From Panopea generosa (Eukaryota > Mollusca > Bivalvia > Adapedonta > Hiatellidae): a stretch of 64,000 bases of DNA. A model generated the notes under the pieces. The model was given only the letters and a program-made list of their open reading frames with translations, searched no databases and had not been told where the DNA came from. Position numbers and translations under genes: made by a program. The DNA is taken from positions 48,052,412 to 48,116,411 of the forward strand of contig CM055909.1 of the NCBI GenBank assembly GCA_029582155.1, written 5' to 3'. This document shows, one piece after another, positions 1 to 64,000 of this stretch; the stretch's first letter is position 1; each line of letters opens with the position of its first letter.

Positions 1-1000
1 TTTCAGCAAGTTAATGATATTCTAACCTGTCTAATAAGATTATCAAAATTACTATTCTTAATGGTTTCAAACAATTCTAATATTATGAAAGTTTTCATAT
101 GCAAATCTCTACATATGATCCTCATATAAATCTCATATGATAATGATATGTAGAACAATTGCCTGTTTATGTAAAGTTTTTATATCTATGTTGGTTTTTT
201 TTTTCTCGTCATCTGTCCTTTACTACATGGATGAAATTGACACAATTGCGCTTAATGGTAGGACTTTTAAAAGAGAAACAACATGTACATGTACCCAAAA
301 GCCTATAAAGTAAATTAACGTTGGCCAGAGAGTTTCATAAAAAGCAAAATATGAAATACTATTAACAATCAAGAATGAAATACATAGCTGCAATTGGCTA
401 CATTTTTTTGTTAATTTCAAAAAGTGCATAGTAAAGACATATAAATTTCTAAACTATTCAGGTAATCTTATACAGGTAGTTCCACGATTGGAACTTTCAT
501 TTGGAACTAGAGTTGCCTATAATATACTGTATTGGGTTTCCATCCATGTGCAAAATTTTAACCAATGACGTTATAGTTATTGATACAAATCTACTGGCAT
601 CCGACAAATATGCACAATGCTCAACGTGAGAACCAATCAACACATGACCAGCAATAAACTAAGCTTGTGTTACTGGTCATAGGTCAACTGATCTCACCCG
701 AGCTGTTTCTCTCGTTGGTTCACTTACCATACTCTACATGTAGTTCTAGTGAAAGTATCCGTCTGTGTGATTACACACAAAAATGTTTTAGGAATGTTGC
801 CGTTAATATCACAGACATGCCTAAGAAGAGCGAGATTCAAAATGCTATGAAGGAATTAACTGCCATTTTCTTAAAACAATGTAAGAGTTGTATTCCTACA
901 TCAACACATCAATTGTTTGTGCAGAAATGTGCAGTTCTTTATGTAAAATTGAAAAATCAGAACTTGATTCAAGTCAGTGAAATCTACATGTATATTGATT
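1..1000. other. 3' flank of the acid phosphatase gene, no gene recognised
   Basis: AT-rich. It contains an open frame of 111 codons at 667-1002 (plus) with no recognisable domain, and no clear polyadenylation signal for the minus-strand gene. The whole stretch recurs at 52518-53517. Confidence 0.4.
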
Positions 1001-1002
1001 GA

Positions 1003-1165
1003 TTGATTGATTGATTGAATATTTAGCGTCATTTTTATGCCATGGAGGGCTAACAGACGATAAGTTAACGTAACCACTGTTTCCTGGGATTAACCAGTAC
1101 TCTAGCACACCCCATCTCCGCAAGTAACTGATAACTTTCCACATGTATACAGATGGTATTTTTCA
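1003..1165 (-). repeat. SINE fragment with (ATTG)n tail (family D)
   Basis: Starts with a five-fold ATTG/GATT repeat, then a body whose reverse complement matches the 3' half of the complete plus-strand SINE at 31178-31460 (segments GGCTAACAGACGAT and CATCTCCGCAAGTAACTGATAAC). 5'-truncated copy. Confidence 0.75.
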
Positions 1166-1449
1166 TTCTTTTAAACAGGTCACAGAAGACTTAAGAAATA
1201 CCTTGTTTGTTTTTGTTTTTTTTGTTATTTAAGAGGTTTTCCAAAATGAAATAAAAAAACGAGAAGTCAAAAGCCAAGAAAAGCTGAGAAAAAATGAAAT
1301 TTAGCCATGAAAAAAAAAAAAGATTTTTTCATATACCCTACCCTGTACGTCTTGAAATTTGGCCATGAAATCGGGAATGAAACTGTTGTTGCATTTTACA
1401 GGAAAAAGTTCAATTTTCTCAAAATGTAAATCAGTAAGACTCCTTGATT

Positions 1450-1577
1450 CTACGTCGACACATCAAATTTGTCATATAGAACATTCTTGTTGTCTCGTTT
1501 TCGCTTGAAGAAATATACTGCAGAGAGAATCAAAACAACCAGCAGCAAGCCGCCCAGTATGATGGAAACAATCCAAG
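1450..1577 (-). CDS. ACP2: Acid phosphatase exon 11 (transmembrane helix, tail, stop)
   Basis: Joined in phase 1 to exon 10, it reads [20 protein letters not shown], one membrane-spanning helix, then a short basic cytoplasmic tail [18 protein letters not shown] and TAG. YDKF fits the YxxPhi lysosomal/endocytic sorting consensus. Acceptor TATATATTTCAG. Confidence 0.88.
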
Positions 1578-4500
1578 CTGAAATATATACATGTAGATAA
1601 TTAATAGAACAATATTTCACAATATTTCTTTTTTGAATGGGGTTCAACGTCATTTTCAACACATTTCAGGTTATATATGGCATATCCAGTTTTACTGGTG
1701 AAGGAAGACCTCAGACTAAGTCAGACTGAGTAGAACCACTGTCTGCAAGTAACTGGACACTTTCTCACATAAAGTTTTTGGAGCAAGCGGGACTCGAACC
1801 TACGACCTTAGCGGTGAGAGGTAAGTGATTTTGAGACGACGCCTTAGACCACTCGTCCACGGAGGACTCTTCACAATATTTCACATGATCTTCAATTATC
1901 TTAATAACTGTTTAAAAATTTATAGATACAGTCACAGCTGTGTAAGTGATCACCTCTTTTAAGCAACCACCTGTCTTAAAGCAACTGTATTTACTATTTC
2001 CCATTTCTATGCTTTCACAGTAAATTAACCTGTATTGAGCAACAACCTGTTTTAAAAGGCCACTTTTGCTTTTTACCTTGACTGGCTGCTTAAAACAGGG
2101 TTAAAGGCAAAGCAAATTTATCTTAAGCAAGGAATAGTCCCCTGCATAACAGTTTAAAATGCATTTATAATACATGTATTTACTCAATTTTACAATCATG
2201 TAAGTAATCATTTTAACTGTTGTGAATAACTCCTGAGTCTGTTTCTTAAATAAGACCAGTACTGAGTTGTTTTATTGAGAGACCGTGAGGTTGAGTCTGG
2301 GATTAAACCTGTGACTTCTTATAGAACTGTCGGCCTCCTACGACACCACAGCCCAGTCTTACACAGTCATGTATTATTAATTTGAACCCATTTTTGATAT
2401 CGTAAAATCAATGAGCAAAAATGATTACCTTTTGGGATAATGCAGGTTTCAGAAAACTGTTGTTGTATGTTGCTAAGTGTTGGGTTCAACAAATTTTTAG
2501 AAACATCATGACGATGTCTACTTGAGGCAGTATTGTAAGTGCTGACACACTGGAGTATCATGCCACAGACACAAGGTATGATCACCCATCTAGTCATTTT
2601 ATACTGACACCAGGTTGACCAGACCTAGAACAATCCTCTAAATGCTGAATGTCAAGCAAGGAAGCTTCTAGTACCCTTTTTTTAAGCCTTTGGTATGACT
2701 GGCTGGGGATCAAACCTACAACGTTCTGCATGCGAGGTGGACACTTTATCCCTAGACTTACGCTGTGGTGCAGGTTTTAAACATGAAAACTATTCTAATG
2801 CATAAATAAACAAGATACCTAAATTGAGGTTTGAGGCACCCCTAACACACAGCTGTGTGCAATGTAATGTATGGTGTTTAGTATCATGTTCAGCACGCTT
2901 TATGTAATATTAACAGTGCCTGCTTGAAAAGTTTCTTCTTAAACTTATTTATTTTTCATCGACTAAAACAAGTTCTTACAAATTAGACAAATCACGCCCC
3001 AAGTCTTCCAATAGAAACATTACTAAGCATGTGCAGATAATGTGTCTAGCTCAAGGACACTATGCATAGCCGTGACTGAGGATCAAACCCAGGATCCTTG
3101 GCCTGAAGCTCCACCGCTGGACAATGCTCTACACATACAGTAAGTATTCCGAATGCTGAAGTGTACTAAAGGATTATTCCACAGACAAATGCTACGATGC
3201 AATGCCTTGTCACATCACCCTGTCCTCAAAATAATCTTGCCCCTGGGTGTCTAAGTCCAGAAAGGCCCATAACTGTGCCAAAATGCAATCCAAAGTTATG
3301 GTTCTTGTCTGTGTGTGTTCCATTGATGATGGTGAACACACATGCAAAGTTTCATTCACATCAAATGAGTGGTTGCATAGATATCTTAAACTTAAACTTA
3401 AACGTAAAAGTTTATACTGGGTGTCTTCAGACGCCGCAGACAACGACGCCGGGGTCATGACAATAGCTCTCCTTGGACTATGTCCCGGCGAACTAAAAAG
3501 TGATAAGTGAGTCATTGGTAAGACCAGGCTAGGGATAAAACCCAAAACCTTCAGCGTGCTAAGTGAGATTCTACACATCAACCCCCACCTAAATGTATAT
3601 AAACTTGCTTTTAAACTCACCATTTGACAGAACCGAATGACTGCCATTACTTGGACTTGGTGAGGGTATGCCACACTCGCCAGGCCAGTCTGTTGGAACA
3701 GCAGATTTGGTAAGCCGTTCAAAGTCAGGCAATGAACAATTCAATGAACAATCTGTAACAGACAAGTGTTCCTTCATTACTACAACATAAATGAATAGCG
3801 CAAATCAATTTCTACGGCTCCATTTTTATTTTGTTTAACATTATTCATTTTAATTATCTAAAATTAAACTTGTTCCATTTAAATGTTACATCTGCAGCTT
3901 AATCAATTGAAGTTCTGGCTCAAACTCACCATCTCACTTCTCTAAAACATATACAAACAAGAAAATATCGGTGAAACCGATGGATGCTCCCCAAGTGAGT
4001 GTTTGACTCTGTACCATATTCCCTTAGTGCTGATGGCTACTAGGTTGAAAAATACCAAACTGCATAGCAGGAACAATATGTGGCTCTGCACTAGACAGAA
4101 CTCATTCGTAAATCACTGAACTGGAACAAAATGACAATATGTGCATATCCTAGCTAGTTATTAAAAATTAAAACCAGAGGTTGTAGCGAAATAGCATCAT
4201 AAAGACAATATGCACATTTTCACTTGGAAATCATGCATCCTGGCAAGTTTCATAAAATTCAAACCAGAGGCTGTAGAGAAATAGAGCAGAGAAGAGTTTG
4301 TTCACAGACAGAATGAAAGGGTCACAACTCCATGAAAAATCATCGAACTGGAACACAAACATAGTAAATTTCATAAAACTCCAACCTGAGAATGTAGAGA
4401 AATAGTGCGGACAATAATTTGGTCACAGAAACAATGAAAGGGCCATCACTCTGTGAAAATCATCGAACCGGAGCACAAAGACAATATGTGCATCTCCACT

Positions 4501-7500
4501 TGGAAGTGATGCATCCTAGCAAGTTTCATAAAATTTCAACATGGGGTTGTAAAGAAATAGCGCGGACAAGAATTTGGTAACAGACAAAATCAAAGGGGCA
4601 TAACTCAGTGAAAAATCATCAAACCGAAACATAAAGGTTATATACGTATCTGCACTTGGTAGTGATGCATCCTAGCAAGTTTCATAAAAATTCCAACCTG
4701 AGGTTGTAGAGAAATAGTGCGGACAAGAATTTGGTCACAGATTCAATTAAAGGGCCATAACTCCGTGAAAAATCATCGAACCAGAATACAAAGATATTAT
4801 GCGCATCTCCACTTGGAAGTGATGCATCCTAGCAAGTTTCATAAAATTTCAACATGGGGTTGTAGAGAAATAGTGAGGAGAAGAATTTGGTAACAGACAA
4901 AATCAAAGGGCCATAACTCCGTGAAACATCATCGGACGAAAACATAAAAATTATATGCGCATCTGCACTTGGTAATGATGCATCCTAGCAAGTTTCATAA
5001 AATTCCAACCTGAGGTTGTAGAGAAATAGTGCGGACAAGAATTTGGTCACAGATTCATTAAAGGGCCATAACTCCGTGAAAATTCATCGAACCAGAACAC
5101 AAAGATATTATGCGCATCTCCACTTGGTAGTGATGCATCCTAGCAAGTTTCATAAAATTCCACGATTGGGTTGTTGAGAAATAGCCCCTAACAAGAATTT
5201 GGTCACAGACAGAATCAAAGGGCCATAACTCTGTGAAAAATCATCGAACCGGAACAAAAAGATATTATGCACATCTCCACTTGGTAGTGATGCATCCTAG
5301 CAAGTTTCTTAAAATTCCAACCAGAGGTTGTAGAGAAATAGCCCGGACAAGAATTTGGTGACGGACACACGCACGCGCGCACATCAAAGCGGCTACTATA
5401 TGCTTCCCCCTTTTTGGGGAGCATAACAAGAAAATATCGGTTCCACCAATGGATGTTCCCCAAGTGAGTGTTTGACTCTGTACCGGATACTTGATTGAAA
5501 AAAAAACAAATTGCATTGCAGGAACAATATGTGGCTCTGGCACTTCACAGAACTCATTCGCAAATTATTGAACCAGACAAAAATGACAATATGCGCAGAT
5601 CCTAGCTAGTTTTACAGAATTTAAACCAGAGGTTGAAGCGAAATAGTGTCATGACGACAATATGCACATCTCCACTTGGTATGATGAATCCTAGAAAGTT
5701 TCATAAAATTCCAACCACAGGTTGTAGTGAAATAGAGCGGAGAAGAATTTGGTCATAGGCTGAATCAAAGGGGCCATAACTCCATGAAAAATCATCGAAC
5801 CAGAACACAAACATAGCAAGTTTCATAAAATTCCAACCTGAGGTTGTAGAGAAATAGCAGACAATAATTTGGTCACAGACTCAATGAAAGGGCCATAAAT
5901 CCATGAAAAATCATCGAACCGGAACACAGACAATATGTGCATCTGCACTTGGTAATGATGCATCCTAGCAAGTTTCATAAAATTCCAACATGGGGTTGTA
6001 GAGAAAGAGTGCAGACAAGAATTTGGTCAGAGACAGAATCCAAGGGCCATAACTCTGTGAAAAACATCAAACCGAAACACAACGACAATATGCGCTTCTC
6101 CACTTGGTAATGATGCATCCTAGCAAGTTCACAAAATTCCAACATGGGGTTGTAGAGAAATAGCGCAGACAAGAATTTGGTCACAGACTCAATAAAAGGA
6201 CCATACTCCGTGAAAAATATCCAACCAGAACACATAGACAATATGCACATCTGCACTTGGTAATGATGCATCCTAACAAGTTCATAAAATTCCAAAGTGG
6301 GGTTGTAGAGAAATAGCGTGGACAAGAATTTGGTCACAAACAGAATCAAAGGGGCCATAACTCATCGAACTGTAACACAAAGACAATATGCGCATCTGCA
6401 CTTGGTAATGATGCATCCTAGCAAGTTTCATAAAATTCCACCAGAGGTTGTAAAGAAATAGCTCGACAGGAACTTGGGAGGCACGGACAGACGCACAGAC
6501 GGACAGACGAAGCGGCGACTTTATGCTTCCCCCATTTGGGAAGCATAATAACTGAATTAAATATAATAATTAATTAAAATTAAAATAAATATTTTTAAAT
6601 TCTGAAAGTTTTAGTCCAATGCTAATCCAAACTGTGAAAACAACAGAAAAATAACTTATTATTTTGTCAGATATTACTATTAATAATCAATATATAACAA
6701 GGACAGCTCATCCTTTATTCGGTAAACATTTACATTTCATACATGTATCTTTGATAATTAATGTACATGTAGTAATAAAATCTACATGCACATGATTTTA
6801 AGTGGATCCAATGGGTGGAGCTGGAGATCAAACCCACAAACCTCTGGAGTGAGCAGCCAGCACTTTACAACTGTAGTGGAGAGATGCTTAAGTTTCCGTT
6901 GTTAATTTTTTCGTTAAACCAGCCTACATTAAGGTTAAACAATCCTGTATTGAAGACCGGAGTCACAGTATAAAAGCCAACAGCACTGAAAAATGACCAC
7001 TTACACTTAATTCTTTGTACTCACTGGGAGCATACCACCAGTGGAGGGTTTTTTAAAATTTCAGAAGTCATAGATAACAGAATTTGTTGAAACTTGGCAG
7101 GTCTGTTCTTGAATGTATGATCTTTATGTCATGGGACTTTGGAAATAAGTTGTACTTTATAAGTGACACATTCAAATAATCTTTTTTGGAAACTGTTATA
7201 AAATTCAAATTTTCCTCCAGTTGTGATTGACAGCCAACCTTAGTTCATGACCCGACTCTTCAGCCAACCACAGTCCAGCTTCTATGGGGATAAGGCACAG
7301 TGCATTCCATTCTTTTAACATATGGCTATATGAATGCTTTATTGAAAATTGTCATAATTAAAGATTGAATTCAGGGTATAAAGTATAAATAAAAAAAAAA
7401 AGAATACTTTGTCATTATTCCCGTCAAGGAATATCATGTTGTTCTGAAAAAAAAATTTGTGAGACCCTTTTACATAATGTCCCTTCTGTAACATAACTAG

Positions 7501-10500
7501 GCCCAACATTGACCTATAGCTAACATTTAAGCAGTTTTAAAGATAAAAAGAAAAAACATACTGATCAATTAAATTCTTTGTGGGAATTACAGAGTGCGAA
7601 TTTGAACATACTTCAAGTTAAGTTTTACGGCAGTTTTTGTTATCTAAATTATTACTGAAAGGAGAAGCAATTAAATAATATTATACATTGTTTAAGAAAT
7701 TAAGATCAACAATGTATTTTATTTAACTGATTCAAACTTGTTTAATCAAAGCGCAATCAGTATGTATTCATAACATACATTGACCATTCACTTTATCTGT
7801 TGTTAATCAGTAGCTCACACAGCTATATATCCAAACCACATGTTTACGTTTACAAATCTTAAGATATGAGCAAGCAGGCCAGTACATGTAGTTTAGCCAC
7901 AATAAATGCTTAATAGCTTATTGGTTGTTTTTTTGAAATAGTGAACCCTGGCCTTTAAGGTTAAATAAACCTTTATCAATACAATTCAAATCTTTTATTT
8001 CATAATAGAGGCCACAGGCCTAAAAGGCATATACTTATTTACAAACTCTTAAGTAGTGTCAAAATCTAAAATGCAATTTGGCATACAATTTATCATAAAA
8101 TATTTTATCGTGGTTTCGCGGTGGCCAGTTTTTATTTTCAGCTTGTGACTAGAACACTGAAAGCGAGCAAGAGATTTTTTTATACAAGGTTAAAGGAAGG
8201 ACTTATATAGAAGGATAGGAAACTTGCATTCAATGACAAAATATTGATGAAATACCAAAAGAAGGATTCACAATTTTGTAATCAAAAAGTACTTCAACAA
8301 TTTTAAACACAAATTTCTGGGAATGGTACTGTTTTGATGAGAATTTCATTCTGCTATGTAAGAATTTTGATTTGTGTTCCTTAGATGAAAGGAACTCAAC
8401 AATATCAAATACAAGATATTGTGAGATTTTACGTGAATACACAAGCGTTCACAAAATCTCAATCAGTTACCTTACTTTCTTTATACAAGTCCTTGGTTAA
8501 ACCAAATATTTCCATTCTCAGTGTTATCAAGCTAACACGTGTTTTCCAAAATCGTCTACTAATAAACGGTTGGACTGTATATCAATTATACTAATTCATT
8601 ATCAGTTTCTAATAATAAAAAATAGCCCTTCAATTTAAACTCACGCTATTAGTGTTAAAATATTAAAAATATATATCTGAAGTAATTTCAACAAAAAAAT
8701 AATAAAAATAAGTTTGTGTTTACGATCCGATAAGATACCTGCGATATATTAATACCTGTCAACCGCTTCGTTGCTCGATCATGTGATCACTGGATAATAA
8801 CAGTTTGCATATGGCTTCCGTGTTTGGCGCGTGTCAGCATTTAATGAAGCACTTGGGATTATTACAAACTGTTAATAGTCAATGCTGGTATGAAACAATC
8901 ACTTAAACTATCCTTTAAACCACCATGAGGTAATGGTTATAATAGTTTGTTATAATCAAGGCTAATTGGTGAGTAAAAGATGAACAATTATCAAATCAAA
9001 ACATGGCGACAATCTATTGTTTGGTTGTCATTTGATCATTCGCACAGATTTTCAAGTTTTATATCATGACTTTCCCCCCCTGCTGAAAAAATGTGAGCCA
9101 ATCAAAAACCGCATTATAACGGAATTGGCGTTATATTGGACCACGTTATAACAAGACCGCAGTGTATTAACTTACTTGATAATTTCAGGGGAAAGGCTGT
9201 GTCACTTTCGGTTTCGTTTTGTAAAAACAAGTTAACATAAAAGTGTCCTGCAGGATTCTCATGCAGTTCTGCGATAACGCAGGAGGCATACTGTGGACTT
9301 TTGCCATCATACAACTCCAGGGCACTGAGGAGAGCAGCTACAGTCGTGTCATGCTGTAATGTTAAAGCGAAACAGCAATTAGTTTATACTAATTTATTTT
9401 AGCTCATTGTGACGAAAGCTCAGAGCTTATATGAACCACCCTCGAGTCTGCTTCCTGGGTAGAACCAGTATTGAGTATTGTTTTATGAGAGGCATCGGGT
9501 CGACTAGGGGATCGAACCCCCGCAGCCTCTGGCGTGAGCAGCCAACACTCTATCCATTAGACTATCGCCCCGCTTAAACAGCAATAAGTATTATTAATTA
9601 ACACATGTTAATAAATAGTAATACTCAATTACCATGATTTATACTCAATTAATTCATAACTTGCTTCTATTGTGCCTTTAATTTAGTAACATTAATTGGC
9701 AGTAATTTTATATATTATATAATTACATTAAGTAATCAAATATCATTTATCAAGTTTAGCTATCTAGATTTGAATCAATCACAGTATAAAGTAAAACTTT
9801 GTTGGCTTGAACATGGATGGCTGAAACACATATACAGTACAAACCACTTATCTTGTCTCGGCCGAATTCTTATTTCGATGTACATACATGTACATGTTTG
9901 GTAAGATGTTGAACAATACTTGGCTTGAAAAACCCTTAACAAGAATTATTTTGTCCAGACCCGTTAAGTGTAAGTTCTAATATAAATACATATTTTTAGT
10001 CGAGCATAGTCCTGTTTATGTCGTTTTAACCAAGTTTTACAGGTGTTGATCACCAAAATGATCAGACATGACCGAGACTACTTTATCCTTGAATTAAATA
10101 TTTTTTATGTATTTTATATAATATGCAAAAAGAAACAAATCAAACAATAAAATATATTGTAAAAAACTGTTATATATATCATGTCATTTTTAAAAATCAT
10201 TGCATAAAATAAACCATACACTACAGTATTAAATATCAATCAAATTTGGAAGGCGTACGACTATTTATCAAAGCCCGTCTATCAGTACTTGAAGTGTTTT
10301 GATTAATCAAAGTTATATGGGCTTTCAGTGAACAGTGGTTGCCACAAACATATGGGGTTCCATCACAAGTTTCCTGGTGAGAAATACCGGAGTCTCTCAG
10401 TATGAAAGCTGGGTGCTCTCCATTTTCCACAGCAAGACTGTGGTAATCTTTACCGAATAAAGAGACTTGAATAGGCTATGAAGTATGTCTTATCTAGAAA

Positions 10501-13500
10501 TGATCACAACCTGTATCAAATTTACTTACCCCAGAGTACATGAACATCTTGGTACGCACACCAGTAGCATTGCGACTCTTTAACTCCATATTCTCGATAA
10601 ACTGACTCAATAAAGGCCCTAAAGTAGAGACAAGATAATTTTCCACAGATCAAAGCAATAAACAATTAATTTATAATTTTGTTAATCCTCCTTAACAACA
10701 TCATAGTCCTATCACAAAACCAACATCTCTCTGTTATACACTAAAGTAAAAAGGCATGGAAATCCCTACCTGCCCAACCATTCAGAGTGTTGTTTTTTTT
10801 TTGAATAGGATTTAACACCATTTTAAACACATTTCAAAGTTATATATGGCATATCCAGTTTTACTGGTGGAGGAAACCTCAGACAGAGTCAGACGTACAT
10901 GTATTTTCAGGTTATATATGACATATCCAGTTTTACTGGTGGAGGAAGACCTCAGACAGAGTCAGACGTACATGTATTTCAGGTTATATATGACATATCC
11001 AGTTTTACTGGTGGAGGAAGACCTCAGACAGAGTCAGACGTACATGTATTTCAGGTTATATGTGACATATCCAGTTTTACTGGTGGAGGAAGACCTCAGA
11101 CAGAGTCAGACGTACATGTATTTCAGGTTATATGTGACATATCCAGTTTTACTGGTGGAGGAAGACCTCAGACAGAGTCAGACGTACATGTATTTCAGGT
11201 TATATGTGACATATCCAGTTTTACTGGTGGAGGAAGACCTCAGACTGAGTCAGACGTACATGTATTTCAGGTTATATGTGACATATCCAGTTTTACTGGT
11301 GGAGGAAGACCTCAGACTGAGTCAGACGTACATGTATTTCAGGTTATATGTGACATATCCAGTTTTACTGGTGGAGGAAGAACCTCAGACAGAGTCAGAC
11401 GTACATGTATTTCAGGTTATATGTGACATATCCAGTTTTACTGGTGGAGGAAGACCTCAGACAGAGTCAGACGTACATGTATTTCAGGTTATATGTGACA
11501 TATCCAGTTTTACTGGTGGAGGAAGACCTCAGACAGAGTCAGACGTACATGTATTTCAGGTTATATGTGACATATCCAGTTTTACTGGTGGAGGAAGACC
11601 TCAGACAGAGTCAGACGTACATGTATTTCAGGTTATATGTGACATATCCAGTTTTACTGGTGGAGGAAGACCTCAGACAGAGTCAGACGTACATGTATTT
11701 CAGGTTATATGTGACATATCCAGTTTTACTGGTGGAGGAAGACCTCAGACAGAGTCAGACGTACATGTATTTCAGGTTATATGTGACATATCCAGTTTTA
11801 CTGGTGGAGGAAGACCTCAGACAGAGTCGACGTACATGTATTTCAGGTTATATGTGACATATCCAGTTTTACTGGTGGAGGAAGACCTCAGACAGAGTCA
11901 GACGTACATGTATTTCAGGTTATATGTGACATATCCAGTTTTACTGGTGGAGGAAGACCTCAGACAGAGTCAGACGTACATGTATTTCAGGTTATATGTG
12001 ACATATCCAGTTTTACTGGTGGAGGAAGACCTCAGACAGAGTCAGACGTACATGTATTTCAGGTTATATGTGACATATCCAGTTTTACTGGTGGAGGAAG
12101 ACCTCAGACAGAGTCAGACGTACATGTATTTCAGGTTATATGTGACATATCCAGTTTTACTGGTGGAGGAAGACCTCAGACAGAGTCAGACGTACATGTA
12201 TTTCAGGTTATATATGACATATCCAGTTTTACTGGTGGAGGAAGACCTCAGACAGAGTCAGACGTACATGTATTTCAGGTTATATATGACATATCCAGTT
12301 TTACTGGTGGAGGAAGACCTCAGACAGAGTCAGACGTACATGTATTTCAGGTTATATATGACATATCCAGTTTTACTGGTGGAGGAAGACCTCAGACAGA
12401 GTCAGACGTACATGTATTTCAGGTTATATATGACATATCCAGTTTTACTGGTGGAGGAAGACCTCAGACAGAGTCAGACGTACATGTATTTCAGGTTATA
12501 TATGACATATCCAGTTTTACTGGTGGAGGAAGACCTCAGACTGAGTCAGACGTACATGTATTTCAGGTTATATATGACATATCCAGTTTTACTGGTGGAG
12601 GAAGACCTCAGACAGAGTCAGACGTACATGTATTTCAGGTTATATATGACATATCCAGTTTTACTGGTGGAGGAAGACCTCAGACAGAGTCAGACGTACA
12701 TGTATTTCAGGTTATATATGACATATCCAGTTTTACTGGTGGAGGAAGACCTCAGACTGAGTCAGACGTACATGTATTTCAGGTTATATATGACATATCC
12801 AGTTTTACTGGTGGAGGAAGACCTCAGACAGAGTCAGACGTACATGTATTTCAGGTTATATATGACATATCCAGTTTTACTGGTGGAGGAAGACCTCAGA
12901 CAGAGTCAGACGTACATGTATTTCAGGTTATATACGACATATCCAGTTTTACTGGTGGAGGAAGACCTCAGACAGAGTCAGACGTACATGTATTTCAGGT
13001 TATATATGACATATCCAGTTTTACTGGTGGAGGAAGACCTCAGACAGAGTCAGACGTACATGTATTTCAGGTTATATATGACATATCCAGTTTTTAATTG
13101 GTGGAGGGAGACCTCAGACTGAGTCAGACGTACATGTATTTCAGGTTATATATGACATATCCAGTTTTACTGGTGGAGGAAGACCTCAGACAGAGTCAGA
13201 CGTACATGTATTTCAGGTTATATATGACATATCCAGTTTTACTGGTGGAGGGAGACCTCAGACTGAGTCAGACGTACATGTACTTCAGGTTATATATGAC
13301 ATATCCAGTTTTACTGGTGGAGGGAGACCTCAGACTGAGTCAGACGTACATGTATTTCAGGTTATATATGACATATCCAGTTTTACTGGTGGAGGGAGAC
13401 CTCAGACTGAGTCAGACATACATGTATTTCAGGTTATATATGACATATCCAGTTTTACTGGTGGAGGGAGACCTCAGACTGAGTCAGACATACATGTATT

Positions 13501-16500
13501 TCAGGTTATATATGACATATCCAGTTTTACTGGTGGAGGGAGACCTCAGACTGAGTCAGACATACATGTATTTCAGGTTATATATGACATATCCAGTTTT
13601 ACTGGTGGAGGGAGACCTCAGACTGAGTCAGACATACATGTATTTCAGGTTATATATGACATATCCAGTTTTACTGGTGGAGGAAGACCTCAGACTGTGT
13701 CAGACATACATGTATTTCAGGTTATATATGACACATCCAGTTTATCTGGTGGAGGGAGACCTCAGACTGAGTCAGACGTACATGTATTTCAGGTTATATA
13801 TGACATATCCAGTTTTACTGGTGGAGGAAAACCTCAGACAGAGTCAGACGTACATGTATTTCAGGTTATATATGACATATCCAGTTTTACTGGTGGAGGA
13901 AGACCTCAGACAGAGTCAGACGTACATGTATTTCAGGTTATATATGACATATCCAGTTTTACTGGTGGAGGAAGACCTCAGACAGAGTCAGACGTACATG
14001 TATTTCAGGTTATATATGACATATCCAGTTTTACTGGTGGAGGGAGACCTCAGACTGAGTCAGACGTACATGTATTTCAGGTTATATATGACATATCCAG
14101 TTTTACTGGTGGAGGGAGACCTCAGACTGAGTCAGACATACATGTATTTCAGGTTATATATGACATATCTAGTTTTACTGGTGGAGGAAGACCTCAGACT
14201 GAGTCAGACATACATGTATTTCAGGTTATATATGACACATCCAGTTTTACTGGGGAGGAAGACCTCAGACTGAGTCAGACATACATGTATTTCAGGTTAT
14301 ATATGACACATCCAGTTTTACTGGTGGAGGGAGACCTCAGACTGAGTCAGACATACATGTATTTCAGGTTATATATGACATATCCAGTTTTACTGGTGGA
14401 GGAAAACCTCAGACAGAGTCAGACGTACATGTATTTCAGGTTATATATGACATATCCAGTTTTACTGGTGGAGGAAGACCTCAGACAGAGTCAGACGAAC
14501 ATGTATTTCAAGTTATTTATGACATATCCAGTTTTACTGGTGGAGGGAGACCTCAGACAGAGTCAGACGTACATGTATTTCAGGTTATATATGACATATC
14601 CAGTTTTACTGGTGGAGGGAGACCTCAGATGGAATCTTGAGCAGAACCATCGTCCTTCCACAAGTAACTGGCAAACTTTTTCAGATAAAGTTTTTGAAGA
14701 GAGCGGGACTTGAACCTATGAAATTAGCGGTAAAAGGTAAGTGTTCACTCAATGTGCCTTGGATCACCCGGCCACTGAGGACCGCCAAGTGTGCATTTAT
14801 CACTGGCATCTTTTTACATTTTATTTGGCTCTTTAAAATACAAATTGCTTCACAGTTCACCTGATAATAATAACATTAAACTATATTCAAATGTATAAAT
14901 TTAAAACAAAAATTATCTTAAAACTGTATGGACCTCTCTTAATAACAATGCTACATTCAAAGATTGCAGTCTTGAAAATATCACAAATAGGTCCCTCCTA
15001 TATATTTTTCATGGTACTCACCACCTTTGAGTTTACTCATCTCCAGTCCATTATAGAGCAAAGTAAACTGATATGCTTCAAGTTTTCTAAGTCTGCTATA
15101 TACCGTGGCATTAACCCAGTCAGCCAGCTTCATATTATGGGCTTTCTAAAAATAAATCTAAACATTGTTATTATTTTTCATGTGTGCATGTATATTTTTA
15201 TATGGGTTTCTTAACAAGAGGAAATGTGCCTGAAGTAAACACACAACTCATTTCAACAAGTTCAGCCATCTTGCTTAACATAAAGACCATATTGTATTAT
15301 AGGCAGAGCTAGTTAACATTTTAAACAATGTAAAAATCTAGAGTTAAAAGGAAATAATTCAATTATCCGAGAAGACGTTACTTTATAGTTTAAACTTATT
15401 TAATTTACTTCGATTGTGAAACAAGTTTTTCAACTGATACAAATCATGCACGAAATCTTCCAAGGTAAAACTAATACTAAAGCATTTAAGAAAAGAATCT
15501 ACTCAAGGACACCACAAATAGAGGATCAAACCTACGTCCCATTAAACCTGGTTTTGATGCTCTACCACTATGGGCTTACAGTTAATTTGCATAAACCTTT
15601 ATTAAGGTGTCACCTGCATCATGAGGTGAACTTTGTAACCACCAGACTGTTTATGGCAAATTTTTCTAACAACCATCAAAAAAAATTTTGATTGAAAACA
15701 AAGGGTTTTATAACAAAAGCAGAAGTCAGGAAAACAGCTTGTTCATGTCATCTAAAGCATTTATTATATATAGACATGTATACTGAATGGAACAGCTAAC
15801 CTGCCACCTAAAATTTTATGTACATTTAGGTCAGACATTTTATGAACTTACTCAAAAAGTATCAAAGCCATTTTCTTGAAATTTGGACTTGAATTAGAAA
15901 GACCATTAACCCTTTACTTCATATAGACACCTTTGGACACCTCTAATATAGACACCTTTGGACACCTCTAATATAGACGCCTTTGACACCTCTAATACAG
16001 AAGGCTTTTCAATTATTGGGTTAATTATGTATATATTAACTGACAGAGTGGAAAACAGTGCAGGAAGTGTTCAGATTGCTCGTCACGAGCAATCTGAACT
16101 CTTCCTGCACTGTTTTCAAAGGCCTACTGTGATTGGTATCTATGGAGTAAAGGTTAAGGCTATGTCAAACCAATACATAATTGTCTGTTAGTTTTGTATA
16201 CTTTAAATAACGCTACTCAACATATTGGTGAATAAAAGTGGCGGGTTAGCTGTTCTGTTCAGTATATAAGGATTCTACTCACCTCGCAGAATAGTGTGTC
16301 ACCAATTCTCCAGATATTAGATATGTTATTATGGTTCCATTTTGTCTTCGACCCTAGCCATTCATAAAATGGCTGGTGGAAAAATTAAAGAATAAAATAA
16401 AATTAATGCCATCAATGTGTTCTATATATTGCTCAATATTATATGAAAATGTATTTATTTGTTACAATCATGAACAAATAAATAGTTTACGGGATCTACC

Positions 16501-19500
16501 GTGGCCAAATGGTCCGATATGTCAAATCAAAATCATTAACAACTCAACATCGAGGCAGTGGTTTCCAGCCCAGCTCAGTCCAAAACATTACAAGGCAAAA
16601 TGATTCTGCTCAGGCTCATTCTGAGATCATCCTTATATGTGTTGACAATGGTATAAATTTTTAAATTGTAAATGTAATAAAAAAAGTATTCAAGACAAAC
16701 AAACACATATATGCTGTTGCTGTGTATGCGTACGGCATAAACTGTAAATGTAATTTAAAAGTATTCAAGGCAAGCAGACATATATATATATCCCAGAGAC
16801 TATAAAAAGTGCAAGTCCAAGGTCTGGGACCTTTACTTTATGTTGCTGGACCTTTGTAACTTTACTTGATTAATTTTTTGTTTTTTATGTAATCATCGGC
16901 CATCAGCAGACTATTTCTGCATATCCATTGATGAAATTATTGACCACATTAAGTGGTGATTAAAAAGAAAAATGACATAACTGATCTAATGCAGCAAATG
17001 TATCGGAAAACAATTCTCAGATTTTGAATTTATGTGCATTTGGGTGAAAATTATATCAATGCCTTTGGTTACACCAGCTTCGTTAATGTCATTTCGTAGG
17101 CTCTAAGGATCTGCCATTAAAATCCACTATTTAAAGCCCCTGTACCCTGTGGAGAATAAGAAAATAAACACATTTTTTAAAAAAGCAACTCCATGTGAGA
17201 ACTGAATGACAACGCTTTTTTACTAAGGCTTTATATAGAATTTGTCGGAAGTAACTAATTTGTCCAAATTGTTCAATGCAATACTGACAACTATTCCTTT
17301 GTTTCTGAAAACATTTCTCTTCTGAAGACCTGAACATCTTCCCTTGACTCAGATATAACAATCAATGTAGTACTAACCTTATTTTCCTTTTCTTCTTTAC
17401 GTACAGCATTAGACTTCATTGTCTCTGCCAGAAGCTGTGTGTACCTGGGACAATCTGCTCCCATATTCAACATCTGCTCACAATAGACACATTTTATATG
17501 CTTACAGTTCTCATTATGAAACAGAGATTTGACAGTTAATTAATAACTTAATACAAATATCTACAACTTTAACAGTCTGTGCTAAAACATTCAGGACTAA
17601 AGTCCTTTAGACTAGGGACATTAAACATGGCATAGCCCAAATTCAAATCTTTAAGTACATACATAACAGAACACCTAAAATCTACATATTTAAGTTTCAC
17701 TTTCTAAATTTTCATCATTGTAGTCAGTTTTAGCAAAGAAACTATGTAAATTTCTCCCAACATCTTGCTAAAGATTGTTTCATTTTGATATAAAGTCATA
17801 GAAATAGTCAGACTATACCTTTGGAAAACTTTTGTAGTCTGGTTAAAAATGTCATAGACTGGGTCTCGAATTATACATAAACAGGGTATCTATTTTTCAC
17901 AGATTGCCATAATAATAATTGCCTACAACACAACTATTCTGTCAAGTCTTACACAGAGGCTATAAACTCTGTAAGTTGTCTGCAATAATAATAGGGGGCC
18001 TCCGTGGTCAAGTTATCTAAGGTACTATCTTAAGATGCTAACCTCTCACTGCCATAGTTATGGGTTTGAGCCCTCTCAATTAAATACTATGTGCAAAACG
18101 TTTTTCCATTTACATAAAGACAGTGGTGTCAACTGAGATTCATTCTGATGTTTTCCTTCACCATAAAACAAGTTGCCATAGACATAACCTATAATGTGCT
18201 GAAATTGGTGTCGAACCCCAATGAAATAAATAAATAAATAAACAAAATAATAATAAATAAATATTGTCTTTCAGTGCTTGGTCACATTAAGCATATTAAG
18301 ATATATATATATACAGTAAAACCTGTGTAAAAGGTCCCCTCTATTAAGCAGCCACTTGTCTTAAGCAGCTACATTTTCTATTTCCCATATCTAAGCTTTC
18401 AGAACAAATAAACATGTATTAAGCAACAGCCTGTATTTATTAAAGGGCCACTTTTGCTCCTTCCCTTGACTAACTGCTTTTATATGTATACACATGCACA
18501 GCTGCCATGTTGTCCCCATCTCCATGCCTGTTCCTTGATACGTGTGAGAAGCATTGAAGGTTTTACTTACATTGTCCTCTGCTTCGGGTTTGGTATGGAC
18601 TGGTATTGGTTGCCAGGTGATGTTAGGATTCCACATCTGAGGACCTTTTGGATTAGGAGGGTACAGTCCGGCCAGATTGGAGTAGGCACTCATTAAGCAC
18701 CGATCTTCATCAGAACTAAGTACACTTATCTGCAAAAGTTATAATAATGTCATATTTTTCTCCTAGTATATTTTATATTGTTTCTTTTTTTTTTCTTCCT
18801 CTTCCATTTAAAAACAATATTTTAACTAATGTGTCAATTATTATTAATCACATAACTAACCAATACAAGAAAAAAAACTTGAAATTTTGATAGCTGCAAT
18901 TTGCATGGGCAGGTAGGAGTGCTTAGTTTTTAAAATGGTTTAAAAATTTTTTTCTTTTAATGCGGTATTGACAGTAAATGAACATTTTTTTAGAACAGCC
19001 TTTAGCATCTATTATTAATAACTTTTACTAAACTCATTGGCACACATGTTATTATGTTTGGCAGAGCCTTGATATTATATATTTTTGCAAACTCGTTTAA
19101 TAAATTAGATAAAGAATGAGCACTAATACAAGATCCTTTACATGACAGGACTTGAAATTTCTTATAAATAAACTACTCGTCCTCTCTTTCTGTTTCCAAC
19201 ATTTTTTTATTGAATGCTTTAAATCAAAGAAATAATAAGGTCAGTTTCTTTAATCTTACCCGTCCTGACCAAAGTTAACTCGTCATGGTGAGCGGACAAG
19301 TGGAATATTCCAGCCTGGTACATGTATATTGCAAAGGAATTTATTTCAATTCTGTGCAGATTTAGCAGTCAAATTAGTTCTAAACAAAGTTAGATTTTTT
19401 TTAATGAAGCAAACAAGTGTAAAATTTAGGTAACTGATTTGCGTATGAATATTTATTTTATTTTTTTCACACATATAGAGTGTTAGGAACAATATTTTAA

Positions 19501-22500
19501 CTGTAAATATTGTTATTTTGCAGAGTGACCAGTAACCATAATTATTTTAATACTTTAAACAGGTTCAGATAAATTCAATCATTATGAAAATAATGGTTTT
19601 CAAGCAGGAGAGGTAGTGTAATGGATATAGTGTTGGCCGCTCACACCAGAGGTTGCGGGTTCGATCCCCAGCTCGACCCCGATGCCTCCCGTAAAACAAC
19701 ACTCAGTACTGGTTCTACCAAGGAAGCTGACTAAACTAACAGTTTTTGTAAAATAACTTATTCCAGTTATTTACTAAAACGAGTAAAACTACTCAAATGC
19801 ATTTTTTATCGTAGTTTTTTCCTGGACAAGCAGATATTTTTTCCTGGTATTTTTTTGTATTTAACACTGTGCAATAAGGTGTTGTACAGTGTGCATCCTT
19901 GGCCATGGTTATGTGCAGTGTCCTTGAGCAAGACACTTACGCACATTATGCTTAGTATTGGTTTTACCCATGAAGACTTCAAGCACGATTTATTTAAGCT
20001 GTAAAAACTGGTTTCAGATATATCTTATTAGTTTAAAACTAAAACCGTAATATCCTAAATAGTTGGGTGTTATATCAATGCTCTGAAAGTTACCATCGTT
20101 CATGCACAGGAGATCACTAAAACAATTATTCCTTAATCTTAATCATTGATCACCGGGGTTAAACTGGTGCATTTTTTTTTAATGGGGTTTAACGCCACTT
20201 CAACACATTTCAGGTTATATATATATGACATGTCAAGTTTTATTGGTGGAGGAAAACCTCATTATGAATCTGAGCAGAGTCACTGTTCTTCCGCAAGTAA
20301 TTGGCAAACTTTCTCATGAAGTTTTTGGAGCAAGCTGGAATCAAACCTATGACCTCAGCGCCTTAGACCACTCTGCCACAGAGGGCCCTTTAATATGAGT
20401 GTTTATGATGATAAAATGAACATTACTAAGTTATATTTAGAATCAAAGGGGAGTGTACCGTAATTTGTAACCAAAGGGAAGTAAATCTGAAATCAATTTA
20501 ACATCTCTGGCCAGCTAAAGAAGCATAAAATGTGTTCACCTCCTCCTGCTTGTAGCTGTTACTCATGTAACCAAATGTATCCATGTAACGCTTTCTGAGC
20601 CATTGTCCCAGGCCATAGTGCTGATTCATCCCGATCTGTAAATACAACAGAGCTATGGGTAATAAATGTCTTAAAAAATTAAATTAAATTTAAATGGATA
20701 AAAAGCATCTCATTATCATTACTTAATAATATCCAAACGGTTTGGTATGTCATATGATATCCACCAAAACGTGACAAAATTGATATTTAAATTGGAGTGG
20801 TAAACAAAATCCTCTTTTTAAAATAGACCGCATTTAAATACTGCTTGACGTCATTCAGACTCTTATAGAGATGAAACAATTTTAACTATGTGTAAGCCTG
20901 TATCAATGGCGGATCTACTTTTCAAAAGAGGCCCAAGAGGGCCGGAGGATACTGGCTCATAGTGGCAAAAGCACTTTTTAAAATTTCACAGTATTTAACC
21001 CTCTTTGGGGGTCATCTTAATCCCTTGTGGATAAATACTCCCACCACAACGATACTGAAAAAAAATTTCATTACTATGAAAGGAAATTCCCATACCATTC
21101 ATAATGTAAAAAAATAATGTCCCCGTACATGACCCTTATACATCCCAGTCCCTTATTTATGAGCGGAATTTTAAAATAAAGTTTTTTGTAAACATGGATA
21201 CGAAAATGAGAAATTGCAGTTTTCCCTATAATATTCCTATGTAAAAATAAAAGTCACATTGCAGGGTCCCTATATATCCAAGCCATTTGTTTGGCAGAAT
21301 CTTCAATCCTTTGCTGTTGTGAGGACAATTTATATCATATATGAACAAGTTTGATAGAAAGGTTATCGAGAGGAAGATTTATGAAAATTCCCAATTTTAA
21401 CCATATTGCACCCACCCCAACTGGTCCCTTATGGAAATTCAATCCTCTTTATTGAACAAAGTCAAATTTACTGTTACTAGACAATGCTTTAGATCTCAAA
21501 TTGAACAACCTATTTACACAAATGGATGAAAAAAAAGTCTTGCTCACCCATACACTTTTTAAATATGAATTTGAAATGTTGGCTTTTACAGTTATTCTCA
21601 TGGGTAATAATCATGATGACTGAGCAAAATGTGTTTTCACATGCAAAAATACACAGAAACCTATTTAACAGCATTGTCAAACACAATAAACACAACTTCT
21701 CGTCTCATTTTACCCCTTAAGCCTATCCCAAAATCACTTTCTATTGCATTTTTAGCGTTTTTAATTTTCAATTTTTCGGAGTAAGGTGTATGCCTGGGCG
21801 TACATGTGTACCATAGGAACTATTTTCATCACTCTACAAAGTTGTTAAGATACATACTGTTGATAGCCATCCCAATCCTTGTGGCCATTTGTCTAGTCTG
21901 TTGGGATCTGTTGGAAATATAGCTACCGGGCTTCTATCACCATGACGGAAGACCTACAAATAAAATAACCAAGGTGATTAAAATCTAATTATGTCAGCAT
22001 GAACTTTAGTTCATTTTGTTTTAAAATTAGTCCAAAAACATCAAATCAAATTTTGGACTGATGTCAAGTCTTTAAATTACAAATCAAATATATATATTAT
22101 TTATTGCATACTTTCATATTGTCCCTATAGCTTTCTATAGAGGACGAGCGTGCAGTATTTTATGGTTTTGTACGCATTGATATTGGACGGAAACTTAAGC
22201 ATGTGCAACCAAAGTAGGAACTACTTTCGCCATCTTATTAAAGAAAATGCAATATAAATAAAAATATCAATCTGATGACATAGTATAGTTGGGTCCAAAG
22301 GGTTTTCATTAAGAATAAAATACAATTAGACACTACATTTCATTGATTGGAATAATTCTGACACAAATGAAAATTATGAAAGTTCTATGCCAGACCTGAC
22401 ATCAACGCAACATTAAATTGCGAAACTACGTTATACTATTGATGGGTCATTCAGTGATAGAACAAGACCGGGTTTGTTAAAATTGATGGCCTATTGACAT

Positions 22501-23184
22501 AGAAACTGTAATTTTGATTGTGAAAGGGTCAACATTTATTTCTTTCCTTGTCTCTATATATATGCTAGGAGACCTGCCCATCCCCATTAAACGTTATTAT
22601 CCACTCCTTAGGCTCCTGTGGGTATAACCAGTATCCCTTGTATACCTAATACCGGGATATACCTATTACCGCTAATGCCCGTATAATAATAATCTGGGAA
22701 TACATGCCCAAAGCTCCAACTTCTGTTAGCGTCCGCATTTGTTTGCATTTCGTATCGGCAATTGTTTTTTTACTCAGCACACTTAAGTAACCTTATTACT
22801 GTTAAGTATTGATGCCATTCTTTACATGGTTGAATTTTTTTTTTTACTTCCAGTATTAGGAATGACCAGTATATATAAAAAATATGCAGCAATGTCACAT
22901 CATTAACACTTCACATAAAATCAGACGATTTAGCGTTGATTGGCCTATCTAGATTTAAAAATAAGCGTGTTAAAAGTTTTTACTGTGCATTTTGCTTTAG
23001 CTTTAATCAAGGTTGAATCGACCAAGGTCCACATTCTAAGAAATCATCTGACCAAATACCCAAGATGAAGGCTTATCTGTTATGAAAGTCGTACCAGGTT
23101 TACTTGGCGTAAGGTCTGATCCGAATAAACTGTCACAGCTGAGATCACAACTAACGTGAGGGCAATAACGAGGAAGTTTGGCAT
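1450..23184 (-). CDS. ACP2: Membrane-anchored histidine acid phosphatase (lysosomal/prostatic type), 11 exons
   Basis: Hydrolyses phosphate monoesters at acid pH; family members act in lysosomes or at the cell surface. Coding exons, 5' to 3' on the minus strand: 23104-23184, 21858-21953, 20540-20635, 18571-18729, 17378-17473, 16283-16372, 15022-15145, 10530-10618, 9176-9353, 3621-3779, 1450-1577. Every junction has GT/AG signals and matching phase, giving 1296 nt (431 residues), the usual family length. Visible in order: signal peptide, catalytic RHGDRSP (phosphate-binding, nucleophile His), the GMNQHY and WQPIPVHT family blocks, catalytic HD pair at the start of exon 9, six family-position cysteines (DCPRY, LFCE, YASC, DCSLNC, GEC), one transmembrane helix and a basic tail with YDKF, a YxxPhi sorting signal like that used by vertebrate ACP2. 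ACP2 versus prostatic ACPP orthology is undecided; the tail favours ACP2. Exons 8-11 recur at 53.9-63.1 kb. Confidence 0.93.
1627..1867 (-). repeat. SINE, family A (single-copy form of the 72-bp minisatellite unit)
   Basis: Complete minus-strand copy. The tRNA-related head at the high-coordinate end has a B-box-like sequence (reverse complement AGGTTCGAGTCCCGC). The body includes TTTCAGGTTATATATGGC, then CATATCCAGTTTTACTGGTG and CCTCAGACTAAGTCAGACTG. This is the segment amplified ~53-fold at 10841-14634. Other copies: 17993-18262, 20168-20391, 42963-43206, 52184-52428. Confidence 0.85.
1928..2105. mobile_element. Palindromic MITE, pogo/Tigger-like (family 1)
   Basis: One arm reads ...AAGCAACCACCTGTCTTAA, and the other ends GACTGGCTGCTTAAAACAGG, near-inverted termini of the form ACCTGT...TTAAGCAGCC. 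Two further copies lie at 18313-18480 and 32006-32180. No transposase. The Tigger label rests only on the CAGT..AACCTGT-like end. Confidence 0.65.
2230..2360 (-). repeat. SINE fragment, family B
   Basis: Degenerate minus-strand copy sharing GACCAGTACTGAGTTGTTTT, GAGAGACCGTGAGG and GGGATTAAACC with the cleaner copies at 9410-9575 and (plus strand) 19600-19735. Confidence 0.6.
2558..2785 (-). repeat. tRNA-like dispersed repeat (family E)
   Basis: Matches 34161-34385: CACAGACACAAGGTATGAT, TTATACTGACACCAGGTTGA and GAAGCTTCTAGTACC are shared with substitutions. It ends in a tRNA-like head (GGGGATCAAACC ... CTTTATCCCTAGAC). Confidence 0.65.
2940..3135 (-). repeat. SINE, family C
   Basis: Shares AACAAGTTCTTACAAATTAG, GTCTAGCTCAAGGACAC and GAGGATCAAACCC with copies at 15395-15585, 27440-27690 and 48524-48738. 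Minus-strand orientation, with the tRNA-like head at the high end. Confidence 0.7.
3185..3510. mobile_element. Bivalve composite repeat (pearl-like), single unit
   Basis: Contains GGCCCATAACTGTGCCAAAA, GTTTCATTCACATC, a GACGCC/GACAACGACGCC stretch and the tail CAATAGCTCTCCTTGG. This arrangement recalls non-autonomous bivalve elements with an internal unit plus microsatellite. Open frames here on both strands look like shadows of the repeat. Confidence 0.45.
3621..3779 (-). CDS. ACP2: Acid phosphatase exon 10
   Basis: 53 codons across the junctions. [19 protein letters not shown] and [10 protein letters not shown] reproduce the family's C-terminal luminal block (GCxxxCPLxxF...PxDWxxEC), so three conserved cysteines are present. 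A Ser/Pro/Asn-rich stalk ([15 protein letters not shown]) follows before the membrane exon. Phase 1 donor GTGAGT. Confidence 0.92.
3958..5427. mobile_element. Composite element with ~9 internal ~160-bp tandem units (pearl/Helitron-like), copy 1
   Basis: Starts AATATCGGTGAAACCGATGG then ATGCTCCCCAAGTG, and ends CCCCCTTTTTGGGGAGCATAA, so the outermost ATGCTCCCCAA/TTGGGGAGCAT are inverted. In between is a unit repeated about nine times at ~155-165 bp (GATGCATCCTAGCAAGTTTC, GGTTGTAGAGAAATAG, AGGGCCATAACTC). An ACGCACGCGCGC stretch precedes the tail. No coding capacity. The pearl-like label comes from the architecture: tandem core, microsatellite, fixed tail. Confidence 0.7.
5428..6549. mobile_element. 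Composite pearl/Helitron-like element with ~7 internal units, copy 2
   Basis: Follows the previous element with no gap and in the same orientation. Starts AATATCGGTTCCACCAATGG, carries about seven ~155-bp units, then GGACAGACGCACAGACGG (tetranucleotide microsatellite) and the tail GCTTCCCCCATTTGGGAAGC. Open frames here (e.g. 5975-6358 minus) are repeat shadows. Confidence 0.7.
6550..9175. other. Intron 9 remainder of the acid phosphatase gene
   Basis: AT-rich and mostly featureless. 6800-6900 is a family-B SINE fragment (GGAGATCAAACCCACAAACC, GTGAGCAGCCAGCAC). Short open frames around 8230-8594 lack coding character. Confidence 0.5.
9176..9353 (-). CDS. ACP2: Acid phosphatase exon 9 (catalytic HD)
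   Basis: 59 codons plus one base. It starts [17 protein letters not shown], where His-Asp is the catalytic pair and Asp the proton donor, and continues [13 protein letters not shown], like the family's PYASCHLTEL. This copy reads [10 protein letters not shown], whereas the second copy at 61700-61877 reads NLFYKNETES, closer to the family's YYRNET. The change comes from two offsetting homopolymer differences, so this copy probably carries base-call errors. Confidence 0.93.
9410..9575 (-). repeat. SINE, family B (tRNA-derived)
   Basis: The reverse complement begins CGGGGCGATAGTCTAATGGA (A-box-like) and has GGGGGTTCGATCCCC (B-box), then a body ending ACTGGTTCTACCCAGGAAGC. Near-complete. Plus-strand relative at 19600-19735. 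Confidence 0.8.
9576..10529. other. Intron 8 of the acid phosphatase gene
   Basis: AT-rich. A 64-codon open frame at 10236-10430 (minus) has no recognisable domain. Its upstream side differs by one base from the second copy (CCATTTTCC versus CCATTTCC). Confidence 0.4.
10530..10618 (-). CDS. ACP2: Acid phosphatase exon 8
   Basis: [20 protein letters not shown] then [10 protein letters not shown], equivalent to the segment leading to the K(L)xMYSAHD motif. Exon 8 ends exactly before the catalytic HD. NAT is a glycosylation sequon. Donor GTAAGT, phase 0. Confidence 0.9.
10792..14786 (-). mobile_element. Family-A SINE hugely expanded from inside
   Basis: The low-coordinate end is the SINE 3' end (AATAGGATTTAACACCATT). 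The high-coordinate end is its tRNA-like head (14636-14786: GCAGAACCATCGTCC, CAAGTAACTGGC, GACTTGAACC, CCGGCCACTGAGG). Everything between is the 72-bp array. So one SINE insertion in intron 7 grew from ~240 bp to ~4 kb. Confidence 0.8.
10841..14634. repeat. 72-bp minisatellite, ~53 units
   Basis: Unit core ATATCCAGTTTTACTGGTGG, then AGGAAGACCTCAGACAGAGT, CAGACGTACATGTATTTCAG and GTTATATATGAC. Because 72 is divisible by 3 and the unit lacks stops in two plus frames, it produces false open frames of 758, 391 and 338 codons. Variants are clustered: TATGTGAC units from ~11057 to ~12190, GGAGGGAGAC units mainly 13100-13660 and after ~14040, GACATACATG units ~13416-13705 and ~14138-14360. A few indels break the register (~11383, ~11827, ~13092, ~14253). 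Confidence 0.95.
14787..15021. other. Intron 7, proximal part
   Basis: AT-rich; nothing recognised. Confidence 0.5.
15022..15145 (-). CDS. ACP2: Acid phosphatase exon 7
   Basis: 41 codons plus one base, from [12 protein letters not shown] to MSKLKG(G). HNMKLADW matches the family's HNFTLPSW, and KLKGG matches RLQGG. It ends in phase 1, which exon 8 accepts. Confidence 0.92.
15395..15585 (-). repeat. SINE, family C (degenerate)
   Basis: Shares TTAAACTTATTTAATTTACT, TGTGAAACAAG, GACACCACAAATAGAGGATC and ATGCTCTACCACT with the family-C copy at 48524-48738. Confidence 0.65.
15906..16157. mobile_element. piggyBac-like MITE with TTAA ends and a long internal hairpin
   Basis: Flanked by TTAA at both ends, with inverted termini TTAACCCTTTACTTCATA / TTAACCTTTACTCCATAGA (second read on the minus strand). 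Internal: a 25-bp ATATAGACACC(T)TTGGACACC motif about three times, then a hairpin at 16051-16117 with ~33-nt arms and one mismatch (arm GAAAACAGTGCAGGAAG...). No transposase. Confidence 0.75.
16283..16372 (-). CDS. ACP2: Acid phosphatase exon 6
   Basis: 30 codons from [18 protein letters not shown] to [17 protein letters not shown] aligns with the family's IWxxYDPLYCE, so the disulfide cysteine is kept. NHNNIS contains an N-glycosylation sequon. Phase 0 at both ends. Confidence 0.88.
16373..17377. other. Intron 5 of the acid phosphatase gene
   Basis: AT-rich. Two short related segments near 16665-16690 and 16740-16770 (AAATTGTAAATGTAAT / AACTGTAAATGTAATTT, each followed by AAAGTATTCAAG). Otherwise nothing recognised. 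Confidence 0.4.
17378..17473 (-). CDS. ACP2: Acid phosphatase exon 5
   Basis: 32 codons beginning [15 protein letters not shown], equivalent to the family's CPRF/CPRY cysteine segment, and ending in the charged stretch KEEKENK. Donor GTTAGT, phase 0. Confidence 0.88.
17993..18262 (+). repeat. SINE, family A, plus strand, with A-rich tail
   Basis: Head GGGGGCCTCCGTGGTCAAG, B-box-like GGGTTTGAGCCC, body ending GGTGTCGAACCCCAATG and an (AAAT)n tail. It shows the family's 5'-to-3' order: tRNA-like head, body with the minisatellite segment, simple tail. Confidence 0.8.
18313..18480. mobile_element. Palindromic MITE, family 1 (right end decayed)
   Basis: ACAGTAAAACCTGTGTAAAA, AAGCAGCCACTTGTCTTAAG and GGGCCACTTTTGCTCCTTCC match the copies at 1928 and 32006. 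The right inverted end is reduced to TTGACTAACTGC. Confidence 0.65.
18571..18729 (-). CDS. ACP2: Acid phosphatase exon 4
   Basis: 53 codons with [21 protein letters not shown] and [13 protein letters not shown]. The DxDRxLMSA block carries the second active-site arginine, and WQPIPVHT is near-invariant in the family. Donor GTAAGT, phase 0. Confidence 0.95.
18730..19600. other. Intron 3, distal part
   Basis: AT-rich. 18880-18925 loosely resembles the inner part of MITE family 3 (GGCAGGTAGGAGTGCTTAG). Nothing else recognised. Confidence 0.35.
19600..19735 (+). repeat. SINE, family B, plus strand
   Basis: AGTGTAATGGATATAGTGTT (A-box-like), GGTTGCGGGTTCGATCCCC (B-box) and ACTCAGTACTGGTTCTACC. 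Reverse-complement match to 9410-9575. Confidence 0.8.
19870..20010 (+). repeat. SINE fragment, family C
   Basis: GTTATGTGCAGTGTCCTTGA, GCAAGACACTT, TTGGTTTTACCCATGAAGAC and a GATTTATTTAAG end, matching the body of the family-C copy at 27440-27690. Head missing. Confidence 0.55.
20168..20391 (-). repeat. SINE, family A
   Basis: AATGGGGTTTAACGCCACTT, TCAGGTTATATATATATGAC, GTTTTATTGGTGGAGG, CGCAAGTAATTGGC, then a decayed tRNA-like head (GAATCAAACCTATGACC ... CCTTAGACCACTCTGCC). Confidence 0.8.
20540..20635 (-). CDS. ACP2: Acid phosphatase exon 3
   Basis: 32 codons, [17 protein letters not shown] and onward to YKQEE, matching the family block GMxQHYxLGxxxRKRY...SYK. Donor GTGAAC, phase 0. Confidence 0.93.
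20636..21857. other. Intron 2 of the acid phosphatase gene
   Basis: AT-rich, no repeat family recognised. Short overlapping opposite frames at 21510-21720 look non-coding. Confidence 0.35.
21858..21953 (-). CDS. ACP2: Acid phosphatase exon 2 (RHGDRSP active site)
   Basis: 32 codons starting VFRHGDRSP, the histidine acid phosphatase signature with the nucleophilic His and phosphate-binding Arg residues. It continues with [20 protein letters not shown], close to the vertebrate block FPTDP...WPQGFGQLT. Phase 0 at both ends. Confidence 0.95.
21954..23103. other. Intron 1 of the acid phosphatase gene
   Basis: AT-rich. 22600-22700 has imperfect repeats of CCxxTATACCTAxTACC. No gene or named element recognised. 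Confidence 0.35.
23104..23184 (-). CDS. ACP2: Acid phosphatase exon 1 (start codon, signal peptide)
   Basis: 27 codons beginning [17 protein letters not shown], a typical cleavable signal peptide, then YSDQTLRQ. It ends in phase 0 at a GTAAAC donor. The ATG sits in GGAAAATGC. It is the only signal-peptide ATG that joins in frame to exon 2. Confidence 0.85.
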
Positions 23185-23491
23185 TTTCCTTCCGTTTTCA
23201 CCAACCGTTTTTCAGGTAATGACCAAGCCTATATGCACGGTAGTAGTGTAAATAATCATTTCAGGTATAAATGACTATACACACGTCAGCTGTGTATATA
23301 ATTCGTTTCAGAGAAAAGTAAAAAAAACGTCGTTGCTCTATTCAAAGAATTTGAGAGAAAGCTTCTTCTAAAATTCCTTGCTCTATTTAAGATTTTACAT
23401 ATCGCTATATATACATATCTATCTGTATCTGTATCTGTATAATACGTAGAAGATCCCAATACTGGTATATAACTACGGATAGTGTGCACGC
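23185..23491 (-). promoter_or_regulatory. Probable promoter and 5' UTR of the acid phosphatase gene
   Basis: About 300 bases between the start codon and the 3' end of a LINE fragment. On the minus strand there are a CAGCTG E-box and AT-rich TATA-like strings (TATATAC, TTTATACC near 23265). Assigned by position; no element is proven. Confidence 0.3.
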
Positions 23492-24135
23492 TTAGTAACA
23501 GTTCAGGAGGCTGGTCTTAAAGGCCTCAACTGTCTTGGCGCTGGTAGTGCTCTCCTCTAATTGGTTCCACTTAACCACAGTTCTCACAAAGAAAGAGTTT
23601 TTTAATTGTTTGGTATTGACACTTGATATAATGAAACAGTTGGAATGCTTGTTAATTTGGTTTTCTAGAATGTTTTTTGTTTCAAAGTTAGCAAATGTAA
23701 CCTGTTTGATCTTACGCTTAGGTTTCTGCTCGACTAGAAGATCACAGGTGTCCACTGCCGGCACCATACCCCCGCGATGTTGAACAGGTAGGTCAGCCTG
23801 TTGATCTCACGGCGCTGTTGGAGAGTTGGTAAGTCAATGAAGCCTGCTGCTCGTCGCTGTATTTTCTCGATGGTGTTAATGTCTTTAGAGAGGTAGGGAT
23901 CCCAGACAGAGGATCCATATTCCAATGTTGAGCGGACGAGAGATATGTAGGCTACCATCCTGCATTCTTGAGGGCAGTTCCTGAGGTTGCGATGTAGGAA
24001 ACCTAGGGTGCAGTTGGCTTTCTTGCAAATGTTCGATATGTGGACGCCCCACTGAATGTCTTCGGCTACGGTGACTCCAAGGTAAGGATTACAGGGTACT
24101 TGTTGTAGACGGGTACTTATCACAGACGTTCCTTT
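23492..24135 (-). pseudogene. LINE reverse transcriptase C-terminal fragment A
   Basis: Minus-strand frames read NPYLGVTVAEDIQWGVHIS, CTLGFLHRNLRNCP, RSTLEYGSSVWDPY, IEKIQRRAAGF and, after a one-base shift near 23750, FFVRTVVKWNQLEESTTSA. This is the typical C-terminal half of jockey/CR1-class LINE polymerases, downstream of the catalytic box. It is 5'-truncated and ends ~300 bp from the acid phosphatase start codon. Confidence 0.8.
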
Positions 24136-24340
24136 AAAACCAAGATGTCAATAATCAGCAATACATTTTGTTTGTAACTCCATAAACGACTTTTCTTCTT
24201 CTTCTTCTTCTTCTTCTTCCAAATAATGAACTGAGATCTTTCCAGATCGTAAATATTTCAGAGATTAAAACATATCATGGTGATGGCAAACAGCATTTTC
24301 AAGTGTCTATTTACAATTTAAAAGTATGTAAAATCTCTTC
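24136..24340. repeat. Spacer with (TTC)n microsatellite
   Basis: About nine TTC units at 24191-24220, between the two LINE fragments. Confidence 0.7.
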
Positions 24341-25567
24341 CAGTTCGGTCAGACAGATCATACCCGAAGGAGAGATCTGAACTCGTCCAGTGAGATGGCA
24401 GACACTACTCTGGATGGGAGATGGTTCCAGTCCTTTACTGTCCTGGGGAAGAAGGAGTTGGAATATGTGCCGTCTTGAATTCTCTCCTGGTAGAAACTGT
24501 TTTGCCCTCGGGTACGACTATCGCCATTGGGTAGGTATCGGTTGTTTGGGATGTCTACTAGGCCTTGTTGAATTTTATACAATTTGAAAGTCTGTTTGCT
24601 TTCCTCCTGGCTTCTAACGGTTCCCAGTTTAGGTCCTTTACCATTTTCGTGACACACCCTAAGGTTTTAATAATTGCTGTGGTAGTCGTTTAAGACATAA
24701 CGTGCAGCATACCTTTGAATTGCCTCCAGGGCCTTGATGCTTGTTTGGTTAGAAGTGTCCCAAACAGAGGATGCATACTCCAGTGATGATCTAACACTTG
24801 CAGTGTATGTGGCTGATTTTATTGGAGGTGTGCATTCTCTGGGGTTCCTTCTGATGAAATCAAGGGTTTTGTTTCCTTTACAAACCTCATTTTGGATGTG
24901 CCTGTCCCATTGAAAGTTGTTTGCAATTGTCACTCCAAGGTTTTTACTTGCTTCTTCCACTTTCAAGGTGTGGCCATTCAGCTTGTAGTTGGTGTGTAAG
25001 TCTCTCTTTCTGTTCTTTGCGACAATTTGTAGCACTGTGCATTTGGAGGGATTGAAGCTCATCTGCAAGGTTTCTTCTCAGGTTTCAAGGGCTGTAAGGT
25101 CTTTCTGGAGAAGGTCAGAGTCTATAATACTTCCACTATTTTAAAGAGTAGAGTGTCATCGGCGAAGAACTTCGACTGTGAGGAGTGTATGCAGTCAGGG
25201 AGGTCATTTGTGAATGCCAGGAAGAGTAGGGAGCCAAGCCAAGGACTGTTCCCTGAGGTACTCTGGACATAACCTGGGCTGTTTCTGATTTCACTCCATC
25301 GAGTATAACTTGCTCATGCCTAATGCTGTGGAAAGAGCGGATCATTTTTTTTGTATGGTCTCTTACTCCGTTGTAGTCAAGTTTGTCGAGTAATGTTTCA
25401 TGTGGCACATATCGAATGCTTTCGCAAAATCAAGCAGGATTACATCGACTTGTTTACTTTTGGCTATTGAAGAGGCAATTTCTTGTATAGTTGAGATCAG
25501 TTGTGTCTCACATGAACGTCGTTTGCAGAATCCGTGTTGATTATCACATAAGATCTTTCGTATAAAA
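24341..25567 (-). pseudogene. LINE reverse transcriptase fragment B (palm to C-terminus)
   Basis: Minus strand from 25565: NQHGFCKRRSCETQLI, VDVILLDFAKAFD (palm motif), a one-base shift, VPHETLLDKL, RVPQGTVLG, another shift, KFFADDTLLF (FADD catalytic box), then MSFNPSKCTVLQI, NLGVTIANNFQWDRHI, RSSLEYASSVWDT, a stop, and SFFPRTVKDWNHLPSRVV. Several frameshifts and stops make it inactive. It is a different copy from fragment A but the same class (jockey/CR1-like). Confidence 0.85.
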
Positions 25568-25691
25568 TATTATGGCGGTTCCTTTAAAACAAAAAATGAG
25601 TTGTCAATAAATACATATATATCTCTGTACATATCTTGCAACACACATTCAACTAGGAGAACTGTTTTAAAAACAATTTTATACATAAAAC

Positions 25692-26162
25692 CAAGGATAT
25701 AGCCAGTAACTGAGAGCCAAACCATGTAGACTGTAAGCAAACATGTAGATATAACCAGTGACTGAGAGCCAAACCATACAGACTGTAAGCAAACATGTAG
25801 ATATAGCCAGTGACTGAGAGCCAAACCATATGGACTGTAAGCAAACATGTATATATAGCCAGTGACTGAGAGCCAAACCATGTAGACTGTAAGCAAACAT
25901 GTAGATATAGCCAATGACTGAGAGCCAAACCATACAGACTGTAAGCAAACATGTAGATATAGCCAGTGACTGAGAGCCAAACCATGTGGACTTTAAGCAA
26001 ACTGTAGATATAGCCAGTGACTGAGAGCCAAACCATGTAGACTGTAACCAAACATGTAGATATAACCAGTGACTGAGAGGCAAACCATATAGACTGTAAG
26101 CAAACATGTAGACATAACCAGTGACCGAGAGCCAAACCATATAGACTGAGAGCCAAACCACG
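25692..26162. repeat. ~52-bp minisatellite, ~9 units
   Basis: Unit CTGTAAGCAAACATGTAGAT, ATAGCCAGTGACTGAGAGCC, AAACCATGTAGA. Because 52 is not a multiple of 3, the three overlapping minus-strand frames of 136-183 codons rotate through the repeat and are artefacts. Degenerate relatives of the GACTGAGAGCCAAACCA core occur at 28725-28860 and 30425-30745. Confidence 0.9.
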
Positions 26163-27012
26163 TGTCTTGTTACATCAGCCTTACACCAATTACACCAACT
26201 ACATCTGAAAACATGCCTGAAATATAGCAAGGAGTTATAAATAAGTCATTGAATATAGGTTACACATGTTACATCAGCCTTACAACAATTACATCTATTG
26301 CAGCTGGGTCAACATTCAAACTCGTACCTGAAATACAGGGTATTGGTGTTTCAGTCTAAAACAGTTACACTAGCTACATCTTAGTCTACATTTATGCTTG
26401 AAAACAGGTTACAGATATACATCAGCCTAACAACAGTTACACTAGCTACATCTGAGTCTACATTTATGGCTGAAATAGAGGATACAACTGTTACATTAAC
26501 CTAACAACAGCTGCATTAGCTATAGCTCGAGTTACATTCATACCTGGAATATAGATTACAAATGTTACATCAACCTTACAACAGTTGCATTAGCTTTAGC
26601 TCGGACTACATGCATACCTGAAATATAGATTACAAATATCACATCAGCCTACCAACAGTTGCATTAGCTAAAGTTTGGAGTACATTTATACCTGAATATA
26701 GATGACAATTGTTACATCCGTCTAACAACAGTTGCTTTAGCTACAGCTCGGACTACATTTATACCTGAAATATAGATTACAAATGTTACATCAGCCTAAT
26801 AACAGTTGCATTAGCTAAAGTTCGGATTACATTTATACCTGAATATAGATTACATTTGTTACATCCGCCTAACAACAGTTGCATTAGCTACAGCTCGGAC
26901 TACATATATACCTGAAATATAGGTTACAAATGTTACATCAGCCTAACAACAGTTGCATTAGGTACATCTTGGCCATTCATGGCTAAAATGTAGATTACAA
27001 ATGTAACATCGT
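26163..27012. repeat. ~74-bp minisatellite, ~11 units
   Basis: Unit ACATCAGCCTAACAACAGTT, GCATTAGCTACAGCTCGGAC, TACATTTATACCTGAAATAT, AGATTACAAATGTT. It abuts the 52-bp array directly. The first units (26170-26400) are more diverged and longer (~99 bp spacing). Confidence 0.88.
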
Positions 27013-27439
27013 AAGGCTCTGTACTAAAGTGCATTGCTATTTATACACAAATACTTGTTTGTATATTTGTTAGTTAAGTGGATAACTGGTGGCAGATATA
27101 GGCCACCATAAAAATAATATGTATATGATTCATACATTTTCTACATTCAAAAGTTATTAATATATCGGCAGGTACTTAAATATTTGTTCCCATTGATGTC
27201 TAAGGGCTCCGTCCAAAACCCTTTCAGGGGCTGAAACTTGATTGGTTGGCTGTATATTTTTTAATCTATGCACATTAATATATACCTCGTTAGAATGAAC
27301 TTGACCTACATGTCTTTCTTCAGTATTTTGTACTAAACGTTGCTTAATAGATGTATTGTATATAGCAGAAAATTTAGTGGATATGCTCCAACACCGGGTG
27401 GGAGGCGTTTGTACATAGCAAAACTCAACAAGAGCGCCG
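27013..27439. other. Unassigned AT-rich spacer
   Basis: No gene or repeat recognised. The open frame 27340-27537 runs into the following SINE and is not supported. Confidence 0.4.
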
Positions 27440-27690
27440 AAGACTCATTAGCGCGTGGCCTAGTGGTAGAGATTCGAACCTATGATCGGAAGGCCGTGGG
27501 TTCGATCATTACCCACGTCTATGTGTGGTGTCCTTGAGCAAGATACTTTTTCCCCGCTTAGAACTGGTTCTGCACAGAAAGAGTTCGAACGTGATTTGTC
27601 TGAGTGAAAGAATTTGTTTCACAATTTAAGTAAGCCATGATGAATACGTTCAAATTTGATAATCTAGCAATTAATTTATAATGGCATAAT
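27440..27690 (+). repeat. SINE, family C, plus strand
   Basis: GCGTGGCCTAGTGGTAGAG (A-box-like), CGTGGGTTCGATCATTACCC (B-box-like), GTGGTGTCCTTGAGCAAGAT, AACTGGTTCTGCACAG and ATTTGTTTCACAATTTAAG. The most complete family-C copy in the window. Confidence 0.75.
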
Positions 27691-27816
27691 CACTCAGCTA
27701 CTGCAGCTTATGTATACAATAAACTGACTGAACTAGAACTGATTTGTCCATGTTCTTTAACAACTTCAACCGCTGTCTCCACATTTACATGTCACGAAAT
27801 AAAGTCATCAGAATAA

Positions 27817-28038
27817 ATGGAACACTTTTGTAGATTAATTGTTTGTCTTATTTTTTTAATTACAGAAATAAAATGTAAATCAGAAAAAAATGAGAATATA
27901 ATGATTTTCACATCAATTTCTGTGGGAAATTCTGTATTAACTATTATAAATTGTTATCATAATAAAACATGTACAAAGTCGTTTTATTCCTTGAAAAGGT
28001 CTGAGGAAAAAATGATCATTTTGAGAATCGTTAAGTAG
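27817..28038 (+). CDS. Unrecognised 73-codon frame with a signal peptide
   Basis: Starts MEHFCRLIVCLIFLITEIKC, a good secretory signal by eye, then a short segment with two cysteines around an N-glycosylation sequon (NCYHNKTC) and a charged end, then a stop. It could be a small secreted peptide, a first exon of a secreted or immunoglobulin-like protein, or chance in AT-rich DNA. No neighbouring exon seen. Confidence 0.25.
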   Translation: MEHFCRLIVCLIFLITEIKCKSEKNENIMIFTSISVGNSVLTIINCYHNKTCTKSFYSLKRSEEKMIILRIVK

Positions 28039-28264
28039 AAACCGGATTTTATTCCACATGTTCTCTTTTCTATTATATATATATATCGAATACACGCACA
28101 GCTTGCACTGAAGAAAATAGTTTGTGTGACCAAGATCACAACATACTAAACATAATTATAATTCGAATCTATAAAACTTGTGTATAATTGTCAAACTGTT
28201 TTAAAACATATAAATTGGATCATTTTTAAATTAATACTTTAATAAAAAAAAATTAAAAAAAATT
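28039..28264. other. AT-rich spacer
   Basis: An (AT)n run near 28075; nothing else recognised. Confidence 0.4.
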
Positions 28265-28345
28265 CTCTTTTTTGTCCTGACTGCGGTTTGAACACACGAC
28301 TTCTGGGTTGACAATTTAGATGCTTAGACCACTGGCGAAGCACCT
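28265..28345 (-). repeat. tRNA-like SINE head fragment
   Basis: TGCGGTTTGAACACACGACT and GATGCTTAGACCACTGGCGA read as a B-box and A-box on the minus strand. Body absent or decayed. Confidence 0.45.
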
Positions 28346-28865
28346 TAATTTAAAATCGTCATTAACGTGAGGTCGACCCATCTCATTTTGATGTGGCTGT
28401 CTGACATTAGCTTAAATCACCGATCGTTGAGGATTAAGCATCTTTGTCTGACATCTTGCTATCTTTCATAAATCTACTTATGCATGACAGATATACTTTA
28501 CGTGTTTCTGACATGTTTCTACTCCTTGTTCTCTTTGTAGATGTTCGTGCAAAGTGTCTAGCTTTCTGCTCTATTCTATATCCCATAATGTTTTAGTTCT
28601 ATACACTCATTTCATTTTCTCTTTTCAAACTGTTGATGTTTACTAGTGTATACATATAGGATTGGTCAATTGCCTTCTTTACTCAAGCCCGCTATCGTGG
28701 CTGTTTTCTCTTAATATTCCATGTAGATATATAGAGAACCAAACAATAAAGATGAAGACTGAGAACCAAACAATGTAGATACAAAATGAAAGCCAACAAT
28801 GTAGATACAGACAGAGAGCAAACAATGCAGATATAGACAGAAATATGGACCGCCAAACACGACTT
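28346..28865. repeat. Spacer with degenerate relatives of the 52-bp array
   Basis: 28346-28720: nothing recognised. 28725-28860: short units such as TGTAGATATATAGAGAACCA and GACTGAGAACCAAACAATGT, resembling the core of the 25.7-26.2 kb minisatellite. Confidence 0.5.
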
Positions 28866-29470
28866 TGATTGTTAATTTTCATTCTATTGTGGTTCCATGT
28901 CATTCGTCAATGGTAACATGCCATTCAGCAGTGGTTACTTGTCATTCGAAAGTGGTTAAATATCATTCGGCAGTGGTTCCATGTCAATCGACAGTGATTA
29001 TCTGTCATTCGGCAGTGGTTACTTGTCATTCGACAATGATTATCTGTCATTCGGCAGTGGTTACTTGTCATTTGACAATGTTTACACATCATTCGGCAGT
29101 GGTTACATGTCATTCGACAATGTTTACACATCATTCGGTAGTGGTTACTTGTCATTCGGTAGTGGTTACATGCCATTCGACAATATTTACACATCATTCG
29201 GCAGTGGTTACTTGTCATTCGACACTGTTTACACATCATTCGGCAGTGGTTGCATGTCATTCGACAATGTTTACACATCATTCGGAAGTGGTTGCATGTC
29301 ATTCGACAATGTTTACACATCATTCGGAAGTGGTTGCATGTCATTCGACAATGTTTACACATCATTCGGCAGTGGTTACTTGTCATTCGGCAGTGGTTAC
29401 ATGTCATTCGGCAATGTTTACACATCATTCGGCAGTGGTTACTTTTCATTCGGCAGTGGTTATGTGAATA
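28866..29470. repeat. 21-bp minisatellite, ~28 units, with 42-bp higher-order form
   Basis: Unit CATTCGGCAGTGGTTACTTG(T), alternating with CATTCGACAATGTTTACACA(T) to make 42-bp pairs. The seven-codon period without stops leaves at least three plus frames and one minus frame open for 88-200 codons; none has other coding signs. Confidence 0.92.
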
Positions 29471-30424
29471 TGTATATTTTTCTAAGGTTAATGTAACATA
29501 TATTTATGATATGTGATGTCGTAAATATCGCCATGTTCGACCTTTCTGACATCCCAATTAATAGCAGCAAAATCGCGTATTTTTTTTACCTCAGTTGAGT
29601 TATACCTAATTAGAATGTACAGAATAGAAATATATATCAACACGTACACATTTGACGGATGAATGGATTTACAAATGCAAAAATTACGACGAACGCCACA
29701 TTCTGAAAATACTATTGAAAAACGAAAACTTTTTTCTCGATTTTTTCGAAAAAAGGGCTTCAAATAAAATTTACTTAAAAACAAACCAAGCGATTTTTGT
29801 ATAATTTTTATATGATTTTACACAATATATATAGTCTGGCTAAGCAAACTTATGACGAACATTTCAGTCATTTGGCTTAGGAGATGAACGTAGTATCCGT
29901 GTATGATCATTTGATGTTAGATTAAATAAATCTTTATAGATATGCAAGTGTGTGTTCATTAAAAAAGTACAGATTTTTGAAATTTATCAATTACAGGAAA
30001 TTTAAACTTGCTGTTCTTCTGTTGTTAATCCAGCGTCCATCTCTATATTTTCTATTTCGGGATTAACGCCGTTATGTGACTAAAAAGTAACATTGATTCA
30101 AAACGCATTCGATTAAAAAAAACGACTGAACTGTTTCCCATTTAATATGAATTTCTACTCTATTCTACAAATCACGGTATCTAGTACCACATATCAATGA
30201 TTCATATCAAAGATGAAGCCAGTAAATTTTCAGTTTGGCCGGGGGAGGGGTTACGATAGCATTGTCATTTGACGCATCAATCAAACCGGCGCACGCGTCC
30301 TCCACCACACATACGCTGTATGTAGCCTGATTAAATAATGCGTGAATGGACAACTTTTTTTATTATTTTGATATCTGATCTGCTGGCTGGGAAGACGCAA
30401 AATAAAAATATTTCAAAAGCTCCA
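29471..30424. other. Unassigned AT-rich region
   Basis: No gene or named repeat recognised. The open frame 29488-29784 (minus) is low-complexity and unsupported. GGGGGAGGGG at 30240. Confidence 0.4.
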
Positions 30425-30745
30425 TGAAGACTGAGAGTCAAACCAGGTAGATATATACTGAGAGCCATTCAATCTAAAGGTTGACTTCTAAAGGGAAAAC
30501 AAGGTAGATGTAAACTGAAAGCCAAACCATGGAGATGTAAATGTAAGGTAGAATGAAGGCCTAACCACATATAGGTTAACTGATCTCCAAAGCATATACA
30601 AGTAGACTGAGAGTCAAACCATGTAGAGGTTGAGTTAGAGCAAAACAAAGTAGATATAAACTAAGAACCAAATCATGTAAATGAATACAAAGAGCCAAAC
30701 CAAGCTTATTTAGACTAAGAGCCAAACCATGTAGAGGTTATGATG
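30425..30745. repeat. Degenerate relatives of the 52-bp array
   Basis: Loosely spaced units such as GACTGAGAGTCAAACCAGGT, CTGAAAGCCAAACCATGGAG and CTAAGAGCCAAACCATGTAG, matching the core at 25.7-26.2 kb. Probably an old, decayed array of the same family. Confidence 0.6.
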
Positions 30746-31177
30746 TGTTTGTAATCGGATCCTCTTATAAGATTGTAACCCCTAGGCCAAATTTGGTAAC
30801 GTCAGCTTTGTTTGATCAAAATACCAACTTTTTTGAGGCTTTGCTTTATCAAGGCAAACGTGTATAACTTAAGTGTTTTACCAAATACAAGGTATATATC
30901 ATGTACCGATTGATAACCTACATATGCTGTATATCCTGAGATAGGATTTCAGAGCATTCCTTCAGTACTCTGGGATGCAAATTGTCATTTCCAGGGGAGA
31001 CAACTGACAAAGTCAGAATCAGAGTTTGTATCCAGTTATTAATGTGTAGACTGGATTTCCTTCTGGATCTGATGAACCGTAAGTAGTTCGGATTCAAACT
31101 ATCACGAGGTACTTGTCAGGTAATTGATCCTAACATATTTTGCCTTTGTAGTGGTTATATTCTTTGCTTCATAGCCG
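30746..31177. other. Unassigned spacer
   Basis: Nothing recognised. Confidence 0.4.
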
Positions 31178-31460
31178 GGCCTGATAAGCTCAGTCGGTTA
31201 CGCGTCTGACTATCAATTCAGGGGTCGTGAGTTCGAACTCCCGTCTCTGTGATGATTGATATACGACATTGTGTCTCATTATCATTCGTCTCTCATCGGT
31301 GATTCAAGTGGGAAAGTTATCAGTTACTTGCGGAGATGGCGTGTGCTCGAGTAATGGTTGATCCCAGGAAACAGTGGTTAGATTAACTGATCGTCTGTTA
31401 GCCCTCGATAGCATAAAATTATGCTAAATATTCATTCAATCAATCAATCAATCAATCAAT
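31178..31460 (+). repeat. SINE, family D, complete, with (AATC)n tail
   Basis: The tRNA-like head GATAAGCTCAGTCGGTTACG ... GTGAGTTCGAACTCCC is followed by a body (CAGTTACTTGCGGAGATGG, AGGAAACAGTGGTTAG, CTGATCGTCTGTTAGCC) and a tail of repeated CAAT. The head lacks a fully paired acceptor stem, so it is not a tRNA gene. The fragment at 1003-1165 is the same family. Confidence 0.85.
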
Positions 31461-32005
31461 CTTTGCTTCAATATATTGAAGTTTACTACGAGTTTATTTC
31501 GTGAAAAAATAATTTTTTTCTATAGTTTTTCATACTTGATTAAAGTCATGGATGCTTATCCCCTCTACTTATTCCACACCTTGGGATAACAATACGGCAA
31601 CAGCAATATAAGGAGTAACAGATAAACATGTTTCCCACCGACACTCAGTATCACAAGTTGTCTTAATGTTTATCTCCTTCAACATTTAACAGTTTCCATT
31701 AAAAGAAATTTGAGATAGAAATCCCCCATGATCAACAATTGAGTGATACCCGGACCAGCGTCAATTTCTCCTAGAAGATCAAGCGATCCCTCATCATTTG
31801 TATTGCCAATACGAGTGCTTCTATATATGTAAATAATAAGGCTGATTTATTGATGTGAACAACTCAACACCCGATTCTTGAATTTTGAATTGTTAAGCTC
31901 TTTGCATCCAGATGTCCTAATGGTGTGTCCTAATGGGTGTCCATAGTATATAAAAACTAATCCTCCGCTAGTTCCTAATTTTCTATCTACTATTAAACAA
32001 TTAAA
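31461..32005. other. Unassigned AT-rich region
   Basis: Nothing recognised apart from GATGTCCTAATGGTGTGTCC followed by a near repeat, TAATGGGTGTCC, at 31911-31945. Confidence 0.4.
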
Positions 32006-32180
32006 ACACGGTCAAACTTATGTAAGCAGCCACCTCTATTGAGCAGCCACTTGTCTTAAGCACCCATATTTGCTATAACTCATTTATATGCTTTCAGAGC
32101 TGTATTAAGCAACACTCTGTCTTAAAAGACCATTTTTGCTCATTCCATTGACTGGCTGCTTAAGACAGGTTTGAATGTTA
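32006..32180. mobile_element. Palindromic MITE, family 1
   Basis: ACGGTCAAACTTATGTAAGC, AGCCACTTGTCTTAAGC, then GACTGGCTGCTTAAGACAGG and TTTGAATG at the far end. Inverted termini of the form ACxGTCAAACxT...GGTTTGA. Same family as 1928-2105 and 18313-18480. Confidence 0.7.
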
Positions 32181-33298
32181 ATAATAACAACACATTTGTA
32201 TCATTTTTATTACAACACGTTTTTAATATTTATTTCTCTAAAATTTAACACTACTCACAACCTTTTTAACCTTGATAACAAATGTACAGGACAATTTATT
32301 TCAAGTTTATCAAACAAAGTATAACATTGTTTTTCTTGAATTAATAACCATTAATGAACATCAATCAACAGCACTGTATTCCTAATTATATGATACAATT
32401 GTTTTGAGAAAAACCACAAAATGTGTATATCTGGCCCCAGTTTTATTAAACATCTCAAAATGAGATATTTTTTCAACTTTTATTTTTTGAAATGCTATCA
32501 CTTCATTTGCAATGGTCGTTTTACATGTAATTCTTTAACAGAACAAAGGGACATATTTGTTATGGATTGAATTCTGCGAGGCCATTCAATGTGAAATGAG
32601 TTTATGTTAATATTTAGAAAAAAAGATCTGTTTGAATTGATGAAAATCTAGTTTAACATATTTAGTGAAGCCGGGTTCAGGACAGTAGACAGGGGCACCT
32701 GAGACTAAGAGATTAGCTAAGCTAAGATGTTCTTAATTTATCCTTAGGTACTAATTATAAACTCAGGTTTAAATTGAATAAATTTATTCTAAATTTTGTT
32801 ATACGTACAGTCTCTTGAATAACGTAATAACGTAAACAGGCCCATATGCATACATTTGTATTTGCTAAGATGTTTGATTCATGGTAGTCGGGTTGAAATA
32901 GTTAATTTCATTCTAAACGTTTTTTCCTTTAAATTCAGTTAAAAGCTAAACGTTTCTGCTTTTTTAAAATAAAAAAGTAATGTGTATTTTCAAACATAAG
33001 GTTAAGGTTAAAGTTATCTGTATTACATCCTTTTTAAATACCAATTACTCGTAAAACCAATACATCTCTAAGCGGAAAACTATCTCTGTAATCTCAGCTG
33101 ACACCTTGACTAAACTTGATATAATTTATTAGTCTAATATAGTCACCAAACTCTAGATATATCAGGGCTGTGTTCAATAACCTCTTACCTAATTAATGTA
33201 TAAGCTAAGGTTTGATATTAATTGAACGATGTGTTCGCGCTGAATATGTCCAATAACGATGTAGCGTCATCATGGTATATGTTCCCCAAACCGGGCAT
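32181..33298. other. Unassigned AT-rich region up to the gap
   Basis: No gene recognised. 32430-32480 (GGCCCCAGTTTTATTAAACA) resembles 37225-37260 (GGGGCTGGTTTTACTAAACC) and may be a small repeat end. Confidence 0.4.
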
Positions 33299-33798
33299 NN
33301 NNNNNNNNNNNNNNNNNNNNNNNNNNNNNNNNNNNNNNNNNNNNNNNNNNNNNNNNNNNNNNNNNNNNNNNNNNNNNNNNNNNNNNNNNNNNNNNNNNNN
33401 NNNNNNNNNNNNNNNNNNNNNNNNNNNNNNNNNNNNNNNNNNNNNNNNNNNNNNNNNNNNNNNNNNNNNNNNNNNNNNNNNNNNNNNNNNNNNNNNNNNN
33501 NNNNNNNNNNNNNNNNNNNNNNNNNNNNNNNNNNNNNNNNNNNNNNNNNNNNNNNNNNNNNNNNNNNNNNNNNNNNNNNNNNNNNNNNNNNNNNNNNNNN
33601 NNNNNNNNNNNNNNNNNNNNNNNNNNNNNNNNNNNNNNNNNNNNNNNNNNNNNNNNNNNNNNNNNNNNNNNNNNNNNNNNNNNNNNNNNNNNNNNNNNNN
33701 NNNNNNNNNNNNNNNNNNNNNNNNNNNNNNNNNNNNNNNNNNNNNNNNNNNNNNNNNNNNNNNNNNNNNNNNNNNNNNNNNNNNNNNNNNNNNNNNNN
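33299..33798. other. Assembly gap of exactly 500 N
   Basis: 500 consecutive N. The round length indicates a scaffold join of unknown size. Open frames across it are meaningless. Confidence 1.
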
Positions 33799-34160
33799 GT
33801 TGGAGTGGGTTAGTGGTGGGGATGTGGTCATGGTTTATGGGTTGTATATGGCAGCTATTTTTATTGGAAGGGAAAGAAATTTAAATGAATTCCGACTACC
33901 GTTTGAATTTTATATCTCGAGCATGGATTTCCAATATTTTTTATCAGGGTACGTAAATAGCATGCTACATCCACTCCTCACGTCTTTCCTACATCCTCTC
34001 CTTGAGTCTTTCCTACCCTCCTCACACAGTGACATGACATATAAACATATATGATATAAATTACATGATTGGACCTTTTAAAAGTGACCGAGGTAAAAAA
34101 AATTATGATGAGCTTAATTGAAAAAATTATTCAATGTCTGACATGAAGACAGCATTTTAA
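33799..34160. other. Unassigned spacer after the gap
   Basis: A short repeated pair, CTACATCCACTCCTCACGTC and CTACATCCTCTCCTTGAGTC, at 33965-34010. No gene. Confidence 0.4.
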
Positions 34161-34385
34161 GCATGCCACACAGAAATATCACGTCGCAGACACATGGTTT
34201 GATACCCACCCAGTCACATTATACTGACAGCGGGTCGACCATATCTAGAACTAAAAATTCCTCTAAATACAGAACGCAAAGTGAAGAAGCTTCTAGTACC
34301 ATTTCTCAAGTCTTTGGTATGATCCACAGCCTTCTGCATGCATGGCGGACACTCTACCACTAGGCAACCACTGCGGTGCGAATAT
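34161..34385 (-). repeat. tRNA-like dispersed repeat, family E
   Basis: Diverged copy of 2558-2785: CAGACACATGGTTTGATACC, TTATACTGACAGCGGGTCGA, GAAGCTTCTAGTACCATTTC, ending in a tRNA-like head (GGACACTCTACCACTAGG). Confidence 0.65.
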
Positions 34386-34593
34386 CAAGAACAATGTTGT
34401 TAATGCTTATATCAAACATATGCAGGTGGTGAAAACATTCATCCATGTATATTACATCTATTATAACAGTTTATTTCACAAATTATATATAAATATTGAT
34501 TTCAATCCATCACTTATTAATGATATGCTAATTATGTGAGAGTTAATTAGTCACTTTGTACAGGACGGCAATATTTATGATCATCGTAATTAA

Positions 34594-34880
34594 AGGATGT
34601 AAATCAGGATTTTTCAAAAAGTTAAAAATTGACAAAAAATATTTTTTCCGTATATCTTATCAAAACTGTATCTAGATTATATACTCACACTTCTCCATAA
34701 TTTGCCATAAAGATATCCAGCGAAACATGTCAAAATAATGCACTGAAAAGGGATTTCTTAACTTTTCGATATGCCCCCAGCTAAGTGTAAAAAAAATTTT
34801 CTGTTTACAATCACAACATATTTTGTGATGTATTCAAATGAGTCATTTGATTTCATTTTTTATTTCAATTTGATCCGCCA
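34594..34880. repeat. Dispersed repeat shared with 51035-51300
   Basis: Common segments AATCAGGATTTTTCAAAAAG / TATCAGGATTTTTCCAAATT, AACATGTCAAAATAAT, TGATTTCTTA..T and AATGAGTCA.T.GATTTCATTTT, in the same order and orientation. Identity unknown. Confidence 0.55.
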
Positions 34881-35599
34881 TATTTGTTAAATATTATTGA
34901 ATTTGTTTCATCGGAGAAAGAGACAAAATGACAACGTGAAGAATAATTATTGTCAAAGGTCAAAGTGATCAGCACCACATAAGCAGATTACAAAATAATG
35001 CTTTCTGCACCGGAATTAGTCATTTTAAAAATGAATTCTCGGAGCACAAATAATCATATCCAAAATGGACTGCAATAATTATTGTTTTCCATTTCAGATA
35101 TGAATGTGTTGTCCATGACCTAATTATTGTTTTTATGTCTCTGGTGTTATCATACTCAATACACACTGTATAATGTGGACATCATGACACCACTACCTTT
35201 AAAATTATATGAAGTCCCAGTTTCACATAATCTTTAATCTAGCAAAGGGAGCACAACTGACAGACGACATTTCTGGCATTACATCATTATTCAGCTCAAT
35301 CTGAAATTTACAGCAAGTGCTTTTTATGATTCAAGTCGGATACAAAAGTGTAAAAAATATAATATAAAGTGCTGAACACAAACAGTCAAATAAAAAATTG
35401 ACAGAATGAAATATAGTCTGCATATGAATTCGTGGAATAACTTGGAACAGTTACTTAATTGATTTAAATCAGAAAAGCATAACATTTAAGTTGTGTTTTA
35501 ATTATGTTCAAGGTAAAAGCTGAATTACTATCAGCATTAATCTGTCAACATATATATATATACAGTTCTTTAACTCTTTATAAAGAAGGAAAATTAATC
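34881..35599. promoter_or_regulatory. 5' flank of SLC46-like gene 1
   Basis: From about 35400 the sequence is homologous to the 5' flank of gene 2 (39680-39882): TAGTCTGCATATGAATTCGT, GTGGAATAACTTG, AAGTTGTGTTTTAAT, TTTAACTCTTTATAAAG. The duplicated unit therefore included ~200 bp of upstream DNA. TATATATATATACAG at 35550-35566 could be a splice acceptor of a 5' UTR intron. Confidence 0.45.
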
Positions 35600-37055
35600 A
35601 TGTCCTCAGAAAAGGAGAGTCTTATAAAACAGGGAGACAACTCTAAAAGAGAAAGTACTGCTAACTTGATATCTAAGAGACATTTCATATTATTTCCAGC
35701 CATCTTCTTTCAATGTTTTGGGATAGGAATTGTAGGATATGTTCTTAATGAATGGACACAGTACAAAATTAAAACTGTTTACTTTCCAGACGATTCAATG
35801 AAGAACAACATCACAGCCTGTGGTAATAGGAATCACTCCAGTGAAACATATCAAAAATATAAAACAGTCCAACAAGAGACGTCACAATGGATGATCTATT
35901 ACAATTTGGCAATCCAAATCACGTCATGGTCAGTAATATAATACTTCCCAGTTATACAGACACATATGGACGTAAATTTCTCTTTGTTCTATCAACATTT
36001 GGACAATTTATACGTGCCATTGTATTGGTTTTTGTTATCTATACAAATGGAAACTTCATCTATGTGGTGATCGCGTATGGCGTAGGTGGACTTACAGGAA
36101 GCAGCTATGCACTGTTTGTGTAACTTTTTCATTTGTCGCTGATATTACTGTCACAGAAAAGCATCGTGTGGTTGGCGTAGTTATTATTGAAGCTGTTCTC
36201 TTGTTATCTACCATACTCTCTAGCTTGCTCTCTGGTTATCTCATACAAACATTACGTTTTGGATTCTTAAACACAGCTTTGATCAGCAACGTCCTGATAT
36301 CAATCTCATTCTTCATCGTAGTTTTTTTTCTACCAGAGACTTTGAGCAAAGAAAAACGAGTAAAACCAAAGCCTTTCATTCAAACAGCAAAGCGCACATT
36401 TGATTTCTACATCAGCAAAGAATTCAAAGGCAAACGATTATGTTACCTATTGCTCCTTTTATCATTCACTTTCTACCAGCTCTCCAGTTCACACCGATCA
36501 ACGCTAGAGATTTTATATTTTCTAGGACAGCCATTTTGCTGGGATCCAGTAGATATCAGTTATTTCTCTTTTGTAAGGCACTCTGCTATTGCATTCGCTG
36601 GCCTGGGATCTCTAAAGCTTCTACAAAAATGCATGTCCAATGAAGCAATAGCAGTTCTAAGCACAATATCAAATGCAGGATCTTACGTACTGGAAGCCTT
36701 CGCGAAAACCACTTTAATGATCTACATGGTACCCGTCGCGGGTGTTTTTTCGTTTCTGATCACTCCGATGATACGAGGAATAATGTCAAGTATAACTTCA
36801 ACAGACAAACAAGGTTCCATGTTTGCCAGTATAGCTGTGGTAGAAAATATTGCCAGCTTGGTCGGATCCAGCACGCAGAATGCGATTTACTCCGCAACTT
36901 TATCAATAATGAATGGATTTGTGTTCCTTGTGTTGGCAGGGCTGTGTGCTATTAATCTTGTGTTACTCTTGATGTATTGTTATGTTAAGCCCTATGACAA
37001 TGTTTATACTTCAAAAGGAAATGATATTAACAATACTGGAAGCACTCAATTTTAA
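35600..37055 (+). CDS. SLC46-like major facilitator transporter, gene 1 (two frameshifts)
   Basis: Likely a proton-coupled solute carrier of the SLC46 group (folate or lysosomal-solute transporters). Starts MSSEKESLIKQGDN and ends before TAA at 37053-37055. Intronless. Seen: hydrophobic helices throughout; a first extracellular loop with two N-glycosylation sequons flanking a cysteine (NNITACGNRNHS), like the PCFT loop; the major facilitator loop-2/3 signature PSYTDTYGRK; FFLPETLSKEK ahead of the central loop; a second-half loop with GQPFCW. Two one-base deletions relative to gene 2, near 35930 and 36118, split it into three frames. Restoring register would give 485 codons. It may be a pseudogene or carry sequencing errors; the rest of the frame is well kept. 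Substrate unknown. Confidence 0.75.
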
Positions 37056-37569
37056 CATCCTTAACCCACAGAGTAAAAATGATTATGCGAATATTTTTTC
37101 TGTTTTAGTAATTGAGATCACAAACATTTACAAATTTTGACAATCGAGGGGCACATAACCCAAAATATTGTGCTGCTCAACTTGTGCTGCTCGATCAAGA
37201 ACTTGACTAGAAAAAGTAGTGCCCTGGGGCTGGTTTTACTAAACCATGTCAAGATGTGTACAATAAAAAATTCAACAAAACACTACATAGCACAGCACAG
37301 CACACAGCATACGTAGCATAGCATAGCTTAGCTTAGCTTAGCAGAGCAGCGCACAGCTTAGCAGAGCAGCTAGAGCAGAGCAGAACACACACACACACAA
37401 GCATTGCACTCACACAGATTTTGTTTTCTAATTCAAACACACCTGTTTAATCGTACTAATACTATATTACATAACGTATATTTAAACGCCAGCATCATGT
37501 AACACAGGGCTTTTTTCCTGTAAATTTTAAGAGGCCCAAGCCTTCAAGATTACGAAAACACAGCATGCT

Positions 37570-37601
<32 letters not shown>

Positions 37602-37674
37602 ATAGTTATTTTTTTAAAGCTTTAGCAAACTGGAAAATAAAGTGTTTTACTGTCAACATCATGTTCTAACCATT
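37056..37674. repeat. Spacer with degenerate AGC-pentamer tract and a 30-base poly-G run
   Basis: 37290-37400: imperfect AGCAC/AGCAT/AGCTT/AGCAG repeats ending in (AC)n. 37571-37600: thirty consecutive G, able to form G-quadruplexes. 37507-37560 (GGGCTTTTTTCCTGTAAATT) resembles 50135-50165. Confidence 0.7.
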
Positions 37675-37925
37675 AAGGCCATCTTTAAAAAAATATTTGT
37701 TTGCTGTGCTCCAACCCAGTATTTTTTATGTGGGTAGGTAGATAGCTAAATTTTTTTTGGCCAGAGTTTGATTTTGCATAGTTTTTTTTAAGAAAAATGG
37801 ACAGAAATCATAAAAAAATATTAAACGCTTTGAAAGTCAATAAAAATAATTGGGTAGTTGCAATTTTGAGCGAGTAGGTAGGAGCACCGTGCATGGCAAA
37901 CAATTTTTTTTTCAAGGATGGCCTA
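37675..37925. mobile_element. MITE, family 3, with GGCCATC inverted ends
   Basis: Left end AAGGCCATCTTTAAAAAAAT, right end AATTTTTTTTTCAAGGATGG then CCT, which are inverted repeats. Interior GGGTAGGTAGATAGCTAAAT and GCTTTGAAAGTCAATAAAAA shared with 42616-42797. Confidence 0.7.
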
Positions 37926-38420
37926 ATTATCAGATATAACAATAATATTTCATAACCAGTGTTCTTTAATCCACTTATGTAACAAAAATCTACTAAAAAA
38001 CTCATTTTTTTTTTCCAATTTGTAAATTTCATTGGCCTCAATTGGAGGAATAAAAACATATTTTTTTTCATTGATCATCAGCTGAATATCAGCCTCTGTG
38101 TAATGAGGCAAAAATGGCCCAGTTTAAACCAATTCCTTATTTTTTATATGAAAGCCTCAGCTAAATGAAAACAAAAGGAACAAAAATGATGAACTGTATT
38201 TCTGGAATAGATCAGTAATTCAGTGCAGTGCACGGGTAAATCAGGGAGTCTATGTCTCTGGGTAAATTAAGGGGGCCTCACCGATATTACTGGTATGTTT
38301 TTCTACCTAGGTAGTAAAATGCACTTTATATCAAACACCATATATTATGGATTTTCTGTCAAATAACCATGTTATATTTTGTCTCTGTAGTGTAAAACTC
38401 TTTAATTTTGTTGACCAAAT
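37926..38420. other. Unassigned AT-rich spacer
   Basis: Nothing recognised. The minus frame at 37808-38071 lies largely in the MITE and is not a gene. Confidence 0.4.
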
Positions 38421-39427
38421 ACAGTAGAACTTCGATGGCTCAAACTCAATGGGACTGGACAAAATAGTTTGAGTCAAGCCTGGTACAACAATCATTGTAC
38501 ATGTACATGAGCGTGTTATAGAATCGATCAGAATCCCATGTGTATGCTTTAAACAGGTGCAATAAATTATGTAAATGATGCGTATTTCTTGTTTTTTTGG
38601 ATAACCAATAAACCAGAAAAGACATTCCAAATATATTAAATTGTACTACACTACAGTTACTTAATTTATCCTTTTTTTAACACATATACACATGTATAAA
38701 TAGCTATATTTAGCTTTCCGTGTGCGCGAGAACGTAAATGACATGATAATCACACTCCGGTTTACCGGGTCCTTCACCAAGATGCTCGGCAATAGTCAAA
38801 GAGGCTGACTTAGTTATCCTCTCCGCTAACGGGTCCTCCACTAAGTTGGTCAGCCATTTCTTGTTGTTAAATGCGACATTGTGCAATGAGACAGAACTTC
38901 GCATTTCTAACCCTTATAAGGGTAAAATTGTATGCGACACGCTTTACGTTTTAATGTTTGCAATATAAATAGATTTTAATTTGATTTCATCTCAAATCAC
39001 AAATAAACATCAGATTAAGAATCAAATTAACTTAATTACTGAATTATGCGGTATACAATTACAGCAAGCATGTAAACCAATTATAAATACACTCGCCAAA
39101 TTATTATAACTTCTCGCTCTTAAAGACAGTGGGAATATTCTGATGTGTGCAAATTACTTCGCACCTTTGAATGCGTGAATAAACATGGCAAACTTGTCCG
39201 ATTTTCTTTATCTTTGAACAGCTGTTCGACTGAATCTTGTGAAAAATACGGGTAAGTGTGTTGGTGGGACCTAATTTCTAGTGCGACTGTTTGACCTATC
39301 AGTGTTCTAGCCGGCGGTGGTAGAATAATAGAAATTCAATAGGAATTTAGAAGGGACCGGGTAAGTTGTTCGAGCGATCTGTGGTGTTCCAGCCAACCAA
39401 GCTTGACCTATCAAAGTCCTACTGTAC
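38421..39427. mobile_element. Pogo/Tigger-type non-autonomous element, long form (family 4)
   Basis: Left end ACAGTAGAACTTCGATGGCT and right end GACCTATCAAAGTCCTACTG (TA) are inverted repeats. Subterminal blocks GGGACTGGACAAAATAG and GGGACCGGGTAAGTTGTTCG correspond to those of the 210-bp copy at 41391-41601. The ~800-bp interior has no recognisable transposase; a 64-codon minus frame at 38710-38904 is unassigned. Confidence 0.6.
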
Positions 39428-39882
39428 TAAATCATGGCACGGGATAAAGTCACTCATTGGTCAGTATCGGGTAACGCTTAAACACTGACAAATGAAATAG
39501 AAAATGCCCACCTGGTATTAACACATTTCTCATGAATAAAATAAACTACAAGGACGAAATATACCATAATCTTCCTTTTGTGATTCAATAAACAACCTAA
39601 CATTTACTGAACAGAAAGTTAGAGATGGTGCATCTTTAACTGTCAAGTGCTATAAGTGATTCAAGTATAATGATAAGATGACAGAATGCAACTTAGTCTG
39701 CATTTGAATTTATTTGTGGAATAACTTGAAACTATCATTTAAATGATTCAAATCAGAAAAAAAGTATAATATTAAAGTTGTGTTTTAATATTGTGTCATA
39801 TTAACAGTTAAATAACTATGAACATCAAACTGTCGATATATTTCAATTGTTTAACTCTTTTAATAAAGGAGGGCAATAAATC
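39428..39882. promoter_or_regulatory. 5' flank of SLC46-like gene 2
   Basis: From ~39680 it is homologous to the gene 1 upstream region (TAGTCTGCATTTGAATTTAT, GTGGAATAACTTGAAAC, AAGTTGTGTTTTAATATTG, TTTAACTCTTTTAATAAAG). No core promoter motif is certain. Confidence 0.45.
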
Positions 39883-41338
39883 ATGTCCTCAGAAAAGGAG
39901 AGCCTTATAAAACAGGGAAATAATTCTAAAGGACAAAGTACTGATAACTTGATATCTCTCAAACATTTGGTGCTGTTTCCATCAGTCTTGTTTCAATGTA
40001 TTGGGGTAGGAATTATAGGATATGTTCTTAATGAATGGACACAGTACAAAATTAAAACTGTTTACTTTCCAGAAGGTTCAGTGAAGAACAACATCACTGC
40101 CTGTGGTAATAGGAATCACTCCAGTGAAACATATCAAAAATATAAAACAGTCCAACAGGAAACGTCACAATGGATGATCTATTACAGTTTGGCAATCCAA
40201 ATCACATCATGTGTGAGTAATATAATAATTCCCAGTTATACAGACACATATGGACGTAAACTTTTCTTTGTTCTATCAACATTCGGACAACTTATACGCG
40301 CATTTGTACTGGTTTTAGTAATTTATGCAAATGGAAACTTCATCTTTGTGGTGATAGCAAATGCTGCAGGACTTGCAGGAAGCAACTATGCATTGTTTTC
40401 TGGAACCTTTTCATTTGTGGCCGATGTTACTGTCACAGAAAAGCAGCGTGTGGTTGGCGTAGTTATAATGGAGGCCTTACTCTTGTTTTCTTCCATGCTC
40501 TCTAGCTTGCTCTCTGGTTATCTCATACAAACATTACGTTTTGGATTCTTAAACACAGCTTTGATCAGCACCGTCCTGATATCAATCTCATTCTTCATCA
40601 TAGTTTTTTTTTTACCAGAGACTTTGAGCAAGGAAAACAGATTACAAAAACGTCTTTTATCCAAACAGCAAAGCGCACATTTGATTTCTACATCAGCAAA
40701 GAATTCAAAGGCAAACGATTGTCTTACATATTACTTCTTTTATCATTTACTTTCCATATGCTCTCTAGTTCACACAGAACAACGCTGGAGATTTTATATT
40801 TTCTAGGACAGCCATTTTGCTGGGATCTGGCAGATATCAGTTATTTCTCATTTGCACGACACTCAGCTTTTACAGTTGTTGGCCTGGGCTCTGTGAAGCT
40901 CCTTCAAAAATGCATGTCCAATGAGGCAATAGCAGTACTAAGCACAATATCAAATGCAGGATCTTTCATATTGGAAGCCTTCGCGAAAACCACTTTAATG
41001 ATCTACATGGTACCCGTCGCGGGTGTTTTTTCGTTTCTGATCACTCCGATGATACGAGGAATAATGTCAAATATAACTTCAACAAACAAACAAGGTTCCA
41101 TGTTTGCCATATAGCTGTGGTAGAAAATATCGCCTGTTTGGCCGGATCAAGTACGCAGAATGCGATTTACTCTGCAACTTTATCAATAATGAATGGATTT
41201 GTGTTTCTTGTGTTGGCAGGGCTGTGTGCTATCAATCTTGTGTTACTACTTATGTATTGTTATGTTAAGCCCTATAACAATATTCATACCTCAAAGGGAG
41301 ATGATATTCACAATACTGAAAACTCCAGAGCTATTTAA
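39883..41338 (+). CDS. SLC46-like major facilitator transporter, gene 2 (two frameshifts)
   Basis: Tandem sister of gene 1, same orientation, 2.8 kb downstream, also intronless and 485 codons if register is restored. Starts MSSEKESLIKQGNNSKGQST. It keeps the glycosylated first loop (NNITACGNRNHS), PSYTDTYGRK, GTFSFVADVTVTEKQRVVG, FFLPETLSKEN and GQPFCWDLADIS. One-base deletions near 40637 (after the PETLSKEN segment) and near 41111 (GCCATATAG versus GCCAGTATAG in gene 1) break it into three frames, at sites where gene 1 is intact. Long stretches, such as the helix around AKTTLMIYMVPVAGVF, are nearly identical, suggesting recent duplication or gene conversion. SLC46 is inferred from loop architecture and motifs; the substrate cannot be told. 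Confidence 0.75.
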
Positions 41339-41390
41339 ATAAAAGTGCTTATACGGATACTTTTTTTTTCTTTTCCATAACAATACACAT

Positions 41391-41601
41391 GCAGTAGAGC
41401 TTCCATGGCTCAAACAGAATGGGACCAGACAAAATAGTCCAAGTAAATTGTTGTTCCAGCCAAGTTTTGCTCAACATCATACATGTACATGTATATACAT
41501 TGAAATAGGAATTCGCCTGGGACCAGATAAGTGGTTCGAGCTCTATATATATATGTGTGTGTTCCAGCCATCCTTGTTCCAGCCAAAGAAGTTCTATTGT
41601 A
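41391..41601. mobile_element. Pogo/Tigger-type MITE, short form (family 4)
   Basis: CAGTAGAGCTTCCATGGCTC at the left and CCAAAGAAGTTCTATTGTAT at the right are inverted ends. Subterminal GGGACCAGACAAAATAG and GGGACCAGATAAGTGGTTCG. About 210 bp. Confidence 0.65.
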
Positions 41602-42615
41602 TATACAAATTTTGACAATTCAAGTGTATTTAACCCAAAACTAATAAGTCAAGAACTTGATGCAGATTTGTTGTACTTTAAATGCTATGTATATGTATGT
41701 ATTTTCCTAGTTTTAAAAGTTCTGTAAATTGCTTTGATTTTATTTTAAAATTCAATTAACTCATAAACACTATGTCTTTTATAATGATAAGGTTTAATAC
41801 ACATTTTACAAGGGCTACAATGTCTTGCCCTCCGCTACAGACCTGTGATCAAACATCTCAAGTGGTTTACAAAATATGGAGTAGGCACCAAATATTTAAC
41901 CTATTTCTGACCTTCAACCTTTAAGTGTGACCTTTGATCTACAGACCTTGGTCTGGTATATTTATCCCTGTAAACATTCCAAACATAGCTTCACTCTGTG
42001 CACGCACCATCGTCAGATACCCACGTGTAATCCATTCAGATACTCTCCATTTATCACCCTTGGGATATTACACTACGGTTTGTGCCGTTTCTACCAAGCC
42101 ACAGCGCAGCGATATGATTGGTTCCTTCACGACTTCATGAAGGGACCATTACCCAATCACAACGTTAGTTTTATGTAAATGTTGTATAGTATTTTGTTCT
42201 GTTCTGTTCAAATAAAATGATGCAGAGCTAGCGTAATTTCCTATGGGTGATGTACGGAGAGTATTGGAATTGACACCCATGGGTGATGTGCATGCACCTG
42301 ATCAGTGGTAAACTATGCACCTGTACACAAACTATTAACACCATTGTGGATTATGACAGTTGATCGGAATACTGATGCTGCAGTTCGTTCAAAATGGAAA
42401 AGTCAACAAATCAAATTATTTAGATTTTGAAAACTGACGCATACAATAAAGCGGCAATATATAATTATATATTAAATATGTAAGTTTTATGCATATCTTG
42501 TTGTAATGTTTATTTATGACATCATATTGGGCATTGAATGCCAATACACTCCCTTTAAATCAGAACAATCCACATAAATCAAACCAGAAAAAAATTGTTG
42601 AATTACAATCTCTAA
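41602..42615. other. Unassigned region downstream of SLC46-like gene 2
   Basis: No gene recognised. The overlapping plus frames at 41927-42178 lack coding signs. CCATGGGTGATGTGCATG and CTATGGGTGATGTACGG (42240-42300) form a short direct repeat. Confidence 0.4.
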
Positions 42616-42797
42616 TAAGGCCATCCTTAAAAAAACATTCGTTTTGTGTTCCGACCTAGTATTTTTCATTTGGGTAGGTAGGTAGCTAAATTTATTTTTT
42701 TTGCCAAACTTTGATTTTTAATATCATTTTAAAGAAAAATTAGACAGAAAAAATGAAAACAAATTAAAAGCTTTGAAAGTCAATAAAAAATTTTTGG
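42616..42797. mobile_element. MITE, family 3, 3'-truncated copy
   Basis: AAGGCCATCCTTAAAAAAAC, GGGTAGGTAGGTAGCTAAAT and GCTTTGAAAGTCAATAAAAA match 37675-37860. The right end is missing; nearby 42800-42860 has a short inverted GGCAAATTTGTCAT / ATATTTGCCAAATGAC pair. Confidence 0.65.
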
Positions 42798-42962
42798 CAA
42801 ATTTGTCATATGACGAATATTTACTGATTTGGACCTCATATTTGCCAAATGACAAATTTATGATTATTTGGATATTTCCTTGACCTGCTATTTACAACTA
42901 TTTTTAATTTAGATTTTTAATACCACAGTATATGGTATTCATGTTATAATGTAGAACAAATT

Positions 42963-43206
42963 TAATAATATTTTTTTTAACGCATTTTTTCAACACATTT
43001 CAGGTTGTATATGGCATATCCAGTTTTACTGGTGGAGACCTCAGACTGACTCAGACTGAGTAGAATCATCCATCATCCTTACACAAGTAACTGGAAACTT
43101 TCTCACATAAAGTTTTTGGAGCAAGCGCGACTCGAACCTTCAACTTTAGCGGTGGGAGGTAAGTGATCTTGAGACGGTGTCTTAGAACACATGGCCACGG
43201 AGGAAC
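42963..43206 (-). repeat. SINE, family A
   Basis: CATTTCAGGTTGTATATGGC, ATATCCAGTTTTACTGGTGG, CAAGTAACTGGAAACTTTCT, then a head with GCGCGACTCGAACC and GTCTTAGAACACATGGCC. It sits just 3' of the NOM1-like exon 2. Confidence 0.8.
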
Positions 43207-43237
43207 CAATTTAATAATAAAGCTTATTGATTCTGAC

Positions 43238-43369
43238 CTGTAGTTTCTGCCTAGCTTTTCTTTTCTTTTTTCTTTTTTTTACCGACTCCAACTTCTTCAA
43301 TTTCGCTTCTTTATGCTCTTGTACTGCGGATTCTCGTTTTGCTTTGTCCACATCTTTTTTTGTCGGAAT
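43238..43369 (-). CDS. NOM1: NOM1-like exon 2
   Basis: 44 codons from IPTKKDVDKAKRE to RKARQKLQ, bounded by acceptor TTTGGCAG and donor GTCAGA. Open throughout, and phase 0 at both ends. Confidence 0.5.
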
Positions 43370-46208
43370 CTGCCAAATAAAAAAATTTTTAAAAAAATTA
43401 ACATGCTATTGGATTTGCATATCATTTATTCAATGATCATAACTGTAAATGATTATAAAAAAAAAAATGTTTTTCAAAATACTGTAGTGAGTGTACAATT
43501 TAAAAAAAAATCTTAAATGTTCATCCAAATTTTTTTTAACTGACAGAATGGAAAACAGTGCCGGGAGTGTTCAGATTGAACTCTTAATGCACCGTTTTCA
43601 AAGGCCTACTGTGATTGATGTGGGAAAACACGTATCTATGGAGTAAAGGGTTAGATCTCCTCAAAGTATTGCATACTTTTACAGTACCTTGTCCAAATAA
43701 AGCATTTGGGAGTGTGTTTGAAAATACTGTCAAACCCACCAGGAGTCAAACTGGAGAACTCTCGGTCTTGGAGGAACAAGCATGCTAACCACTAGACCTT
43801 CCCAACTACTATCGTGGTCTATTGCCACATATTCTTTGATCTACTTATTGGTATTTATAAATGACTCCAGTGGCATAACTAGCCCAAAAATGAGCAAGCC
43901 CATCATGTTCTGGGGGATCTGGGGGCGTGTACAACAAGAAAAGTTTGATTTTAAGAATGCATTTCATGTGTTTTGGGGTATTTTCTGAAGATATAACAAT
44001 ATATATTTGCAAGAATATGTGCAAACCAGAGCATTGTGTTACAAAGGCAGCTATGCCAAGGGGCTCCAAGCATAAATCTTATCAAAATTGGAATAACCTA
44101 CCAAGTTGTGTTAAAGCCAGTACCAGCCTAAATTTTATGGGTTGTCTGGCCACAGTAAAATTCTAAACAAGTCTTGTTTTTAATACTATAAACGTAGTTT
44201 ATTTTAAATAAAAATGTATAGCTTTGTTGTTTTTTAAACCGTATTTCAATTTTTACTATTTCTTTTGTTGTTCTCCGACAGGGCCTCCAAGTAATAATTA
44301 GAAATTTATTGTTTGGAGTAATATGTAGATGTAGATGAAAATGGTTTCTTCTTCTTCCAAGTAATTCATCCCTCAGGAACTGAGTATTCTCGAATTGAGT
44401 GTATGTACATGTGGAGTTGAGGACCAAATGTGTTTAGTTCAAATCACATATATACAGGTTAAAAACTGGGTTCTAGGATGATTACTACATGGCATCCCGC
44501 AACTTCATCTTGAAGGATAATAGGCTGGGAGTCGCGATCAGTTACAGAGTCTGATGCTACTCGGGAAGAAGGAATGTAGATGACAATTAACATTTGACTG
44601 TGGGATCGTGAATCTCGAAGTAGAATTGTTTCATCCATAATATTTGAACAACTGAAATAGAAAAGTCAGTGTTAACTTTACTTTCTGATACCAGAGCTAG
44701 AATTTAACTTTTTTGTGCACTGGCAATTTTGGCAAATGCCTAAAATTTCAACTGGCCAAATTTGAAACCAACTGGCCAAACCAATTTTCGCAGAAACTTG
44801 TAGTCCTAAATGTCTTAATAAACCCAAAATTAATTGTTTCAAAGCCTGCGTGTTATTGAATATGCATTATTAGCTTGTATTTATTTTTATAGACAATTGT
44901 ATCAAGCTTATTATATATGTTAACCCTTTACTTCATATATACGCCTTTTGAAACCTCTAATATAGACACCTTTGGACACCTAATATAGAAGGCTTTTGAA
45001 TTATTTAGTGAATTATGTTTATATTAACTGACAGAGTGGGAAAACAGTGCAGGAAGTGTTCAGATTTGCTCATTACGAGCAATCTGAACTCTTCCTGCAC
45101 TGTTTTCAAAAGCCTTCTGTGATTGGTGCGGGAAAATGTGTATCTATGGAGTAAAAGGTTAAGGTACAATTCAAAGCAGTACTTTACGAAACAAAATATT
45201 TTAAATTATAAAATTATCACTGTTATTTATTATACTACCATAAATAAATGCATACAATGATATATCATAAATAAACACTTTTAACTTAACAAAAATATGA
45301 ATCATGGATTCAACAATACCAAGTGCACAGAGACGGAGATTGAGACATACATACATTTCTATTTATAGAATTAATATAGCCAATGGCTGTTCCTTTTAAA
45401 ATTAGATCTAGCCAAGGATGATTGTTTAACATGTGTAAATGTTGAGCTGTCACTCCCATTTCATTACAGTATTGGCGGAAGGATTACTTCTCTTTTTCCT
45501 TCTTGGGACTCACTTTCATTCATTGGTTCAATGTAGAAAAAGATGTTATTTTATCAGCCATTTTAACAGCTGACAAAATATGTAAACAATAAATTTGACA
45601 GGTTTCAACTTTACTTTTATTTTATAGAGTGAATGAGGGATTGATCAAACTAGACGCAGTCTACTCATTATATGTGAGGGTTTTAACTTTACTTTCCTTT
45701 TTGCAGAATGGAATCGAAATAAAAACAAATTGACGCAGTCTTCTCATATAAATATTTAATACATGTCATTGACAATCGTGCTGCTAGGGGGTAATTTGGC
45801 ACGAGAAGCAAAAGAAATTGGGTAAAATTGACAAGAACTCGTTATTTTTACCAGGATAATACTTGTTTATTTTCAAAAATCTATAAAATGGATACACTAA
45901 GTAATTTTCTCAACTTGAAATCAACTCGCAAAAAATGCCAGCTTCTAGCGAGTGCTTAAATTCGAGCCGTGTGATACATGTAAATATTGCAATTTCAAAA
46001 CTCATACCGGTTTCCTTAAACTGAAGGCAAGTTTTCTGGACTTTTTCAGCTGTCTTTCTTCTTTTCTTCTTTCTTTCCTGCTCGGCTGTTTCTTTATGCC
46101 TTTGCTGTGAGCGCGTCCGGATCCAGATTTAACCAGATCTTTAACTTCAGACCGGAATTTCTTCAAATTTGGCTGATCTTTAATTTGCTGTTTCTTTCTT
46201 TTAGTCAT
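43238..46208 (-). CDS. NOM1: NOM1-like nucleolar protein, first two exons only
   Basis: Exon 1 46008-46208 (67 codons) joins in phase 0 to exon 2 43238-43369 (44 codons). The protein begins MTKRKKQQIKDQPNLKKFRS, has PSRKERRKEERQLKKSRKLA, and exon 2 reads IPTKKDVDKAKRESAVQEHK then a Lys/Arg-rich end. The RKExRKEERxLKKxRK block followed by IPT and a basic coiled segment resembles the N-terminus of NOM1, a nucleolar MIF4G/MA3 protein of 18S rRNA maturation. I found no exon for MIF4G or MA3, so the gene is partial here. Start 46208 was chosen for its AAAATGA context; an in-frame ATG at 46250 is also possible. Basic low-complexity sequence makes the family call moderate; donor GTATGA and acceptor TTTGGCAG are good. 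Confidence 0.55.
43540..43655. mobile_element. piggyBac-like MITE, right-half fragment
   Basis: CTGACAGAATGGAAAACAGT, GTTCAGATTGAACTC (hairpin loop region deleted), TTCAAAGGCCTACTGTGATT and TCTATGGAGTAAAGGGTTAG. Matches 15906-16157; the left end is lost. Confidence 0.65.
43715..43805 (-). repeat. tRNA-like SINE head fragment
   Basis: CCAGGAGTCAAACTGGAGAA and CATGCTAACCACTAGACC read as B- and A-box-like sequences on the minus strand. Confidence 0.4.
43990..44166 (+). pseudogene. Possible LINE C-terminal remnant
   Basis: A plus-strand frame reads SYQNWNNLPSCVKASTSLNF, resembling the WNxLPxxVxxAxSLxxF end common to jockey/CR1-class polymerases. Only this short motif is visible. Confidence 0.35.
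44167..44921. other. NOM1-like intron 1, part
   Basis: 44490-44640 on the minus strand loosely resembles a LINE C-terminus (STFLLPE then PSLLSFKMKLR, with stops). Otherwise nothing recognised. Confidence 0.3.
44922..45162. mobile_element. piggyBac-like MITE, complete copy 2
   Basis: TTAACCCTTTACTTCATATA to CTATGGAGTAAAAGGTTAA, bounded by TTAA. The internal hairpin at 45040-45107 has the same arms as in copy 1 (GAAAACAGTGCAGGAAGTGT), with a few changes at the loop. Confidence 0.75.
45163..46007. other. NOM1-like intron 1, part
   Basis: AT-rich; no exon or repeat recognised. TTTTAACTTTACTTT..TTTT near 45605 and 45675 is a short direct repeat. Confidence 0.4.
46008..46208 (-). CDS. NOM1: NOM1-like exon 1
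   Basis: 67 codons, strongly basic, ending SLRKP before donor GTATGA. The frame closes with TGA immediately inside the intron. Confidence 0.55.
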
Positions 46209-47974
46209 TTTGGAAATATGCTGTAATGTTTCTATATATATTTCGAACAATAACTTGTAAATTTAGCAATAACCATTTAGTTCGTGTTGCCTCATGGGCG
46301 CAGCCATTTTGATCCAATTCCGAGTAAGAGGGACGCTTACAATAATGTCTATCTGAACGTCGGTAGTGTTAACTTCGACGGCGGTGATAAAGACGGTGTC
46401 GACGTTATACAAATTTATTTATAGTCGGTTACATATATATATATAATACAGACAACATTAGCTATGTTTAATAGAAAAATCCTAATAATAGTACTGTCCC
46501 CACTATCATAAGTCTTTAGAATTAAATTCTGTTGAACGTTTATATTTAGGTAGTGCGACATATATTGCTCGTCTCTAAGAGGTATTTCTTATTTTGTGTC
46601 TCCCGAGCTAGGGTTATGGACAGCAAACCAGATATACAAAATATAAACAAAAGCTGTCCATAAAACGCCTCATTTAATCATGCTAATGTTTAGGTTGAAC
46701 TATATAATCATCGATACTATAAGCAAACTTATTTGTGCTATAAGCTGTTTTGTTTGTTCTAATATAATGGTTTTACAAAAAGTAAACAACCATATTTGCA
46801 CTCAATTTAAGTATAAACAGATTTGCATAGCACCATTAGTGTCTTGGACCTCAGGAGTGGATTAGGATAAGCCAATACTTATAATAAGTGATCTACGACT
46901 GAATATGGTTAATGAATTCTTCAACGAAGTTGGAGTCCGTGTGGTTCCTGCTAAGAATTGAATCACTGTCAATCTCTGGAGAGGGGTAGGAATCCTCCGA
47001 ATGGGTGTCATGTTCACTATTGTGGTTAAATAAACAACCCCTGTGTGGTTCCAGGGAGCAATGAGTGATGGCAAGAATAGGATCACTGTGGCTTATGCAT
47101 GTCAAATGAAGCGATAAATTGAGTAATATGATAGAATTTGATGAAACTCTGCAGTTCTGCAGGTATCAACGTTCTAGGTTCATATTCTGCATATTCATTT
47201 GTTGATGTATTTTTTAAATCTGTATGTTAATTTGTTGTTTTTGTACATGTAGAGTGAACCTGGAATATTCCTTCTTGTTGGTGTTGAATAACCTAAAAAA
47301 AACCGTAAAACCCTATTCGTTCGTTCAATGAAGTTAGAAGTTAAGAAAAATCATCTATTTCAATTAAAAATGATAATAAAATAAGTAATTATAAGCACCG
47401 AATCCATAAAGTAAGTTAGTGATAAGTTATAAGCAACTAGAAACTAAATAAGTTCACCGAAAAGCCATATATCAGTCATAGAGCAACTAATCACCAATTT
47501 ATTTTTAATAATCCTCTTTTCCTGCTTGCCAAAATTACAAGGGGTAACACAATTTTAAACTACCTGTAACTCAGTTTTAAGGAGTATCGCCAGGTCTTTT
47601 CATCAGCAAAATTTAATGCAAAATAATATATTTTCAGTATGTATTTCTTCTTAAATTCTTGATCGATTTCAATTATTCAAAAAATATAAATACAGAATAC
47701 ATTGAATTTCAATAATAAGTGAAAAAGTTAAAAGCTACTGACAAGTTTTTCCAGCGAAAAATATTTTGTAAATTTAATCGCTATCACCAACTCATTTCAA
47801 CTGTCTGTATCTCTTTCATTTGATAATGGATTCTAAATGTATTTTCAGTTTCAGAAACAAGATAATGAAGCTTTTTAAAATTATAAACATTTTATAAATC
47901 GGTTAATGAATAAATAAGTAAGTATAAGAACCACCAACTACTCTTTCTTATATACCTAATCTTAACACTACCAC
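46209..47974. other. NOM1-like upstream region and unassigned DNA
   Basis: 46290-46420 is comparatively CpG-rich (GACGTCGG-type strings, TCGACGGCGG) and is the likely NOM1-like promoter and 5' UTR. Farther up, a 70-codon minus frame at 46893-47105 with an acidic segment (NSEHDTHSEDSYPSPEIDSD) may be a terminal exon of something or chance. No other gene seen. Confidence 0.35.
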
Positions 47975-48970
47975 CAGGTTTAAAACTGGTCCTTTCTTGC
48001 AGACTTCTGGTCTCGGATGAATTATTTTCGTAGCATCAGTAAAAACTATGCCAAAGAGTCAACAGTGGCAATATGGACATTTATATAGAATACAAATAGT
48101 AGAGGTCCTAAGACTCAGCCTTGGGGTATTCCAGAGTTGACATTTCACCAATCTGATAGTTCCACATTGATCCCCTTTTGTTGGTACCTGTTGCTTCGGA
48201 AGCTATCTATTCAAATTATTTTTTTTTTTAATACTTTGATATTATATGCTTCAAGTTTGTTTCAATAGCCTTTTGTGCGGGTGAGTGAAAAGGTGTTTTG
48301 GAAATCCGTGTTTATGCAATCTATTGATGCTGCGCTGTCTGACTGTTCTGTTCCTATGTTTATGTTGAGTAGTTGAATTGATGTTGAACGGCCAGAGATA
48401 AATCCAAATTTAGAGAAAAGTGGCTCTCCATGTATTTAAGTATATATTCCCTTATTATTGCCTCATTTGTTTTGCATATATAGATGTTGGTCCATAGTAT
48501 TTGTTGATGGACCTCTCTATTTAATTATAGTTAAAACTTATTTATTTTACTTTGATTGTGAAACAAGTTCTTACAAATTAGGCAAATCACACTCAAAGTC
48601 TTCCTGGTTAGAACCAGTACTAAGCATATGCGGAAAAGTGTCTTGCTCAAGGACACCACACATAACCGTGGCGGAGGATCGAACGTATGACCCTCTGATC
48701 ATGGGATCGGTGCTCTACCACTGGACCACACACTCCACTACCGTATTTAATTCTTCATTCCATGCATCTTATAAGGACATTTTCTTTGGTTGATTGGAAA
48801 AGATACTGAAGGGGTAGGATATTGAATCTGATGTTTCTTTCAAGAAGTTTGGATGTATTTTATTAAATCCTGATAACTTATCAATTGTTTAACCTTATTA
48901 ATTATATTTTTTTACCATATCTGGATTTACTACGAGTGGTTCCAAATGACACTTTGCATTTTTCTTTGTT
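47975..48970 (-). pseudogene. LINE reverse transcriptase remnant C, split by a SINE
   Basis: On the minus strand, 5' to 3': DKLSGFNKIHPNFLKETSDS (near 48830), then the nested SINE, then EAIIREYILKYMESHFS, FISGRSTSIQLLNI, IDCINTDFQNTFSL, LSDW, SGIPQG(stop)VLGPLLFVFYIN and FTDATKIIHPRP. The last is a decayed FADDTKI catalytic box. Frames shift and stops occur, so it is dead. Different family from fragments A and B (GIPQGxVLGPLLFxxYIN type). Confidence 0.75.
48524..48738 (-). repeat. SINE, family C, nested in LINE remnant C
   Basis: AACAAGTTCTTACAAATTAG, GTTAGAACCAGTACTAAGCA, TCTTGCTCAAGGACACC, head with GAGGATCGAACGTATGACC and GTGCTCTACCACTGGACC. LINE coding similarity resumes on both sides. 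Confidence 0.75.
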
Positions 48971-49830
48971 ATTTCTTATTCAACATAAATAATTGTAAGA
49001 AATTTATAAGTAAAACATATCATGTAAAATGCATTTAAGAAAATCTGTGAAATACAACAGGTTGCCATGGAAAGATACCATGGAGTAACATTTACAGAAA
49101 CATAGGGAAACCTGTTTTAAAATATTACAAAATCGTATTTCTTTCTTTATAAATAATGTTAGTTCAAGTTCTTAGCTATTCACAAAATATGTTTAATGCT
49201 TGCTTGAAACCCTACTGCAAATCAGTTTTTAGATGATATTCAAATTTTTAAAATCATTTTGTAAGATGTGCGATAGTTCCAATATACATGTATGTCAATT
49301 TTAGTAATACAACTTTATCTTAATTTTAGGCAGAAGTCAAGATGAGCAGTATTTTTTAATGCAAATTAATGCATTGTAGTGATCCTGTCTTTTTATTACA
49401 TGACTTTTGTATGTATAGGTCAGAGGTGCCTCAGTGGCCGGTCTAGTTTTGTCTCTCTTAATTCTTATATAGAATAGCATACAATTTCTTTTATAAACTG
49501 TAATGTATAAGTGTACATATGATGAAACGTTGATAAACTATTAAACTAGGCATTGTTATAAAAAACTTCATGTAAGTGTCCAAATAAATAACACTAGCTG
49601 CAAAGTTATTTGCCAACCTTAATGAAGGGAAACAAATCTGATTAGACTATACTACTTTTAGAAGCAAAAGTTATTTTCCATTAATTCAAACCTCTCTTGT
49701 GTAACAGTATTTTGTTAGTATAATAATCACAACGCTCTTAAATATCTTGATGGAAATTAAAAATCTGCACATAAGTCTATGGTGACATAAAAAGAAATTC
49801 CAAGCTACCATTTGAGCTATGAAGTCAGGG
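48971..49830. other. Unassigned AT-rich region
   Basis: Nothing recognised; 49420-49445 (GAGGTGCCTCAGTGGCCGGT) is vaguely tRNA-head-like. Confidence 0.35.
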
Positions 49831-50035
49831 GTCATATTCATCAACCATTCTTAAGAATATTCTTCGACTTGAACTCAAGAATGAATTTTGCAAGCATGCA
49901 AGGACACTTTATATATAGTCAAATAAACTCTTGCAATTATTCTATCTGCCACGGCAAGTAAGATATCAGAGGTTGAAATTTGGATTTTCAAGTTAAAGTC
50001 TAAGAATATCCCCAAGAACGGTTGGTGAATATGAC
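49831..50035. mobile_element. MITE, family 5, with GTCATATTCA inverted ends
   Basis: Left GTCATATTCATCAACCATTC, right (minus strand) GTCATATTCACCAACCGTTC: inverted ends of about 36 bp with few mismatches, extending through ATATTCTT. About 205 bp, single copy in the window, no coding capacity. Confidence 0.7.
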
Positions 50036-50129
50036 ACGTGATTTGAACCTCGTGGGACTAGTTAGCTGCATGAAGATGTGTATGATGGACACCCAACTTA
50101 GCGTGAAGCAAGACTGACCAGGTTTGCAA

Positions 50130-50345
50130 GTGTCGGGGCTTTTTTCCTCGAAATTTGGAAAAAAACCCAGAATGATTGAGGTTTAAGGCTTTAGGAAAAT
50201 AAAGAGTAACAGCTTTTGAGTTATTATGCAAGATATTTTTGGTCTCAAATGGGAGTAAAACATATTTTTTTTAATATGGAAGTAGCCAAATTTTGGCCTC
50301 TGTTTAATAAGGTAAAAAAATACCTGAGCATGTAATTTTTTTTTC
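50130..50345. repeat. Dispersed repeat related to 37507-37680
   Basis: GGGGCTTTTTTCCTCGAAAT and GGCTTTAGGAAAATAAAGAG resemble the region around the poly-G tract at 37.5 kb. Boundaries uncertain. Confidence 0.4.
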
Positions 50346-50689
50346 TGGTCTTATAAAATATTTAACACTCAATACCAGGTTGGAAACAACTGCTTCTTTA
50401 ATTACCACAACTTAAATCATATGGAGTAGTTGGTAGCTTTTGTCCGCAAATCTTCATATTAGTTATTTTTGTTTTCGGTATCATGAAGAAGAAAAAAAGA
50501 CAGTACAAGTATTATGCATATAAAAATAGTTTATTACATTGGTTACTTTTGTCATGGTGCAGTACATTCACACGTTTATCACATAACTAGCGGTTACAGC
50601 AGTGTAATAAGCTGGTGAGATATATTTAGTATCAACCTAGTGTAATATCACTCACCACTATTTGATACTAAAATATTTTTAGCTTAATT
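50346..50689. other. Unassigned spacer
   Basis: Nothing recognised. Confidence 0.4.
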
Positions 50690-50855
50690 ACAAAAAAAGC
50701 TCAGAGCCTGCATTATTCGCTCTCAAGTCAGAATCCGGTGTAGAACTGTAATACCAAGCATTGTTTCTGCAAGGCCATCGGGTCGAATGAGTGATCCAAC
50801 CCACAACCCCTGGTGTGAGCGGCCAATACTTTACCCATTGCACTACTGATTCATT
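50690..50855 (-). repeat. SINE, family B
   Basis: AAAGCTCAGAGCCTGCATTA, GTAGAACTGTAATACCAAGC, GCCATCGGGTCGAATGAGTG, CAACCCCTGGTGTGAGCGGC: a diverged minus-strand copy of 9410-9575. Confidence 0.7.
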
Positions 50856-51034
50856 GCTAGATTAAATATATAAAGCAACACTACACATGTATATTATTTT
50901 ATATTGTGTGTATAAATGTATGTATATTTAATAATTATATAAATAAACATGTATCATCAATAAATTCCTGCAAGTCGTTAATCACAGTAAAAATGGCATC
51001 TCATCAATGTAAACATATGTAACTCTTTGCTTAA
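50856..51034. other. AT-rich spacer
   Basis: Nothing recognised. Confidence 0.4.
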
Positions 51035-51300
51035 AGGGAATATATCAGGATTTTTCCAAATTTTTAATTAGACATAAAAAATTTTCTGCAATATATCATG
51101 CCTATATATACTCACCGACACCGCATTGCCAAAAGGATATTTATTTAAACATGTCAAAATAATATACTGAAGTGATTTCTTACTTGGGTTTCGTGCCTAC
51201 CTTAAGACTAAAATAGGTTTTCCCACTTAAAAATTGCAACATATCTGCAATGTATAAAATGAGTCACTCGATTTCATTTTGATCCATTATATAGGTTCAC
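51035..51300. repeat. Dispersed repeat shared with 34594-34880
   Basis: TATCAGGATTTTTCCAAATT, TATATATACTCACCGACACC, AACATGTCAAAATAATATAC, AATGAGTCACTCGATTTCAT. Same order as the other copy. Confidence 0.55.
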
Positions 51301-52183
51301 AGTAACAATTGTTTCATCTTGGCAAGAGTTTGAATGATGATGCAAAAGTGGTCAAATCTAAAAATCAATTTTGTCAAGTTTTGGTGGATTTGGCGTACCA
51401 AACCATCCAGATTTTATCTATTAATGATAATGAGATGCTCTATCCAATTCAATGTTAGTTTTATATTTTAAGGCTTTTATAGCATTATTCACCAAATATA
51501 CTCCCTTTAAACACACAAGAATGGCTGTACAGCTTTGTCTGCTGATTCTGCACATTAGATAATTCTTGGCATGATGTATTGCACAATATACACAAGAGCA
51601 CTCTAAGTGGGTGCAGATGCTCGTCCATTAAGTAGATCAAGGTCAGTGATTTAAACCTTTTTAAAGTGATGGTGATAAGTTTACACAACTAATTCCTATT
51701 GTTTAAATAAAATAGAATAAAAAAGTACCGGTAATATTTTAAACCCCAAGCTAAACAAAATACTTTAACCTTACATGTAGGTTAATACCCAAAAATACAG
51801 AATCAAAGATTTTTTTTTAAACAAGACAAGCAAATACATATCAATACAAAATAAATAAGAAAAAGAATCTCACATACCGATAGCATGTAATATCAAACAT
51901 AAATCAAAGATAGATGTAAAACTAGCATTCACGCATTTGTGATTCTCTCAAACCAAAAAAAACAAAAAACAAAATATTTTAAATGACGGTAAAAAAAATA
52001 AATGGAACTTTTTAACTATATCAAATCACAGCACTGCGTAACATTTCATTTTTAGAAACATTCTAATTTACCAACAACCACTATATGACATGACAATATG
52101 CATGATCTTTCTAAAGAGTGCATTGCTATGTTGTTTGTTTAGTGTACATATACCATTTAGATTTGGTGTTATATCACAGAAAG
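51301..52183. other. Unassigned AT-rich region
   Basis: A 67-codon minus frame (51485-51688) has no recognisable domain; nothing else seen. Confidence 0.4.
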
Positions 52184-52428
52184 GTCCTCTGTAGCCTAGT
52201 GGTATAAGGCACTATCATGTAATGACCTCATACCTCTCACTGCTGCAGTCATGGGTTCGAGCCCAGTTCAGTTAAATAACTTTATGAGAAAGTCTGCCAG
52301 TTACTTACAGTAGGACAGTCGCTCTACTTCCATTTATTCTGACCTCTTCCTCTATCCATAAAACTAGATATGCCATTATGTAACCTGTCATGTCATAATG
52401 GTATTAGATCCCATTAAAAATATATTGT
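52184..52428 (+). repeat. SINE, family A, plus strand
   Basis: Head CCTCTGTAGCCTAGTGGTAT, GGGTTCGAGCCCAG, then AGTCTGCCAGTTACTTACAG, CTAGATATGCCATTATGTAA and TTAGATCCCATTAAAAA. It ends 90 bases before the start of the large duplication. Confidence 0.75.
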
Positions 52429-53967
52429 CTACTGTGGCAATAGAGCAAAATGCCATGAAAGGAGCTAAATGAAGGTTTGCTCTTTCCAAAACAGTAAAAA
52501 TGAAATTTATACCGAGGTTTCAGCAAGTTAATGATATTCTAACCTGTCTAATAAGATTATCAAAATTACTATTCTTAATGGTTTCAAACAATTCTAATAT
52601 TATGAAAGTTTTCATATGCAAATCTCTACATATGATCCTCATATAAATCTCATATGATAATGATATGTAGAACAATTGCCTGTTTATGTAAAGTTTTTAT
52701 ATCTATGTTGGTTTTTTTTTTCTCGTCATCTGTCCTTTACTACATGGATGAAATTGACACAATTGCGCTTAATGGTAGGACTTTTAAAAGAGAAACAACA
52801 TGTACATGTACCCAAAAGCCTATAAAGTAAATTAACGTTGGCCAGAGAGTTTCATAAAAAGCAAAATATGAAATACTATTAACAATCAAGAATGAAATAC
52901 ATAGCTGCAATTGGCTACATTTTTTTGTTAATTTCAAAAAGTGCATAGTAAAGACATATAAATTTCTAAACTATTCAGGTAATCTTATACAGGTAGTTCC
53001 ACGATTGGAACTTTCATTTGGAACTAGAGTTGCCTATAATATACTGTATTGGGTTTCCATCCATGTGCAAAATTTTAACCAATGACGTTATAGTTATTGA
53101 TACAAATCTACTGGCATCCGACAAATATGCACAATGCTCAACGTGAGAACCAATCAACACATGACCAGCAATAAACTAAGCTTGTGTTACTGGTCATAGG
53201 TCAACTGATCTCACCCGAGCTGTTTCTCTCGTTGGTTCACTTACCATACTCTACATGTAGTTCTAGTGAAAGTATCCGTCTGTGTGATTACACACAAAAA
53301 TGTTTTAGGAATGTTGCCGTTAATATCACAGACATGCCTAAGAAGAGCGAGATTCAAAATGCTATGAAGGAATTAACTGCCATTTTCTTAAAACAATGTA
53401 AGAGTTGTATTCCTACATCAACACATCAATTGTTTGTGCAGAAATGTGCAGTTCTTTATGTAAAATTGAAAAATCAGAACTTGATTCAAGTCAGTGAAAT
53501 CTACATGTATATTGATTGATTGATTGATTGATTGAATATTTAGCGTCATTTTTATGCCATGGAGGGCTAACAGACGATAAGTTAACGTAACCACTGTTTC
53601 CTGGGATTAACCAGTACTCTAGCACACCCCATCTCCGCAAGTAACTGATAACTTTCCACATGTATACAGATGGTATTTTTCATTCTTTTAAACAGGTCAC
53701 AGAAGACTTAAGAAATACCTTGTTTGTTTTTGTTTTTTTTTGTTATTTAAGAGGTTTTCCAAAATGAAATAAAAAAACGAGAAGTCAAAAGCCAAGAAAA
53801 GCTGAGAAAAAATGAAATTTAGCCATGAAAAAAAAAAAAGATTTTTTCATATACCCTACCCTGTACGTCTTGAAATTTGGCCATGAAATCGGGAATGAAA
53901 CTGTTGTTGCATTTTACAGGAAAAAGTTCAATTTTCTCAAAATGTAAATCAGTAAGACTCCTTGATT

Positions 53968-56900
53968 CTACGTCGACACATCAAATTTGTCATATAGAAC
54001 ATTCTTGTTGTCTCGTTTTCGCTTGAAGAAATATACTGCAGAGAGAATCAAAACAACCAGCAGCAAGCCGCCCAGTATGATGGAAACAATCCAAGCTGAA
54101 ATATATACATGTAGATAATTAATAGAACAATATTTCACAATATTTCTTTTTTGAATGGGGTTCAACGTCATTTTCAACACATTTCAGGTTATATATGGCA
54201 TATCCAGTTTTACTGGTGAAGGAAGACCTCAGACTAAGTCAGACTGAGTAGAACCACTGTCTGCAAGTAACTGGACACTTTCTCACATAAAGTTTTTGGA
54301 GCAAGCGGGACTCGAACCTACGACCTTAGCGGTGAGAGGTAAGTGATTTTGAGACGACGCCTTAGACCACTCGTCCACGGAGGACTCTTCACAATATTTC
54401 ACATGATCTTCAATTATCTTAATAACTGTTTAAAAATTTATAGATACAGTCACAGCTGTGTAAGTGATCACCTCTTTTAAGCAACCACCTGTCTTAAGCA
54501 ACTGTATTTACTATTTCCCATTTCTATGCTTTCACAGTAAATTAACCTGTATTGAGCAACAACCTGTTTTAAAAGGCCACTTTTGCTTTTTACCTTGACT
54601 GGCTGCTTAAAACAGGGTTAAAGGCAAAGCAAATTTATCTTAAGCAAGGAATAGTCCCCTGCATAACAGTTTAAAATGCATTTATAATACATGTATTTAC
54701 TCAATTTTACAATCATGTAAGTAATCATTTTAACTGTTGTGAATAACTCCTGAGTCTGTTTCTTAAATAAGACCAGTACTGAGTTGTTTTATTGAGAGAC
54801 CGTGAGGTTGAGTCTGGGATTAAACCTGTGACTTCTTATAGAACTGTCGGCCTCCTACGACACCACAGCCCAGTCTTACACAGTCATGTATTATTAATTT
54901 GAACCCATTTTTGATATCGTAAAATCAATGAGCAAAAATGATTACCTTTTGGGATAATGCAGGTTTCAGAAAACTGTTGTTGTATGTTGCTAAGTGTTGG
55001 GTTCAACAAATTTTTAGAAACATCATGACGATGTCTACTTGAGGCAGTATTGTAAGTGCTGACACACTGGAGTATCATGCCACAGACACAAGGTATGATC
55101 ACCCATCTAGTCATTTTATACTGACACCAGGTTGACCAGACCTAGAACAATCCTCTAAATGCTGAATGTCAAGCAAGGAAGCTTCTAGTACCCTTTTTTT
55201 AAGCCTTTGGTATGACTGGCTGGGGATCAAACCTACAACGTTCTGCATGCGAGGTGGACACTTTATCCCTAGACTTACGCTGTGGTGCAGGTTTTAAACA
55301 TGAAAACTATTCTAATGCATAAATAAACAAGATACCTAAATTGAGGTTTGAGGCACCCCTAACACACAGCTGTGTGCAATGTAATGTATGGTGTTTAGTA
55401 TCATGTTCAGCACGCTTTATGTAATATTAACAGTGCCTGCTTGAAAAGTTTCTTCTTAAACTTATTTATTTTTCATCGACTAAAACAAGTTCTTACAAAT
55501 TAGACAAATCACGCCCCAAGTCTTCCAATAGAAACATTACTAAGCATGTGCAGATAATGTGTCTAGCTCAAGGACACTATGCATAGCCGTGACTGAGGAT
55601 CAAACCCAGGATCCTTGGCCTGAAGCTCCACCGCTGGACAATGCTCTACACATACAGTAAGTATTCCGAATGCTGAAGTGTACTAAAGGATTATTCCACA
55701 GACAAATGCTACGATGCAATGCCTTGTCACATCACCCTGTCCTCAAAATAATCTTGCCCCTGGGTGTCTAAGTCCAGAAAGGCCCATAACTGTGCCAAAA
55801 TGCAATCCAAAGTTATGGTTCTTGTCTGTGTGTGTTCCATTGATGATGGTGAACACACATGCAAAGTTTCATTCACATCAAATGAGTGGTTGCATAGATA
55901 TCTTAAACTTAAACTTAAACGTAAAAGTTTATACTGGGTGTCTTCAGACGCCGCAGACAACGACGCCGGGGTCATGACAATAGCTCTCCTTGGACTATGT
56001 CCCGGCGAACTAAAAAGTGATAAGTGAGTCATTGGTAAGACCAGGCTAGGGATAAAACCCAAAACCTTCAGCGTGCTAAGTGAGATTCTACACATCAACC
56101 CCCACCTAAATGTATATAAACTTGCTTTTAAACTCACCATTTGACAGAACCGAATGACTGCCATTACTTGGACTTGGTGAGGGTATGCCACACTCGCCAG
56201 GCCAGTCTGTTGGAACAGCAGATTTGGTAAGCCGTTCAAAGTCAGGCAATGAACAATTCAATGAACAATCTGTAACAGACAAGTGTTCCTTCATTACTAC
56301 AACATAAATGAATAGCGCAAATCAATTTCTACGGCTCCATTTTTATTTTGTTTAACATTATTCATTTTAATTATCTAAAATTAAACTTGTTCCATTTAAA
56401 TGTTACATCTGCAGCTTAATCAATTGAAGTTCTGGCTCAAACTCACCATCTCACTTCTCTAAAACATATACAAACAAGAAAATATCGGTGAAACCGATGG
56501 ATGCTCCCCAAGTGAGTGTTTGACTCTGTACCATATTCCCTTAGTGCTGATGGCTACTAGGTTGAAAAATACCAAACTGCATAGCAGGAACAATATGTGG
56601 CTCTGCACTAGACAGAACTCATTCGTAAATCACTGAACTGGAACAAAATGACAATATGTGCATATCCTAGCTAGTTATTAAAAATTAAAACCAGAGGTTG
56701 TAGCGAAATAGCATCATAAAGACAATATGCACATTTTCACTTGGAAATCATGCATCCTGGCAAGTTTCATAAAATTCAAACCAGAGGCTGTAGAGAAATA
56801 GAGCAGAGAAGAGTTTGTTCACAGACAGAATGAAAGGGTCACAACTCCATGAAAAATCATCGAACTGGAACACAAACATAGTAAATTTCATAAAACTCCA

Positions 56901-59900
56901 ACCTGAGAATGTAGAGAAATAGTGCGGACAATAATTTGGTCACAGAAACAATGAAAGGGCCATCACTCTGTGAAAATCATCGAACCGGAGCACAAAGACA
57001 ATATGTGCATCTCCACTTGGAAGTGATGCATCCTAGCAAGTTTCATAAAATTTCAACATGGGGTTGTAAAGAAATAGCGCGGACAAGAATTTGGTAACAG
57101 ACAAAATCAAAGGGGCATAACTCAGTGAAAAATCATCAAACCGAAACATAAAGGTTATATACGTATCTGCACTTGGTAGTGATGCATCCTAGCAAGTTTC
57201 ATAAAAATTCCAACCTGAGGTTGTAGAGAAATAGTGCGGACAAGAATTTGGTCACAGATTCAATTAAAGGGCCATAACTCCGTGAAAAATCATCGAACCA
57301 GAATACAAAGATATTATGCGCATCTCCACTTGGAAGTGATGCATCCTAGCAAGTTTCATAAAATTTCAACATGGGGTTGTAGAGAAATAGTGAGGAGAAG
57401 AATTTGGTAACAGACAAAATCAAAGGGCCATAACTCCGTGAAACATCATCGGACGAAAACATAAAAATTATATGCGCATCTGCACTTGGTAATGATGCAT
57501 CCTAGCAAGTTTCATAAAATTCCAACCTGAGGTTGTAGAGAAATAGTGCGGACAAGAATTTGGTCACAGATTCATTAAAGGGCCATAACTCCGTGAAAAT
57601 TCATCGAACCAGAACACAAAGATATTATGCGCATCTCCACTTGGTAGTGATGCATCCTAGCAAGTTTCATAAAATTCCACGATTGGGTTGTTGAGAAATA
57701 GCCCCTAACAAGAATTTGGTCACAGACAGAATCAAAGGGCCATAACTCTGTGAAAAATCATCGAACCGGAACAAAAAGATATTATGCACATCTCCACTTG
57801 GTAGTGATGCATCCTAGCAAGTTTCTTAAAATTCCAACCAGAGGTTGTAGAGAAATAGCCCGGACAAGAATTTGGTGACGGACACACGCACGCGCGCACA
57901 TCAAAGCGGCTACTATATGCTTCCCCCTTTTTGGGGAGCATAACAAGAAAATATCGGTTCCACCAATGGATGTTCCCCAAGTGAGTGTTTGACTCTGTAC
58001 CGGATACTTGATTGAAAAAAAACAAATTGCATTGCAGGAACAATATGTGGCTCTGCACTTCACAGAACTCATTCGCAAATTATTGAACCAGACAAAAATG
58101 ACAATATGCGCAGATCCTAGCTAGTTTTACAGAATTTAAACCAGAGGTTGAAGCGAAATAGTGTCATGACGACAATATGCACATCTCCACTTGGTAATGA
58201 TGAATCCTAGAAAGTTTCATAAAATTCCAACCACAGGTTGTAGTGAAATAGAGCGGAGAAGAATTTGGTCATAGGCTGAATCAAAGGGCCATAACTCCAT
58301 GAAAAATCATCGAACCAGAACACAAACATAGCAAGTTTCATAAAATTCCAACCTGAGGTTGTAGAGAAATAGCAGACAATAATTTGGTCACAGACTCAAT
58401 GAAAGGGCCATAAATCCATGAAAAATCATCGAACCGGAACACAGACAATATGTGCATCTGCACTTGGTAATGATGCATCCTAGCAAGTTTCATAAAATTC
58501 CAACATGGGGTTGTAGAGAAAGAGTGCAGACAAGAATTTGGTCAGAGACAGAATCCAAGGGCCATAACTCTGTGAAAAACATCAAACCGAAACACAACGA
58601 CAATATGCGCTTCTCCACTTGGTAATGATGCATCCTAGCAAGTTTCACAAAATTCCAACATGGGGTTGTAGAGAAATAGCGCAGACAAGAATTTGGTCAC
58701 AGACTCAATAAAAGGACCATAACTCCGTGAAAAATATCCAACCAGAACACATAGACAATATGCACATCTGCACTTGGTAATGATGCATCCTAACAAGTTT
58801 CATAAAATTCCAAAGTGGGGTTGTAGAGAAATAGCGTGGACAAGAATTTGGTCACAAACAGAATCAAAGGGCCATAACTCATCGAACTGTAACACAAAGA
58901 CAATATGCGCATCTGCACTTGGTAATGATGCATCCTAGCAAGTTTCATAAAATTCCAACCAGAGGTTGTAAAGAAATAGCTCGGACAGGAACTTGGGGAG
59001 GCACGGACAGACGCACAGACGGACAGACGAAGCGGCGACTTTATGCTTCCCCCATTTGGGGAAGCATAATAACTGAATTAAATATAATAATTAATTAAAA
59101 TTAAAATAAATATTTTTAAATTCTGAAAGTTTTAGTCCAATGCTAATCCAAACTGTGAAAACAACAGAAAAATAACTTATTATTTTGTCAGATATTACTA
59201 TTAATAATCAATATATAACAAGGACAGCTCATCCTTTATTCGGTAAACATTTACATTTCATACATGTATCTTTGATAATTAATGTACATGTAGTAATAAA
59301 ATCTACATGCACATGATTTTAAGTGGATCCAATGGGTGGAGCTGGAGATCAAACCCACAAACCTCTGGAGTGAGCAGCCAGCACTTTACAACTGTAGTGG
59401 AGAGATGCCTTAAGTTTCCGTTGTTAATTTTTTCGTTAAACCAGCCTACATTAAGGTTAAACAATCCTGTATTGAAGACCGGAGTCACAGTATAAAAGCC
59501 AACAGCACTGAAAAATGACCACTTACACTTAATTCTTTGTACTCACTGGGAGCATACCACCAGTGGAGGGTTTTTTAAAATTTCAGAAGTCATAGATAAC
59601 AGAATTTGTTGAAACTTGGCAGGTCTGTTCTTGAATGTATGATCTTTATGTCATGGGACTTTGGAAATAAGTTGTACTTTATAAGTGACACATTCAAATA
59701 ATCTTTTTTGGAAACTGTTATAAAATTCAAATTTTCCTCCAGTTGTGATTGACAGCCAACCTTAGTTCATGACCCGACTCTTCAGCCAACCACAGTCCAG
59801 CTTCTATGGGGATAAGGCACAGTGCATTCCATTCTTTTAACATATGGCTATATGAATGCTTTATTGAAAATTGTCATAATTAAAGATTGAATTCAGGGTA

Positions 59901-62900
59901 TAAAGTATAAATAAAAAAAAAAAGAATACTTTGTCATTATTCCCGTCAAGGAATATCATGTTGTTCTGAAAAAAAAATTTGTGAGACCCTTTTACATAAT
60001 GTCCCTTCTGTAACATAACTAGGCCCAACATTGACCTATAGCTAACATTTAAGCAGTTTTAAAGATAAAAAGAAAAAACATACTGATCAATTAAATTCTT
60101 TGTGGGAATTACAGAGTGCGAATTTGAACATACTTCAAGTTAAGTTTTACGGCATTTTTGTTATCTAAATTATTACTGAAAGGAGAAGCAATTAAATAAT
60201 ATTATACATTGTTTAAGAAATTAAGATCAACAATGTATTTTATTTAAACTGATTCAAACTTGTTTAATCAAAGCGCAATCAGTATGTATTCATAACATAC
60301 ATTGACCATTCACTTTATCTGTTGTTAATCAGTAGCTCACACAGCTATATATCCAAACCACATGTTTACGTTTACAAATCTTAAGATATGAGCAAGCAGG
60401 CCAGTACATGTAGTTTAGCCACAATAAATGCTTAATAGCTTATTGGTTGTTTTTTTGAAATAGTGAACCCTGGCCTTTAAGGTTAAATAAACCTTTATCA
60501 ATACAATTCAAATCTTTTATTTCATAATAGAGGCCACAGGCCTAAAAGGCATATACTTATTTACAAACTCTTAAGTAGTGTCAAAATCTAAAATGCAATT
60601 TGGCATACAATTTATCATAAAATATTTTATCGTGGTTTCGCGGTGGCCAGTTTTTATTTTCAGCTTGTGACTAGAACACTGAAAGCGAGCAAGAGATTTT
60701 TTTATACAAGGTTAAAGGAAGGACTTATATAGAAGGATAGGAAACTTGCATTCAATGACAAAATATTGATGAAATACCAAAAGAAGGATTCACAATTTTG
60801 TAATCAAAAGTACTTCAACAATTTTAAACACAAATTTCTGGGAATGGTACTGTTTTGATGAGAATTTCATTCTGCTATGTAAGAATTTTGATTTGTGTTC
60901 CTTAGATGAAAGGAACTCAACAATATCAAATACAAGATATTGTGAGATTTTACGTGAATACACAAGCGTTCACAAAATCTCAATCAGTTACCTTACTTTC
61001 TTTATACAAGTCCTTGGTTAAACCAAATATTTCCATTCTCAGTGTTATCAAGCTAACACGTGTTTTCCAAAATCGTCTACTAATAAACGGTTGGACTGTA
61101 TATCAATTATATCTAATTCATTATCAGTTTCTAATAATAAAAAATAGCCCTTCAATTTAAACTCAACGCTATTAGTGTTAAAATATTAAAAATATATATC
61201 TGAAGTAATTTCAACAAAAAAATAATAAAAATAAGTTTGTGTTTACGATCCGATAAGATACCTGCGATATATTAATACCTGTCAACCGCTTCGTTGCTCG
61301 ATCATGTGATCACTGGATAATAACAGTTTGCATATGGCTTCCGTGTTTGGCGCGTGTCAGCATTTAATGAAGCACTTGGGATTATTACAAACTGTTAATA
61401 GTCAATGCTGGTATGAAACAATCACTTAAACTATCCTTTAAACCACCATGAGGTAATGGTTATAATAGTTTGTTATAATCAAGGCTAATTGGTGAGTAAA
61501 AGATGAACAATTATCAAATCAAAACATGGCGACAATCTATTGTTTGGTTGTCATTTGATCATTCGCACAGATTTTCAAGTTTTATATCATGACTTTCCCC
61601 CCCCTGCTGAAAAAATGTGAGCCAATCAAAAACCGCATTATAACGGAATTGGCGTTATATTGGACCACGTTATAACAAGACCGCAGTGTATTAACTTACT
61701 TGATAATTTCAGGGGAAAGGCTGTGTCACTTTCGGTTTCGTTTTTGTAAAACAAGTTAACATAAAAGTGTCCTGCAGGATTCTCATGCAGTTCTGCGATA
61801 ACGCAGGAGGCATACTGTGGACTTTTGCCATCATACAACTCCAGGGCACTGAGGAGAGCAGCTACAGTCGTGTCATGCTGTAATGTTAAAGCGAAACAGC
61901 AATTAGTTTATACTAATTTATTTTAGCTCATTTGTGACGAAAGCTCAGAGCTTATATGAACCACCCTCGAGTCTGCTTCCTGGGTAGAACCAGTATTGAG
62001 TATTGTTTTATGAGAGGCATCGGGTCGACTAGGGGATCGAACCCCCGCAGCCTCTGGCGTGAGCAGCCAACACTCTATCCATTAGACTATCGCCCCGCTT
62101 AAACAGCAATAAGTATTATTAATTAACACATGTTAATAAATAGTAATACTCAATTACCATGATTTATACTCAATTAATTCATAACTTGCTTCTATTGTGC
62201 CTTTAATTTAGTAACATTAATTGGCAGTAATTTTATATATTATATAATTACATTAAGTAATCAAATATCATTTATCAAGTTTAGCTATCTAGATTTGAAT
62301 CAATCACAGTATAAAGTAAAACTTTGTTGGCTTGAACATGGATGGCTGAAACACCATATACAGTACAAACCACTTATCTTGTCTCGGCCGAATTCTTATT
62401 TCGATGTACATACATGTACATGTTTGGTAAGATGTTGAACAATACTTGGCTTGAAAAACCCTTAACAAGAATTATTTTGTCCAGACCCGTTAAGTGTAAG
62501 TTCTAATATAAATACATATTTTTAGTCGAGCATAGTCCTGTTTATGTCGTTTTAACCAAGTTTTACAGTGTTGATCACCAAAATGATCAGACATGACCGA
62601 GACTACTTTATCCTTGAATTAAATATTTTTTATGTATTTTATATAATATGCAAAAAGAAACAAATCAAACAATAAAATATATTGTAAAAACTGTTATATA
62701 TATCATGTCATTTTTAAAAATCATTGCATAAAATAAACCATACACTACAGTATTAAATATCAATCAAATTTGGAAGGCGTACGACTATTTATCAAAGCCC
62801 GTCTATCAGTACTTGAAGTGTTTTGATTAATCAAAGTTATATGGGCTTTCAGTGAACAGTGGTTGCCACAAACATATGGGGTTCCATCACAAGTTTCCTG

Positions 62901-63141
62901 GTGAGAAATACCGGAGTCTCTCAGTATGAAAGCTGGGTGCTCTCCATTTCCACAGCAAGACTGTGGTAATCTTTACCGAATAAAGAGACTTGAATAGGCT
63001 ATGAAGTATGTCTTATCTAGAAATGATCACAACCTGTATCAAATTTACTTACCCCAGAGTACATGAACATCTTGGTACGCACACCAGTAGCATTGCGACT
63101 CTTTAACTCCATATTCTCGATAAACTGACTCAATAAAGGCC
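53968..63141 (-). CDS. ACP2: Second copy of acid phosphatase exons 8-11 (5' part beyond window)
   Basis: Exons 63053-63141 (exon 8), 61700-61877 (exon 9, catalytic HD), 56138-56296 (exon 10) and 53968-54095 (exon 11 with membrane helix and YDKF tail). The splice sites and reading frame are the same as in the first copy. The only coding difference seen is in exon 9, NLFYKNET here versus NLFLQNET. The version here is the likelier true sequence because the family has an aromatic residue followed by a basic one before NET. Partial only because the window ends. Confidence 0.9.
56475..57944. mobile_element. Composite pearl/Helitron-like element, duplicate of 3958-5427
   Basis: Same order of ~160-bp units and the same TTTTTGGGGAGCATAA tail. 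Confidence 0.7.
57945..59069. mobile_element. Composite pearl/Helitron-like element, duplicate of 5428-6549
   Basis: Same as the first copy but with a cleaner consensus (CAAGTTTCATAAAATTCC, CTCGGACAGG, ATTTGGGGAAGCAT), where copy 1 lacks single bases. Confidence 0.7.
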
Positions 63142-63305
63142 CTAAAGTAGAGACAAGATAATTTTCCACAGATCAAAGCAATAAACAATTAATTTATAAT
63201 TTTGTTAATCCTCCTTAACAACATCATAGTCTATCACAAAACCAACATCTCTCTGTTATACACTAAAGTAAAAGCATGGAAATCCCTACCTGCCCAACCA
63301 TTCAG

Positions 63306-64000
63306 AGTGTTGTTTTTTTTTTGAATAGGATTTAACACCATTTTAAACACATTTCAAGTTATATATGGCATATCCAGTTTTACTGGTGGAGGAAACCTCA
63401 GACAGAGTCAGACGTACATGTATTTCAGGTTATATATGACATATCCAGTTTTACTGGTGGAGGAAGACCTCAGACAGAGTCAGACGTACATGTATTTCAG
63501 GTTATATATGACATATCCAGTTTTACTGGTGGAGGAAGACCTCAGACAGAGTCAGACGTACATGTATTTCAGGTTATATGTGACATATCCAGTTTTACTG
63601 GTGGAGGAAGACCTCAGACAGAGTCAGACGTACATGTATTTCAGGTTATATGTGACATATCCAGTTTTACTGGTGGAGGAAGACCTCAGACAGAGTCAGA
63701 CGTACATGTATTTCAGGTTATATGTGACATATCCAGTTTTACTGGTGGAGGAAGACCTCAGACTGAGTCAGACGTACATGTATTTCAGGTTATATGTGAC
63801 ATATCCAGTTTTACTGGTGGAGGAAGACCTCAGACTGAGTCAGACGTACATGTATTTCAGGTTATATGTGACATATCCAGTTTTACTGGTGGAGGAAGAC
63901 CTCAGACAGAGTCAGACGTACATGTATTTCAGGTTATATGTGACATATCCAGTTTTACTGGTGGAGGAAGACCTCAGACAGAGTCAGACGTACATGTATT
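63306..64000. repeat. 72-bp minisatellite, second copy, cut by window end
   Basis: Starts in the same SINE 3' end as 10792. The first nine or so units keep the same order of variants as at 10.8-11.5 kb (three TATATATG units, then TATATGTG units; GACTGAG in the sixth and seventh). Confidence 0.95.

Follow-up and report, generated by a model that had tools for sequence, protein, structure and literature searches.

In this study, a window of 64,000 nucleotides of the bivalve Panopea generosa (the whole stretch of DNA that was analysed) was located at C16:48052412-48116411 of its genome (1.474 Gb, 39 contigs). A further 40 kb was added on each side, and the resulting 144 kb was aligned to itself. 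Positions are those of the window, negative coordinates lying to the left of its position 1, and features are on the plus strand unless another strand is given. The window contains a scaffold gap of 500 N (33299-33798), and no further stretch of N is present in the 144 kb. To its left lies the end of contig 1 and to its right the start of contig 2; both carry a histidine acid phosphatase gene and two MFS-type transporter genes, in stretches designated copy A and copy B, respectively.

The acid phosphatase gene, which is prostatic acid phosphatase-like, occupies 1451-21953 of copy A on the minus strand. For three of its exons (20501-20683, 18394-18738 and 9117-9383), PDB matches provide support. 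The remaining ones were recognised by eye: 21837-21953, 17294-17539, 14984-15145, 10497-10649 and a 3' exon at 1451-1666, which is presumed to be transmembrane. The exon at 21837-21953 contains the RHGDRSP motif. Nine exon queries yielded Pfam His_Phos_2 three times, never reaching the curated cut-off, and in two of these cases the query was one exon taken from A and from B; a PDB search with the candidate exons 14984-15145 and 63020-63172 gave no match at E 1. All eight peptide words taken from these exons recur in copy B in the same order, spanning 21.9 kb to 1.6 kb in A and 74.5 kb (outside the window) to 54.1 kb in B. Between the exons of copy A lies a 72-bp tandem array of 52.7 units (10831-14629), whose partner begins at 63351. 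The units of this array are 98% alike and include ordered unit variants; the first nine stand in the same register in A and B, with 3 edits at register 0 and at least 8 at all 43 other registers tried.

The first MFS-type gene was found at 35399-37055 in copy B, where its frame is broken twice, and at -17152..-15493 in copy A, where it is open for 518 codons. The second, at 39679-41335 in copy B, is likewise broken twice; its counterpart in copy A (-12853..-11192) is open for 487 codons. Both codon numbers run from stop to stop or as far as the excerpt reaches. Pfam MFS_1 was matched by one open frame of each gene. A third member, with an open stretch of 492 codons, is located upstream at C16:48024098-48025943, and the three form a tandem family whose members are 88-90% alike.

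Several repeats accompany these genes. Two arrays of about 156-bp units, with similar sequence around them, occupy 4362-5367 and 5692-6477. Two dispersed repeats of about 250-300 bp were also observed. The one at 1625-1870 has relatives 79-93% alike on at least 18 of the 39 contigs, and the one at about 31173-31461 has relatives 87-91% alike on many contigs among the matches listed. Broken open frames on the minus strand at 23734-25569 presumably resemble the reverse transcriptase of a retroelement; a Pfam search at 0.001 with two of these frames found nothing. Rfam returned no match in the window at the gathering threshold.

The self-alignment of the 144 kb showed that copy A extends from -18756 to 33298 (52,055 bp; C16:48033656-48085709), its part within the window (1-33298) being the terminal 33.3 kb of contig 1. 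Copy B extends from 33799 to 85848 (52,050 bp; C16:48086210-48138259), and its part within the window (33799-64000) is the start of contig 2. The copies are collinear over 52,122 columns and 99.666% identical, with 35 substitutions and 106 indel events. The last base of copy A stands directly before the 500 N and the first base of copy B directly after them, and at the outer edges of both copies the contig continues without a gap. Three stretches of the overlap were searched in the whole genome, and each had two full-length places among the matches listed, both at this locus; 40 candidates were scored per search, and weaker copies may be missed. The arrangement is a dovetail: the end of contig 1 equals the start of contig 2, and the two contigs were scaffolded but not merged.

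The original prediction, which concerned the window, had claimed that its end repeats its start collinearly, with single-base and mostly homopolymer indels and no substitutions noticed in the parts compared by eye, and it had proposed a base-by-base count. The observation was borne out. BLASTN of the window against itself aligned 1-11483 with 52518-64000 end to end in one alignment of 11,500 columns, with 0 mismatches, 33 gap openings and 34 gap bases (32 one-base indels and one two-base indel). Thirty of the 33 indels fall within runs of at least two equal bases, and the missing bases are divided between the copies, at 17 sites in the first and 16 in the second. Another BLAST scoring presented the same pair as 3 mismatches and 31 gap openings. 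The unit edit distance and the indel-only distance are both 34, however, so that no substitution is needed between the two stretches. The limits of the predicted feature, in contrast, were rejected: 52518 merely pairs with the first base of the window and 64000 is where the window stops, and the pair in the chromosome is the 52-kb one described above. The lack of substitutions applies to the stretch compared and not to the whole overlap, whose 35 substitutions all lie to the left of that stretch.

These substitutions are confined to A -16486..-6105 (B 36063-46413), within the first 12.7 kb of the overlap, and the last 39 kb contains none. A core of 5.8 kb (A -16486..-10764, B 36063-41757) holds 30 of them, corresponding to about 0.52%, and 21 of these 30 are transitions. 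Several multi-base indels also occur in this core. The substitutions at 43272 and 43273 amount to a single base displaced next to a T run, and the alignment chosen may account for them. If substitutions were independent and evenly spread, the probability of finding all 35 in the first 12.7 kb would be 3e-22, and zero substitutions in 11.5 kb at 0.5% divergence would have a probability of about 1e-25. This distribution indicates that the first 12.7 kb probably mixes two haplotypes. In PMC6880199, heterozygosity values of 0.51-2.02% are reported for bivalves, in contrast to the absence of substitutions from the last 39 kb. The two MFS genes offer 13 substitution sites for comparison, and copy B agrees with the other gene at 8 of them and copy A at 5; of the 7 sites at which gene 1 was compared with the third paralog, which lies upstream, 4 agreed with B, 2 with A and 1 with neither copy. 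The differing alleles thus fall both ways relative to the paralogs, which suggests changes in both copies, the pattern expected of two haplotypes, and not errors confined to B. The first 12.7 kb may therefore join two haplotypes (heterotype), and the rest would represent a single haplotype (homotype).

The indels have a direction that depends on their position in the overlap. Of the 24 indels in the first 8.3 kb, at the contig end of B, 22 have the bases missing from copy B; of the 30 in the last 18.6 kb, at the contig end of A, 28 have them missing from copy A (Fisher p = 8.6e-11, for limits chosen after the indel list had been viewed). Eight equal bins, counted as A lacks/B lacks, gave 2/18, 6/11, 2/3, 10/5, 8/11, 10/1, 9/0 and 9/1, the same trend as the end regions set afterwards. 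The idea that both copies are equally noisy throughout was therefore rejected, as the odd copy switches along the overlap. The loss of bases in each copy near its own contig end fits a thin consensus of deletion-prone long reads, and the indels near the contig ends are probably consensus deletions. The reading frames show this for the four MFS breaks of copy B only, and in the last 18.6 kb of copy A it is the direction that is known, with no independent vote on which copy is correct. Judged from the letters, consensus quality appears to differ between the copies, as in homotype false duplication.

A separate pattern was found in copy A at 5498-11381, which holds 31 of the 33 differences within the window pair; the first 5,490 bases hold the other 2. 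The indels of 5490-11483 are balanced, with bases lacking in A at 16 and in B at 15. A vote of repeat units within the window decided 15 of the 33 sites, and all 15 favoured B (6476 weakly), although the voting units are not independent because units of both copies vote. At the other 18 sites the repeats gave no clear vote. Two of these 18 fall within an exon of the acid phosphatase gene. The peptide there is NLFYKNET in B and NLFLQNET in A, and the YYRNET of solved prostatic acid phosphatases speaks for B. In total, repeats or protein voted for B at 17 of the 33 sites and for A at none, and 16 of the 17 lie in 5498-11381. A model of thin contig ends fails for the A differences at 5.5-11.4 kb, because this stretch is 22-28 kb from the end of contig 1. 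Nor does simple end-thinning explain why the indels of 5490-11483 are balanced although A is the odd copy at every site there that could be voted on.

We are highly confident that the locus represents a false duplication by unmerged contig overlap, in which one and the same 52 kb was written at the end of contig 1 and again at the start of contig 2; the animal would then possess only one copy. The original prediction had proposed that a single sequence was assembled two times over from noisy long reads. This is still the best reading, and the flanks outside the window make it firmer, since they show that the copies are 52 kb long and abut the 500 N exactly. Points against it are the balanced indels of 5490-11483 and the substitutions of the first 12.7 kb, by which A and B do not derive entirely from one molecule. 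The assembler would have left the overlapping ends of the two contigs unmerged, probably because their consensuses disagreed. The disagreement may have consisted of a thin, deletion-rich consensus at each contig end together with the haplotype difference of about 0.5% near the start of contig 2. The scaffolder would then have set both contigs end to end with a spacer of 500 N, and the true chromosome would consist of the left flank, one 52-kb stretch and the right flank. The predicted true order, 33799-52517 followed by 1-33298, is correct as the content of a single true sequence, because 33799-52517 copies the 18.7 kb to the left of the window. It does not follow that the contig order of the scaffold is wrong; a wrong order was rejected as unneeded, since the flanks show a plain overlap. 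A literature search found no publication combining a bivalve genome assembly, 3D-DNA and 500 Ns.

A genuine tandem duplication of 52 kb, very young and including the acid phosphatase gene and the two MFS transporters, with the contig break exactly on the junction, is the better of two alternatives and is nevertheless very improbable. The contigs would then be left flank plus unit and unit plus right flank, and the indels would be base-call errors on top. A tandem duplication does produce the order left-unit-unit-right, and a repeat collapsed in the assembly graph might yield two contigs that both include the unit. The third MFS paralog just upstream, clearly older and 90% identical to gene 1, indicates in addition that this transporter family does duplicate in tandem. 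However, the junction between the units is absent from contiguous sequence and is represented by the 500 N alone. A real pair also gives no reason for bases to be missing near each contig end in the copy that ends there, and its divergence would have to be uneven, with 35 substitutions in the first 12.7 kb against 0 in 39 kb. The latter figure would require an extremely young event. The second alternative, in which all 52 kb would be two haplotypes placed next to each other (a purely heterotype false duplication), accords with the 30 core substitutions, their 21 transitions, the multi-base indels and the alleles that match paralogs on both sides, but the absence of substitutions from the other 39 kb means that the greater part of the overlap represents either a single haplotype or a stretch in which the two are identical, and we give this reading almost no credence.

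For users of the assembly, it matters that 52 kb is counted twice, although the duplication is biologically ordinary and most likely an artefact. With the extra copy, the assembly gains a histidine acid phosphatase gene and two MFS genes, the latter two frame-broken. Because the contigs were most likely joined by a placeholder gap instead of being merged, these extra genes are probably not real. Of MFS genes the 144 kb has five copies, whereas three are likely to exist, and the additional genes could pass for an expansion of a gene family. That bases are missing from opposite copies at the two contig ends is a sign of unmerged overlap that can be read from the assembly itself, and it could be used without reads at other scaffold gaps.

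The overlap of P. generosa most likely belongs to a known class of artefact, homotype/heterotype false duplication. Signs of false duplication given in the relevant passages of PMC9516828 and PMC8081667 include a gap between the copies, a contig boundary and differing consensus quality. As in the homotype false duplications described in those passages (Vertebrate Genomes Project, Nature 2021, PMC8081667; Genome Biology 2022, PMC9516828), the copies here end at contig boundaries and both abut a gap. The same passages also offer a parallel for an assembly gap that separates the copies, here the only N run in 144 kb, and for unequal consensus quality, here judged from sequence. Freedom from haplotype-specific differences, a further trait of the homotype class, may apply to the last 39 kb with its 0 substitutions, but less evidently to the first 12.7 kb with its 35. 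The homotype cases in that part of PMC8081667 are about as long as the sequence reads, whereas the present overlap measures 52 kb. The legend of Extended Data Fig. 6c of PMC8081667 describes a contig boundary at which heterotype and homotype duplication are combined, and the present overlap likewise has a substitution-bearing and a substitution-free part; compared with the case in that legend, the second haplotype in the 12.7 kb here is one that we infer. The overlap also resembles a recent segmental duplication in the assembly, as do the false segmental duplications by mis-assembly in the portion of PMC2864568 (Genome Biology 2010) on this subject. That portion concerns divergent chromosomes and polymorphic regions, whereas the overlap in P. 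generosa is mostly without divergence.
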